The position numbers and the translations under genes are program-made. Source: Dasypus novemcinctus (taxonomy: Eukaryota; Chordata; Mammalia; Cingulata; Dasypodidae). Taken from it: a stretch of 64,000 bases of DNA. Shown one piece after another: positions 1 to 64,000 of the stretch (the first letter of the stretch is position 1; each line of letters begins with the position of its first letter). The notes under the pieces were generated by a model. The model saw only the letters and a list, made by a program, of their open reading frames with translations. It searched no databases and was not told the origin of the DNA. Location: contig NC_080699.1 in the NCBI RefSeq assembly GCF_030445035.2, positions 868,001-932,000 on the forward strand, in the 5' to 3' direction.

Positions 1-700
1 AAAATGGGGGAGGAAGAGACAGTTGGGCACCTTTTTCAGCTAAAGCATAATCCTGGGAACAGCTAAAGTTTGAGCCTGTCCAAGTTAGAAAGAGGCTGGG
101 AGCTGCCATCTTAACTCTGCGCCTGGCACTAGGGGAAGTGGGGCAGACTGAAAATCCCAGTGCTGGGGGGAACTGGCTTCTTTCCATCCAGGTCAGATTA
201 CAGCTCCAGCCTAGGCCCCAGTGCCACCTCCTGCAGGGAGGAAGCTGTGGGGGACCTGCGCCAGCCTCTCTGGGAAATTACTGGCCAAGCTGCAGAGGCC
301 GGTGATTATCCTACTCTGGTGGCATGAGCCACCCCAGGAGCTATTCTGTGACTGGAATTGGAAGTTCCATTTCCCAAAAACAGGGGAGGAGGAGACGGTT
401 GGCTGCCCATTTCGGCTACTGATTGGTAGTCTTGACTGGCTAAGGTATAACCCTGGGAACAGCCGGGGTGTGAATCAGCCCAAGTTGGAAAGAGGCCGGT
501 GGATACCATTTTGATTCTATTCCCAGCCTGAGGGGAAGCCAGGCTGGCCAAAATCTCAGTTTCGGCAGGAACCAGGTTCTTCCACCCAGATTTGTCTGCA
601 GCCCTGGCCTAGGCTTCAGTCCCACCTCTGGCAGGGAAGAGGCTGAGGGCCCTGCACCAGCCTATCCAGGTAACTGCAGCTAACTTTGGCTGGCACAGAC
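1..700 (+). repeat. Tandem monomers in the L1 5' leader
   Basis: Two related units follow one another. One starts at position 1 and the second near 374. Both run through the same landmarks: a GGGGAGGA-type start, a CCTGGGAACAGC block, AAGTT(A/G)GAAAGAGGC, and a CCTCTGGCAGGGA-type end. The second unit has about 25 extra bases near 420-445. A repeated promoter leader is known for rodent L1s. I infer the same arrangement here from the sequence alone. Confidence 0.7.
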
Positions 701-1126
701 TGAAAATCAGAAGACTACCGGGGCAACTGCAGTCATCTTGGACCCACTCTGCAGAGATTGCTGCCCACTTGCATCTCCATCCCTGCCCCAGGCAGGGCAG
801 AAAGTCTCTCTGGCATCAGTCTCTCTGGGCAACTACAGTCTAGGTCTGCATGTGGATTATTCCACACAGCTGTGACTCTGTCCTTCCTCTGGCAAAGGAG
901 AAAGTTGGAAGAAGCTTCATTGGTCTCTGGTGCAATGAGGGCAGCTTGAGCCTCCACAGCTTATAGCACCAACTACATCCTTGGCTCCTACTGCACAACC
1001 AGCAAGGGAGAAAGGATAGGAAGCCCTAAACTAAAGAGAAAAACTGCATCTGGAAAAAATACTCTAGTAAGCCAGATGTGAAGACACCAACAAAAAATTA
1101 CAATTCACACCAAGAAACAGGAAGCT

Positions 1127-2012
1127 ATGACCCAGTTAAAGGAACAAGATAAGCCTCCAGATGACATAAAGGAATTGAGACAACTAACCATAGATGTTCA
1201 AACAAATCTCCTTAATAAATTCAATGAGATGACTAAAGAGATTAAGGATATTAAGAAGAAACTGGATGAACACAAAGAAGAATTTGAAAGTATATATAGA
1301 AAAATAGCAGATCTTATGGGAATGAAAGGTGCAATAAATGAAATTAAAAAAACACTGGAATCATATAATAGCAGATTTGAGGAGGCAGAAGAAAGGATTA
1401 GTGAGCTTGAAGAAATGGCCTCTGAAAGTAACATACAAAAGAACAGATGAAGAAAAGAATGGAAAAAATTGAACAAGGTCTTAGGGAACTAAATGACAGC
1501 AAAAGGCATGCAAATATATGTGTCATGGGTGTCCCAGAAGGAGAAGAGAAGTGAAAAGGGGCAGAAGGAATATTTGAAGAAATAGTGATAGAAAACTTCC
1601 CAACCCTATTGAAGGACATAGATACCCATGTCCAAGAAGCACAACATATTCCCATCTGAAAAAATCCAAATAGACCAACTCCAAGACACATACTAATCAG
1701 AATGTCAAAGGCCAAAGACAAAGAGATAATTCTGAGAGCAGCAAGAGAAAAGCAATGCATAACACATAAGGGATACCCAATAAGATTAAGTGCTGATTTC
1801 TCACCAGAAACCATGGAGGCAAGAAGACAGTGGTGTGATATATTTAAGATACTACAAGAGAAAAACTCCCAGCCAAGAATCTTATATCCAGCAAGACTGT
1901 CTTTCAAAAATGAGGGTGAGATTAGAATATTCACAGATAAACAGAAACTGAGAGGATTTCTAAGCAAGAGACCAAATTTTCAGGAAATACTAAAAGGGTG
2001 TGCTAGAGCCTG
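1127..2012 (+). pseudogene. L1 ORF1 remnant
   Basis: From the ATG at 1127 the frame encodes 107 residues with a long heptad-type coiled coil rich in Lys, Glu, Ile and Leu, as in the trimerisation region of L1 ORF1p. It stops at 1448. The remainder continues past that stop with further stops near 1552 and 1658. The final open piece from 1702 to 2013 carries the conserved C-terminal landmarks of ORF1p (RLSADFSPETMEARRQW and [14 protein letters not shown]). The RNA-binding chaperone is therefore recognisable but broken in several places and cannot be made as one protein. Confidence 0.85.
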
Positions 2013-2129
2013 AAAAGAAAAGACAGGAGAGAGAGGCCTGGAAGAGAGTCTAGAAATGAAGATTGTATTAATAAAAGTAACTAAAAGTGTCAAAAAAGAG
2101 TGGTGAAACTAAAATACGATAAATAAAAC

Positions 2130-2800
2130 TCAAATATGAATAAACTTGACCAAGGATGTGAAGCACTTGTGTTCAGAAAACTGCAACTCAGTGTTGGCAG
2201 AGATCAGAAAGGCCCAGGAGAGTGGGGAGTGGGGGCATTCCATGCTCACGGATCAGAAGACCAGATGTCATTGGGACGTCAGTTCTGCTCAGATTGACGT
2301 GTGCATTTAGTGTAGTCCTGACAGCACTTCCACCAGCATTAAAGAAAAAATTGAAATGCAAACATCAGGTTTATTTGGAGGGACGGGGGGTCCTGAATGG
2401 CTGGAAGCATCATGGAAAGGAAAAGCGAACCCTCATCTACATACTTTAAATCATATTACCTACCTACGGTGGTAAAAGCAACATGGTACTGGCCTAAAGA
2501 CAGACACAATAGACTAATGGAACTAAATTTATGGTTCAGAAATGGACCCTCACAGGTATGGTCAAGTGATTTTTGACTAGCCTGCCAAAGTCACACAGCT
2601 CGGGCAGAACAAGCCATTCAACAAATGGTGCTGAAAGAATTGGACATGCATAGCTGAAAGAAGGAAAGAGGACCCCTACCTCACACCTTATCCAAAAATT
2701 AACCCAAAATGGATCAAAAAACTAAAAATAAAAGCAAGAACAGTGAAACTTCTGGAAGAAATTATAGGAAAATAGCTTCAAGACTTGGTGGTAGGTGGTG
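2130..2800 (+). pseudogene. L1 ORF2 C-terminal remnant
   Basis: Short frames resemble the extreme C-terminal part of L1 ORF2p: an IPCSRIRRPDVI stretch near 2235-2270, and a later WYWPKDRHNRLMELN-like stretch near 2490-2530. No endonuclease or reverse transcriptase motif is present. Several stops and frame changes occur, so this is a fossil. Assignment rests on similarity to the equivalent ORF2 remnant at 53700-53860 and on general knowledge of ORF2p. Confidence 0.65.
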
Positions 2801-3424
2801 GATTCTTAAAGGAGATAAGAGAAGGACTGAGATGGACTACTGATGGTTAATGTATGTAGAAGCTTTAATTAGCTTTACTATAAACATGTGGAAATGTATA
2901 GAGTGGACGGTAACACATAATGAGTAATAGCTAGTTTATAAATGAGGATGTGACTGAAAATGGTTGTCTAGGTATGTAAATGCCAACTGACAGAATGCTA
3001 GAGAATAATCTATGAACTGGATAGCACAGTAAACCAAGAGGTGGATAACCAAGAGGTGATGGTACAGATGCAAGAGTTTCCTTTGTGAGCTAGAGCAAAT
3101 GTATATCACTCCTGTAGGGTATTGGGAATGTGGAGAAGTGTGGGAAAAATAAAGCTGGAGTGACCTATGGACTGTGGTTAGAAGTAATAATATAATATTC
3201 TTGCATCTATGTGAAAGATGTACTGTGTTGGTAATGAGGCAGTACGGAAAATGTGAGCCAGATGTACACTATGAACATGACAACAATCAGATGATATTAT
3301 CTTATCTGAAGCAAATCTTCCACCACAGTGTGGTGTGATAATAGAGGGGTGTTTTAGAATTCTGCACATGTGCATGATTGTTTTATAAGTTTACGACTTC
3401 TGTCATAAAAATATATTTAAAAAA

Positions 3425-3905
3425 TAATAATAATTGGGTGGGTTGGGGGAAAAACACACCAAAAGTAAGATAAGGACTATGATTAATAGTAAGATTTTGA
3501 CAATATTTTTTCATAATTTGTAACAAATGTCTCAGCACAACACAAGGTGTTGGTGGAAAGTTTATGTATAGGACCCCTGAATGATGTTATGCATGTTTGC
3601 TTTGTAAGTTCACTTTTACTATACACCTAATTGTTTATGTACATTCATATATAAATGATATAAAGATAATAATAATAGGATTGGTTGGGGGAAAAGACTT
3701 TGGTTAGTAGTAATATTTTGACAATGCTCTTTAATCATTAGTTAAAAAGGTTTAACAACAATGCAAGTTATTGGTGGTAGGGTGAGTTATGAGAGTCCTG
3801 TATAATGTTATATATGTTTGTTTTGTAAGTTCACAGCTATTATTATACACTTATTGTTTATGTATGTTTAGGTATGAGTGATATACTTCAATAAACTACT
3901 TTAAA
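3425..3905 (+). repeat. Duplicated ~240-bp unit in the L1 3' UTR
   Basis: Two diverged copies lie head to tail, at about 3425-3665 and 3668-3905. Shared landmarks in the same order are an AATAATAAT run, GGTTGGGGGAAAA, AATATTTTGACAAT, a TTGGTGGTAG-type block, and TTTTGTAAGTTCAC followed by TTGTTTATGTA. The second copy ends with the AATAAA signal and the terminal A-run. A similar GTTTTATAAGTTTACGACTT block just upstream (3380-3405) may be the edge of a third, older copy. Confidence 0.75.
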
Positions 3906-3910
3906 AAAAT

Positions 3911-4769
3911 CTGTCAAAAAGGAGCTTAAAATGAACAAATTAGTGTAATTAAAGGTGATTGAAGGCTGTTATGGGACAGAACGAATGTCAACCTGCACGG
4001 CATGGCGCCAGGGGTACAAAAATCTTTGGTAGCAAATAATGCTGCAAAATACATGTTTAAGAGGAAAATAATAAACTGGGGAAATTTTTATCTAAAAAAA
4101 GATATGAAGATTAGATAAAAATATATACCATTACCATTTGGATTCCATTTTGAATGTAGTACAAAATGAATATATGTTTTGTTGCTCAAGGAAAACAGTA
4201 TCTCGTGTGATAAAATGTCCATCCTGGCTAGTAATTAAAAACAGGCAAATAAGAACAACTTGGAGATAATTTTACATCCCTTTAAAAGTGACAAAATCAT
4301 GAGCTCGCTCTCTGGAGGTCAGACTGTCTGACGAGCTCCTTCAGAGGCTGTACAGGATTTATATGTTTTGATCAGACTTGCTGCTATAAGGAGACAAATC
4401 CTTTAAAAAATGCCAAAGATGTCCATAGCAAATTCAGTTACAAAAATATGAAGAGAAATGAGTAAATATCTATAAAGCTATTAAAATGACAAAAGTGTGG
4501 ATGAAGAAAAATTAAAAACCAGAATCCAGAATATTGTTCTTTGCTGACTCCCATGGAGGAAAACCTATTTGTGTACATGGACAGAGTAGAATTGGAGTGA
4601 GGTGAGGATTTTGTTCAGTTTGGTTTGCCAAACAGAGAGCACTTACTAGTGACCAGGAGGCTTGCTGGCTTGTTGGGTGACAGAGAAAAAATTATGCAGA
4701 TAAGTACACGGGTATTTTCAATGTGATAAGTGCTCTCAAAATAAGTATAAAAGCACATAGGGAGATGTT
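3911..4769. other. Intergenic, no gene or clear repeat
   Basis: AT-rich sequence without a convincing open frame. I see no recognisable repeat family. Splice-like or promoter-like signals here are no better than chance. Confidence 0.5.
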
Positions 4770-4890
4770 AATGCGTGGCAGGCACTCTCTAAGACCTTTC
4801 CTTGTATCTCAGGGAATTGTCCCCATAACCCTGTAGTGGAGATACTGTTCTTACTACATTTTACAGATGAGGAAAGCCCACACTGGCGTG
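4770..4890 (+). mobile_element. MIR SINE fragment
   Basis: The order of landmarks fits the mammalian-wide MIR core: a GGCAGGCACTCTCTAAG segment, then a CCCCATAACCCTGTAGTGGAGATACTGTTCTTACTACATTTTACAGATGAGGAAA-type arrangement. The CATTTTACAGATGAGGAAA-type 3' end (near 4856-4874) is the most diagnostic piece. It is an ancient insertion, present before placental orders split. Confidence 0.75.
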
Positions 4891-5579
4891 GGAAGGGGCC
4901 TTGTTTCCAGAGATGGCCACGCCTGTTCCGTACCAGGCAGGGTGGGCGTGGGCACTCCCACGGGGTCTTGGAAGAGCATGGTGTGGCACGTCCCAGACGA
5001 CCAGCAGGTTATATTGTTGCAACACGAAATTTCACAGGCAGGATGGCAGAGATGAGGTTTCAGATGCAGACAGGGGCAGAATTATGTGTCAGAATTATGT
5101 GACTTAATTTTGCTGAATTCGATTTTGTTGGTAGAAGGAGAAAAACTAGCATTATTGCACATTATCATGTGAAAACCCTGTTTTAGGTGCTTGACGTGGG
5201 TTATTTCAATAGATTTTCTTCTTTCTGTAAAGTGTCCTATATTAATAAGAAATAGGGGTCACAGGCTATTTTAATAAGGCAAACATCTTCTATTTCTTTT
5301 CTTTTTTTTTTTTTTTTAACTTTATTTCAACTTAAAAAAATTGAGAGAAAAGGCAGCTTAGCAAATTTGGAAGTGTTACTTTAAAAACTTCTGTCCAGAC
5401 ACATTTCTCTCATTTAATCCTAAAAACAAACTCAATTGTTTCTCCAGTGTTCAGAAAGATACGTAAATGAGCACAGACTGGTTAAATGACATGACCAAGG
5501 TCTCCTTGTTAATGAAAAAAATGAAGAAAAAGAAAATAATTATACTCATATCTCGTAAAACTCAACCCCATATTCTTTT
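4891..5579. other. Intergenic with weak MIR-like remains and a T-run
   Basis: Contains a T-rich run at about 5297-5320. Two short MIR-like stretches occur near 5170-5210 and 5400-5510 (CATTTAATCCTAAAAACAA, then a TTAAATGACATGACCAAGG-type piece), as if one MIR had been split by the T-rich insertion. The open frames at 4836-5107 overlap each other in three frames, look like chance frames, and are not genes. Confidence 0.4.
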
Positions 5580-6428
5580 TTACCTTTAGCATTGTTATAG
5601 TACCTTCTGTGCCTTTGCTACAAAAATACTACAGAATTACTGTTAACTGTAGGTTATAAGTTACATTAGTTGTATATTCTCATTTATCATCATATTCTTA
5701 ACACTTTATAGTAGAAAAACATTCTTGCATTTGAATCATTAACCATAATCTTTATCTACCACCAAGATCACTATATTATACAGTACCTAGATTATCCTCT
5801 AGCTATCTTTCAATTAACCTCCCTAGACTACCCCTTTTAGCCACAGTCACATTTATAAATCAGCAGTGTTAGTTACACTCATTATAATGTGCTACCATCA
5901 ACTCTATCCATGACCACGTATTTACACTCAACCTTATTAAACATTCTACATACATGCAGCATCAGCTCCTGCTTCTCAACCAACATTCTGTCTCCTACTA
6001 AACTATCTATACTCTACAGTTTAACTCCCTAAGTTTACTCTCTTATTTAGGTCACGTCAGTGAGACCATCTATTTGTTCTTTTGTGTCTAACTTATTTTG
6101 CTAACATAATATCCTCAAGCTTTCTCCATGTTATCATGTGCTTCCCCAGTTCAGCTCTTCTTATAGCTGAACACTATTTTATCATTTGCATATACCACGT
6201 CTTGTTTATCCATTCATTGGTTAATGGGCACTTAGGTTGTTTCCATCTTTCAACAATTGTGAATAATGCTATGAAAATTTTTTTCAAATGTCTTTTTGCA
6301 TCCTTGCTTTCAGTTCTCCTGGGTAGATTCCTAGTAGATTGCCAGATCATATGACAGTTCTATATTTAGATTCCTGAGGAACCCCCAAACTGTCCTCCAC
6401 AGAAGCTACGCCATTTTACACTCCCGCC
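5580..6428 (-). mobile_element. Antisense L1 fragment, left part
   Basis: On the minus strand this is the 3' UTR and ORF2 C-terminal end of an L1. The stretch from about 5590 to 6420 is collinear with 44470-45300, sharing ACTGTTAACTGTAGGTTATA-type, TGGTTAATGGGCACTTAGGTTG-type and GAGGAACCCCCAAACTGTC-type landmarks. The sequence breaks off at 6428 where a proviral LTR begins and resumes at 12373. Confidence 0.85.
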
Positions 6429-6850
6429 TGTGAGAAAATAGCATGAGTTTGAAAGTGGGAACCTGGCTTGAAGTTGAAACATTTTCATAAGGCAAATAAA
6501 AAGTGTGGGTTTAGAAACACCAGCCTTGACTAGACAGAATGCTGTCTGGTCAGCACGAAAATTGTTTGCATGAGGAGACGTTTGAACTTTGTATGGCCTG
6601 CTCCCTAGCATTGCAGATGTTGCAGCTTTAATAACAAGCAGCCTCAAAAGTAAACATAGATAACCACTGCTTTGTAATTTCTAGTAAATGTGATGTGGAA
6701 ACTAGGGTGGAGGCTCTCAGTTCCAGAAGCCATTGAGTCCCCTGTTCCCATCTTTGTTTCCTCTCTTGTGTCTTTCTTTCTGTCCTTTTATTTCTTAAGT
6801 TCTGCGTCGCCTTCCCCTTGTGCAAACCTATTGTTGAGCTGGTCTCAGCA
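6429..6850 (+). repeat. 5' LTR
   Basis: The 422-bp repeat begins TGTGAG and ends CAGCA. It aligns from end to end with the repeat at 11952-12372. The left boundary is set by that alignment and by the insertion point in the surrounding L1. The right boundary is set by the primer site two bases downstream. The two LTRs differ at tens of positions, so the insertion is old rather than recent. A TTTAATAACAAG stretch near 6627 lies in a shared region, but I could not fix a TATA box or a poly(A) signal. Confidence 0.85.
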
Positions 6851-6852
6851 AC

Positions 6853-6870
6853 TGGCGCCTGAACAGGGAC
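6853..6870 (+). promoter_or_regulatory. Primer-binding site, tRNA-Lys type
   Basis: TGGCGCCTGAACAGGGAC differs at one position from the well-known tRNA-Lys3 primer site TGGCGCCCGAACAGGGAC. It begins two bases after the 5' LTR. Lys primers are usual for mouse-mammary-tumour-virus-like and lentiviral groups. The other coding traces favour the betaretroviral side. Confidence 0.9.
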
Positions 6871-6995
6871 TCGAGGGGAAGAAGAATCGCTTCGAGCGAA
6901 ACTAAAGGTGTCACGGCGCAGAGCCCCGGTGGTTCATAAGGCCTTCCAAGTCCTCGGTGAGTAAGGACACTCTTGGGTATTTTAGCAGGGGTACG

Positions 6996-7500
6996 ATGGG
7001 AAATGGAGAGAGTTCAACAAAATATTGCCTGTCTGTCTGTCTCCTAAAACAACTCCTCAAGGCAAGAGAAGCCGAGGTCCACGAGTCTCCTGTTTTAGAA
7101 GTCTTTACAGATTGTAGAAAAATACTGCTCATAGTCCCCAGCAATAGGAAGTTTAGAATTAGGAGATTAGGAAAGAGTTGCAAAAAGAGTTTAAAAGAGA
7201 AATTACATGTACAAAGTGTTCTGCTCCCTGTTACTATTTCGCCCAGTTGGACTATTATTAAATCTGTTTTGATACTAAATCTAAAGTTGTTTTGCCTTCA
7301 GCTCCTTCATTAATTGACTTTAGAAAGTCACTTTCCCCTCCGCCAACACCTCTTCCCTCTCCCATACCCGGAGACTATCAGCCAAAGTTGTCAGCTTTAC
7401 AACAGGGCATCTTGAAGGCTAGAACAGAGGGAAACCATGTGGAGGGCTTGTGCAAGGAGAAGTTAACTCACAAATACAATGTCCCATGCAGGCAAAGTGC
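6996..7500 (+). pseudogene. gag: Provirus gag remnant, N-terminal
   Basis: The ATG at 6996 starts Met-Gly-Asn, as expected for a myristoylated matrix protein. About 75 codons downstream, a TISPSWTIIKSVL-type stretch has the tryptophan and Ile-Ile-Lys pattern typical of class II Gag matrix. The frame is lost near 7310. A second frame from 7292 is proline-rich (PPPTPLPSPIPGDYQP) and reads like the spacer after matrix. No capsid major-homology region or zinc knuckle follows, so gag is truncated and non-functional. Confidence 0.7.
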
Positions 7501-7509
7501 TAAATAATA

Positions 7510-9900
7510 CCCTTGTTAGTGAAATTATGCTTGTAAGAAAATACTCTGTGTTAAAGTATTAACTAAGATAAGGAAAATATTCTGGCAGCAACTGTGCAAA
7601 CCCCCTGATGCCTACATGTTAATGTGGCTGTGGGCTAGAGGGGGCTAATAGAACTAAGCTGCTGAAAGAGGAGGAAAACATGACAACACTGGTGTTCTGT
7701 TTTGTTTCCATGCTGGTTATGATTGGGCCTATTTAGCCAAATTAATAAAATTAGTACAAAACTTTTATCAAGGTGTTAAAAGGAATTTTTGGTTTTGAAT
7801 CAACAAGCTTACTCACAAATTTCAAATTTCAGTGTAGTCTTAAAGAGTAGTAATCCAAAAAAATCTGTTAACTTTCTGTCTAGACTACTAAATAAAAGTT
7901 TAACTGCATTTATGCTGCTCAAGTATCCTAATTGGTTGCTGATTATTAATAAAAGTGTTTCCAAGAAGAAGTTTGCATGTTACAGGCAAAATGGATTCCA
8001 AAAGAAATCTTAAAAGCAATAAATTCTAAGATGTGAAGTGATGGAGAACTTAAAACAGCTATATCAGAAAAGTAAGAATTATGAGTCAAATGGTAAACTT
8101 TATGTTTCTGTTGGTGTATTGTAACTGTTTTTGTGTTTGTCTGTTTGTTCAATGTCAGTGTATATTTTGATACCTCTGGATGGTAATATAAATTAATCAA
8201 TAAAAACTTCTAAAAGAACTCTATTCAAATGGCCAAAAATTAAATAAGTGCTTATATTAATACATAAGTTTAAATATTAATAAGATCTCTACAATGATAA
8301 AAATTGTAAGTCTTGATTAACAAAATTACTGTAAGTCTCTTCATAAAGAATAATTCTTGTCTAAATTGAAATGAATAGTTTATTTTTCTTCACAGGATAA
8401 AATGAAGGATATAAAACTTAAATGAATATTTAAAAAGGTAAAAAGTTTGTGGGAGTGCTGACTGAAGTTTAATGTTTGTTAAAAAAAGTGTGTTTTGTCC
8501 TAAAAATGTTCATACAATCAGAATGAACATATGCAGGATGGGACTTGAATGCATGTGGCAAGTTGTAGAAGGTATTGTGGTAACTTTAAGTAGGGGAATG
8601 TATTCTGTGAAGGTGAAATTTGTCTTAAAATAATATAATTATAGTCTACATAGTTATAAATAATTATAAGAAGTTTGTGGAGCATTGTTTGAATTAAAGT
8701 GTTTAAATGGCTAATTCTAAGAAGTCATTATTAAACAAAAACTGAATTGATAATAATAGTAAAAAGTAACTTTATAACAGGAAAACTTTTTGGCAGTCAG
8801 CCTCCCCTGCCAACTTGTTTCTAAAAGACTGTTTCTAGTATTGCATGCTACTAGGTATTTAAAATGAAGAAATGTTATATTTGCATGTAACCAAATTGAA
8901 TAATTATTTTAACAAGTTTGTTTAATGTTAGTGGTAATTGTATGTTTTAAGAAGTTTGCTTGGAGATAGTTTCCAAAACCATTTTGGTAACTTAAGTATG
9001 TAGGGTATATAGAATGTGTTTTTATTATTACAGAAACAGAAAATAATTTTGTCCTAAGATAAAATGATTGGTTATTAAGAAAGAGTAAAATGTGGGACAA
9101 AACTTAAATGAATACAGAAAGTGAAGAAGGTTCGTGGAAAAAGAATTTTTATGGTTAAAGTTAAGTAAGATTTGGTAGGCCTATCTATAAAGTTTTAAAA
9201 GCTTTAGTATCAAATTGTATACTTATGCAAAGTTAAAATTTTATTCTTTCACTGTTAGTGTGACAAAGTTTCTCAAGCCACTAGTCTGTTTTAATAAAAG
9301 TTTATAGTTTTTCTCCTGAATAATCAATATACAAAAAAAGTCTGTTTTATCAAAATACCTTCTTGTAGTTTAACCTTATCATTTCTGTGTTTTTTTTTAA
9401 GAAAAAAACAAGTCATCACTTTTAAAGAAACATAATGTTCAAACCAGCTTTCTCAAAACCAGATTCTGAAAAGTATCTTTTTATTTCAAACTATTGCAAA
9501 AGATTTGTTCTTTTGCCTTGAAAAAATTAATGTATTAAAATAGTTAAGTTCCCTTATTATGTTATAAGTTAAGTGGAAAGTGTTTAAAAGTGCTGTAAGA
9601 TTAAATGGATTATTTAACCCTCTGTTAATTAAAGTTATATGAGTAAAAAGTTTATATGAATATTTGAAGAGTGTATAAAATTCCCAGAAATTTACCAATG
9701 TTTCAGCATAATATTAGACAAAATACAATGTTGTTAATCATGGTTGTAATTAAAAAACAGTTTGTGTCACAGAGACCTCTTATCATAAATTAAAGTAACA
9801 CCATAGAAGTATGCAGCAGTCCCAAAAACCACTAGATTGCTGCAAAAAATTAATATCCAACTGTGTCACTATCACTTTGTTTTAAAACTTGCTAAGACTT
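7510..9900 (+). other. AT-rich non-coding core of the provirus
   Basis: About 2.4 kb of strongly AT-rich sequence has only short chance frames, the longest about 84 codons. It occupies the place where capsid, protease and the start of polymerase should be. Loosely repeated phrases such as AAACTTAAATGAATA followed by AAGTTTGTGG or AGGTTCGTGG (8416-8456 and 9100-9138) suggest internal duplications. Whether it is decayed viral sequence or foreign sequence captured by the provirus cannot be told from this copy alone. Confidence 0.55.
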
Positions 9901-9954
9901 TCTTTAGTATTTCCTTAAGCAAGTCAAGTCAGCCCGCATTCTCCTACCTGTAGA

Positions 9955-10435
9955 AAAGTCAACAATGGACCTTTGCAGAGCCTCCCCAAGGCTGTGTGCA
10001 GAGCCCAACCACCTGCCCTGGCCGGTGGCAAAGAATCTGGCGTGTAGAAGAAATCTGCGGCTGAAACCCTACTGATGATACTACCTTACCCTGTAATCCT
10101 TTTTTCAGAATTAAAAGAAACATCAGTGACAATAGTGTCTTATCTTAAGAGCCTGAAATAAGCAAATAATTGGGATAGGCTGCAAAGTCCTTGCTGCTCT
10201 ATCAAATTCTTAAGTGTTATTTGAATGGATAAGACAAAACTCTACCCTCTGTTGTAATCGATAAAGCACAATGTTTTCTCATGTTAATGTAGTGTGTAAT
10301 ATTGTTGGAATATAAAAATCTTTCATCCCTCACTTAGCTCAGATATTAAAACCATTGTATGTGTTAATTGGAAAAGACTCTTCATGGGAGTGGAAGGACG
10401 TCCAGCAGGCTGCTTAAAAATAAATAAATAAAAGG
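9955..10435 (+). pseudogene. pol: Provirus polymerase scraps
   Basis: Near 9961-10020 a short frame reads QQWTFAEPPQGCVQSPT, which has the spacing of the conserved Pro-Gln-Gly motif of retroviral reverse transcriptases. Near 10065-10080 a disrupted run of GAT GAT codons could be the decayed catalytic Asp-Asp pair. Near 10345-10420 another short frame (KPLYVLIGKDSSWEWKD) resembles the connection region. The pieces are separated by stops, frame changes and deletions. This is a low-resolution call on a dead gene. Confidence 0.45.
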
Positions 10436-11290
10436 GAGGGAGAAAGTGGACATTGGCTTAGCCTGTGAATTGGATGTGGCAGCCCCAGTATTGGCTTTGG
10501 GTGGGGTTTTTGGCAAAGGCAGTATTCTAAACAAGTGCCCCTTGGGTTTTAGTCACAATTCTGGGAAAGGGCCAAAAGTAAAATTTAAAAACCAATTGTG
10601 TGCAGCATAAGAAGCCCCGCTGAAAGTGAAAGGCTTAACCCAATAGTGTCTGCTCACTCTGAAGACTGCCGTCCCTACCCGGGGTGGATTGCAAATACTA
10701 AAAACAAGACAGAAACAATGGACAGTTGTGAATCGCCCTCCATGGGGGAGAGATCTATGAAAGAGCATCTGAGACGCCTGCCAGCCGTGACAGGTAACTG
10801 TCTACCCCATCCCTGCCCACTCCTCTAACATCTCTCTTAGGACTGTGGAGGCAGATGCCTTCGTGAGGATCCAGAGCCCTACCAGGGAGACCTGAGAAGC
10901 AGCAGGGCGGCTCCACCGAAGGGCGAACGTCCCGGTACCAGACCTTGTGGGGCCCGGCCCAGCGCACGCAGCTGCCTGTTGCCTGCCAGCAGCTCATGGA
11001 CTTCGCCCATGAGTGTCCTTCATGCTCACTCCAGTGACTGACATCGGGCCCCTCCTGCTCCTGGCAGGGGCGAGGTGTGCTTTCTCTGCTGCAGACACTG
11101 CATCGGGACTCACAACAAGACAGCTACTATTTTCTGACTAGAAAATGAATCCTCACAACAATGGGCTAAGTTTAAATTCAACACTGAGTTGTGGCCCCAG
11201 GTCCAGTGAAGACGCTAAGAGCAGGACCAACGAAGGCACTGAAATTATGAGATAAACGTCCAGCTGCCCCACAGCCCAAGATGGGGGAAT
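10436..11290 (+). other. Provirus interior, unassigned
   Basis: No frame longer than about 76 codons and no motif I can name. By position it should cover the end of polymerase and the surface part of the envelope gene. Several GC-richer patches (10640-11060) contrast with the AT-rich core, which suggests different origins or selection histories. Confidence 0.4.
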
Positions 11291-11539
11291 AACAATAATT
11301 TGTCGCTGACTGTGCATCAAACTATACAAATTGGGGAAAATGAGGTCATTTTTGATCGAGTACTGGCCTATATAGCCTTGCTGGTTGGGAATCTTAAGCC
11401 CATGAGAAATGAAGGTCTATTCATGAAATGTCTGCTAGTTGGAAGTCTTATTGTTTGTTGTTGTATAATCTACTGCAGTTATAGATTATGTATAAAATGC
11501 AGTTTTGAGCTTGGGAGAAGAATTGCAAACTGTAAATAT

Positions 11540-11905
11540 GTGCTTATGCCTACAATGTGATTGGAATATATCTAGTTTTTGTGCGACCCCCTATGTATAT
11601 AACAGCAATGATATTCCTTGGGAATCAGTGCAACGTCATTTGTTGGCCATAGAGACAATTTAAGCTTAGATATTTCTCAATTACAAGCCCAAGTCACAAG
11701 CTTTCAACATGCTCATTTGCAGCTGCTTCCTGCCTCACAAACTATGACAGGAGTTGTGGATGGATTGAGATCCCTGACCCCTGTGATATGGCTAAGAGCT
11801 GGGGAGGGGTCTTCTAGGAGGTGCATTAATTACCTGTTCCTGTCTGTTTTGTGTGTGTTTAGTCCTAGATGCTGCAAACCCTCCAGGGATTAGCACAGCA
11901 AGAAA
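11540..11905 (+). pseudogene. env: Provirus envelope transmembrane-subunit remnant
   Basis: A frame near 11585-11660, continued from 11618, has the layout of the C-terminal half of a class II envelope transmembrane protein: a Cys-containing loop, a tryptophan followed by a helical stretch (SQLQAQVTSFQHAHLQL), a conserved VVDGLRSLTPVIW-type pre-membrane stretch, and a short hydrophobic segment. At least two stops interrupt the region near 11655-11670. It ends about 45 bases before the polypurine tract, as expected for the 3' end of env. No complete envelope protein can be produced. Confidence 0.65.
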
Positions 11906-11936
11906 CCGCCCGCGCTGTATTCATTACTTTGCAAAA

Positions 11937-11951
11937 ACAAAAAGGGGGAAA
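11937..11951 (+). promoter_or_regulatory. Polypurine tract
   Basis: An uninterrupted A/G run (ACAAAAAGGGGGAAA, purine from 11939) abuts the 3' LTR, whose first bases TGGGGG pair with the TGTGAG start of the 5' LTR. This is where plus-strand DNA synthesis is primed in retroviruses. Confidence 0.85.
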
Positions 11952-12372
11952 TGGGGGAAGATAGCTTGCGTGTGAACATGGGAACCTGGCTTGAAGTTGA
12001 AATGTTTCCATAACGCAGATAACAGGTGTGGGCTTAGGAGCACCGGCCTTGACTAGATGGAACGCTGTCTGGTCAGCACGAAAATTGTTGCATGAAGAGG
12101 CATTTGAACTTCATATGTCCTGTTCCCTGGCATTGCAGGGGCTGCAGCTTTAATAACAAGCAGCCTTGAAAGTAAACAGAGACAGCGACTGCTTCGTAAT
12201 TTCTAATAAATACGATGTGGAAACTAGGGTCGAGGCTCTCAGTTCCAGAAGCCATTGAGTCCCCTGGTCCCATCTTTATTTTCTCTCTCACGTCTTTCTT
12301 TCTGTCCTTTTATGTCTTCAGTTCTGTGCTGCTTTCCCTTCATGCACATCTGTAGCTGAGTTGGTGTCAGCA
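11952..12372 (+). repeat. 3' LTR
   Basis: 421 bp, starting TGGGGG and ending GTCAGCA, collinear with the 5' LTR. Shared blocks include GGGAACCTGGCTTGAAGTTGAA, a GTCTGGTCAGCACGAAAATTG block and TCTCAGTTCCAGAAGCC. The start has mutated from TGTGAG-like to TGGGGG-like. Confidence 0.85.
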
Positions 12373-12872
12373 CCAGCCAACCATGAAGGAGTCTTCCTAT
12401 TTCTCCACATCCTCTCCAGCACTTGCAGTTTTCTGTTTTTTTGTGTTTGTTTTTTTAAAATAATGGCCATTCTGTAAGGTGTGAAATGGTATCTTATTAT
12501 GGTCTTGATCTGCATTAACCTAATAGCTAGTGATATGGAGCATATTTTCTAGTGCTTTTTGGCTATCTGTATTTCCTTTTTGGAAAAATGTCAAGTCTTT
12601 TGCCCATTTTTAAATTGGACTGATTGTCTTTTTGTTGGGTGATCTCTTTATATAACATGGAAATCAAACCCTTGTTGGATACGTGAGTTCCGAAGATTCT
12701 CTCCCGTTGAGGAGGCTGCATTTTCATCTTCTTAACAAAGTTGTTTGAAACACAAGTGTTTAATTTTGAGGAAGTCCTATTTATCTATTTTTTCTTTCAT
12801 TGTTTGTGCTTTGGGTGTAAGATCCAAGAAACCACCACCTACTACAAGATCTTAGAAGATGTTTCCCTACCT
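12373..12872 (-). mobile_element. Antisense L1 fragment, right part
   Basis: Continues the L1 interrupted at 6428. The order matches 45318-45780: TTTCTCCACATCCTCTCCAGC, a TGCCCATTTTTAAATTGGA-type block, ATGGAAATCAAACCCTT, and CCACCACCTAC near the end. On the minus strand it corresponds to the C-terminal half of ORF2 with many stops. Confidence 0.85.
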
Positions 12873-13500
12873 TTTTTATTTTGAAATACTTTCAAACTCA
12901 CAGGATAGTTACAAAAATAAGACAAGCCCCATATAGAGAACCCTAACATTTCCTTATCACCCCAGATACTCAAATCCACCAATTTTAACATTTTGCCACA
13001 TTTGCCATATCATTCTTTCCGTCCATCCAACATCCATCCATCCATCCATCCATCCATCCATCCATCCATCCATCCATCCATCCAGCCTTCCATCCTTCCA
13101 TCCATCCATCCATCCATCCATCCATCCATCCATCCATCCATCCATCCATCCAGCCTTCCATCCTTCCATCCATCCATCCATCCATCCATCCATCCATCCA
13201 TCCATCCATCCATCCATTTTCTGAACACTTGAGTGTATGTTGTATACATCCTCCTCCTTGAAAACTTAATACTGCTTTGTACATTTCCTAAGAACAAGGA
13301 TTTTCACTTACGAAGCCACCTTAAGTTTACGAAATTTAACATTGGTATAAAGCTTATGGTCCATATTCCAGTTCTTTTATATGTCCCAATAATATCCATT
13401 TGAGCCTTTTTTCCTGCATTGTTATTTCACATCCAGGACTGTGTATTGCATTTATTTATTTGTTTTTTATTTGTATATTTGATGAGTTTTTTTTCTTTTT
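12873..13500 (-). mobile_element. Antisense 3' end of an older L1
   Basis: Begins TATTTTGAAATACTTTCAAACT and continues with a TTTTAACATTTTGCCACATTTGCC block, both typical of old mammalian L1 3' UTRs read in antisense. The same blocks recur at 54250-54700, including the downstream TTCTGAACNNTTGAG and ACAAGGATNTTCACTTA landmarks. This copy is interrupted by the large CATC microsatellite. Confidence 0.75.
13020..13217. repeat. (CATC)n microsatellite
   Basis: About 198 bases of CATC repeats, interrupted twice by the same variant segment (CAGCCTTCCATCCTTCCATC, at 13083 and 13151, 68 bases apart). The tetramer gives open frames on both strands reading only Ile-His-Pro-Ser or Met-Asp-Gly-Trp; these are not genes. 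It lies where a short CATC run also occurs in the related L1 copy near 54408-54440, so it probably grew from a seed inside the L1. Confidence 0.95.
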
Positions 13501-14205
13501 AAAATGTATTGTCTTTTAAAAAAAGATAAATAGATCGCATAAAATGTTATACTCAAAAACATAAGAGGTTCCCTTATACCCCACTTCCCACCCCACCCCC
13601 TGCTCCTCCCGCATCAACATCCCCTTTCATCAGTGAGGCACATTCATTGTATTTGGTGGATACACCCTGGAGCACTGCCACACCGCATGGACCATGCTTT
13701 ACGTTGTAGTTCACACTCTCCCCCAGCCTGGGTTATGGCAGGATATACAATGTCCTGCATCTGTCCCTGCAATATCTTTCAGGACAACTCCAAGTCCCAA
13801 AAATGCTCTATATCACACCTCTTCCTCCCTCTCCCTGCCCTCAGCAACCCCTGAGGCCACTGTCTCCACATCAATGATACAATTTCTTCCACGGCTAGAG
13901 TCACTATAGCTCTACAGTAGAATACCAGCAAGTCCCCTCCAATCCATATAATATTCCTCCATCCTGTGGACCCTGAGATGGTGATGTCCACTCCACCTCT
14001 AAATCGAGAGGTGGCTTAGATCCCACATGGCTGATGGGTGCGATTCTCCTGCTTGCAGTTGTAGATTCTCTCGGCTCCCTGGTGTGGTGGCTGACCATTC
14101 TCACCTCCCCATCAGCTGACTTGCGTAAGTCCACTGAACCAGAGAGTCGGTGTTGCAACTCTGCTGAGGCTCAGGGCCCAGGTGGCCACGTATTGCATTT
14201 AATCG
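13500..14205 (-). mobile_element. Xenarthran L1-type 3' sequence, antisense
   Basis: About 700 bases are collinear with 20885-21550. Shared blocks include GACATTCATTG-type, CACACTCTCCCCCAG, ATACAATGTCC, TCCATCCTGTGGACCCTG and GGTGTGGTGGNTGACC. Two diverged copies in 64 kb point to a lineage-specific dispersed repeat. I place it with L1 because it adjoins L1 debris on both occasions; that is inference. Confidence 0.55.
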
Positions 14206-14209
14206 TCAG

Positions 14210-14700
14210 TCTTTTTAGTTGCTTGTCTTTTTTTTTTTAATTGTGGGAACATATATGCAACATAAACTTTCCCATCACAACTATTTCCAAGCACTTCATT
14301 GTATAGGATTAGTTACATTCACAATGATGCAGTGCTCTTACAACCTTCCCTTACTAAAACTTTTCCATCTCCCCAACATTAACTCCCCATTCCACCTGCC
14401 CCCCACCCCTGGCAGCCTGTGTTCTACGTTCTGTCTCAAGGAGCTTGCTTATTCACTGATATTTTCTTTGTAGTTAATCTGGGACTTAAATTTAACATCC
14501 TAAATCTACAAAAGTTTAATTTCAATGGTATATACAAACTATGTTCCTATACCCCTCCATTCCCTCACCTTTGTGTATTCTTGTCACAAACTATGTGTTT
14601 ATACACTATGAATCCAAAGTCATTGATTTGTCATTACATGATGTGCATTTGCCTTTTAAACCCTGTAAGAAGTAAGAAGTGGAGTTACAAACCAAAAAAT
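14210..14700 (-). mobile_element. Antisense old L1 3' UTR
   Basis: Landmarks such as AACATATATGCAACATAAA, TTACATTCACAATGATGCAGTG and AAAACTTTTCCATC are the antisense form of old L1 3' ends. Similar blocks are at 19270-19560. No coding potential. Confidence 0.65.
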
Positions 14701-14779
14701 AAAACAGTCTTGGCCTTTCCACTTACCCATGTCAGGTTACCTTGTTGGAGAGCTTTATTCTTCACGCACCTTCAACCTC

Positions 14780-15190
14780 CTGCCCACTGTCCGTTTCTTT
14801 CCACCGTCAGGACCTCCAGGGCCAGTCTATGGTGGTGAACTCCTCAGCTTTTGTTTAGCTGGGAATGTCTTCATCTCTCTCTCATTTTTGAAAGACAATT
14901 TTTCTGGGTATAGAATTGTTGGCTGGCAGTTTTTTGCTTTCAACACTTTAAATATGTCATCGCACTGCCTTCTTGCCTCCATGGTTTCAGTGATAAATCT
15001 GCGCTTGATCTTACTGAGGCTCCTTCATGCATGACATGCTGCTTCTCTCTTGCAGTCTTCAGAATTCTCTGCCTTGGCATTGCAGTTTGATTTTAATGAC
15101 ACTGAGTATGGTTCTGTTTGGTTTATCCTGTCTGGAGTGTGTTGAGCAACTTGGATGTATATATTCATGTCTTAAATTTTATTTGAAATA
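14780..15190 (-). pseudogene. Antisense L1 ORF1 remnant
   Basis: The minus strand carries the C-terminal ORF1p landmarks. The plus-strand blocks TCATTTTTGAAAGACAATTT, TTTAAATATGTCATCGCACTGCC and CTCCATGGTTTCAGTGAT are the reverse complement of the ETMEARRQ...LSFKNEGE region seen at 1800-1925. It is diverged and interrupted. Confidence 0.75.
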
Positions 15191-16380
15191 ATTAGTCATT
15201 AAATAAATATGTTATAGAAATATAAACCTGTCCTCCCGGCTTCTCACCGCCCTCAGCCTTGTGCCTAAGCAGCTGTGTGGTATTACGTAAGTCACGCAGC
15301 TCCTTGATGGGCAGGTGGTCGCATCAAGGTGCACTGAAGCGCCAGGACCAGACGAGCTCAAGGACTCCGGATAAGTCTACCTGTTGGAGGTGCACAGCAC
15401 AATTTTAATGAAGAATATAGACTGCAGGATGTTGTTTAAGGGTCTTTTGCATTGAGTAGAAACTAGACTAGAATTCAGGGGTCTCAAATACCTTCAGGCC
15501 AGGTGTCCTGAGCAGGTGAGGCAGACAGGTGCAAGGCAATGAGTGGCGGGGTCTTGATGAATGGTGTGTTCACAGCCATCGTTAAAAGAAATCAAATCTA
15601 ACATTTTCACTCGGCACTGTTCTAGAACCACAGAGCGAGGCTGTGGGCAGGCTTGGCCTTTGGCCATGCGATGGGGCTTCTGACCAGGTGGCTGCTCGGG
15701 CTCCTTCGGCCTGGAGAAACACCTCACAGGTGCCTCTTGAAGGCCAGGGCTTCACTTGCTCCCCTCTCTTTCTCCTGAAACTATTCGGGGGAAGGAGCTG
15801 GTGCACTCATTCACTGAAGGCGACCTCAATCGGTGAAACCAATGCCACGAGATACTTTCATTTTTACAAGCCTAGTCTTAAGCCAAAAACTTGAAGCCTG
15901 CTTGTGGAATCGGGCACCAGGGAGGCGGCCGGCATGTGGGTTGGGAGCAGGAGGGCTTGGCTGTGTCCCAGAACCCACGTGTGCCTACGTGCCCAGCCCT
16001 GGGAGCTAAATCCCTACCCCTAAACCCTTCTCCAGTCAAAAAACACGTTTTCCAGGGAATTTGTGTCCCAGGAAGTCTCACCTGCCCCCACCTGGAGGCG
16101 AGGAATTTCTTCCTAACAGAAATTTACCTCCCGCAGCCGCCCACATCCAGACATTTGCTGCAGTTAACCAGTACCTCTGATGCCACATACCAGGGCTTTC
16201 TGGAGAGCTCTGCTCAGGTGGGATTTTAAAAAGGTGCTGGGTAGAGCAGCCTGGGGTGCCTGCGAACCCCTCCCCAAGGGCCCTGTCTGCCTGTCTGTGT
16301 TCCTCAAGGCCAGATCACTGGAGGGACTCTATGGGCAGCCCTACCGAGCTGATACTGGAAGATGGAAGGCTGGAGGATGT
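15191..16380. other. Intergenic unique-looking sequence
   Basis: Moderate GC, no named repeat and no convincing gene. The open frames of 67-112 codons overlap on both strands and lack family features. Confidence 0.45.
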
Positions 16381-17145
16381 GATGGTCAGGGACAGAGGCT
16401 GGAGGAGGGGATGGTCAGGGCAGAGGCTGGAGGAGGTGATGGTCGGGGACAGAGGCTGGAGGAGGGGATGGTGGGGGCAGAGGCTGGAGGAGGTGTTGGT
16501 CGGGGACAGAGGCTGGAGGAGGTGATGGTGGGGGCAGAGGCTGGAGGAGGGGATGGTGGGGGCAGAGGCTGGAGGAGGGGATGGTGGGGGCAGAGGCTGG
16601 AGGAGGGGATGGTGGGGGCAGAGGCTGGAGGAGGTGATGGTCGGGGACAGAGGCTGGAGGAGGGGATGGTCGGGGCAGAGGCTGGAGGAGGTGATGGTGG
16701 GGGCAGAGGCTGGAGGAGGTGATGGTCGGGGACAGAGGCTAGAGGAGGGGATGGTCGGGGCAGAGGCTGGAGGAGGGGATGGTCGGGGACAGAGGCTGGA
16801 GGAGGGGATGGTGGGGGCAGAGGCTGGAGGAGAGGATGGTGGGGGCAGAGGCTGGAGGAGGGGATGATGGGGACAGAGGTTGGAGGAGGTGATGGTGGGG
16901 GCAGAGGCTGGAGGAGGTGATGGTCGGGGACAGAGGCTGGAGGAGGGGATGGTCGGGGCAGAGGCTGGAGGAGGTGATGGTCAGGGGCAGAGGCTGGAGG
17001 AGGTGATGGTGGAGGCAGAGGCTGGAGGAGGGGATGGTCGGGGCAGAGGCTGGAGGAGGGGATGGTCGGGGCAGAGGCTGGAGGAGGTGATGGTGGGGGC
17101 AGAGGCTGGAGGAGGGGATGGTGGGGGCAGAGGCTGGAGGAGCTC
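16381..17145. repeat. 28-29-bp G-rich minisatellite
   Basis: About 27 tandem units of the type GATGGTSGGGRCAGAGGC followed by TGGAGGAGG cover 765 bases. Units alternate between TCGGGGAC, TCGGGGC and TGGGGGC variants. The + strand is almost free of C outside the CAGAGGC core and carries runs of four or five G in each unit. Long frames on both strands (up to 254 codons of Pro-Ser-Leu-Cys repeats) are by-products of the array. Confidence 0.95.
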
Positions 17146-17149
17146 CACA

Positions 17150-18070
17150 CCTCCTACGATGAGGCGCTAAGGCCTGGCGACCCCTGCCCACCAGGCCTAG
17201 AGGCCTGCTGATTTGCTGAACACCTTCGCACAGGCTGGTCCGACAGCCGGGGCCTCAGGGCACTGGGCATCTCCAAGGCTCCTTCTCCAGCCACTAAGGG
17301 TAGAGCGGTCTAGGTGGCGCTTGCTCTGCCAGCGTTCGCTTCGACCAGGACCATTTCGAGGGAGCTTCGAAGCTCAGGAAGGCTCTCCCTGCCTTGAGGG
17401 AGGCCTGGATGTAGGTCCTATTTATAAATATATTTTTATCTAGCTCTAACAGAAGAATCCCGGGCGTTCCGTGCGGGGGCCTCTGGCTTCCCTCGACCAC
17501 CCAGCTCGTCGTCAGGCGACGGCCTTCTCTGCTCTGAACCATGGACTTCGTTGACACGGTGTGGAGAGGTCACAGCCACACGTCCGTGCCACCACATGAC
17601 AATCCGGGAGCCGTGGGCCCCTTCCCCCCAGCAGGGCTCTGGACGGCACGTAAGCCCACAGCTGTCGTAGAGCGGGCGAGGTGTGGGCAGCAGAGCAGCT
17701 CGAGGAGCACGTGAGGAGGGCGAGGACACGGGGTGCGGGCGGGGAGGTGGCAGCGCCGAAGGCGGCTCTAGAGGGAGCTGCGCCTGGAGGACTTGGGACA
17801 GGTGCTGGCGGGGAGGGGATGGCGCGGGCGGAGCCTGGAAGAGTGAAGCAGAAAGACCGACGGGCCTTCCCCGGGCACCGTGTGGTCGGGCCCGGTCTGG
17901 CTTGCCCAGGCGTGTGGGCAGGACAGGAGCGCGTCCTGCGATAGCCCCCGGCAGGCGGTCCTCGGGCAGCCCTGGCCATTCCTCTTTGCAGAGAGTGGGG
18001 CCCCTTCAGTTGTGTCCAGCTGCCTCAGCCTGGAGGACTGGGGAAGAAGGCCAGGGGTCCACTGCTGACC
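17150..18070. other. GC-rich, CpG-rich region, no gene recognised
   Basis: CpG dinucleotides are frequent, especially 17450-17960 (for example CGTGCGGG, CTCGTCGTCAGGCGACGG, GGGTGCGGGCGGGGAGG). Frames of 76-155 codons run on both strands, as usual in GC-rich DNA. None shows a signal peptide, domain or splice-ready structure I can name. It could be a CpG island or simply part of a GC-rich isochore. Confidence 0.45.
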
Positions 18071-18225
18071 AGCGGTGTGAGACTGGGCAGGTTGCCTGGC
18101 CTCTACCTACTCCGTGGAGTTGGGATAGAAGCAGTGCATCCCGCTAGGGTGGTCATGGCAATTAAATGAGATAATGCACAGAAACCATTGCACAAAATGC
18201 ACTCGGTACATGTTGGTTGTCTCCA
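18070..18225 (-). mobile_element. MIR SINE, antisense
   Basis: Reads GTGTGAGACTGGGCAGGTTGCC, then AATTAAATGAGATAATGCACA, then ACTCGGTACATGTTGG, which is the antisense order of the MIR core (splice-like 'tgggcaagttacttaacc', 'attaaatgagataat', 'cacatagtaagcgctca'). The match is clear though old. Confidence 0.75.
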
Positions 18226-19229
18226 GTGTCCATCCAGCCATCCAGCCATCCCTTCACCCACACCCTGGTTCACCATTTCAGGGCACCGGGCGCGCAGACA
18301 CGTGCGAGGCACAGTCCCTTTCCGTAAGAAGCCTGTGGGAGGTGGACGGACAAGCAGCAGGTTGCGAGCCATGTGCCAGGTGCTACGATGAAGCTGATGG
18401 GAGCACAGGTGAGGGGCAAGCTGGGCCCATGACGAGGGAGACCAGAGCCCGGGCTGGCAGGGGGGGACGTCCCCACTCCCTGGCTGAACCAGGACCCGCC
18501 CTGAAAGTCCAGGCAAGGGCATCAGCCGTACCCGAAGGCCAGGCCTGCAGGGCCTCGAGCCGTGCAGAGGCCTGCCCCGTCTTCTCTTGAGGTCACTCTA
18601 GTGCCGTGAGGGCCCTGGGAAGCAGGAGGGCCCAGGCGAGGAGAACGGGGTGCAGGCAAGGGACTGAGGGGCCTCCTGAGGCCGGAGAGCCGCAGCCCAG
18701 CGGGAGGGCGGGAGAGGGCTGGACCGGCGGGAGTCCGCAGTCAGGGCGGGTTGTGGAGATGCTGTAAGGGTATTCAGTGTATTTCTCAAGTTGCCAGACG
18801 TCTGAAGAACAGGACAGCCGACTTTATCACTCACATCTTATTTGCTATTTAAAACAATACCTCAACTAAAACTGGCTAGAATAGTATTTATCCAAAGTGG
18901 CTTATTCCACGGGAGGTTTTATTGCTTTACTATCCTGTACTATATTTTAGAGAAATGTGGTTCGAGCCAGGATTATCTTTATCTCTGTCATGGTGTGACA
19001 GCAAGTTCCTGGATCTCCGCCTGTGTGTGCTCAGGAACCAATGGCCTGACGACGAGGGCTGTGCCTCACAGAGCAAGCGCTCGGTAACTGCCGGGTTTAT
19101 CTATTTATTTATGTCTGAATAGTGTCCAAGCGAGCTGAAAGTATTGTTAACATTATTAATCACATATTTCCTAATCAAATTTTAAACACTGTCAATCACA
19201 TCTTATATTTACCTAGTTTTTCAGAAACA
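18226..19229. other. Intergenic, no gene recognised
   Basis: GC-rich to about 18760, then AT-rich. A short CCATCCAGCCATCC run lies at 18231-18250. No supported gene or named repeat. Confidence 0.45.
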
Positions 19230-22060
19230 AGTGCTGTAGGAACACTGCGTTTGTTTACTTTTATTTTCTTTTTAAAATTATTTTTTATTGTGGCACAATG
19301 TACAAAACGTAAAACAAGTCATTCTGACCATCTTAAGTGTTATTAATTATATTCATAATGTTGTGCTACCTTCAGCCCAATTTATCACCAAAATTTTTAA
19401 TCACCCCGAAAGAAACTCTGTATCCATTAAGCAATAATTCCTCATTCCCCTCTCCCTCCAGCCCCCAGGAACCTCTAATTTACTTTGTTTCTATGTATGC
19501 ACTTATTCTAGATATTACATATAAGTGGAATCATATAATATTTGTCCTTTTGTGCCTGGCTTACTTACTTAGCATAATGTTTCAATGCATTCACTTTTTT
19601 TCATTTAAAACTTTTTTTATCAGTACAAATTGCTCAGTTAACACAAGATAACAACTATAATAACAACATATCTGCTTTAGTCAGTGGTTACATTTCCCCT
19701 TATTTTTGTTCATTTTTCAATCTTGAGGGATTTGGGACGATGTCCACTCTATTTCAGGCTGAGAAGGGATGTAGATATTTTGGGGCAGAGGAAAGGAATC
19801 GTTTTGCTCACAGTTGAAGACATCCTTTTGGGCTGGGACTGGTCCATCATCATCATTTTGTTAGTTGTCCAGGGCAGGATGGAAGAGCTGGAGAGCAGGG
19901 GTTGGCCGCAGACCTGCTGGGACTCAGGGCTCCACCAGCTCAGGAACATCCTGGAGCTGTACGCCTCTGAGAAACACACCTAACAAAAACATGAAAATTA
20001 TAGGTTCAAATAAAAGAAGTAGAAGAATCATGATTAGGGGATTTATAAATGTGTCTAACTATATCACATTGGGGAAATAGCTTTTCATATATTTCCAGAT
20101 AGGGTCTGCCAAGGGGGTGTTGATTTCATGAGGCTGTGTGACTTGCCTTTCACGTCTGGGCATCTCTAGGGCACACAGGAACACTTTTGTTTGAGGCTTT
20201 GTTTACTGTGGCTCTTTGTGAAGTCTGGCTTAGACCTGCATAAGTGTAACCTCTAAACTCACTTTGAAATCTCTTTGCCATAAAAAAAAAAAACCATTTT
20301 ATTTAATATTTCCTCCTTTTGATCAAGGTCTTTCTCCAAAGGCATCACTGATTAGTGCTTAGTAATAATCCTTCTGTGCCAAGGAGGCTCACCTCTGGGA
20401 GACATGTCCCACATCAGGGTTTATTTGCACATTTTGGCTTAGAGAGAGGCCACACTTGAGTAACAAGAAGGTTTTCAGGAGGTAACTATTAGGCATAATT
20501 GTAATTAGGCTTAGTTTCATTATTATAGGTATGAGGTTCATAAGTGCAAGCTTTAAGATCTAGGGCTTGGTGAGATCTTCACCTCCCGTACCAGCCTGTT
20601 TTCTTTTATTAGGCAAGGCTTATATATTCCAGAGCTTTTGGCCATCTTATTTGAGAAAGTAGTAGGACTTCCCAAGGAAGGAAATTTAATAATTTGTTAG
20701 CTACTGTGAGGACCTCTACCTATCCAGAAAATATACTATGACAACAAGGACACTTTTATATCCCACAGAATTATGTAGCTGTATAATGTTTGAGTTGTTC
20801 AAAATGCCCTATCTGTTGAGACTGCATTCACTTTTTTGTTGTTGTTGTTGTTGTTGTTTTGTTTTACATACACTTTATTTTTTTTTAATTTTTTTCTTTA
20901 TTTTTTTAATGTTATATTCACCCCACTCCTCCCATAACAACAACCTCCTCCGTCATCATGGGACATTCATTGCACTTGGTGAATACATCTCTGAGCACTG
21001 CTGCATCACATGGTAAATGGTCCACATTACAGTTTACACTCTCCCCCAGACCACCCAGTGGGCCATGGGAGGACATACAATGTCCAGTAACTGTCCCTGC
21101 AGTACCACACAGGACAGCTCCAAGTCCTGAAAATGCCCCCACATCACATCTCTTCTTCCCACTCCCTACCCTCAGCAGCTACCCAGGCCACTTTCTCCAA
21201 ATCAATGCTACATTTTCTTCAATTACTAATCACAATAGTTCATGAATAGAATATTAGTAAATCCACCCTAATCCATACTCTATTCCTCCATCCTGTGGAC
21301 CCTGGAATGGTTGTGTCCACTCCACATCTATATCAAGAGGGGGCTTAGATTCCACATGGATGATGGATGCAATTCTCCTGTTTTCAGTTATAGGCACTCT
21401 TGGCTCTCTGGTGTGGTGGTTGACCTTCTTCACCTCCATGTTAGCTGACTGTGGTAAGTCCAATAAACCAGAGTGTAGGAGTTGCAAGTCTGTTGAGGCT
21501 CAGGGCCTGGCTATCACATGGTCAGCCCAGAGATTCAGGGTTAGTATACACTAAACCCCAGCACCAACCACAGGTCCGGTAAAAGTACCAGGGGAGGCTT
21601 GTGAACAAAGATCACCTCTGCATCCAGGTCCATCACACAGAAACACAAACTCCAAAGTAGGGCCAACTGACATGGGACTGAACTCCATCTGCCATGACCA
21701 TAGAACCTGTGGGTCTCTGTAGCCCTCAGAAGAGCCAATACCCGGGGTTGTACCTACTTTATCTGCCTCTGGGACTCTGCTCAGGTGTGCATAAGGGCAA
21801 CCCCTCTGATCACCTCCCGGCTCTTTTTTGGAGATTCATAGCCATATAAACTCATTTGTCCTTTCCATTTCCCCCTTAACTGCTTCTTTTCTTCAGTTCT
21901 TATGGAATGCAGATCTCTTTGAGTGGCACATTTATTGTCTTAGAGTAAGGAAGGATTTAAGGCATCTTTCCAGGAATCCTATTTTATTGTTTTCGGTGAA
22001 CTCTCTCCCTGCCTCTGCCTCTCAGTTGCCAAGCTCTCTGCTACAAATGGATTGAATGCC
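19230..22060 (-). mobile_element. Block of antisense L1-derived repeats
   Basis: 19270-19600 is an old L1 3' UTR in antisense (ACTCTGTATCCATTAAGCAATAATTCC-type). 19690-19860 is collinear with 53555-53700, sharing CTTGAGGGATTTGGG and GGGGCAGANGGAA...ATCATCAT. 20885-21550 duplicates the repeat at 13500-14205. The rest (20100-20880 and 21550-22060) I cannot assign but it has the same low-complexity, non-coding character. A (GTT)n run lies at 20835-20858. Confidence 0.55.
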
Positions 22061-23600
22061 TGTCTTTTCTTCAAACTCCCTCTGGTTCACTGGACCTGGT
22101 CCAAGCTACAGAACTTGTTTTGAATCAGAAGTTAGTTGATGCCTTCTCCAGAGTTTTTAGTTTATGAATTCAAGATCATGGGTAGGAAAGTTGACTTTTT
22201 TGTGTTTTTTATCTGTATTATTTTAAAACTCTTATTTCTCTTCTTTCCTGGAGTATAAACAAAGTGCTGTTTATTCCAGGACATTTCTAAATTCCAAGAA
22301 CTCCTAAAGCCCTCCTTCTTTCGAGGCCATTCTCAGGTTTGCCCTGTGAGTCCTTCCTCTACGGAGAAAAAGTATCAAACCTAAACAAAGCTTCCAAGCA
22401 CATACTGAAGAATAGATTTGCTGTAAAGGGACCTGTGACACAGAAATTATTTTATAAGTGTCCTCAATATTAAAAAAAAACCAATCTATTGAAGGTGTTA
22501 AGAGTCTGTATTTTATTCATTAAGATGGGTGTTAATTCAAAACTCATGCTTAGGCATGTCACAGAGTATCTACCATTTAAAGAAAAAGAATGCTTTTACT
22601 TGAGGCTGCTGGGAGGCATGGTGGGTGGACTTCAGGAAAGATTAGGGAAAGAAGGCGGAAGGCTGTTGGTGGAAATGCAGGTCTGTTAACACACAGGCAC
22701 CTTGGCGTCTCGGGGTGGACGGAGGAGGGCGTCGGCCTCCGTGGAGCACTGCTCTGGGCGGCACGCAGTGGGTGCCGGCAGGCTCCGTCACCCCCACCAA
22801 GCTCACCCCCGGGTCTGCCAGCCTCCGAGCGCAGGAGCTGCCGCTCCGTCCACGGCTGCCTCGCAGAGCAGCTCTGCAGAGGTCGGGCTGGACCTCCTCC
22901 AGCGGTGGGCGAAGGCCAGCGGGCAGGAGAACAGGCGCTTCCTTCAGTAGCTGCTGTGTCTGCGGGCGCTGAGGGGCGCGCCTCCTGCTCCCCGTCCACT
23001 CATCCTGGGAAAGGGATAAAGTCGGTGGGACAAGGGCCCAAAGTCTGGCTCCACTGGGCAGCGAATCTTCTTTGTGCTGGTGGGATTCAGCGGGGGACTC
23101 GGGGGAGCCGGGGCACGGGTAAGCGAGGGGCGAGCGGAGCTGCACAGTTGTTGGAGCTTTACGATGGGAGCTGATCGTTGTGTGTAGCCTCGTAAAGCCA
23201 GCTGGGACGGGCGCCGGTGTTACATCAGCCCCTCGTCCGGCCGAGAGGAAGCCTTCCTCAGAGCCTGGGCTATTTCCTGATGCTCCGTTCAGGCCAGCCC
23301 AGTGTTCAGATTCTAGCCTGTTCCTGCAATAGGTGTGGGGCGCAGGAGGAAGGGGGTGGGAAACCCATCAGCCCAAGCCCTCCCCTGCCGCTCCCCGCAG
23401 CGGTGAGTGACTAATGCGCAGGGCAGCGAGCCCCGGAAACAGGCCTGCTGAGCCGAGCGTGGGTAGCGAATGAACAAGCCGGCCGCGCTTCTCGGTGGCT
23501 GGTAAGGGGCCTGTCGCCACGGCGGCCCTCGCCGGCTCTGCCTGCACGCGCGTCGGCCTCTGCCGCAGCCCGCCCCCGGGAGGAGCTGGCCTTGCTCATC
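22061..23600. other. HEPHL1 upstream flank
   Basis: AT-rich and featureless to about 22660, then GC-rich and CpG-rich from 22690, continuous with the first exon. Frames up to 194 codons between 22577 and 23174 occur on both strands and look like GC-driven chance frames. The CpG-rich segment probably includes the gene's promoter-proximal island. Confidence 0.45.
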
Positions 23601-23604
23601 CCGG

Positions 23605-23632
23605 TTTATAGGTGGCCCTGGGCGGGGGCGGG
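23605..23632 (+). promoter_or_regulatory. Putative HEPHL1 core promoter
   Basis: A TATA-like TTTATA (23605-23610) is followed by a GC box, GGCGGGGGCGGG (23621-23632), 48-75 bases before the start codon. A TATA box here would put transcription start near 23635-23640 and leave a 5' UTR of about 40 bases. This is inference from two short motifs; a further upstream start is equally possible. Confidence 0.3.
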
Positions 23633-23679
23633 CCGGGCAGGCTTCTCGGTGGAGGCTGCCGCCCGGGTCACAACCACCC

Positions 23680-23849
23680 ATGCCTCGGGAGCAGCAGGCC
23701 GGCTGCCTCGTCCTCCTCGCGCTGCTGGGGCTGCCTGGACGGGCGGACGCGGTGACCAGGATCTACCACCTCGGGATTGTGGAGGAGCTCTGGGACTATG
23801 CGCCCCGAGGGAAGGACGTCATCACCGGGAGAAGCTTTGCCGAAGACAA
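23680..23849 (+). CDS. HEPHL1: HEPHL1 exon 1 (signal peptide and start of domain 1)
   Basis: 170 coding bases encode residues 1-56 and two bases of Lys57. The ATG at 23680 is chosen because it begins a typical secretory signal: a short charged start (MPREQQ), a leucine-rich core, and a likely cut after Ala24 just before VTRIYH. The exon ends GACAA before GTGAGT. The donor lacks the usual G at -1 but is otherwise perfect. That donor is the first of fifteen copies in a tandem array. Reading through it gives GAC AAG TGA, an immediate stop. Confidence 0.9.
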
Positions 23850-26800
23850 GTGAGTGCCCGCCGGCCCAGCTCGGCTCTGCGGGGACGAGTGAGTGCCCGC
23901 CCGCCCCGCTCGGCTCTGCGGGGACAAGTGAGTGTCCGCCAGGCCCCGGTCGGCTCTGCGGGGACAAGTGAGTGCCCGCCGGCCCCGCTCGGCTCTGCGG
24001 GGACAAGTGAGTGTCCGCCAGGCCCCGCTCGGCTCTGCGGGGACGAGTGAGTGCCCGCCGGCCCCGCTCGGCTCTGCGGGGACAAGTGAGTGCCTGCCAG
24101 GCCCCGGTCGGCTCTGCGGGGACAAGTGAGTGCCCGTCGGCCCCCCTCGGCTCTGCGGGGACAAGTGAGTGCCCGTCGGCCCCCCTCGGCTCTGCGGGGA
24201 CAAGTGAGTGTCCGCCAGGCCCCGGTCGGCTCTGCGGGGACGAGTGAGTGCCCGCCGGCCCCGCTCGGCTCTGCGGGGACGAGTGAGTGTCCGCCAGGCC
24301 CCGCTCGGCTCTGCGGGGACAAGTGAGTGTCCGCCAGGCCCCGGTCGGCTCTGCGGGGACAAGTGAGTGCCCGCCGGCCCCGCTCGGCTCTGCGGGGACG
24401 AGTGAGTGCCCGTCGGCCCCCCTCGGCTCTGCGGGGACGGGTTCCCTGGCCTCTTGCCGTGGGCGTGAGTCCATCTAGACCAACAAGGGGGTCGGTCCAC
24501 CTGCAGGGACCTAGCGGCCACCTGTGATTTGGAGGTATTCTTTGCCTTTGGCGGAGCCCCAAGACCTTGTCTGTGAGAGACACCCACAGCCGGGTGATCT
24601 TAAATCAGGGTCGCTGGGAGAGGACGCTCCCCACTGGTGCCACGGGCGACCTCCAGACGGAGCTGTTTTGAAAAAATAATACTGACAACATTTGCGGTGA
24701 AAACGTGAGAATTTCCAAGAATTCTTCCCTGGTTAAACACAGAGGATTTTCTTAGTTTTTGTTTCTGGAAAGAAATATATTTGGAAATGGGTAGATATGT
24801 TTTGCTTTCCCTTTGTAATGCTTAAAGGAGGGTCCGTTACAGTAGATTGGGTAGAATGGGTACTTTGAGAGTTTCTTCGACCTGTCCAGAAGTGGCCCTT
24901 TCACTGGTGGGAGTTTTGTGCAGCCAAGTGCATCCGCTGAAGGGGCGAGGCCTGTTCCTAGAGCCCGTGGAATCGTGGCATCGAGGGTGAGAGGTGCTGT
25001 ACTTGAGTCCTTTTTTTGTTTTTGTTTTGTTTTCCCCAGAATATTGCCCCTGCTCATCTCCCCTGGGGCCAGTGCCTTAAGTACTTTATTTGCCCCTGGA
25101 GGAGCCTCTGTAATTTCAAAGTTACTGTTGGATGTTTCTGTGCTGTTTTTTTCGGTGACAGGCAGAACTCACTGCATTTAACACTCCAGTTGTTTCCTAA
25201 GGTGAGATTAGTTGTTAAAATTCAGGAACAGCCCAGGGGCGGCCAAGCCGCCTCAAGAGCCAGGTGCCCTGCCTGGGGAAAGGCCAGGCGGAGTTGGCCC
25301 AGGGCCCTGGGGCTTCTAGATTTCTCTAACCTCCCGTGCTGCTCCCCAGAGAGGGACAGGGTGTGCCGGCCAGGCAGGGACGCCTCCTGAGACCCCTCGC
25401 CAGGACAGGTAGTGTCCAGAGAGCGCCTGACCTGACCTGGCGGGGCCTGGGATCCGCAGGCGGCCCTGGAAACAGCCCTGCCGTGCGAGCAGCCGTGGCC
25501 CGAGCCCCAGGACGGCACGTGGGCGCCCTCGACCCCGTCCACGTGCTGGGGCTGACAGCACGGGCAGCCTCCTCTGAAGTGCCGTGGGCACGGCTGCGGC
25601 AGCGCCTCCTCGGCCCGGGACGATTCTCCTGCTGCTCGCAGACGCTCGTTCCACTTTACAAACGGGGGCCGAGCCCTGGGGTTCAGAGGCGCCCGCGTTT
25701 ACTCGGCAGATGGCGCCCAGCGCCGCGGCGCACCTCCCCAGTTCTGAGCCCGTGGTTCTTCTCACCATATGACCCTTTTCTTGGCAAAACTTATCCTTTT
25801 CCACCCAGCTTTGAAGGAAGCCAGGTGTGTAAGTATAAGAATGTTCTAGAAAGTCCCAATTCTTACCAAAGCAGGTTTCTCTTCCTTGCCACTCCTCCCA
25901 CAGAAAGAATGCTGTGTCCACAAACCTGGGTGCAGGAAAAAGTTAGGGGCTCAGCGAGGAAATGTGCTTTGAAGAAAGCACAATAAAAATTAGTTAGGGT
26001 GAAAAGGAGAGAGAAAATAGACAAACAGAGACGCAGTTTGGTGTCTGAGCTGGAGCGCTGTGCCAGCCCCAAGGCTGCGCGGCGGGGGGTCGTGGCAGGG
26101 ATGGCGTGCGAGAGCGCAGCTGCGGTTCCGGTGACGCACGTCACAGGTGTGGGTCAGGTGTGCACGAAGGGGCCGCGTTGTGAGGCGCGTGGGAGCGCGG
26201 AATGCGCCGCGTGGCCGCGCTCGTCCGCAGGGGGACCCTCGTGCCCACCCACCCGCCGGGTTCTGAGCGCGGCCTGCTCTTCGGGAAGATCAAACACAGG
26301 GAAACGCCCGCGTTCCGGCCGAAAGCCGGAGCCTGGGATTGGGCCAAGCCCTGCTCGCCCGGGCTTGTCAGTGCTGGAGCCAGGAAATCTCCATCGAGCC
26401 CTTGGTGTGTGACAGGAGTGGACGTAGACTCCCTGCTGGCTTAAGGAGCGGAATGCCAGGGCACTGGAGTAATTTCTGAAACTGAACGAGAAATGTCTTA
26501 CCGACTTGCCAATCGGAGAGATTTTTGCAGTGGTGACCGAGAGGAGAGACAGCTCCTCAGGATTGGAGTCGGAGAGGAGGGGGGCTGATTTTCGGGGTAT
26601 GCGACAGTGTTTTCCGTATTCTGTATTTTCCCTTACCTACCCGTTTGTTTTTCTTTGTTTTGTTTTGTGTTTTGTTTTTTCCCCATCCTTCAAGACCCAC
26701 CTCCAATTCTTTACCGTAGGTCTGAAGAGTTCACCCCCAGCCCTGGTGTGTGCTGATTTTCTTTCATTCTGAAACTCTGACGAAGCTGGCGTCTTATCAC

Positions 26801-29800
26801 ACGTTTCTTCTCCTTGCCTGCTCTCTGGCTGGGGGACGTACATCGCTCCCCTCCGAGCTGGAGGGTGGGCCCCACGACAGTGAGGGGGCGGCCCTGGCCT
26901 CTGTTTACTGCCCCCCGCTGTCTTCACAAGGTGACAGCGTGGCATGAAGGGTTTAGCACAGGCCAACCTCTGGAAGTGAGAAGAGCCCCTTTGTCAGCCT
27001 AGCTGTTCAGGTGGCTTTATCTCTGAACAAGGGGAACGGGCAAGACTTAGGAACAAGAGTCTCGTGTTTAAGCCTGAGTGATGGAAAAGCGTTTGAAGCC
27101 AAAATTAGGCAGTGCCAAGAGCCTAAGAAATCCTGATTCTTAAGAATGAGATAGGAAGTAAATTGAAATCATTTCACCCAGACTCTATTGCAGTCAGATG
27201 GTACAACTTAGCTTTCCAAGTTGGTATCTTTGCTTGATAATAAGGTTCGGAAAATACACTTGAGGCCCTTAACACTAATATTTCCTGGGAAGCATAGGGT
27301 TTAGGAGTTAGGTTTTCGTAGAACTATTCCCCAGCTGTGTACTCCTCTGCTCACCGGCCTAATGGGGACACGGAGCGCCTCTGAGGCCCAGGGTGGTGGC
27401 GCATTTTGATCACTCCGCTTGGGCTTGTAAAGTGCTTAATTAGTGGGTGCTGCGCTTCAGAGGCAAAGCCTGGGCTTTATGGGACCAGAGTGGGGCCACC
27501 TGAGTTAATCTCTGGCTGCTACCAGAGCCCTCATTAGAAAACCAGCACACGCAGGCCTGTTCTCCCCAGTGAGGTCAGCGTCTCCGTGGGGTAACCACGG
27601 GCAGAACCCGCTCTGGGCAGGTGAGGCCGACGTGCTCAGAGCCAGGTCTGCAGGTGTGGCAGAGACTTCAGGTCACCCCGCATCCTCACTGGGCCGACTC
27701 CAGGACAGGGTGAGGGGAGGCCCGTACTCTACCTGAAAGGAGGCAGGTTGTGGGGAGGCATGTGGCAGAGAGGGCTTCTACAGGCTTTCTTTTTTTTTTT
27801 TTTAAGATTTATTTATTTAATCCCCTCCCCCACCCCCCGGTTGTCTGTTCTCTGTGTCTATTTGCTGCGTCTTGTTTCTTTGTCCGCTTTTGTTGTCGTC
27901 AGTGGCATGGGAAGTGTGGGCGGCGCCATTCCTGGGCAGGCTGCATTTTCTTCCGGGATGGGTGCACTCCTTTGTGTGGGGCTCCCCTACGCGGGGGACA
28001 CCCCTGCGTGGCACGGCACTCCTTGCGCACATCAGCACTGCGCATGGCCAGCTCCACACGGGTCAAGGAGGCCCGGGGTTTGAACTGTGGACCTCCCATG
28101 TGGTAGACAGACGCCCTAACCACTGGGCCAAGTCCGCTTCCCCTCTACGGTTTTCAAGTGAAGGGCAGGATGTCATCTCATTAAGGCTTTGAATTTCAGT
28201 TAGCGTCAACATCATTTGTCTGTTAAAACTGCTTTTATTCCCCTTATCAGTTAGTGATTGCTTTTGGCCACCAGAAGAGACTGGAATGCAGTGACTTAAT
28301 CAAATTAGGGTTTCGCATTCTCTTATAAAAGAAATCCAGGGTGGGCAATCCAGGCTGGTGGGATAGATGGTGGGATAGATGGCAAATAGATTCCTTCCAT
28401 CTTTCTGATTCACCATCCTTCGCTTGCAATTTCCCTCCTCAAGGAATTGCATGGTGACAAGATGGCTGCTGGGACTCCAGCCATCGTGTTTCTGTTCCAG
28501 GAAGGAATGACAGGGAAAAGCTATTGGTCCCCTTTCAAGGGCACTCATGGGCAACCAATTCCACTAACATTTCGTTACATACTCCTCACCACAAAGGGGT
28601 TTTGAAAATGCATACTTTTAGCTATGTGCTTTTCTGATGGAATAAAATCAGGATTCTGTTCCTAAGGAAGAAGGGGTAGCTAGCCATCTGCCCTCTTCCT
28701 CCGCCGCGCCTTCTTTCCCCTCACTTGTGAGTGTTCATTACCCCAACACCTTTATACAGCAGGCCCCACGCCTGGCCAGTGGGACTGGAGAGCGCTCCCC
28801 TCCCGTGCGACAGCGGCCAGCAGCTGTGAGCCCTCGCCGCGCCCCAGGCCTGCTCTCGTCTCCGTGTGCCGTGCAGAGGGGTGGCAGCCCGTCTGTCCAA
28901 AAGCCCTGCCCGGCCAGGGGCCGGGCCATCCCCGCTCACTCAGCGGTCAGCAGGGACGCTGGGCGGCCGCTCGCTGGCGTCCACGGGGCTGAGCGTCCCT
29001 GTGCTCGCTGGACGTGCGCTCGGGCAAGGAGCCGGGTCTTTGTTTCCCCTTTGTCCTCAGCGGTGGGACAGTGACCGGCCTGCATGAGGACATGGGGCTT
29101 CCCAGGCGCCCGCACGGCTCAGGCCCCGGAAGGGCTCGCCCGGCCCCACGTCCTCCCTGAGGGTCCTGGGCACAGGGCCCTGTGGGGAGACTGCAGGGGT
29201 CCCGCGCTCCAGCCGCGGCAGGGGTGTGCCAGGAAGGCCTCTGCCCCGACTGGGCCGGACGCCAATGAGCGCTGCATGGGCAGCGCCTTTAATCACCACT
29301 GGTCTACACTGGGGGATGGCCACCTTTAATCACCATTGGTCTACACTGTGGGATGGCCAGCGCCTTTAATCACCGCTGGTCTACACTGAGGGACAGCCAC
29401 CTTTAATCACCGCTGGTCTACACTGGGGGATGGCTGGCCACCTTTAATCACCACTGGTCAATACTGCAGGATGGCCAGCGCCTTTAACCGCCGCTGGTCT
29501 ACACTGAGGGGATGGCTGGCTACCTTTAATCACCACCGGTCTACACTGGGGGATGGCCACCTTTCATCACCGCTGGTCAATACTGCAGGACGGCCAGCGC
29601 CTTTAACTGCCGCTGGTCTACAGGGAGGGGATGGCTGGCTACCTTTAATCACCACCGGTCTACACTGGGGGATGACCACCTTTAATCACCGCTGGTCAAT
29701 ACTGCAGGACGGCCAGCACCTTTAACTGCCGCTGGTCTACACTGAGGGGATGGCTGGCTACCTTTAATCGCCACCGGTCTACACTGGGGGACGGCCAGCA

Positions 29801-32800
29801 CCTTTAATTGCTGCTGGTCTACACTGTGGGGCTGGCTGGGCACCTTCAATCACCACTGGTCTACACTGCAGGGACTGCCGGCCACCTTTAATCGCTGTTG
29901 GTCTACACTGCAGGGATGGCCACCTTTAATCACCACTGGTCTACACCATGGGAATGGCCACCTTTAATCACCAGTGGTCTACACTGCAGGGCCGGCCACC
30001 TTTAACTGCTGCTGGTCTACACCGCGGGGACTGGCTTCCGGGGGCCAGGCGCCTTCCCCAGGATCTGCCCGGAGGCGGCGGCGGGGCGCCTCTGCCCTTC
30101 ACCAGCGCGGGGGGCTTCTGTGGGAGGTGGTGGGAGGAGAGGCCCCGGGTGGAGGGCGCGGGCGAGAGCCGCGGGGCCCATGTCAGGGCCCTGGAGACCG
30201 TTAGCCTGGGGGGGTGAGGCCCGCCCCTCCCCCTGCCCGGGGCCCTTGTCCAGCGCGCTGTGGCTCTGGCCCCGCACCGTCCTCGGGTGACTCAGCACCG
30301 CACACCACCGGCCCGCGCGCCTGCCCTCCTGCTGCGCCTCGGGGAAGGACAGCCCTGAGCAGCGGGCCCCTGCGGGCACCTGCGGGCACTGCCGGCGGCC
30401 TGGGGGCGCGGGGCGGGCCGCCTGGCCCCGTTTCTGGTTTAGTTTTCCTCGTGTTCCCAGCGACTGCTCTGCAGAGAGTGACCGGGAGGAAAGCGCGTGA
30501 GGGCGGCGGGTCGGCTGCGCGCTCGTCTCCCCCGGGAGCCCCCCGCTGTGCTGCCGGGAACCGGGGTTCACCAGCCACGCTCCCCGCACGCCGCGTTGCT
30601 CAGGGAACGGGGTTCACCAGCCACGCTTTGCAGCTCAGGAAACGGGGCTCCACGGCGCACCCCCTCCCCTCCAGCCTGGAGCCCCCTCCGCCTGCCTCGG
30701 AAGGCGACCCCTCCCGGGTGCCCGGCCCGGGCGGCCCTTCTGTCCGTTTGTCTTCTCAGCGCGCTGAGCCCCGCCTGGGCCCCCGCGGCAGGAAGCACGC
30801 GCTGGGCCGACGTGGGGCGGGCGGTGGTGGAGGTGGGGGCTGCGCGCCCCCTGCCTCCTGAGCCCCCGCCCCGCCTCCAGCAGGGCCCGCGCCTTCCGGG
30901 CTCTGTGCAGAGTGGCCGCCGTGTCCCTGGAATTGCCTCAGCTGTGAAGGGACGTGGTTTCCAGCCGGGCTGCCCCCGGAGCTGTCAGGCTAAGCCACAC
31001 GCTGCTGCGGTGACCACCACCCCGGCTCCGAGGTGCCACCTGGCTCGTGTCCCACGTGCAGGCAGGGGCTCCGGGGCCTGGCAACCGGGCTGCCGCGGCC
31101 TCGTCATGGAGTCGGCACTGGGGCTTGAACCCAGGCCTCGTGGGTGGGCGGGCGCTCAGCCGCGGGCTCTGGGTTCCCCCAGGAGGGGCCTGGCTGTGCG
31201 GTCCCCTCGTCCCCCGGGCGGGGCAGGGCTGACCCGCGGTGCCCTGGGCAGGCCACAGCAGGAGTCACCAGGGCCCTTCGGGGACTTTGCCCAAGCGTCC
31301 ATCCCCCTTCAGGGAGGAGGGGGCGGCCTGGCTGTGCTCAGGTGAGTGGGCGTCCACCTACAGGCCCCGGTGCGCCCTCCGTGGGGGCTTCCAGGGACCC
31401 GCTGGCTCAGCATTTCCTGTGGGCACCACGAGGCCCGGCTCCCACCTCCCCAGCCGCTCGCCGCGGAGTGAGCAGAGCCCGCGAAAAGCTGCTGTTTCCC
31501 CCTGCCGGGGCCACCCGTGAGCTTCACCCCAAAGCTCCCCTGCCCCCGAGAGGCTTCGGTGCCCTCCACTGCGCCCAGCGCCTCCCCGCTAGCCTGGTCC
31601 AGCCGAAGCCCCGAGGCGCCGTCCCCACGTGGGCAGCCGTGCGGCCAGGCAGGACGCCGCCGGGCACAGGGGTACCCGCGAAGGCTGTGGAGACATGACC
31701 TTGGAGTTGCCCCCAAGACCCGCTCTGCTCTGCTGAAATGCTCTTCCAGCTTCAGTCTAAACATTAGACAAACAGCGGCGTGGCTGCGACCCCCTTGCCG
31801 GCAGGCCCCTGGGCGGGGGGAAGCTTTGGGGAGGGGGTGGCTCACACTCGCTGGGTCACCACTGCTGACCACTCGTTGTGCCCTGGACGGCGCCATCTCA
31901 GGCACCTCGTGTGTCCTGCGTACAAGGCGAACCTGGCAGTGAGCGTGGCGGGCTGTTCCCAAACCACGGCCGCGCGGAGTGGACAACTTGGGCGGTGGTG
32001 GGAATCCGTGTGGACCCGACGAGCGTGTTCTAAAGCCAGCGAAGTCCTGTGCGTGTGGACCTGCTCTAGTAGGAGCTTTGGGTGGGAGGGTCTTAGCTGT
32101 GGCCCACCTCGCCCAGGGCGGGTCGTAACCCCCACTGGAGCCTTTACAAGAGAATGGAATTCAGACACAGGGAGAGGAAGCCCCGGAAGCAAGAAGCTGG
32201 AGCCAGGCAGCCCGGAGAAGCAGGGAGCCCAGCTGACCACCGCGTGCCCTGCCCGGGAGAGGCGCCCAGCACCGCCCAGGGGTCTTAGGAGTGGACGCCC
32301 AGCACCGCCCAGCAGTCTTAGGAGTGGGTGCCCAGCACCGCCCAGGGGCCTTAGGAGTGGACGCCCAGCACTGCCCAGCGGCCTTAGGAGTGGACGCCCA
32401 GCACTGCCCAGCGGCCTTAGGAGTGGGCGCCCAGCACCGCCCAGGGGTCTTAGGAGTGGACGCCCAGCACCACCCAGCGGCCTTAGGAGTGGACGCCCAG
32501 CACCGCCCAGGGGTCTTAGGAGTGGACGCCCAGCACCACCCAGCGGCCTTAGGAGTGGACGCCCAGCACCGCCCAGGGGTCTTAGGAGTGGGCTCCCAGC
32601 ACTGCCCAGGGGTCTTAGGAGTGGACGCCCAGCACCGCCCAGGGGACTTAGGAGTGGACGCCCAGCACCGCCCAGGGGTCTTAGGAGTGGACGCCCAGCA
32701 CCACCCAGCGGCCTTAGGAGTGGAGGCCCAGCACCACCCAGCGGCCTTAGGAGTGGACGCCCAGCACCGCCCAGGGGTCTTAGGAGTGGACGCCCAGCAC

Positions 32801-35800
32801 CACCCAGCTGCCTTAGGAGTGGACGCCCAGCACTGCCCAGGGGTCTTAGGAGTGGACGCCCAGCACCACCCAGCGGCCTTAGGAGTGGACGCCCAGCACC
32901 GCCCAGGGGTCTTAGGAGAAGGCTCTGTGATTACACCCAGAGTGGACGTTCTCGCGGCCTCAGAGCTGTCCTCGTCTCATAAAAGCCGACCCAGGGAGCA
33001 GATGTGTCTCCAGCAGTTGAGTGCCTGCTTCCCATGTGGGAGGTCCTGAGTTCGGTTCCTGGAGCCTCCTAAAAACAAAAACAACGAGCAAAGGAAATGA
33101 AAACCCAGCTCGGGGGCCGATGTGGCTCAGTGGCTGAGCACCGGCTTCCTACGTACAAGGTCCCCGGTTCAATCCTCAGCCCTGGGACCTAAAAATAAAA
33201 TTAAAAATTTTTTAAAAAGCCGACCGGTTTCACGGATCAGCTTTGAGCATCCAGCAGAAGAGCCCGCAGGGTGTGCTCTGCACGTCATGAGACGTGTCAT
33301 CGCCGCGGAGAGGCCCACGTCAGGGCCTGGCGCACCGAGTCTCTCGGCCGCCGCGGAGCAGGGCCTCGTGCCCAGTGCCCCCACCCACGACCATGGCGGG
33401 CATCGCGTGGGGGCCACGGCGTGCCTCCCTCCACTTGAACTCGGCCCCGACTCCTCTCTGAGCGGTCCCCGCCATGCAGTCAGATTCGTTGCACGAGTTG
33501 AAACCTCGCCCTCCGCTCAGGGTCAAGTCGGGCAGCGTGCCCTTCCTTGCAAATAAGTTTGAAGGATTTCGTGGCTTTAACTTGCCCATCTGGGGGCAAA
33601 TTCAAGTATTTTTATTCCAAAGCCATCATGCACCAACTTTCCCAGGCAGGGGATAAAAAAGGTGGGGAGGGGTTTTGTCTTCGATGTGCTTGCGCACCGC
33701 AGGTCGTCAGGGGCCGCTGCCAGCGCACGAGCAGAGCACTGCGGGGGCAGAGGGCGAGAGGACGAGAGGAAGCGTGACGGCCCCGCAGATGCTGGGCCGG
33801 TGAGGAAGGAGAAGCGCGCCGAGCAGGGGCAACAGACGCACCGGGCCTGGGAAGGACAAAAGCACATGGTGTTCTGAGCGTGGGATGTCGACTGGCAGAG
33901 CACGAGGATGTGGGCGAGGAGCCACGAGGGAAGAGGGGCTGGAAGGAAGCCGGGGCCGTGCCGAGGAGACCCCTCCTCCCTGCGTCGAGCCCTCGGGCCC
34001 CCTCCCGGCGCGGCCAGGGCCCTCTCCTCACCTGCCCGGCAGGTGTGTCCACATTCTGCTTCACAGCAAGATTCCCAGGGCACCTGATCTCTGGTTCCTT
34101 CACCCCAGAAAGTCCGCAGGACGAGCGGCACCGCCCTGGAGCTGGAGCTGCGTGGGAGGCGAGGGGATGTGCCATGGGTGCGCCAGCGTTTGAAAGTGCC
34201 TTTGAGGAAACGAGGTCCTGGATGTGTCTCTTCTTTAGCTTTTAGATCCTGGGGCCTTTCCCAACCTTAGTGAAGCTAGAAAGTCCACTAGTTTAAGCAA
34301 GGGCCATCAGACCTGGAAGATGCATCAACAAAGGAACGTGTCCAGAAAGAGCGGGGGCAACGGCACAGAGGACGTCAGAGTAAAGAGAGAGAGGAGGCTT
34401 CTCCAGTTGGCCAAAGAAAGACCCGGACTAGACCAGGCAAGCAGGGGCCGCACGTGGCTACGGGGTGTGGGAGGCCCAGGTAGATGCTGGGAAGGCACCT
34501 GGAGAAGATCCACCTAGTCAGCAGAGAAGGCTCAGGTACATCCTGCGCAGACACCTGGAGAAGATCCACCAAGTCAGCAGGTGGAGGCCCAGGTGCGTCC
34601 TGCACAGACACCTGGAGAAGATCCACCGAGTTACCCGTGAAGGTTCACAGCCTTGGCCGGGGGACGTTCCCCACCAGGGTGGAGGGCGGGACGGGGCTCC
34701 ACTGTGAGCAGTGGCAGAGGGAGGGTCCCCCGGCAGGAGCGATGGGCGAGGGCAGCGTGGGTCCTGCCGGCTTGTTGCCCAGCTTGGCGCTGGCCGCGTT
34801 TCCTGCTCAAGCGTCTTCGCTGGCTCCTGCTGGCGCCTCGGAGCACGTCCGCCACCTTAGCCAGCGCTCAGATCCCGCCACGAGTCGCTCCTGTGGGCGT
34901 TTCTTGCCACATAAGGCTGCGTGTGGTCCCTGGACTGACCTCTGACCCCCGCGGCGCAAGGCTGCGCCTCCTGCTCTCCCCAGCGCGCCTTCTATTTCAC
35001 GGTCCTACCAGACTCCCTGGCGTGGGCGCCAGTCCGGCCCTCCCCCTGATACAGACACCCTCGATTTGCCCGTCGCCTGCTGCAGGCCTCGTCCGCGCTG
35101 GGCGTCTGCAGACGGGTTTCCAGCGCGCCCAGGCCCGAGGGAAGCAGGAGCGCGTGGAGGCCTCTGGGTGTGTCCTCAGGCCGCGCGCTCGGTCGGCGCC
35201 GACTTCCAGGGCAGGGAAGGCCTTGACCGACACAAGGGGCACGGACAGGCTGTGCCCTCGCCCCACAGCGCACGGCCCCGAGGGCACACGTCCCCTTATG
35301 GGCAGGAAACCCCTGCCCACCTCAGCGGGGCCACGGCCCACCCCGGCCGAACGGGGAGCTGCCTTGGGTCCAGCTAACAGCGGTCTTTCACCCACGGGGT
35401 GGGTCTTTCACCCATGGGGGTTCAGGCTGGGCCTGGGAAGGATGAGGGCGCCTGTGGGGGGCGGGGGGGGGGGGGAACCGGCACCGCGCTGGTGGGGGGA
35501 GGGGCGAGGCCGCACTGGAGGACCCGGAGCCAAGTGTCCGGGGGTTCTTCACCCCTTGTGTTCCGTGGACCCCTGCGCCGGTCAGTGAAAACCACGGCCC
35601 CCTCGCACGCCCATGCGACACCGTGGGTTATCTAATAGATCCCCCCACCGGCACGTCCCACAGGACGGGTGCTGTGAACTTCAGCTCAAGCTCAGGACCC
35701 CACAGGGAGGACCCCTCTTCCAGGCCTTCCAGACCCAACGTCCAGCCATCTGAGAACGACCGCGGCTCGTCGCACCTGGAACGAGCGGAGTCGTGTCGAT

Positions 35801-38800
35801 TGCTTGGTTACCCCGCAGGGGCGACAGCCCGGTTGCCCTGTTCAGGACACCGACCTTCCCTTCCAGGGAAGGCTGAGCCAGATTTCTCTTGGAAAGAAAT
35901 GGGAAAGAGAAACAGAGAAGGCTGGAGGGCATTGTAGCAGAGCAGACAAGGGAATGTGGAGGGCCTGGTGGGTGCTGGGTGTATTTGTGAATGAATTAGA
36001 GGAATGAATGAATTCCTGGAAGCCAATAAAAGAGAAAGTCCAATAAATAGGAAAGGGACAATGAAAAAGAATAGTGATATGGATGATGGAAGCAGGTAGG
36101 AGAGAAGGAGGAGGAAATACTGAAATGTAAGCAAAAAGAAGCGCAAGCAGCATCTTTAGGTCCCAGGGTAGGAGAAGAGTTACGGAAATTATAAGACATT
36201 CATTCAATGAAACACTGCACAGGTATTACAATGGCTAACGACAGCATTTGAAAAAGGGTAAAAATGTGTGCACACTTTTACATAAATTGTGTGAAAATAA
36301 ATATATAAGTGGATACAAGCTTAGTAATGAATGGGAAAAATGGAGGAAGGATGAGAGGTTTGAAATCGGACACTGGACAGTCTGTGTTTCTCTACGTACA
36401 TGCCTGGCCTTGGTCTGGAGTTGGCAGACAGAGGTACCGTTTGCGCACATGTCATCTTATGGCTGCACCAGCAGAGTCCAGCGGCAGAGACCGCCTGCCC
36501 TAAAGCCAAATGTTGACCACTGGGCCCTTACAGAGCAGGTGGGTGCTCGGTGGACGATGCCACAGCAGGCCTGTGATGCGAGGTGCCTGATAACCAGGTG
36601 TAGGTGGTGAGTGAGCCCCGGTGGCCGCCCGGGCCCAGCAGAACCTGCTGCAGGGGCAGGAGCTAAGAGGTGGACTTGGGTAGGAGCTAAGACGTGGACT
36701 TGGCTGAAGCAGCCAGCGTGACGGTAGCGCAACAGGACAGACAGGCTCTTCCACCTGGTCTCCCACCGAGGTGTCGCCTCATCTGCGTTTCCATGATGGC
36801 CCAACATGGCATCTGAATTCCAGCTGCCAGGATGCTGGGAAGGGCCAGGGGCTGGCATGCTCTTCAGCCACGCTCCCCGGCATGGCCGGAAGCCCTCTCG
36901 TGAGCCGGCCGAAGCCCTGCCTGTCCTGCCAGCCTCTCAGACCACTTGTGGTTGTCCTGGGCCAGGCATCCCTCACCTACATTTCTTCAGACACTGGACG
37001 AGTTGTGGCATTTTCAGATGCGAGTCTTGAAAACGCAGCTGGAGGGAAGTGAATTTGGCTCAACTGATAGAGCATCTCTCTACCACATGGGAGGTCCAGG
37101 GTTCAAACCTCAGGCCTCCTTGACCCGTGTGGAGCTGGCCCATGTGCAGTGCTGCCATGCGCAAGGAGTGCTGTGCCACACAGGGGTGTCGCCCATGTAG
37201 GGGAGTCCCCCACACAAGGAGTGCGCCCCGTAAGGAGAGCCGTCCCGCACAAAAAAAGCGCAGCCTGCCCAGGAGTTGCGCCGCCCACACTGAGACCTGA
37301 TGCAGCAAGATGATGCAACAAAAAGAGACACAGATTCGTGGTGCCACTGACAAGAATACAAGCAGACACAGAAGAACACACAGCGAATGGACACAGGGAG
37401 CAGACACCTGGGGGAGGGTGGGGAAAGGGAGAGAAATAAATAAAAAAGAAATCTTTAAAAAAAAGAAAGAAAACACAGCTGGAGCTGGGCTTAAACGCCG
37501 GGGAAATCGGTGGGGTTACATAATTCAAAAGCCAGGGTGAAACTTCAGGTGTGGCTGGCTCTACAAGCTCCGTCTTGTGATTCTACTTCCTCCAGCTTAG
37601 CGCAACTCTCCGACAGATGTTGCCTTGGGAAGGGAATTTCACAAGCCCCAGGATTCCAGAGCTTGGCTGGAGCCGGCCCTGAGCTGGCCCGCAGTCTGGG
37701 TGCGCTGGCAGAGGGGGTGTTACCAGGTGGCCTGGGCCAGCGTCCTCCCGCTCACCTGGCGTCGGCGCTCGGTGGGCCGAGAGCTTGCTGTGTCCCACGC
37801 CGTGGCTGGAGCCCTGCACCACGTGGGGAGGCGTGGCCGACGCACAGGTGCTGTGTGGCCTTGTCCACGTGCTCTGCTGGGGAAACCCTCTTTGTTCTTT
37901 CAGATCCCAGTTAGGAAATCCCCCTCTAGGAAGCCTGCTTCGCCTTCCGCTCTGGATCAGATGCCCCAGCGCATAAGCTGTGTTCCCGTAATTCTCCCTA
38001 CGCGAGGGACGCCGTTTTTTCCTCTGTGTCCCCAGCTCCGAGCACAGGGCCACACGTAACGCGCGTTTGTTGACTGACTCGAAGGGGATGAGCGCACACA
38101 GCCTGCAGGGCGTCCGGCGGCTGGTGGGAGACGGCGCGCAGGCAGGAGCCGGCACTCCTGGGCCCGCCCTGGGCGCTGCCCCAGTGCTGGCAGCCCCGGG
38201 CCCTGCGCCGCGGCTCGGGAGGTCTCGGGTCACGCGGCCTCAGGGTTTTGTTCCACGGCACCACCCCCTTGGCCTCCCGGCAGGCTCCGTCCCTGTCCCT
38301 GGTGTCCCCGAAGCGTAAGCTCCGCCGCGTGAGACGGTCCTCAGACACCGACTTCAGGTCCCTGTGGCTGAAAGCCTCGGCCAGGGCTGGCAAGATGAGG
38401 CCTGACCTGGGGGCCGGGAATCCTCCTTCTGCGTTTTACTCGTCCGTCCTCGCTGCTCCCTAGGCGCCGCGCCTGCCGAGCCGATGCCCCGTCCCCCGTG
38501 CAGTGCCCTCGTCCTGCTCGCTGTTGCACGGGCCGCTCCTGCCCGCTGTGCTCACTCCCCTCTTGCTCCTCTCCTACTTCCACCTCATCCCTGCAGTTCC
38601 TGTGAGGTGTGTCCTGACCTCGTCAACCCACAGCGGCCTTTCCCGCTCGGACCGCGCCTGCTTCTGGAAGCTGCGCCTGTTCTGTTCACGAGCGCTCACT
38701 CGGCACCGCGTCACGTACTGCGTCGTGCTCGTGCGTGCTTTTCCCACGATTGGGTCACAAGCTCTTTTGTGTCCCTCCTCTTAGCAAAGTGCTAAGAAGG

Positions 38801-41800
38801 CAGTCAGCGCATACTAAAAGAGCATGAAAGGTGGAGGGAGTGTGTACACGGCGGAGGCAGCGTGGGCAGCTCGTCTGTCCACCGCTCGGGTTGTGGCTCC
38901 TTTGGGCCCCTCCTGGCCCTTGGCCTGTCGCTGACTCTCAAGCCTGGCGTCCACGTTGAAGGTGGCGGCGGCGCGCCAGCCCGCGGACTGGGGGTACAAT
39001 GGGGCCCAGGGGGCCTCCGCACGTGCCGGGCTCTGTGAGGGCCCGGGGCCTCCCCACGTGCCGGGCTCTGTGAGGGCCCGGGGCCTCCCCACGTGCCGGG
39101 CTCTGTGAGGGCCCGGGGCCTCCGCACGGTCTGCGGGCACCACTTACGTTTCCCTCTTCCTTTCAGACTTGCGACCTTGTTCCTGGAGCAGGGGCCCCAC
39201 AGGATAGGCGGCGTGTACAAGAAGGCCATCTACAGGCACTACACGGACGGCACCCACTCCACTGAGATCCCCAAGCCCCCCTGGCTCGGGTTCCTGGGCC
39301 CCGTGCTGCGGGCCGAGGTGGGGGACGTGATCGTCGTGCACCTGAGGAACTCTGCTTCCCGGCCGTACTCTCTGCATCCCCACGGCGTTTTCTACGACAA
39401 AGACTCCGAAGGTAAACGTCCCCACGGGGCGCGTCTGTTTCGTCAGGAAGCAGCCATCGCTTCTGGAAAGGGGTTTGGGAGCGCAGGCCTCCTGCCGGCC
39501 CCTGCCCGCCTTCCCTCCGTGCCCCCAGCTCGCTCCTGCTCCTTTGTCTTCTCCTCATTGTCCCTCCCTCCTTCATGCGGGTGCAGAGCCGGCTGCCCCT
39601 TGGTGTCGTGCCCCCGAAGCCCTCAGCCCTAGCTGGGCAGCACCCCGGGCAGTGGGCAGCCGGCTCGGCGCTTCCAGGCCGTGCTGCCCTGACGAAGCAG
39701 CCCCTGCTTCTGACACGTGCCTCAAAGCTTCCACAGGGCAGTTTCTGAATTCCCCCTATTTAAAAAAAGACTTGGAACTTCCTTAATCTTTTGAGGTAGA
39801 AGTAGTTCTCAGGCATCACAGGTTTTTCACACCCCCTGCTGCACTCCTGCTCCTGTCCTAGCAGGTGCCCTGCAGGACGCGCCACCTGCCCTGCCCTGCT
39901 CTGGGGCGTGCACCGCCCCGGGGGCTGGGCGGCCTTGCAGGGTGGTCAGGGCCCCGCTCCACTGCCCCTCGCCCCTCGCTGCGCAGCGTTTTGGCACCTC
40001 CCCTTCCGTGGGCACAGCTCCCAGGCGCCCTCTTGGCGCAGCTTCCTGGCTCACCCGAGCAGCCCTTGACATTCAGAGCGGAGGCTTGGCGGGCTCTCGG
40101 GGCCCTGGCTGCACCTGCTCACTGCCCAAGCTTACAACACAGGTTTAAGTGGCTCAGGGGCCTTCCACTGCGCGCCCTCTGAGCGCCAGGGACTGGCTCA
40201 GTTCTGGGAATGAAAGAGAACGAATCACAGGCCACACTCATATTTGGTATTGATGAAATTTCAGCTTTAAACTACAGATTTTGCATTTCATAAATGTGTT
40301 TAAAGAATGTGGCAAGAAGACCAATTTTTGCAACTCAAAGATTTTCAGTAAATTTATAGGGCTGTGTAACCATCACCACAATCTTTTTTTTGGAATATTT
40401 CTACCATTCCCAAAATTCCCTTCCACCCTTTGCAGTTAATCCCCATCCAACCACCAGTCCTAGGCAGCCAGCGATCTGATTTCTGTCTATAAATTTGCCT
40501 TTTCTGGACATTTCCTCTAAAAGGAATCACAATCTTTGCTCTTTTCCATTTGGCTTCTTTTACTTATTATAATGTTTTTGAAGTCTATCCAGGTTACTAC
40601 AACAAATTTTATTTATCCATTCACCAGTTGACAGACATTGATTATTCATGCTTTTTAACTATTAAGAAAAATACTGCTACGAACATCCACATATGACTTT
40701 GTGTAGACAGTTGAACAGATGAGTTTTATAGTAACTTTCTGTTCAATCTTTAGGAAACTGCCAAACTGTTTTCCAAACTATTTCCAAAGTGGCTGTACCA
40801 TTTACATTTCCAGCAGTGCTGCAGAAGGGTTCCTGATTTGCTGCATCCCCCCCCCACTTAATCTTTTTAACTTTGCCATCCTAGTGGGCGTGTTGTGCTA
40901 TCTCAGTGCCATTTTAGTTTGCATTTCCCTGAGGAGCATCTTTTCATAACCTCATTAGCCATTTGTATATTTTCTTTGTGAAATATCTACTCAAATCTTT
41001 TGCCCATTTTTAATTGAGCTGTATGTCCTATTACTGAGTTGTAAGAGTTCTTTATATAATTTGATAAAAGCCTATATTGGAGATATGATTTGCAAATATT
41101 TTCTCCCAGTCAGTGACTTGTCTTTTCCTTTTCCTTTTCCTTATGGTATCTGGTATCTTTTGAAGTGTACAAAATTTTAAATTTTTTATGAAGTCCAATT
41201 TATTTTTCTTTTATGGATTGGGCTTTCAATGTCATATTAAAAACTTTGTGCCTAACCCAAAGCCAGAAAGATTTTCTCCTATTTTTTTTTATAAGATTGA
41301 ATTTTTACTCTTACATTTAGGTCTATGATTTATTCAAGTTTATTTTTGTCTGTGGTGTAATGTAAGGGTGTAAATTCATTATTTTGCAGGTAAATAAACA
41401 ACTTTAATAAGACCAACCTTTCTCCCATTGAATTCTCTTGGTTCTTTTGTTGAAAATCAACAATTTATTTCAGGGCTCTCAATTCTGTTTCTTTGGTCTA
41501 TATGCTTGTCCTTTTACCAGTGTCACAGTGTCTTATTGTGGATTTACAGTAAATTTTGAAACTATAAAGTATAAACCCTCTAATTTTGTTCTCCCTTTCA
41601 ATTTTTTTACTCTTCTAAGTCCTTTGCATTTCCATATAAATTTTAGGATGATTTGTTAATTCCTGCAAAAAAAGCTTACCTGGATTTTGATAGGGATTTA
41701 ATTGATTTTATCGATCAATCAAGGGAAAATTGCCATCTGCATTTTAAAGATGAATTCCCATCTTAACAAAATTGAGTCTTTTAATCCATGAACATGGAAT

Positions 41801-44800
41801 TTAGATCTTCTTTAATTTCCCTCAACAATGTTTTATAGTTTTTCATATACAAGGTTTACATTTCTTTTGTTAATTTATTCCAAAATATTTTAATTTTTTG
41901 ATGCTGTCATGAATGGATTGTTTTCTTAATTTCATTTTTTTTTTAAAGATTTATTTATTTATTTAATTTCCCCCTCCCCTGGTTGTCTGTTCTTGGTGTC
42001 TATTTGCTGCGTCTTGTTTCTTTGTCCGCTTCTGTTGTCATCAGCGGCACGGGAAGTGTGGGCGGCGCCATTCCTGGGCAGGCTGCACTTTCTTTCGCGC
42101 TGGGCGGCTCTCCTCACGGGCGCACTCCTTGCGCATGGGGCTCCCCTACGCGGGGGACACCCCTGTATAGCAGGGCACTCCTTGCGTGCATCAGCACTGC
42201 GCATGGGCCAGCTGCACACGGGTCAAGGAGGCCCGGGGTTAGAACCGCGGACCTCCCATGTGGTAGACGGACGCCCTAACCACTGGGCCAAGTCCGTTTC
42301 CCCTTAATTTCATTTTTTGATTATTGCTAGTCTGTAGAAATACCACTGATTTATATATATACATATTTTTAAAGATTTTTAAAAAATTTATTACTCTCCT
42401 CTTCCCCTTCTCCCCCCAGTTGTCTGCTCTCTGTGTCCATTTGCTGTGTGTTCTTCTGTGACCACTTCTATCCTTATCAGCGGCACCGGGAATCTATGTT
42501 TCTTTTTTTTTCTTCTTTTTTTTAAAAGATTTATTTATTTCTCTCCCCTCCCCCCCCCAGTTGTCTGTTCTGCGTCTATTTGCTGTGTCTTTTTCTTTGT
42601 CCGCTTCTGTTGTTGTCAGCAGCACAGGAATCTGTGTTTCTTTTTGTTGTGTCATCTTGTTGTGTCAGCTCTCCGTGTGTGTGGCGCCATCCTGGGCAGG
42701 CTGCACTTTCTTTCGCGCTGGGCGGCTCTCCTTATGGGTGCACTCCTTGCGTGTGGGGCTCCCCTACGTGAGGGACACCCCTGCGTGGCAGGGCACTCCT
42801 TGCGCGCATCAGCACTGCACATGGGCCAGCTCCACACGGGTCAAGGAGGCCCGAGGTTTGAACCTCAGACCTCCCATGTGGTAGACAGACGCCCTAACCA
42901 CTAGGCCAAGTCCGCTTCCCTGAAATTTTTCTAATATTTTGTTAAGAATTTTTGTGTCTATATTCATGAGAAATACTGGTCTGTAGTTTTATTTTCTTGT
43001 GATGTCTTTACCTGGCTTTGGTGTCAAGGTAATAGTTGCCTCATAGGATGAATGAGGACCTACTTTCTTCTGAGGGATTTTTTTAAGGGATTGGGATTAT
43101 TTCTTTTGATATTTGATAGAATTTATAAGAAAAACCATCTGAACCTGGATTTTTCCTTGAGGGAGGGTTTTAATTTCTTTACTTGCTAAAGGTCTACTCC
43201 AATTTTTAATATCTTCTTGATAACACATGACTCTAGGAATTTGTCGGTTTCACCCAAGTTGTCTTGATATTTTGGCATAAAGTCATTTTTTTTTACCCTG
43301 TGACCCTTTAAATTTCTGTGATGTCCCCTTTTTTATTCCTGATTTTGATACTTTGTGTCCTTTTTCTCTCTGGGTCAGAAAGAAAAAACAGTTCTAAATA
43401 TTTTAATACTTACCCTTGTGCTTTCTACTTTGATCCACAGGCTATTTAGAACTATATTGTTTTATGTACAAATATTCAGAGTAGTTCCCAGATTTCTTTC
43501 TGTTGATGAGTTCTAATTTGATTTATTGTGACTGTGGAGAATATGCTTCGTATGATATCAATCTCTTTAAATCTATTAAGATATTTTATGCCTACTATAT
43601 GGTCTATCCTGAAGAATGTTCAGTGTGCTCTTGTAAAGGAGGTAAATTCTATATCTGTCAGGTGGAATGTTCTATAGGTGTCATTTAGGCCAAGTTGGTT
43701 GACAGTATTTCAAGACTCTATACGTGTGCTAATTTCTATCAAAGTTCTATAATTTATTGATGATGAGGTATTGAAATATCCAACTATTATTGTGGAATTG
43801 CCTATTTATGCTTTCAATTTTGTCAGTTTTTGCTTACTGTATTTTGAGTTCTTTTATTAAGTATGAGTATATTCATAATTGTTATAACTTCCTGGTATAC
43901 TGACCCCTTTTTCATTATAAAATATCCATCTTTGTCTCTACTATTTTATTATCTTAAGCTCCAATTTGTCTATTATTAATATAGCCAGTCCAGCTGTCTT
44001 ATGGTTACTGTTTGCATTCTTTAACTTTCAACCTATTTGCATCTTTGAATCTAAGGTATATTTTCTATTTGTTTTCTGTATGTCTTCTGTCTTTTTCATT
44101 CCTCTGGTCATCCTTTACCATCTTTTATGTTAAATAAATATTTTTTAGTGTACTGTTTTAATTCTTCTGTTGATTTTTTAACGATAAATTTTTTAGTTCT
44201 TCTCTTACCAGTTCATCTAGGGATTGTAATATGCATCTTAACTTGTCACAATTTACTTTATGTAGTATTTAATATATTTTTATTACAGAAGTTGTGAATT
44301 TACAAAACAGTCATGCACATGTGTAGAATTCTCATGCAACAACCTATGACCAACATACCACACCATTGTGGAACATTTGTTACAGATTATGAGATAATAT
44401 CATCAGACTATACCACTAACTATCGTCCATAGTGTACATATTTTTTCCATATTTCCCTATTATGAACACAGTACATCTTTGCATTGATGCAAGAATATTA
44501 CAGTATTGCTGTTAACTATAGGCCATAGATTACATTAATTGTATTTTTCCCATGCTTCTTCACATTCCTACTGCCCGGCAATAGTGTACATCCATTCTAG
44601 TTCACAGAAGGACATTTCTGCATTTTTGCTATTAACTACAATTCTCATTCACCTCTGGGTTCACTGTGTTATTCAGTCCCTAGATTATTTTCTAGCTTTC
44701 TTTCAACTGACATTTACATCTCTAGACTACCTTTTCCAGATACAATCTCCTTTATAAACCAGCTGCTACTCACTATAATGTGTTACCATCAAATCTATCC

Positions 44801-47800
44801 ATTTCCACACATTTACAGTCAAGTTAATTAAAACTTCTACATACATTAAGCATCAGTACTCCTCTTATCTCCTAATAACCTATGCTCTAGGTTTTAACTC
44901 CATGCATTTATTCTTCATATTTTGTTCATATTAGTGAGAGCATGCAATAATTTGTCCTTTTGTGTGTGGCTTATTTCATTTAGCATAATGTCTTCAAGAT
45001 TCATCCATATTATCATATATGTCCCAATTTCATATCTTCTTAATGCAGCATAGAATTCCATCATATGTATATGCCATATTTTGTTTATCCATTGGTTGAT
45101 GGACACTTGGGTTGTTTCCATTCTTTGACAATTGTGAACAAGGCCGCTATGAACATTGATGTGCAAATGTCTGTTCATGTCATAGTTTCCAGTTCTTCTG
45201 GATATATTCCTAGTAGGGGAATTGCTGGATCATATGGCAGTTCTATATTTAGCTTTCTGAGGAACTGCCAAACTGTCTTCCAAAGAGGCTGAACCATTTT
45301 ACAATTCCCCCAACAGTGAAGGAGTGTTCCTGTTTCTCCACATCCTCTCCAGCGCTTATTGTTTTCTGTTTGTTTGTTTTTTTTTTATAATGGGCATTCT
45401 TTGTAGTGTGAGATGATATCTCGTGGTCATTTTGATTTGCATTTCCCTAAAACCTAGTGATCTTGAACATTTTTATCATGTGCTTTTTGGCCATTTTGTT
45501 TCCTCTTTGAAGAAATGTCTAAGTCTTTTGCCCATTTTTAAAATTGGATTGCTTGTTCTTTTATTGTTGAGTTCTATGATCTCTTTGTATAGAATGGAAA
45601 TCAAACCCTTACCAAATATGTGGTTTCCAAATATTTTCTCCCTGCTTTTCACCTTCTTGATGAAGTCCTTTGAATCATAGAACTGCCGGAGTGTGAGGAG
45701 GCCCCATCGATCCATGTTTTCTTTCATGGCTCATGCTTTTGGTGTAAGGTTTAAGAATCCACCACCTACCACCAGGTCTTAAAGATGTTTTCCTACATTT
45801 TCTTCTAGGAGCTTTATGGTTCTAGCTTTTATATTTAGTCTTTGATCCATTTTGAGTTAATTTTTGTATAAAGTTTGAGATAAAGGTCCTCTTTCTTTCT
45901 TTTGGCTGTGGATAGCCAGTTTTCCCAGCACTGTTTGTTGACTAGACTGTTCTCAGCTGGACGGGTTTGACCGGCTTGTCAGAAATCACTTGACCATAGA
46001 TGCGAGGGTCTTTTTCTGAGCCATGAATTCAGTTCCATTGATTTGTGTCTATCTTTATGCCGGTACCATGCTGTTTTTACTACTGTAAGGTAATATGATT
46101 TAAAGTCTAGAAGTGAAATTCTCCAACTTAGCTTTTCTGGCTATTCAAGACCTCTTACCCTTCCAAATAAATTTGATAATTGTGTTTTCCATTTGTTTTT
46201 AAAAAAGGCTGTTGGAATTTTTATTGGGATTGCATTGAATATGTATATCAATTTAGGTAGAACTGACATCTTAATGATGTGCATTGCTAGTATATAGAAA
46301 CACCGCTGATGTTTGTGTATTGATCTTGTATCCTGACACTCGACTGAAATTGTTTATTTGATCTAGCAACTTTGCTGTAGATTTTTTGGGACTGTCTATG
46401 TATAGGATCATATCATCTGTGAATAACAAAAGTGTGACTTCTTCCTTTAAGTTTGAATGCCTTAAATTTCCTTTTCTTGCCTAATTGTTCTAGCTAGAAC
46501 CCCTCGCACTATACTGAGCAACAGTGGTGACAGTGGGCATCCTTGTCTTGTCCCTAATCTCAGTGAGAAAGCTTTCAGTCTTCCACCATTGAGTACAATG
46601 TTAGCTGTGGGTTCTTCATATATGTCCTTTATCATGTTGAGAAAGTTTCCTTCAATTCCTATCTTTTGTAGTATTTTTATCAAGAAAAGATGCTGTATTT
46701 TGTCAAATGCCTTTTCTGTGTCAATCAATATGATCATGTGATTTTTCTTCGATTTATTAATGTGGTGTATTATGCTGATTGATTTTCTTGTGTTAAATCA
46801 CCCTCGCATGCCTAGTATAAAACCCACTTGATCATGATGAATAATTCTTTTAATGTGTTGTTGGATTCGATTAGCAAGTATTTTGTTGAGGATTTTTCCA
46901 TCCATATTCATTAGGGAAATGGGTGTGTAGTTTTCTTTTTTAATAATATTTTTACCTGGCTTTGGTATTAGGGAGATATTGGCTCCATCGAATGAGTTTG
47001 GTAGCATTCCTTCTTGTTCAATTTTTTGGAAGAGTTTGAGTAAGATTGGTATTAAATCTTCTTTGACTGCATGGTAGAACTCACCTATGAAACCTCTGGT
47101 CCTGGGCTTCTCATTTGGGGGAGCTGTTTGATAACTCTTTCAATCTCTTTATTTGTGATTGGTTTGTTGAGGTCTTCTATTTCTTCTAAGGTCAGTGTAA
47201 ATTGTTCATACATTCCTTGGAATTTTTCCATTTCCTCTACATTGTTTAGTTTATTGACATACAGTTGTTCTCATCCTCTTATGATCTCTTTTATTTCTGT
47301 GGGGTCAGTAGTAATGTGCACATTTTCATTTTTTATTTTATTTATTTGCATCTTCTCATATTTCTTTGTCAGTCTAGCTAAGGGTTTGTTGATTTTGTTA
47401 ATGTCCTTGAAGAACCAATTTTTGGTTTTGTTAATTCTAATTTTTTTGTTGTTGTTGATTCTATTTTTTTTTGTTGTTGTTTTTCTCAATTTCATTTATT
47501 TCTGCTCTGATCTTTACAATTTCTTTCCTTTGGCTTGGTTTGGAATTAGTTTGATGTTCTTTCACTATTTCCTCCAGGTGGGCAGTTAGAGCTTCAATTT
47601 TAGCTCTTTATTCTGTTTTAATATAGCATTGAGGGCTATGAATTTCACTCTCAGCACTGCCTTTGCTGTCTCCCATAGGTTTTGATGTGTTGTATTCTCA
47701 TTTTCATTCATTTCAAGATATTTGCTGAATTCCCGTGCAATTTCTTCTTTGACCCACTGATTATTTAAAAGTGTGCTGTTTAATCTCCATATATTTGTGA

Positions 47801-50800
47801 ATGTTCCCTTTTCTTTTTTTTTTTTTTTTTTTTTTTTAATCAGGGATTTTTTTTTTTTTTTTTTTAAAGATTTATTTATTTATTTAATTTCCCCCCCTCC
47901 CCTGGTTGTCTGTTCTTGGTGTCTATTTGCTGCGTCTTGTTTCTTTGTCTGCTTCTGTTGTCGTCAGCGGCACGGGAAGTGTGGGTGGCGCCATTCCTGG
48001 GCAGGCTGCTCTTTCTTTTCACGCTGGGCGGCTTTCCTCATGGGTGTACTCCTTGCGCGTGGGGCTCCCCCACGCGGGGGACACCCTTGCGTGGCACGGC
48101 ACTCCTTGCGCGCATCAGCACTGCGCATGGCCAGCTCCACACGGGTCAAGGAGGCCCGGGGTTTGAACCGCAGACCTCCCATATGGTAGACGGATGCCCT
48201 AACCACTGGGCCAAAGTCCGTTTCCCACCCTTTTCTATCCATTACTGATTTTCAGCTTTATTTCGTTAAAATCAAAGAAAGTGTTTGTAGAACTTCAGTC
48301 TTTTTAAGTTTATTGAGACCTGATTTGTGACCAGTATATGATCTATCCTGGAGGGGGGGTCCATGAGCACTTGAAAAGAATGTATATCTTGCTGTTTTGG
48401 GTGCAATGTTCTACAAGTGTCTGTTAGGTCTAGTTCATTCATCGTATTATTCAAGCTATTTCCTTATCTTCTGTCCAGATATTCTCTCCAATACTGAGAG
48501 TGGCATGTTGAAGTCACCAGCTTATTATTGTAGAGCTGTCTATTTCTCCCTTCATTTTTGCCAGTGTGTATCTCATGTATTTTGGGGCACTCAGGCTAGG
48601 TGCATAAATATTTAATACAGTTATTTCTTCTTGGTGAATTGCCCCTTCTATTAATATGTAATGACTGTCTTTGTCTCATATAACACTTTGCATTTAAAAT
48701 ATGTTTTGTCCAATGTTCTATCACTACTCCAGATCTTTTTTTAGTTAATATTTGCATGGAATGTCTTTTTCCAACCTTCCACTTTAAACCTGATTGTGTC
48801 CTTGCATCTGAGGTGAGTCTTTTGTAGACAGCACATAGATAGCTCCTGTTGTTTTTATCCATTCTATCAATCTGTGTCTTTTGATTGGGGAATTCAGTCC
48901 ATTAACATTCAGCATTACTGTAGAGGCATTGCTTGCTTTGTCCATTTTATCCTTTAACTTTCCACTGTCATATCTTACTCTTGTCTGCCTTTTTAACTTT
49001 TTAGTTACCCTTACTAATAATCTTCATTCCTGCATTCTTCTCCAAGTCTCTTGCCCTTGTCTTTTCCTTTTAGTTTGTAGCATACCCTTTAGCATCTCTT
49101 GTAACTTGTTCTTTGGTAACATACTCTCTAGTTTTTGTTTGTCTGTGAAGAATTTAAACTCACCCTCGTTTTTGAAGGACAGTTTTGCTGGATAAAGGAT
49201 TCTTGACTGGCAGTTTTTCTCTTTCAGTACTTTAAACACATCAAACCACTTTCTTCTCTCCTTCTTGGTTCCTGTTGAGAGATCAGCACTTAAATCTCAT
49301 CAAGGTTTCCTTGTATGTGACGCATTGCTCTTCTCTTTTTGCTTTCAGAATCCTTTATCTCTGGTGTTTGTCATTCTGAATAGAAGGTGTCTTGGATGTT
49401 GATAGTCATGTCTTTCTTAGTCGGTCATTATTTCCTCAAATATTCTTTCTGCCCCTTTTCCATTCTTCTGGAACACCAGTAATGTATACGTTTACATCTT
49501 TGCATTGTCATTCAGTTCCCTGAGACCCTGTTCCATATTTTCCATTCTTTTCTCTTTCTGTTCTCTTTTCAATTTCAGATGTTCAATCCTCCAATTCACT
49601 AATTTTGTCCTCTACCAATTCAAATCTGCTGTTATATACCTCTAATGTATTTTTAATCTCATCCATTGTGTCTTTCAAGCCATGAGTTCTGTTACTTTTC
49701 ATTGCAGGCTTTCAAATTGTTCTTTATGCTCAACAATGTCTTCTTAAATTCCTTCATCTCTTTAGCCATATTTTCCTTCAACTCCTTGAATTGATTTAGG
49801 AACTTTGTGTGATGATCACTTATTAATTGTCTTAAATCCTGTGTCTCTTTGGGATATTTGGTTTGTTCTTTTGGCTGTGCCATATCTTCCTATTTCCTAG
49901 TATGGCTTGTAATTTTTTACTGATGTCTAGGCATTTGAAAATGTTGGTGAATATTCTCTGATGGTCAATTTCTCTCTTTTGTCTAGTGGTTTGTTGCACA
50001 GGTCAGTCTTTGATTTTTGGTGAAACTTATTCTGAGTCTTTAAAATTGCCCAGTTTAAGTTATCCAAGTAGGGCCAGGGTCTCACTAATGGAAGCAGATC
50101 CCATCCAAGGGGTCTGGGATGAGAGACTCCAAAAATCATTTTTCCTCCTTGAAGTTTCATGGCTAACCAGCAGATGGCACTTGCAAATCTTTCCATGGAG
50201 GTGTCTCTTTCATCCTTCACTTTCTCGTGATTTTGATCTGGCCACAACTATGATTCAGAGCAGCTTACTATATGCCAGGCACTGTGATAACTTCTTCATA
50301 GATAGACCATGTAATCTTCAGCAACTCTATATTAATCATCCTGTTGATGAGAAGCTAACACCCACAGAAGAAAAGGAAATTGCCCAAGTCACATAAATAA
50401 TACGTGGTGGTGATAGGATTTGATTCCTGGCAGTCTAACTCCAGAACCTGTGTGCTTAGCTGCTGGCCTGTTGGAAACCCAGCCTAGTGCAAGGAGTTTA
50501 TGGTTGCTTGAGTGAGAACATGCTGGGCCTTGGAATCCATGTTAAGCACATTTGGCTTTCATCCCAAGGGTGGTGGGAAGCCATGGGATGATTTCCAGCA
50601 AAAAGCAATGCAATACGATTTAAGATTTGAAAGGATCACTCTTGCTATAGGTTAGAGAATGGGATAGAGAGGCAAGAGATACAGTGAACCCAGTTAGTAT
50701 GTTACTGCAGAAGTCCAGGTGAGAGATAATTTAGACTACTGTCGAGATGGACGTAATGGATGAATCTGAGAAGATGCAAGGATAGGCCCTTGTGGTACTT

Positions 50801-53800
50801 TGGAAATGGGGAGTGAGGGAAAAGGACAGTGGCAGAAAGCTTCCTTTGTTTCTGGCATGTGGCATTGAATATGTGGTACCTTTCACTGAGAGAAGGTAGG
50901 TGAAGCCCAGGTTTAGAAGAGGAGAGCTGTTGCTCCTTGGGAAAGGTTGAATTTGAGGTCTCTTTGAGGCAAGGGGAAATGTCAAATAGTTGAATATCAG
51001 TGAAAACATAAAGATGAGGTCTAGGCTGGAAATATAAAATTGGGAGTCACTGGTGTGCAGATGCAGGTGACACCTTGGGACGGTTGGGATCACTGGTGTG
51101 CAGATGCAGGTGACACCATGGGACGGTTGGGATCACTGGTGTGCAGATGTAGGTGGCACCATGGGACGGTTGGGATCACTGGTGTGCAGATGCAGGTGAC
51201 ATCATGGGACGGTTGGGATCACTGGTGTGCAGATGTAGGTGGCACCATGGGACGGTTGGGATCACTGGTGTGCAGATGCAGGTGACACCTTGGGACGGTT
51301 GGGATCACTGGTGTGCAGATGTAGGTGGCACCATGGGACGGTTGGGATCACTGGTGTGCAGATGTAGGTGGCACCTTGGGAATTGCCAGGATCACTCCAG
51401 GAGAGACTGTTGGGCATGGAAGGAAAGAAGCAAGTACTATGCCTTGAGGAATCTTGACCCTGAAATGTAGATAGAGGAGAACAAACTGGCAAGCAGACTG
51501 AAAAAAGTTACCAGAAATAACAATGTGATGTCACAGGAGCCAACGGAAGAGAAATGTGGAGGTGAGAGGGAGCTAACAATAATATCAAAGGCTTCTGAGG
51601 GGTCAGGGTAATGCAAGGAATTTTAAAAAAATGTCTTTTATATTTAATAGATGGAAAGTAGCCCTCTGGATTTTTTTTTCTTTTATATTTTAGTCCCCTA
51701 TCATGTTAGATGAATTTATCAAGTTAGAAAGCAGTAAATAACATTAGTTTAACTTCAAGTAAAAATGGTCTTATCAAAATACTAGTCAGTGTACCATCAC
51801 CTTATTTTGAAAGACAATATAAGAATTTACAAATAAAGGATATGTCTGCATCTTTTGGAAACCATTCTTGAAAACATTGAACCCATAATTCATTAATTAC
51901 CCAATAATTTGCATATAATTATTTTCTTGAAAATATCCCCTTAGAATTTAGTTCCAAAAAAAGGAAAATAAAAAAGAATTTAGTGCCAGAAAAACTGATA
52001 CTCTCACTTTAAGAACTGGTATGTTTCCTTTAATTGGGCAAAGAAACAATATGCCATAAGATATTTTTCCTTTTCATTTGAAGTCCAGGAAATTCAGCAC
52101 TACACTTAATACTGGAGGGATCTATCTTATTAGATTTATCTCCTGCTTCTTCTCTGTAGGTTTTGCTTTCTGATTTTATATTCTGAATAGTATGTGGCAT
52201 ATAAGTTTACTTTATAAAATGATTTCTTTTCCTTTTAGAATAAAAATGACCAAAAGTTAGTATCTAAAAGAAAGTTCATTAATAAATACATATATAAAAA
52301 TAGCTCATATACCTACATTCCCAGTATGAAAGAGATAAAATGTAGATATTAATATCTACTTTATGGGATTGCTTTGAAGAATAAATGAGACTTACACAAA
52401 GTACCCACAAAGTATAGTAGGAGCTTGGATGTAGTTTTCTTCCTTTATACTTCTCAAAAAATCAGATTAAGTTTTTGTGATAGATTTTGTAGTGAAAAAG
52501 GTATTTTTTTAGTTACAGCTTTTCTTTGGATTGTCTTAGCTATATTGGCTCTTTCTTAAAAATTATTTTTTTAAGTTTTAGTTAGGCCTGTATTTTATTA
52601 AGAAAATGGGAGAAGAGAAAGAAAATAACAGATTATGGGTCCCAGGTATACTTGCATGCTGGTCGAGGCAGAACAAGGAAGAAGGGCAAATGAAGGGCGA
52701 AAATGGCTGGTTTACAGATTACAGAACCCCACTACAGATTAAAGTCCCCCGATGTACTTGCATGCTGGTCCAGGCAGAGCGAGAAAGGACAACAATCAGG
52801 ACAACACAGCTATTTTGGCTCTTGTTGTCTTATTTAAACTTGATTGCTAATGCCTAGCGCATTTGCTAGCAAGGGGGTGTTCCAGGGTTTGCTGAGTGAC
52901 TCAACAGTGAATGAACTTGGGCCTCGCCCACTTCCGTCGCCGTTCTGCCCCTCACCCTCCAGCCCTCTTCTCGCCGCCAGTCCAGCTCTCCCTGTCCTTC
53001 CAGGCCCCTCAGCTCGCATCTCCATTATGAAGCTTCTGATCATTTAAATCTGCAGTTTGGTTTCCTGCCTTCTTCCCAAGTGATTTTCAAACTATTTTTT
53101 GTAATAATAAACTTTATCGTTAGAGAAGTTTTAGATATACAGAAAAATTACACCAGTAGTACAGGGAATTCCAGCATAACCCCCCGCCATACACATAGTA
53201 ACCCCTGTTATTCACATCTTACGCTCGTGAGGTGCATTCGTTACAAGTGACGCACCAATGTGGAAGCATGCTACTGACCGAAGTCCACAGTTCACATTGT
53301 GTTGTGCTGTACGTTTTATAGGCTTTGACAAATATATAATGCCACGTGCCCCTCATTGAGTGTCATACAGAGCAATTTCACTGCCCTAAGAATGCCCTGT
53401 GTTCCACCCATTCACCCCCCCGCCCCCTTCTGAACCCCTGGCAGCCACTGTCTCTATAGCAATATCACAAATTCTTCCATTAACACAGCTAACAACTGCA
53501 ATATCAATGTATCTACTTTGGTCTGTGATTGCTGTCCCCCTTACGTCTGTTCATTCCTCAGACTTGAGGGATTTGGGGTGATGTCCTCTGACTGCTTCAG
53601 CCTGAGGGGGGACTTAGACATTATGGGGCAGATGGAAGGAATTGTTTTGCTTGCAGCTGTAGACACTCCTTGTTTGGGGATGGGATTTGTCCATCATCAT
53701 CATTTTCAAAGAAGACCTAAATAAAAGGGAGGATATTCCAAGTTCATGGATGGGAAGACTAAATATCATTAAGATGTCAATTCTACCCAAATTGATATAT

Positions 53801-56800
53801 GGTTTCAATGCAATCCCAATAAAAAATCCAACTGCATTTTTTTACAGAAATGGAAAACCAATTTTTCCATTTCAAACCACTTTTAGCAGTGGCCTTTCTT
53901 CCACTGAAAACCCCATGGCAACGTAGTTTATGCTACAGATACAAAGGAGGCGCTCTGCCTGCTTGCCCCTCCCCTGAGGGAGGACCCTGTACCCTGCAAC
54001 TTACAGGTCTTCTATGGGGGTGTCACACATGTTTTAACCCACAGTTACACTCAGCGCATCACTGTGGTTCTTCTCCAGTTGCCCCATGTGTTTGGAAGGC
54101 ACGCCTGGTCTCCCCGACAACCGCGAGCTCCCTTAGGCTGGACAGACCGACTTCCTGCCCGTGACTTCTCACACATGCGTGGGGCAGCTGGCACGAGTGC
54201 CCCCGAGGCTCACTCTCTTCTGCTGCTTCCCTTTCTCTTCTTTTTAAACTTTTTATTTTGAAATAATTTCAAACTTACAGGACAGGTGCAAAGAAATAAT
54301 GCAAACCCATCCAGAAAACTCTAACATACTCCCCTCCCAGATTCTCAGACCCTCCAATTTAACATTCTGCCACATTTGCCCTATCATACTATCTATCCTT
54401 GTGTCAATCAATCCATCCATCATCCATCTACCTACCCACCTGTCTATCTGATTGTTTGTTTTCTGAACCTTTGAGAGTAGGTTTTACACATCATGCTACT
54501 TAATACTTCCGTGTACGTTTCCTATGAACAAGGATATTCACTTATGTTACCAACTTAAGTACACTGTCAACTTCAAGATCTTTAACATTGCTATGAAGCT
54601 TACAATCTATAGTCCAATTTTTTTTCGTGTATTTCAATCATGTCCATTTGACGCTTTTCACCTCCACGGTCCTGTCGAGGGCCATGCTTGCCTTTAATCG
54701 TTGCTATCTCTTTAGTTGCCTTTTTTCAGTTGTGGAAATATATATAAAACATGAACTTACCCCTCTCGACCACCGCAAGTAGACCACTCAGCAGGCTTTA
54801 CCACATTCACAGTGTTGCACCACCCTCGCCACCGTCCAGTACCGGAACGTTCCCACCACCTCACGCAGAGCCCCATGCCATTGTCTTGTTTGCCAAAGGG
54901 CTGCCAATGCCAAGTGCCAGAAATGGATTGGCTTTTAGAAAGGGGATTTATTTGAGGTAAAATCTTACAGTTCCAAGGCTGTGAAAAGTCCAAATCGAGG
55001 CACCATGAGAGGTGCTTTCTCGCCCAAATCAGCTGCCACGTGGTGAAGCAAGATGGCCGCCGCCTCTGCTAGGTCTCCGCCCTTCTGCAGCTGTGGGCAA
55101 CCCTGGCTCACCTCTTTCCGGGCCTCCTCAATCAGTCTCGGCTGCTTTCTTCCCGAGCTGAGCCACGAGCTATCAGTCACATGGCTCATCTCTCCCTGGG
55201 CCTCAGCTCTTTGACCCTCTCAGGGGCTTCTCTCCTTGCAGATCAGCTGTGGGCGAAGCTGGACGCTTTCACATGACCCGATCAAATATGGCGGCTTCCT
55301 TTGTCCATGTGCAGACCCTGCCAGAAGGCGGAGACCCGAGCCAGCTCTCGCCTCACCGACATAGTTCAATCAAAAGCCCTAAATTGATCTTATCAACTAA
55401 ACTAATAAAAAAATCCACAACTGAATTTAATGCAATCAAAGGCTATCACATAGTCTTTCTCTTTGGGGGATTCATAAAATAGTCTAAAACTGCCTTACCC
55501 TTTATGCATTATCTCCCCATTCCCCTCACCACCCCCCAAAACACATACTCTACTTTCTTTCTCTATGAGTCTGCATATTCTAGCTATTTCATAATGATCT
55601 TTTATCCATGTAGTCGCATGTATAGAACTTCATTCCTTTTTAAGACTGAGTAATACTCCATTATGTCTATACCACATTTTGTTCATCTGTTCATCTGCTG
55701 ATGGACATTTGGATTGTTTTCACCTTTGGGCTATTGTAAATAATACTGCTATGAACAGTGTTATACAAATATCAGTTTGAGTCCCTGCCTTCAATTCTTT
55801 TGGGTATTTACCTACAAATGGAATTGTTAGTCATACAATAGTTGTAGTTTAACTTTCTGAGGAAACATCAAACTTTTCCATAGTGGCTGCACCATCTTAC
55901 ACTCTGACCAACAATGTATCAGGGTTTCTATTTCTCCACATCATTGCCAAAACTTGTTATTTTCCATTTTTTAAAATAAAGCAATTCTAGTGGATGTGAG
56001 GTAGTATCTCACTGTGGTTTCAATTTGCCTTTCCCTAATGGCTAATGATGTTAAAGCATCTTTTCATGTCCTTGTTGGCTATTTGCACATCTTCTTTAGA
56101 GAAATGTCTATACAAGTCCTTTCCCCATTTTAAAATTGTCTTTTGTCTTTTGGTTGTTGAGTTGTAGAAATTCTTTATATATTCTGGATATTAAGCCCTT
56201 ATCAGATATATAGTTTGCAAATATTTTCTCCTGTTGGTTGTCTTTTCAATTTCTTTCTTTTTTTTTTTTTAAGATTGATTGATTTATTCATTTCTCTTCC
56301 CTTCCCACCCCCCTGCCCCGGTTGTCAGTTCTGTGTCTATTTGCTGCGTCTTCTTTGTCCACTTCTGTTGTTGTCAGCAGCACAGGAATCTGTGTTTCTT
56401 TTTGTTGCATCACCTTATTGTGTCAGCTGTCCATGTGGGCGGCGCCATTCCTGGGCAGGCTGCACTTTCTTTCATGCTGGGCGGCTCTCCTCCTGGGGCT
56501 CACTCCTTGAGCGTGGGGCTCCCCTATGTTGGGGACACCCTCATGTGGCACGGCACTCCTTGCGCACATCAGCACTGCACATGGGCCAGCTCCACACGGG
56601 TCAAGGAGGCCCGGGGTTTGAACCGTGGACCTCCCATGTGGTAGACGGACACCCTAACCACTGGGCCAAGTCCGCCGCCTCAATTTTTTTTTTTTTTTAA
56701 AGATTTATTTTTATTTATTTAATTCCCTTCCCCTCCCCCAGTTGTCTGTTTTCTGTGTCTTTTTGCTGCATCTTGTTTCTTTGTCCGCTTCTGTTGTCGT

Positions 56801-59800
56801 CAGCGGCACGGGAAGTGTGGGCGGCGCCATTCCTCGGCAGGCTGCTCCCTCCTTCGCGCTGGGCGGCTCTCCTTACGGGGTGCACTCCTTGCGCGTGGGG
56901 CTCCCCTACGCGGGGGATACCCCTGTGTGGCAGGGCACTCCTTGCGCGCATCAGCACTGCACATGGGCCAGCTCCACACGGGTCAAGGAGGCCCGGAGTT
57001 TGACGGGGTAGACGGACGCCCTAACCACTGGGCCAAAGTCCGTTTCCCTCAATTTCTTAATGATATCCTTAGATACACAAAGGTTTTTAATTTTGATCAA
57101 GTTCAATTTATCTGGGTATTTTTTCTTTAGTTGCTCATGCTTTTGATGCAAAGTCTAAGAATCTATTGCATCTATATTGATGCAAAGTCTAAGAATCTAT
57201 CTAAATAGATTTTGGATATAAATATCCTAAAGGTATTTATAGTTATGGCTTTTATGTTTAGTTTGTAGATCCGCTTTTCTGTTAATTTTTGTGTATTAAC
57301 AAATACACAGAAGTGTGAGGTAGGGGTGCACTTTCATACTTTTGCATATGACATCCAGTTTTCTCCGCACCATCTGTTGAAGAGACTGTTCTTTCCCCGT
57401 TGAGCGGACTTGGCTCCCTTGTCAAACTCTCCTCCTTCTTGAGCTGGTGCAGGGAATCACGTCTCCCTCCAGGCGACCCACAGGGGGAGCCCTTGCTGTG
57501 GACGCACTGGAAGTGCCTGGCTCTGGGTAAGGCCCTTGGTGTCCGGTGCCCCGTCCAGTTCTCACAGCCCTCTGAGGTGGACATCAACATTCCCGAGTCA
57601 CTGGTAGACAACTGAGAGGTTCAGTAACGGCTCAAGTCCCACACAGTGGACGCCATGTGCTTTAATGTGCTCCAGTCCAACGCCCTGGCCCTTTCAGCGT
57701 GGCATGAGCTCTCTGTGGTTTAGCTATATGCTGTCTCTTCTCTGTAGGTGCCCTGTACCCAGATGGAACATCCGGAAAGAACAAAGATGACGACGTGGTT
57801 CCCCCTGGCCAAAACTACACCTACGTCTGGCCCGTGAGGGAGGAGTACGCCCCTGCGGCCGCGGACGCCAACTGCCTGACCTGGGTGTACCACTCGCACA
57901 TCGACGCACCCAAGGACATCTGCTCGGGGCTGATCGGCCCGCTGCTGGTGTGCAAGCCAGGTGAGGCAGGCTTCCAACGCTGGTGTGCAAGCCAGGTGAG
58001 GCAGGCTTCCTGCTGCTGGTGTGCAAGCCAGGTGAGGAAGCATTCCCACCGCTGGTGTGTAAGGAAGGTGAGGCAGGCTTCCAACGCTGGTGTGCAAGCC
58101 AGGTGAGGCAGGCTTCCTGCTGCTGGTGTGCAAGCCAGGTGAAGAAGCATTCCCACCACTGGTGTGCAAGCCAGGTGAGGCAGGCTTCCCGCTGCTGGTG
58201 TGCAAGCAAGGTGAGGCAGGCTTCCTGCTGCTGGTGTGTAAGCAAGGTGAGGAAGCATTCCCACCGCTGGTGTGTAAGGGAGGCAAGACAGCCTTCGCGT
58301 GTTGAAAAGTGTAGGTAAGATTCGGTCTTGTTTCGTCCATCTGCTTTGCTATGCGTAGAATGTGCTGCTTCTTCCAAACTTTCCCTAAGGAATTCCCGAA
58401 GGAATTTCCCTAGGAATTTCCCTAGGAAAATTCTTCAAACAGGGAAGAGTAGTCTGACATCTAGGGCTGTAGGAATTAGATGTGTAGGCAGTAATCCAAC
58501 ATCTGTCCAAGAACCAGCATTCTGAAATGCGTGATTTTTGAAATGGGGAATGCCATGTTAATAGCTGTTCACACCACACACGGAAGAGAGAAAAATTTAG
58601 TCAGATGACCAAGGATGCTTGCACCTCATTATTTCATCCAAATAATCAGCTTGCTTTTTATTCCCTATTTATTTTTTTACAGTTTTTATTTTGCCAGGTT
58701 GCGACAGTGTCTGGCTCACGAGTCGCCTCTTCATGGCACTCTCCTTCCATCACGGCCTCATGCCTCTGTCCCCGTCACCCTCGTGTAGGTCCTGACAACC
58801 TCCAGCATCATCTGACACCAGCGCAGGTAGCAAAGCTCTCCTCGATTCAGTCCACCGTGAACTTTTTTCTCTGCTTTTCTGAATGTGTCTGACAGGTGTC
58901 CTGAATAAGTACTCAGGGACGAGGGCTGATGTGGACCGGGAGTTCGTTATAATGTTTACTCTGGTGGATGAGAACCAAAGCTGGTACCTCGATGAAAACA
59001 TCAGGCAGTTCTGTACCGACCCTGATTCCGTCGACAAAGAAGATGCTGTTTTCCAGAGGAGTAACAAAATGCATGGTGAGTGTTACAAACACCTACCTCC
59101 CGTGGATTTGTGTGTCTCATAATGTAAGGGGTGCTGAGTACACAGAAATGTTGAGCCTAATTTTTCAAGATTTGTAGCTTAGTGAAAAGAAGGGTTAGAA
59201 AATGGTTTATGACATGATACATGCCAAAGCCTAAACAACCTGAGGAGGGACAAGGCGGTGACTATGTGTTAAATAGGGTGTAAAATATGGACAAAACTGT
59301 GGTACAAAAAACAGGAGGATTTATGACATCATCAAGACACTAAGGGAGCCCAGAGGGTGGGTAGATGTAAGTGGACAGAAAGGGGAGAGGAGAATGAAGT
59401 CATCACCGTGTAATAATCCTATGTTTTGCAACCTCTTGCTTTATCTTGTAACCATTTTTTAAATGATTGATAAATGTCAAGGGCTATCTAGGCATAGGGT
59501 TTAAATACACACTTGTGAGCTTGTTTGTTTTCCCAATTTTTTAAATCAACAAAATTTATTGAGCACCTAAGATGCGCCAGACCCTGTCATTGCTGAAAAT
59601 GGGGAATTTCAATAGTTACTCTGTGAGTTGAGACAGGGCACTCACCCACACCTGTTCTGGCGAGCAGTGGCTTCTAATGGAAATTACTGGTGATCTTGGT
59701 CCACTCTTGCAGAGAGCTTGTGAGCGCAAGGAGGAACCTTGGCGTGTCCCCATTTCGTTCTCGACACAGCTCCTCCAGCTTTTGCTTGTCTCTCAGAGCC

Positions 59801-62800
59801 ACCCTAACTGAGGCAGCCCCATGTAGTCAGAATCATGAGGGACAGGAAGGAGCTGAAGATGCCCTGAGACCCCATTTTACAGACGGAGAAACTGAGGTCA
59901 ACGTGCTCATCAGTGCTGGTGCTTCCAGCACACTGCTCGCCCCTGCCCTCCTAGTGGTACCTCAGTCGCCTGGGTCTGGGGGTGCTTGGACAATGCTTTA
60001 GGAGAGAAGGACGTAAAGGAGCAGGGAGAGGGGACAGGAGAGAGGAAGCCTGAGTGGAAAAGGCCTAAGTTCACGTCTCTGCTGTGGCCGTTACTCTTCA
60101 TCCACGATCCTTAAAATTAGGAGACTGTGTCTCAAATATTGCTGAAAGCTACTAGTTATGAATCTACATGTGAATCCTCTTACTCTCTCTTTTAGGGTGA
60201 GATGGAATGAATTACATAAGCAAATCTAGACTACTTCAAAAATAAAAGCCAGCTTCCGTGCAGGAGGTGTTTGCAAACACCAATCCTTCACACTAGCAAA
60301 GGAGACCTAACAAGTACAGAGAAGAAATCAGCTTGAAAAACAGTCTGTAGAAGATGCTCGCCCAGGGTGTGATTCAGTGATAATTTGCTTAAGCTTACCT
60401 TTAAATTTGGGGAATGACTTAGAATTCATTGTGCTGCTCAAGCCATTATTATCTCAGTAGCACTCGCTGTTACCTCGGTCTTGAGCTCCAGAGGCGATGG
60501 CATGGCTTTTAAAAGGGCTGAATCGAGGTTTTCTCCCGCCTTGGTCCGGTCCAGCCTGCTCGTACCTGCGGGGCAGTGCTGGGCCTGGACTCCCGGTGTG
60601 AGCGCAGTCCGAGAGACTCTGCCCAGCAGGGCCTGGCGGGCAGGCCCCATTGAAGGCAGCCAAAGAGACGCGTGTCTCGTGGACTCTTCAAATGCTGCGT
60701 TTCCTCTCCATCTTGCTGCATGTTTTTGTTACCCGAGTCCCTCTTACCAGTGCCACCTCTTGCTAGGTCCTGGCAGCTGTAAGAGTGAGTAAGACCAAGT
60801 TTCTAGCTCCAGGGAGCCTGGTGGAGAAGGCAGATACGCAAATGAAGGATTCCCTGAGAGGTAACAGAGATTCTGGAAGTCTGAGCAGTCTGGTCACCTC
60901 TGGCTTCCTTGTGATCACACAGCAGCTCCGAGGTGGTTTTCAGTGTGGAGCGATCTGACTTTTACTCTTGAAAGGATCAATACAAAATTTTCATGCCCTT
61001 ACAGAGCATATATTTTTAAAAAGCCCTGCTTTTCTGCGCCACAGCTTTACACCAGTCATCTGAGCTGGCGTTCGGCTCTGCCATAGTGCCCGTTGCCAAC
61101 GTGGACCTTAGCGTGTGGCCGGTAGCCTGCTTGCCTCTACAGCGAGCCTGCCACAGCGCGTTTCTTTTTCAGCCCTGAACGGGTACGTCTTTGGGAACTT
61201 CCCCGAGCCGGAGCTGTGCGCCGGGGACTCTGTGTCCTGGCACGTGTTTGGAATGGGGAATGAGATAGACATCCACTCCATCTATTTTTACGGAAACACC
61301 TTCATCAGCAGAGGACACCGCACTGATGTCGTCAACCTGTTCCCAGCCACCTTCCTGACCTTAGAAATGATGGCCGAGAATCCTGGGAAGTGGATGATAA
61401 CTTGCCAGGTCAGCGACCACCTGCAAGGTAAGAAAGGCACAGAGCCGTTTGGAGGTGCGGAGAACGGTATAATTAAACCACGGTCAGGAGGCCTTGAAGT
61501 ACCTCAGAAACTGAATAGGTGAAAAAGGGAAAGGACTTGAAAAAACACACATTCTATTCTAAGGAACTGTAAGTAGCATAATAAAATTTTAGCCTTGGAA
61601 AGGACTTTATAGATAATCTGAACCAATCTCCCATCCGATTCTTTTTTTTGGCATACCGCCAAGTCCCATCCAATTCTTCAGTTCCTTCTTGAGCATCTCT
61701 TTAAGTAATGTAGCAGCCCACTTTGCCCCTGGACTGCTCCATTAGAAAATTCCTTATACTGAGTCCAGTGACTTGTAGTTCTCTCCAGGCCAGGACAGGT
61801 GGCGGTAAAATGGGCTGGGTCAACTGCCTCCTGAGTGCCTTGATCCTGGTCCCTGGAGCTACTTGGAACAGGTCTGAGTTTGGCTGGACCGTGCCAGAGG
61901 AGTGAAAAGAAAGCATCCAGAGGGCAGGTTGGCCCCAGGAGGAGTCTCGAATGCCACGGCCAAGGAAGTGGCACTGTGTTTGGAAGGCAGCTGGAGTCCT
62001 AATAGCTCCTTGGACGTGCTGGTGGCACAATCAGTGCTAGGTGATTTGTGTGCAGAAAGGATCTGATGGAGAGATTCTGGACACTGGGTGCTAGTTAAGA
62101 AGCACTGGCCTATGAGCTATGAGATTTCGAGGATCTGACCTATGATAGTGAAAACATCCTCAGAATGGGGGAAAATGTGCTAATGGGATAGACAGAGAAG
62201 AAATAATGTTTGATAAAATTTGTTAACTATCACTGTACAGACACTAGCAGAGACGCAACTGTCCAGGGCTGCTTGGATAACACATTCTAGTTCCTGTCAA
62301 TCTTAACCAGTTAATCTTAGCAATAGTCAGCTGGGTTATCCTAATTAAATTCAGCTCAACAAGCATTTGTTGATCACTTAGTACCATACACTGTCCTGGG
62401 AAGATGGAGATGAACAAGACAAAATTCCCATTCTTAAAGGATCTCATATGTCAAATCTGGGAAGAAACATACTTTAAAATCAAAACATTAGCAGCTGTTG
62501 GAGACTAGTAGGACCATCAACTGGACCTGCAGCTGTGGACAGAAGCTGGTGTGTGGACAGTCTCTGAAACCCAGTGTCCCCTCAACTGTCCACATTATTG
62601 TGGAAAAATCAGAAGATACAGATTAACAAATTTTAAAAATAGTAATCCCCTCTGGAGGTAATGCTGCCCCAGTTAGTACCTACCCTCCTGACTGTTTTCT
62701 ATTCCTATCTAAATAACTTCACCTGTAGTTTATAAAATGAAATCAGTGTATGACTGCTGCTCGGTAGCTTGCTTTTCCCACTTATTAATAAATCACAGAT

Positions 62801-63665
62801 AAACTCCCATGTCAGTGAATATAGATCTATTCATCATTTATAATGTTTCCAGTGTCCATTACAAGATTACCATTTATTTAGCCAACACCCTATTGCTGAA
62901 AACTTGTATTTCCCCCTCCCCATTATTTTGCTATTATAAATAATACTGATGAACATCAATTTACAGATATATTTGCACTTTTGTCTGAATATTTCCGTAG
63001 AAAAAGTCCTAGATTTGGACTTCCGGGAACTTATGTTTTGATTTTTTTTAAAAAGCTTTGGAAATACATTGCCAAATTCCAGTTTAGAAGTTGTTACTCT
63101 TTCAGTGTGTGAGCATGCTTTTTTCCCTATTCCTCTGTCACTGCTGAGAATTGTCACTTTCCTAATCTTTGCCAATCTGACAGTGAACAACATTATTGTT
63201 CTGATTACTATTAAGGTTGAACATTTTTTCACATGCCTTATTGGCCAATTGTATTGGGAAGATTTGCTTTTTTCTTCTTTATTTGTTAACAGTGATTTAC
63301 ATATTAATCTTTTGTCGTATGTGTCACAAATAACATACTGGCCATGTATCCTTTGCCTTTAAAGTTTTTATGGCCCTATTTCCTGTTCGAAAGTTTAATG
63401 GTCATCAAGTCCCACCTACCAGTCTTTCCTGTGGGGTGTCGTCCTGGTGTGAGCATTTGCATCTTGGCTTGTCGTTTGTTTTGCTCTGTTCTGCAGCTGG
63501 GATGCTGGGACAATACAATGTTAGCACCTGCAAAACTGCCAGTCCTCACCTCAAGATGAAGGGCCGACAGAGGCACTACTTTATTGCTGCTGAAAAAGTT
63601 CTTTGGGATTATGGTCCTCAAGGCTACAACAAATTCACTGATCTACCCCTGAACGCCTCTGGCAG
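23680..63665 (+). CDS. HEPHL1: HEPHL1 (zyklopen), multicopper ferroxidase, exons 1-6, 3' end outside the window
   Basis: Joined exons 23680-23849, 39167-39411, 57748-57960, 58896-59075, 61173-61427 and 63497-63665 give 410 codons plus two bases without a stop or frameshift. All introns start GT and end AG. Intron phases are 2,1,1,1,1,2. The family is hephaestin/ceruloplasmin: membrane-bound copper enzymes that oxidise Fe(II) to Fe(III) for loading on transferrin. HEPHL1 rather than HEPH or CP is chosen from the N-terminus ([20 protein letters not shown]) and the overall match to what I know of zyklopen. The piece covers the signal peptide (about 1-24), cupredoxin domain 1 with H127/H129 and H187/H189, and most of domain 2. 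The family length is about 1,160 residues, so roughly two thirds lies beyond the window. Confidence 0.93.
23845..24440 (+). repeat. 39-40-bp tandem array made of exon 1 splice donors
   Basis: Fifteen units, each starting (G)GAC(A/G)A followed by GTGAGTG and then about 30 GC-rich bases ending GGCTCTGCGG. The donor G is at 23850, 23889, 23928, 23968, 24007, 24047, 24086, 24126, 24165, 24204, 24244, 24283, 24323, 24363 and 24402. Spacings alternate between 39 and 40 because of a one-base difference (CGCCGGCC against CGCCAGGCC types). The first unit's GACAA is the end of exon 1. The overlapping frames of up to 268 codons on either strand are by-products. Confidence 0.95.
24441..27775 (+). other. 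HEPHL1 intron 1, first part
   Basis: No gene within it. GC-rich patches (25220-25720, 26060-26420) have chance frames on both strands. Weak MIR-like ends appear near 25650-25690 and 27360-27400. I see no alternative coding exon with family features. Confidence 0.45.
27790..28143 (-). mobile_element. DAS-III-type SINE (short form), antisense
   Basis: Reads from a T-run through TAAGATTTATTTATTTAATC, GTCTATTTGCTGCGTCTTG, GGGCGGCGCCATTCCTGGGC and CACACGGGTCAAGGAGGCCC to the tRNA-derived head TGAACTGTGGACCTCCCATG ... CCACTGGGCCAAGTCCGC. On the minus strand the head has a tRNA-like A box (GTGGTTAGGGCGTC) and B box (GGTTCAAACC type). Imperfect target copies flank it (TCTACAGGCTTTC at 27777, TCTACGGTTTTC at 28144). 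DAS SINEs are known from armadillos, which is the main evidence for the host. Confidence 0.9.
28156..29278 (+). other. HEPHL1 intron 1, second part
   Basis: 28200-28580 resembles the low-GC body of an ancient dispersed repeat (CAAGATGGCTGCTGGGACTCCAGCC) whose family I cannot name. 28680-29270 is GC-rich with chance frames on both strands. No exon recognised. Confidence 0.4.
29279..30035. repeat. ~37-44-bp minisatellite in intron 1
   Basis: About nineteen units of the pattern CCTTTAATCACCRCTGGTC, then TACACTGNGGGATGGCC, with spacing of 36-44 bases. A second unit type has CTTTAACTGCCGCTGGTC and GGGGATGGCTGGCTA. In the middle (29479-29770) the two types follow a repeating order, so a larger unit of about 120 bases has itself been duplicated. 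Confidence 0.93.
30036..32261 (+). other. GC-rich middle of HEPHL1 intron 1
   Basis: Very GC-rich, with overlapping open frames on both strands (30017-30589 minus, 30497-31345 plus, 31144-31698 plus, 31309-31986 minus). They lack homology I can recognise, start in different places and are explained by scarcity of stop codons. A short near-duplicate is visible: ACGGGGTTCACCAGCCACGC at 30560 and 30608. Confidence 0.45.
32262..32922. repeat. 33-bp minisatellite in intron 1
   Basis: About twenty units of CTTAGGAGTGGACGCCCAG followed by CACCGCCCAGGGGT, with main variants CCCAGCGGC and CCCAGGGGT that alternate in the centre. Because 33 is a multiple of three, and no stop occurs in two frames, they stay open for hundreds of codons (252 codons from 32291; 400 codons ending 32982). 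The repeated peptide changes with the frame and has no family match, so I do not call a gene. Confidence 0.95.
33004..33098 (+). mobile_element. DAS-I/II-type short SINE
   Basis: A tRNA-like head (AGTTGAGTGCCTGCTTCCCATG, then B-box-like GAGTTCGGTTCCTGG) is followed by an A-rich tail (AAAAACAAAAACAA). The head resembles the next copy at 33114 and the head of the DAS-III copies in antisense. Confidence 0.65.
33112..33215 (+). mobile_element. DAS-I/II-type short SINE
   Basis: GATGTGGCTCAGTGGCTGAGCACC gives a clear tRNA-like A box, and CCCCGGTTCAATCCTCAGCC gives the B box, with an AAAATAAAATTAAAAA tail. It sits only about fifteen bases after the preceding copy in the same orientation, perhaps inserted at its A-rich tail. 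Confidence 0.75.
33216..34470 (+). other. HEPHL1 intron 1, GC-rich part
   Basis: No exon, repeat family or regulatory site I can support. Chance frames up to 187 codons on both strands. Confidence 0.4.
34471..34640. repeat. 56-57-bp repeat, about three units
   Basis: CACCTGGAGAAGATCCACC recurs at 34496, 34552 and 34609, each preceded by a GGCCCAGGT or GCTCAGGT block. Three diverged units only, so an early-stage or decaying minisatellite. Confidence 0.85.
34641..37028 (+). other. HEPHL1 intron 1, before the sense DAS-III copy
   Basis: GC-rich until about 35870, with an unbroken run of thirteen G at 35463-35475. It is followed by an A/G-rich stretch (35990-36370) of unknown origin. The longest frame, 311 codons from 34653, has no recognisable domain and lies in GC-rich DNA. 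No gene is called. Confidence 0.4.
37045..37468 (+). mobile_element. DAS-III-type SINE (long form), sense
   Basis: The only DAS-III copy in the window in the gene's orientation. tRNA-like head AATTTGGCTCAACTGATAGAG with B box GGGTTCAAACC, then the typical body (GTCAAGGAGGCC in reverse, GCCTGCCCAGGA), ending AAATAAATAAAAAAGAAATC. Near-perfect 16-base target copies flank it: GAAAACGCAGCTGGAG at 37029 and GAAAACACAGCTGGAG at 37469. It carries the extra body segment that also occurs at 42507 and 56259. Confidence 0.92.
37485..39010 (+). other. HEPHL1 intron 1, last part, with an L2 fragment
   Basis: 37895-38085 has the layout of a LINE-2 3' end in sense (TCTTTCAGATCCCAG at the start, AGCTCCGAGCACAGGGCC and GCGCGTTTGTTGACTGACT at the end). 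The rest is GC-rich with no exon recognised. Confidence 0.5.
39011..39130. repeat. 35-bp repeat next to the exon 2 acceptor
   Basis: GGGCCTCC(G/C)CACGTGCCGG starts at 39011, 39046 and 39081, with a partial fourth unit at 39116. Each full unit is 35 bases. The array ends about 36 bases before exon 2, so the branch site (a CACTTAC match with its A at 39146) and the pyrimidine tract are squeezed between array and exon. Confidence 0.93.
39167..39411 (+). CDS. HEPHL1: HEPHL1 exon 2 (domain 1, first His-X-His)
   Basis: 245 bases, residues 57-139. Acceptor TTCCTTTCAG, donor GAAG before GTAAAC. Contains the conserved [12 protein letters not shown] and VGDVIVVHL stretches and the copper-binding H127-P-H129 in SLHPHGVFY, which in ceruloplasmin-type proteins contributes two ligands to the trinuclear copper cluster. 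No disruptive change seen. Confidence 0.95.
39412..40209 (+). other. HEPHL1 intron 2, first part
   Basis: GC-rich non-coding sequence; no repeat or extra exon recognised. Confidence 0.4.
41940..42302 (-). mobile_element. DAS-III-type SINE (short form), antisense
   Basis: Same body as the 27790 copy, with the GGGAAGTGTGGGCGGCGCC junction of the short form. TTAATTTCATTTTT precedes it (from 41925) and TTAATTTCATTTTTT follows (from 42304), a clear target duplication inside the old L1. Confidence 0.93.
42368..42506 (-). mobile_element. DAS-III-type SINE, truncated, antisense
   Basis: Only the tail half is present (AAAGATTTTTAAAAAATTTATTACTC through CAGCGGCACCGGGAATCTATGTTTC). The tRNA-derived head is missing, so it is 5'-truncated. 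The next copy begins directly after it. Confidence 0.8.
42507..42920 (-). mobile_element. DAS-III-type SINE (long form), antisense
   Basis: Complete copy with the extra CAGGAATCTGTGTTTCTTTTTG...GTGTCAGCTCTCC segment between the tail and GGCGCCATCCTGGGC. The head reads TTTGAACCTCAGACCTCCC ... CCACTAGGCCAAGTCCGC. Inserted against the T-rich side of the truncated copy. Confidence 0.9.
44910..48870 (-). pseudogene. L1 ORF2 pseudogene
   Basis: Minus-strand fragments in order: endonuclease pieces 48862-48596 ([17 protein letters not shown]) and 48454-48272 ([13 protein letters not shown]), linker 47495-47271 ([19 protein letters not shown]), reverse transcriptase 47007-46798 (SLIPKPGKN) and 46737-46462 ([23 protein letters not shown]), and C-terminal pieces 45727-45476 and 45178-44915. 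Stops and frame changes separate all pieces, and the SINE at 47845-48225 interrupts it. Confidence 0.88.
47845..48225 (-). mobile_element. DAS-III-type SINE (short form), antisense
   Basis: Complete copy within the L1 ORF2 pseudogene. Preceded by an unusually long T-run in two parts (47813-47838 and 47848-47866) separated by ATCAGGGA. Short-form GGGAAGTGTGGGTGGCGCC junction. The head ends GGGCCAAAGTCCG with one extra A. Confidence 0.92.
49030..49890 (-). pseudogene. L1 ORF1 pseudogene
   Basis: Minus strand, N-terminal start [19 protein letters not shown] at 49883 with a coiled-coil-like continuation, and the C-terminal part near 49239-49024 ([39 protein letters not shown]). The middle is disrupted. 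The N-terminal part lines up with the MTQLKEQ start at 1127. Confidence 0.85.
49931..50254 (+). other. Intron 2, between L1 and MIR
   Basis: No gene. The left part may be the antisense 5' leader of the L1. It shares no clear monomer with 1-700. Confidence 0.35.
50255..50465 (+). mobile_element. MIR SINE, sense
   Basis: Long MIR: TTACTATATGCCAGGCACTGTGATAA, then TAATCTTCAGCAACTCTAT, then GGAAATTGCCCAAGTCACATAA and GATTTGATTCCTGGCAGTCTAACTCC. All core blocks are in order. Confidence 0.9.
50480..51640 (+). mobile_element. Ancient dispersed repeat, family unnamed, with internal minisatellite
   Basis: The phrasing (GGGAAGCCATGGGATG, AAGGATCACTCTTGCT, ACTGCAGAAGTCCAGGTGAGAGAT, AAATATAAAATTGGGAGTCACTGGTGTGCAGATG, GCCTTGAGGAATCTTGACC) is that of a repeat seen widely in mammalian introns, but I cannot assign its family. 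No coding potential. Confidence 0.45.
51045..51396. repeat. 43-bp minisatellite in intron 2
   Basis: GATCACTGGTGTGCAGATG begins at 51088, 51131, 51174, 51217, 51260, 51303 and 51346, exactly 43 bases apart, with diverged partial units at each end. Two unit types occur (CAGGTGACACC and TAGGTGGCACC), in the order C, C, T, C, T, C, T, T from the partial first unit at 51045. The seed is visible in the flanking ancient repeat (GGGAGTCACTGGTGTGCAG at 51043). Confidence 0.95.
51641..53094 (+). other. HEPHL1 intron 2, AT-rich part
   Basis: No gene. A TACTTGCATGCTGGTC block is repeated at 52649 and 52755 with AGGCAGA following, so a ~106-base segment may have been duplicated. 52860-53040 is GC-richer and unassigned. 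Confidence 0.4.
53095..53860. mobile_element. L1 3' UTR (antisense) joined to an L1 ORF2 scrap (sense)
   Basis: 53095-53700 has antisense old L1 3' UTR landmarks and matches 19640-19860. At 53700 the orientation flips: 53709-53856 in sense encodes [20 protein letters not shown] and then [17 protein letters not shown], the conserved ORF2p C-terminal segment. Two L1 pieces in opposite orientation meet at CATCATCAT. This could be a twin-priming inversion or two insertions. Confidence 0.7.
53861..54239 (+). other. Intron 2, no feature recognised
   Basis: GC-moderate sequence; frames are short and unnamed. Confidence 0.35.
54240..54890 (-). mobile_element. Antisense old L1 3' UTR
   Basis: Collinear with 12873-13440 (TTTTATTTTGAAATAATTTC, ATTCTGCCACATTTGCC, a short CATC run, TATGAACAAGGATATTCACTTA). 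Then a second old L1 3' block from 54715 (GTGGAAATATATATAAAACA). Confidence 0.75.
54891..55485. mobile_element. Unassigned dispersed repeat
   Basis: GAAATGGATTGGCTTTTAGA ... GGGGATTTATTTGAGGT, then GTCCAAATCGAGGCACCATGAGAGG and CAAGATGGCCGCC: phrases common to a medium-sized non-coding repeat, seen once here. I cannot give a family. No coding capacity. Confidence 0.35.
56259..56682 (-). mobile_element. DAS-III-type SINE (long form), antisense
   Basis: Complete, with the extra CAGGAATCTGTGTTTC segment and the head GAACCGTGGACCTCCCATG ... CACTGGGCCAAGTCCGC. TTTCAATTTCTTTC precedes it and CCTCAATTTTTT follows it. Confidence 0.92.
56686..57047 (-). mobile_element. DAS-III-type SINE (short form), antisense, head deleted
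   Basis: Starts directly after the previous copy. Short-form junction (GGGAAGTGTGGGCGGCGCC). The head has lost about twenty bases around the B box: it reads GGAGTTTGACGGGGTAGACGG where the other copies have GTTTGAACCGNGGACCTCCC. CCTCAATTTCTTAATG follows. Confidence 0.9.
57426..57747 (+). other. HEPHL1 intron 2, last part
   Basis: A MIR-like ACATCAACATTCCCGAGTCACTGG...GACAACTGAGAGGTTCAG segment lies near 57580-57630. It ends with the exon 3 acceptor TCTTCTCTGTAG. Confidence 0.45.
57748..57960 (+). CDS. HEPHL1: HEPHL1 exon 3 (domain 1, second His-X-His)
   Basis: 213 bases, residues 139-210. Encodes [20 protein letters not shown] and the following [20 protein letters not shown], with copper ligands H187 and H189 and cysteines 181 and 207, probably a disulphide as in ceruloplasmin domains. 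N161-Y-T is a potential glycosylation site. The exon ends CAAGCCAG before GTGAGG. Its last 22 bases are the seed of the array that follows. Pro209 stands where I recall Glu in human HEPHL1. Confidence 0.95.
57939..58290 (+). repeat. 35-36-bp tandem array carrying the exon 3 splice donor
   Basis: The unit CTGCTGGTGTGCAAGCCAG plus GTGAGGCAGGCTTCC includes the end of the coding exon. Donor-like GTGAGG (GTGAAG at 58139) begins at 57961, 57996, 58032, 58068, 58103, 58139, 58175, 58211 and 58247; a tenth unit at 58283 has decayed to GGCAAG. Three unit types (AACGCTGG, TGCTGCTGG, CCACCGCTGG) follow in a fixed order, giving a 107-108-base higher-order unit repeated three times (57961, 58068, 58175). 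Confidence 0.96.
58389..58430 (+). promoter_or_regulatory. Cluster of three kappaB-like motifs
   Basis: GGAATTCCC at 58389 and GGAATTTCCC at 58401 and 58413 are spaced exactly 12 bases. GGAATTTCCC fits the NF-kappaB consensus. The motifs come from a tiny 12-base tandem repeat (CCCTAGGAATTT type), so the fit may be accidental. No other evidence for an enhancer. Confidence 0.25.
58896..59075 (+). CDS. HEPHL1: HEPHL1 exon 4 (start of domain 2)
   Basis: 180 bases, residues 210-270. Acceptor GTCTGACAG, donor CATG before GTGAGT. Encodes [20 protein letters not shown] and [11 protein letters not shown], the conserved linker into cupredoxin domain 2. N236-Q-S is a potential glycosylation site. C249 is conserved in type. 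Confidence 0.95.
59076..61172 (+). other. HEPHL1 intron 4
   Basis: No extra exon. Old MIR/L2-like pieces at 59545-59600 (AAATTTATTGAGCACCTAAGATGCGCCAGACCC) and 59865-59895 (CCCCATTTTACAGACGGAGAAACTGAGG). The remaining sequence is unassigned. Confidence 0.5.
61173..61427 (+). CDS. HEPHL1: HEPHL1 exon 5 (domain 2)
   Basis: 255 bases, residues 270-355. Acceptor TTTCTTTTTCAG, donor GCAAG before GTAAGA. Encodes [20 protein letters not shown] and [12 protein letters not shown], the two faces of the cupredoxin fold that in copper-bearing domains hold the type 1 site. H304 and the cysteine of ITCQVSDH are present. Confidence 0.96.
61428..63496 (+). other. HEPHL1 intron 5
   Basis: 62345-62450 is an old L2/MIR-like piece (CAACAAGCATTTGTTGATCACTTAGTACC). 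62690-63370 looks like very old antisense L1 (TTTGCTATTATAAATAATACTGATGAACATC, CCTTATTGGCCAATTGTA). No extra exon or gene. Confidence 0.5.
63497..63665 (+). CDS. HEPHL1: HEPHL1 exon 6 (end of domain 2)
   Basis: 169 bases, residues 355 to the first two bases of 411. Acceptor TGTTCTGCAG, donor GGCAG before GTAAGC. Encodes AGMLGQYNV and [20 protein letters not shown], the entry to domain 3. N407-A-S is a potential glycosylation site. The next exon is outside the window. Confidence 0.95.
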
Positions 63666-63884
63666 GTAAGCGCTCTTCTCTTTGCTGGCATCTCTGAGTT
63701 TCTTGGAAAGCAGCTTCCGAGGGCTTCCTGTTAGATTTCACAAGTGCTCCAGGCACTGCTGTGGTGAGTAAATAGACCAAATGGTTAGCAAATGAGATGG
63801 CCCCAGACTGTCAGGCTAAGGGGACTGGCAGGGCATTTATTGCCTAATGACTTGCTGGCTAAACCAAAGGATCACAATCATCCG
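63666..63884 (+). other. HEPHL1 intron 6, start
   Basis: Non-coding; nothing recognised before the microsatellite. Confidence 0.5.
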
Positions 63885-64000
63885 CTTATCCATCCATCCA
63901 TCACCCACCCATCATTCCCCATCCAACTACCCATCCATCCATCCACCCATCTATCCATCCACCCATGCATCCACCCATCCATTCATCCACCCATGCATCC
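63885..64000. repeat. (CATC)n microsatellite, cut by window end
   Basis: Imperfect CATC/CACC repeat with interruptions (CATTCCCC, CAACTACC). It continues past the right edge. Confidence 0.9.

Follow-up and report, generated by a model that had tools for sequence, protein, structure and literature searches.

How does the spliceosome choose among near-identical 5′ splice sites when the first of them alone keeps the protein? HEPHL1 poses this question as a natural experiment, with nine such sites at one exon and fifteen at another, in the window analyzed here (the whole stretch of DNA, 64 kb in length). A first-pass annotation had described the array at the end of exon 3; the array at exon 1 is an addition to that finding, in the same gene and with the donor likewise arrayed.

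HEPHL1 and its first six exons

The window holds exons 1 to 6, the first six of the gene, which leave 410 codons open and are bounded by GT donors (6/6) and AG acceptors (5/5). All lie on the forward strand: the coding part of exon 1 from the ATG (23680..23849), whose end is GAAGACAA, with the split codon of EDK where orthologs read ...SF.EDKLATLFLE and similar; exon 2 (39167..39411, 245 nt); exon 3 (57748..57960, 213 nt, phase 1-1, with the end LLVCKP-G); exon 4 (58896..59075, 180 nt); exon 5 (61173..61427, 255 nt); and exon 6 (63497..63665, 169 nt). Both sequence and exon structure identify the gene as HEPHL1, a multicopper ferroxidase. Exons 3 and 4 match ceruloplasmin with an E value of 3e-105 and HEPHL1 orthologs as well, and the joined exons are 83-87% identical, over the whole query length, to 12 placental HEPHL1 entries (P0125-P0136). 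Exon 2 of mouse HEPHL1 is given as 245 bp, and exon 5 of the human gene as c.809-1063, 255 nt (PMC6534290). Since the exon lengths agree with human HEPHL1, exons 1-4 of the window gene totaling 808 nt and human exon 5 beginning at c.809, the end of exon 3 had been correctly placed at 57960. In a tree, the window sequence falls next to tenrec among the afrotherians, at modest support (83/83), a position compatible with a xenarthran; the relatives named include no xenarthran.

Exons 1-3 are rich in GC (GC3 0.80-0.87), and the surrounding introns contain other minisatellites. Exons 1-6 carry 42 changes from the mammalian consensus, while 17 other mammals have 12-35 by a near-equal rule. Gains of G, A, R or P number 12 vs 6 losses, and F, Y, M, I, N or K are lost 19 times vs 3 gains; such residue shifts are what GC-biased drift would give, and the shrew entry (P0135) has a comparable residue bias. 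In exon 1 (23680-23849), 15/57 codons are off the mammalian consensus, vs 3/71 in exon 3.

Two arrays that span a donor

The exon 3 minisatellite occupies 57938..58278 on the forward strand (Tandem Repeats Finder: period 36, 9.5 copies; 35/36-bp unit) and extends to ~58296 once a tenth copy is included. As first described, its unit lies across the exon-intron boundary, with 22 exonic and 13/14 intronic nt, and its first copy is joined to the exon. The coding part of that copy (57939..57960) is the last 22 nt of exon 3, with CCA (Pro) as the last whole codon, and it runs into the coding donor at 57961..57966 (CAG|GTGAGG). Eight decoy GT donors follow, at 57996, 58032, 58068, 58103, 58139, 58175, 58211 and 58247 (57996..58252), so that the nine GT positions from 57961 to 58247 are those originally listed. 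The tenth copy (58261 to ~58296) is degenerate, GC replacing GT at 58283 and the intron side reading GCAAG; the nine copies first counted are thus the GT copies, to which this one is to be added. Pairwise, the ten copies differ at 0 to 12 positions, and the differences are patterned in higher-order blocks: a three-unit period of 107 bp recurs 3.1 times with 92% matches (Tandem Repeats Finder), copies 2 and 5 are identical, copies 3 and 6 are one base apart, and copies 3 and 9 are two bases apart. The regularity of this array is not chance.

Offsets of the decoys from the coding donor are 35, 71, 107, 142, 178, 214, 250 and 286, as had been noted, and none of the eight is divisible by three. 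All eight lead to premature stops, four of them at codons 224, 236, 248 and 261 in exon 4 and the other four at codon 258 inside the array. The first donor is the sole one tried that leaves exons 1-6 open, which bears out, through exon 6, the claim that among the nine GT copies it alone keeps the frame. Behind the array lies one more strong donor (58315..58320, TAG|GTAAGA), whose offset of +354 is a multiple of three; we rejected it as an alternative in-frame exon end because the stop at codon 258 precedes it.

The exon 1 minisatellite (23845..24438, forward strand) has a 39/40-bp unit in 15 copies, with GTGAGTG in each, and is opened by the coding donor at 23850..23855 (CAA|GTGAGT). GT is present in 15/15 donors, the first at 23850 and the last at 24402; ten of them (the coding donor and nine decoys) have CAA before it and five the weaker CGA. 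Reading past the first donor gives AAG TGA, and 14/14 decoys give EDK-stop at codon 58. The unit includes at least 5 exonic nt. A longer exonic origin, suggested by a likeness between GCTTTGC and GCTCTGC, was rejected as not significant (672/2000 shuffles were as good), and we claim the last 5 exon bases alone.

At both exons, then, the unit contains an exon end and an intron start and the first copy is joined to the exon, as in a donor-spanning VNTR, and the copies carry usable-looking donors, with GT in 9/10 copies at exon 3 (including one weak site; the remaining copy has GC) and in 15/15 at exon 1. Two such arrays in one gene look unusual.

Other repeats of the locus lie in its introns. 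An intron 2 array at 51040-51381 (43-bp unit, 7.9 copies) has CTGGTGTGCA...CAGGTGA in common with the exon 3 unit, at 18/20 bases with one gap; 3/5000 shuffles were as good, and the match is the top one in the window with a score of 25, but another place scores 24. Intron 1 contains a 33-bp, 20-copy minisatellite (32256-32918) that is open for more than 200 codons in several frames of both strands and is probably not coding, and at 34472-34631 a 56/57-bp repeat of 2.8 copies lies within an open stretch to which no gene is assigned.

The last codon of exon 3 and the origin of its array

The exonic part of the unit encodes LLVCK, as in mammalian HEPHL1, which argues that the array came from the native exon end, as the first-pass annotation had proposed. 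The coding copy itself does not look like the faithful original. Window HEPHL1 reads CK-P-G (CCA, Pro), where mammalian entries read CK-E/K/Q/G/R-G. A survey of 38 chosen entries found the motif in 34, all of them mammalian and several from one species; in these, the last whole exon 3 codon is E in 22, K in 4, Q in 4, G in 3, R in 1 and P in none. The four entries that did not match are a sturgeon, a sheep relative, a mink model and a pangolin, the last with one residue changed and likewise reading E. A wider list of 240 entries gave a looser motif in 163, with P in 3, and a whole-protein search for CKP found 16 matches; all of these P and CKP matches fall in the second domain, at the equivalent site (about residue 550-680). 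Pro occupies that second-domain site in 18/240 entries, mostly bird and reptile hephaestins together with two mollusc entries and platypus, and was not seen at the exon 3 site in any entry. Because relatives carry Pro at the equivalent second-domain site, the fold tolerates it there.

Within the array, the codon is CCA (P) in copies 1, 2, 3, 5, 6 and 7, GAA (E) in copy 4, CAA (Q) in copies 8 and 9, and GGA (G) in copy 10. The Pro codon of the coding copy thus looks derived, and four other copies look to be of the ancestral type. The simplest reading is that the array apparently rewrote the codon, the coding copy having been overwritten while other copies keep older codons. Alternatively, given that Pro is tolerated in the second domain, the exon could have acquired it by simple point mutation (CAA to CCA), the change then spreading into the array. 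Under both readings, the exon and intron copies have evolved together. The locus also suggests how a minisatellite can change coding sequence by homogenizing across an exon end.

As to how the array arose, we propose that slippage or unequal exchange at the native junction of exon 3 and intron 3 gave rise to it and that it later expanded in three-unit blocks. Three deposited models, one from pig (P0001) and two from donkey (P0151, P0156), continue beyond the exon 3 donor and so show the beginning of intron 3 in translation, as GKGSLPPL and GKEAPHPL. Copies 3, 6 and 9 read GEEAFPPL in the frame of this read-through, and the remaining seven copies do not. Judged from these protein models rather than from pig or donkey DNA, copies 3, 6 and 9 (C-type) look nearest to native intron 3. 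Copy 10 is possibly the oldest junction, its GCAAG being closest to the GTAAG that the pig and donkey models would imply. The precise duplication seed we leave as a lead: the P-L of the pig and donkey models, at intron positions +18 to +23, lies one unit (36) from the L-L (CTGCTG) of the exon, a likeness of a few bases taken from protein models.

Donor choice and its consequences

What could direct the spliceosome to the first site? We scored donors in bits with a human donor matrix drawn from general knowledge and by U1 pairing in kcal. The coding donor of exon 3 scores 7.31 bits and -11.6 kcal by this matrix and pairing; four of the eight decoys share its 9-mer and both scores, three lie 0.17 bits lower with U1 pairing 1.5 kcal weaker (7.14 bits, -10.1 kcal), and the decoy at 58139 (GTGAAG) is clearly weaker at 3.50 bits and -8.4 kcal. 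The initial view that most of the decoys are by sequence as good as the real donor is supported in the form of nearly as good: seven of the eight lie within 0.2 bits by matrix score, three of these seven having lesser U1 pairing, and 58139 is the exception. Predicted RNA folding does not single out the first donor at exon 3 (openness 0.0001; the highest is copy 4, 0.04); at exon 1 the first donor has the highest predicted openness among the 15, though narrowly (0.038, the next 0.026). Neither donor strength nor, at exon 3, predicted folding distinguishes the first donor, so its use likely rests on exon definition and on the exonic context upstream. That it is used enough to make protein is probable from the intactness of the gene over six exons.

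Arrays of this kind have a human precedent in the VNTR of CBS, for which Lievers, in 2001, reportedly described alternative splicing. The CBS array is already known as one of the same kind: its name, c.1444_1467+7(16_21), denotes 24 + 7 nt in 16-21 copies (PMC2630376), and a table places it at the exon 13-intron 13 boundary (PMC1395315). The title of Lievers 2001, as cited in PMC2630376, PMC5188458 and PMC1395315, speaks of reduced CBS activity. Like the CBS repeat, those of HEPHL1 join a coding-exon end and an intron start head-to-tail, in units of 35/36 and 39/40 bp vs 31 bp. Unlike CBS, with its one array, HEPHL1 has two; it also shows a higher-order structure of three units, and a codon of its exon 3 appears to have been rewritten. 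This suggests that donor-spanning arrays can occur twice in one gene. Uncommon traits here are the two arrays in a single gene, decoys that mostly equal the real site, and the apparently rewritten codon. A search of titles and abstract beginnings returned no description of a HEPHL1 array.

Other systems resemble the locus in part. In human segmental duplications, internal tandem repeats with minisatellite units of ~30 bp, some of them at exon-intron boundaries, are described as altering splicing (PMC2812944); those are repeats of young paralogs and can yield novel introns, whereas HEPHL1 is an old gene with an old intron. Intron gain by boundary tandem duplication, in which the duplication supplies the splice signals, has been described (PMC4974935). 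In HEPHL1 no new intron is evident: AG|GT is present in the copies, and a pyrimidine tract was not seen in the unit by eye. The CBS 844ins68 variant duplicates an intron/exon junction, and there the machinery is said to prefer strongly one of two alike sites (PMC2630376). We rejected the miR-137 VNTR as a parallel, since the alternative donors described in pre-miR-137 are not inside the repeats (PMC6692358).

With fair confidence, we favor the reading that HEPHL1 carries a donor-spanning minisatellite of the CBS 31-bp VNTR kind. Cutting at the first, exon-attached donor, which exon definition and the exonic context upstream would favor, would still yield HEPHL1 protein. A small fraction of transcripts would use decoys and be removed by nonsense-mediated decay, turnover of the array across the boundary would have exchanged the final whole codon of exon 3, and repeat number may differ between individuals and tune output. 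Duplicated-donor experiments, by Eperon in 1993 and Hodson in 2012, reportedly suggest that, where several strong donors compete, the intron-proximal one is usually chosen. Such a preference would destroy the HEPHL1 protein here and counts against our explanation by the first donor. The nearest natural example, the CBS VNTR, with a name taken from the exon end and reduced activity in the title of its first report, is more encouraging, and we therefore favor chief use of the first donor with some leakage to dead-end decoys.

How much the decoys matter separates this reading from its neighbors. If the minisatellite were neutral and the first donor practically always used, the sole change would be one amino acid; this account, which overlaps ours in structure and origin, seems to us a real possibility, if short of probable. 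GC content of up to 0.65 in the 16-40 kb part of the window, where several other minisatellites lie, is consistent with it, and the donor bases are not clearly more conserved than other bases of the repeat: variable columns number 3/18 among donor and 18/58 among other columns (pooled Fisher P 0.37, a length-variable column being included at exon 1 and excluded at exon 3), so that donor-base conservation as a sign of selection is unsupported. Two arrayed donors out of six is a striking count, only marginally unlikely by chance and with a special cause unproven. Under random placing of minisatellites, it has a P of 0.030-0.035 with a strict list of 8 arrays and of 0.047-0.052 with a looser list of 18, and the same test over all 11 splice sites gives P 0.17-0.20 with the strict list and 0.17-0.23 across lists, the lists and the test having been drawn up after the arrays were seen; on these values we rejected the idea that finding two arrays in a single gene is strongly non-random. 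Against complete neutrality speak the general knowledge that strong, near-identical donors at distances of 35-286 nt seldom go entirely unused, and the reduced activity named for the CBS precedent. A stronger form of our reading, which we hold to be rather unlikely, has the decoys used substantially, so that repeat number would determine what proportion of HEPHL1 mRNA is productive, with levels differing between individuals. All 22 GT decoys are dead ends (22/22), so any use of them lowers output, and besides the CBS VNTR there is TERT intron 6, where the repeat number of a 38-bp minisatellite is described as governing splicing, at least nine repeats being required for the main non-functional isoform (PMC3948165). 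On the other side, no deposited protein with a read-through peptide was found (3 candidates, none scored), and heterozygous knockout mice are described with normal whiskers, so moderate loss may go unseen (PMC6534290).

Two further accounts touch the arrays themselves. Tandem arrays are, as general knowledge has it, often mis-assembled, and the repeat number or the array itself could be wrong; the patterned differences between copies, in higher-order blocks that simple stutter is not expected to give, and a gene intact on both sides of the array make this quite improbable. The donor-like sites behind exons 1 and 3 could also have been selected as a platform that recruits U1 snRNP and protects or boosts transcription, surplus U1 being shed before splicing. 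The two arrays hold 24 GT donors, all on the sense strand, and account for 18 of the 44 sense-strand donor-like sites of at least 5 bits in the 64 kb, vs 0/22 antisense. Copying a real donor is by itself enough to produce this bias, and we found no excess conservation at the donor bases; of all the accounts weighed here, we give this one the least credence.

HEPHL1 loss is described with abnormal hair in a child and curled whiskers in mice (PMC6534290) and with hypotrichosis in cattle (PMC8147104), so that both arrays are hosted by a gene with a visible loss phenotype and a dosage effect is therefore worth testing. More speculatively, and in our estimate very improbably, the two arrays, with 24 donors of which 22 are dead ends, would act as an inherited brake on HEPHL1, longer arrays yielding less productive mRNA, with turnover also editing the end of exon 3. 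Because HEPHL1 loss affects hair in man, mice and cattle, such a brake may, if this lineage is that of an armadillo, have helped to make its coat sparse.

Two observations concern splice sites beyond these donors or beyond this species. A 35-bp, 3.4-copy minisatellite with a GC content of 0.81 (39010-39128) ends 38 nt upstream of the exon 2 acceptor, near where the branch point and pyrimidine tract must lie. The read-through beyond the exon 3 donor in the pig and donkey models of HEPHL1 hints at donor bypass, or mis-modelling, in other mammals too.
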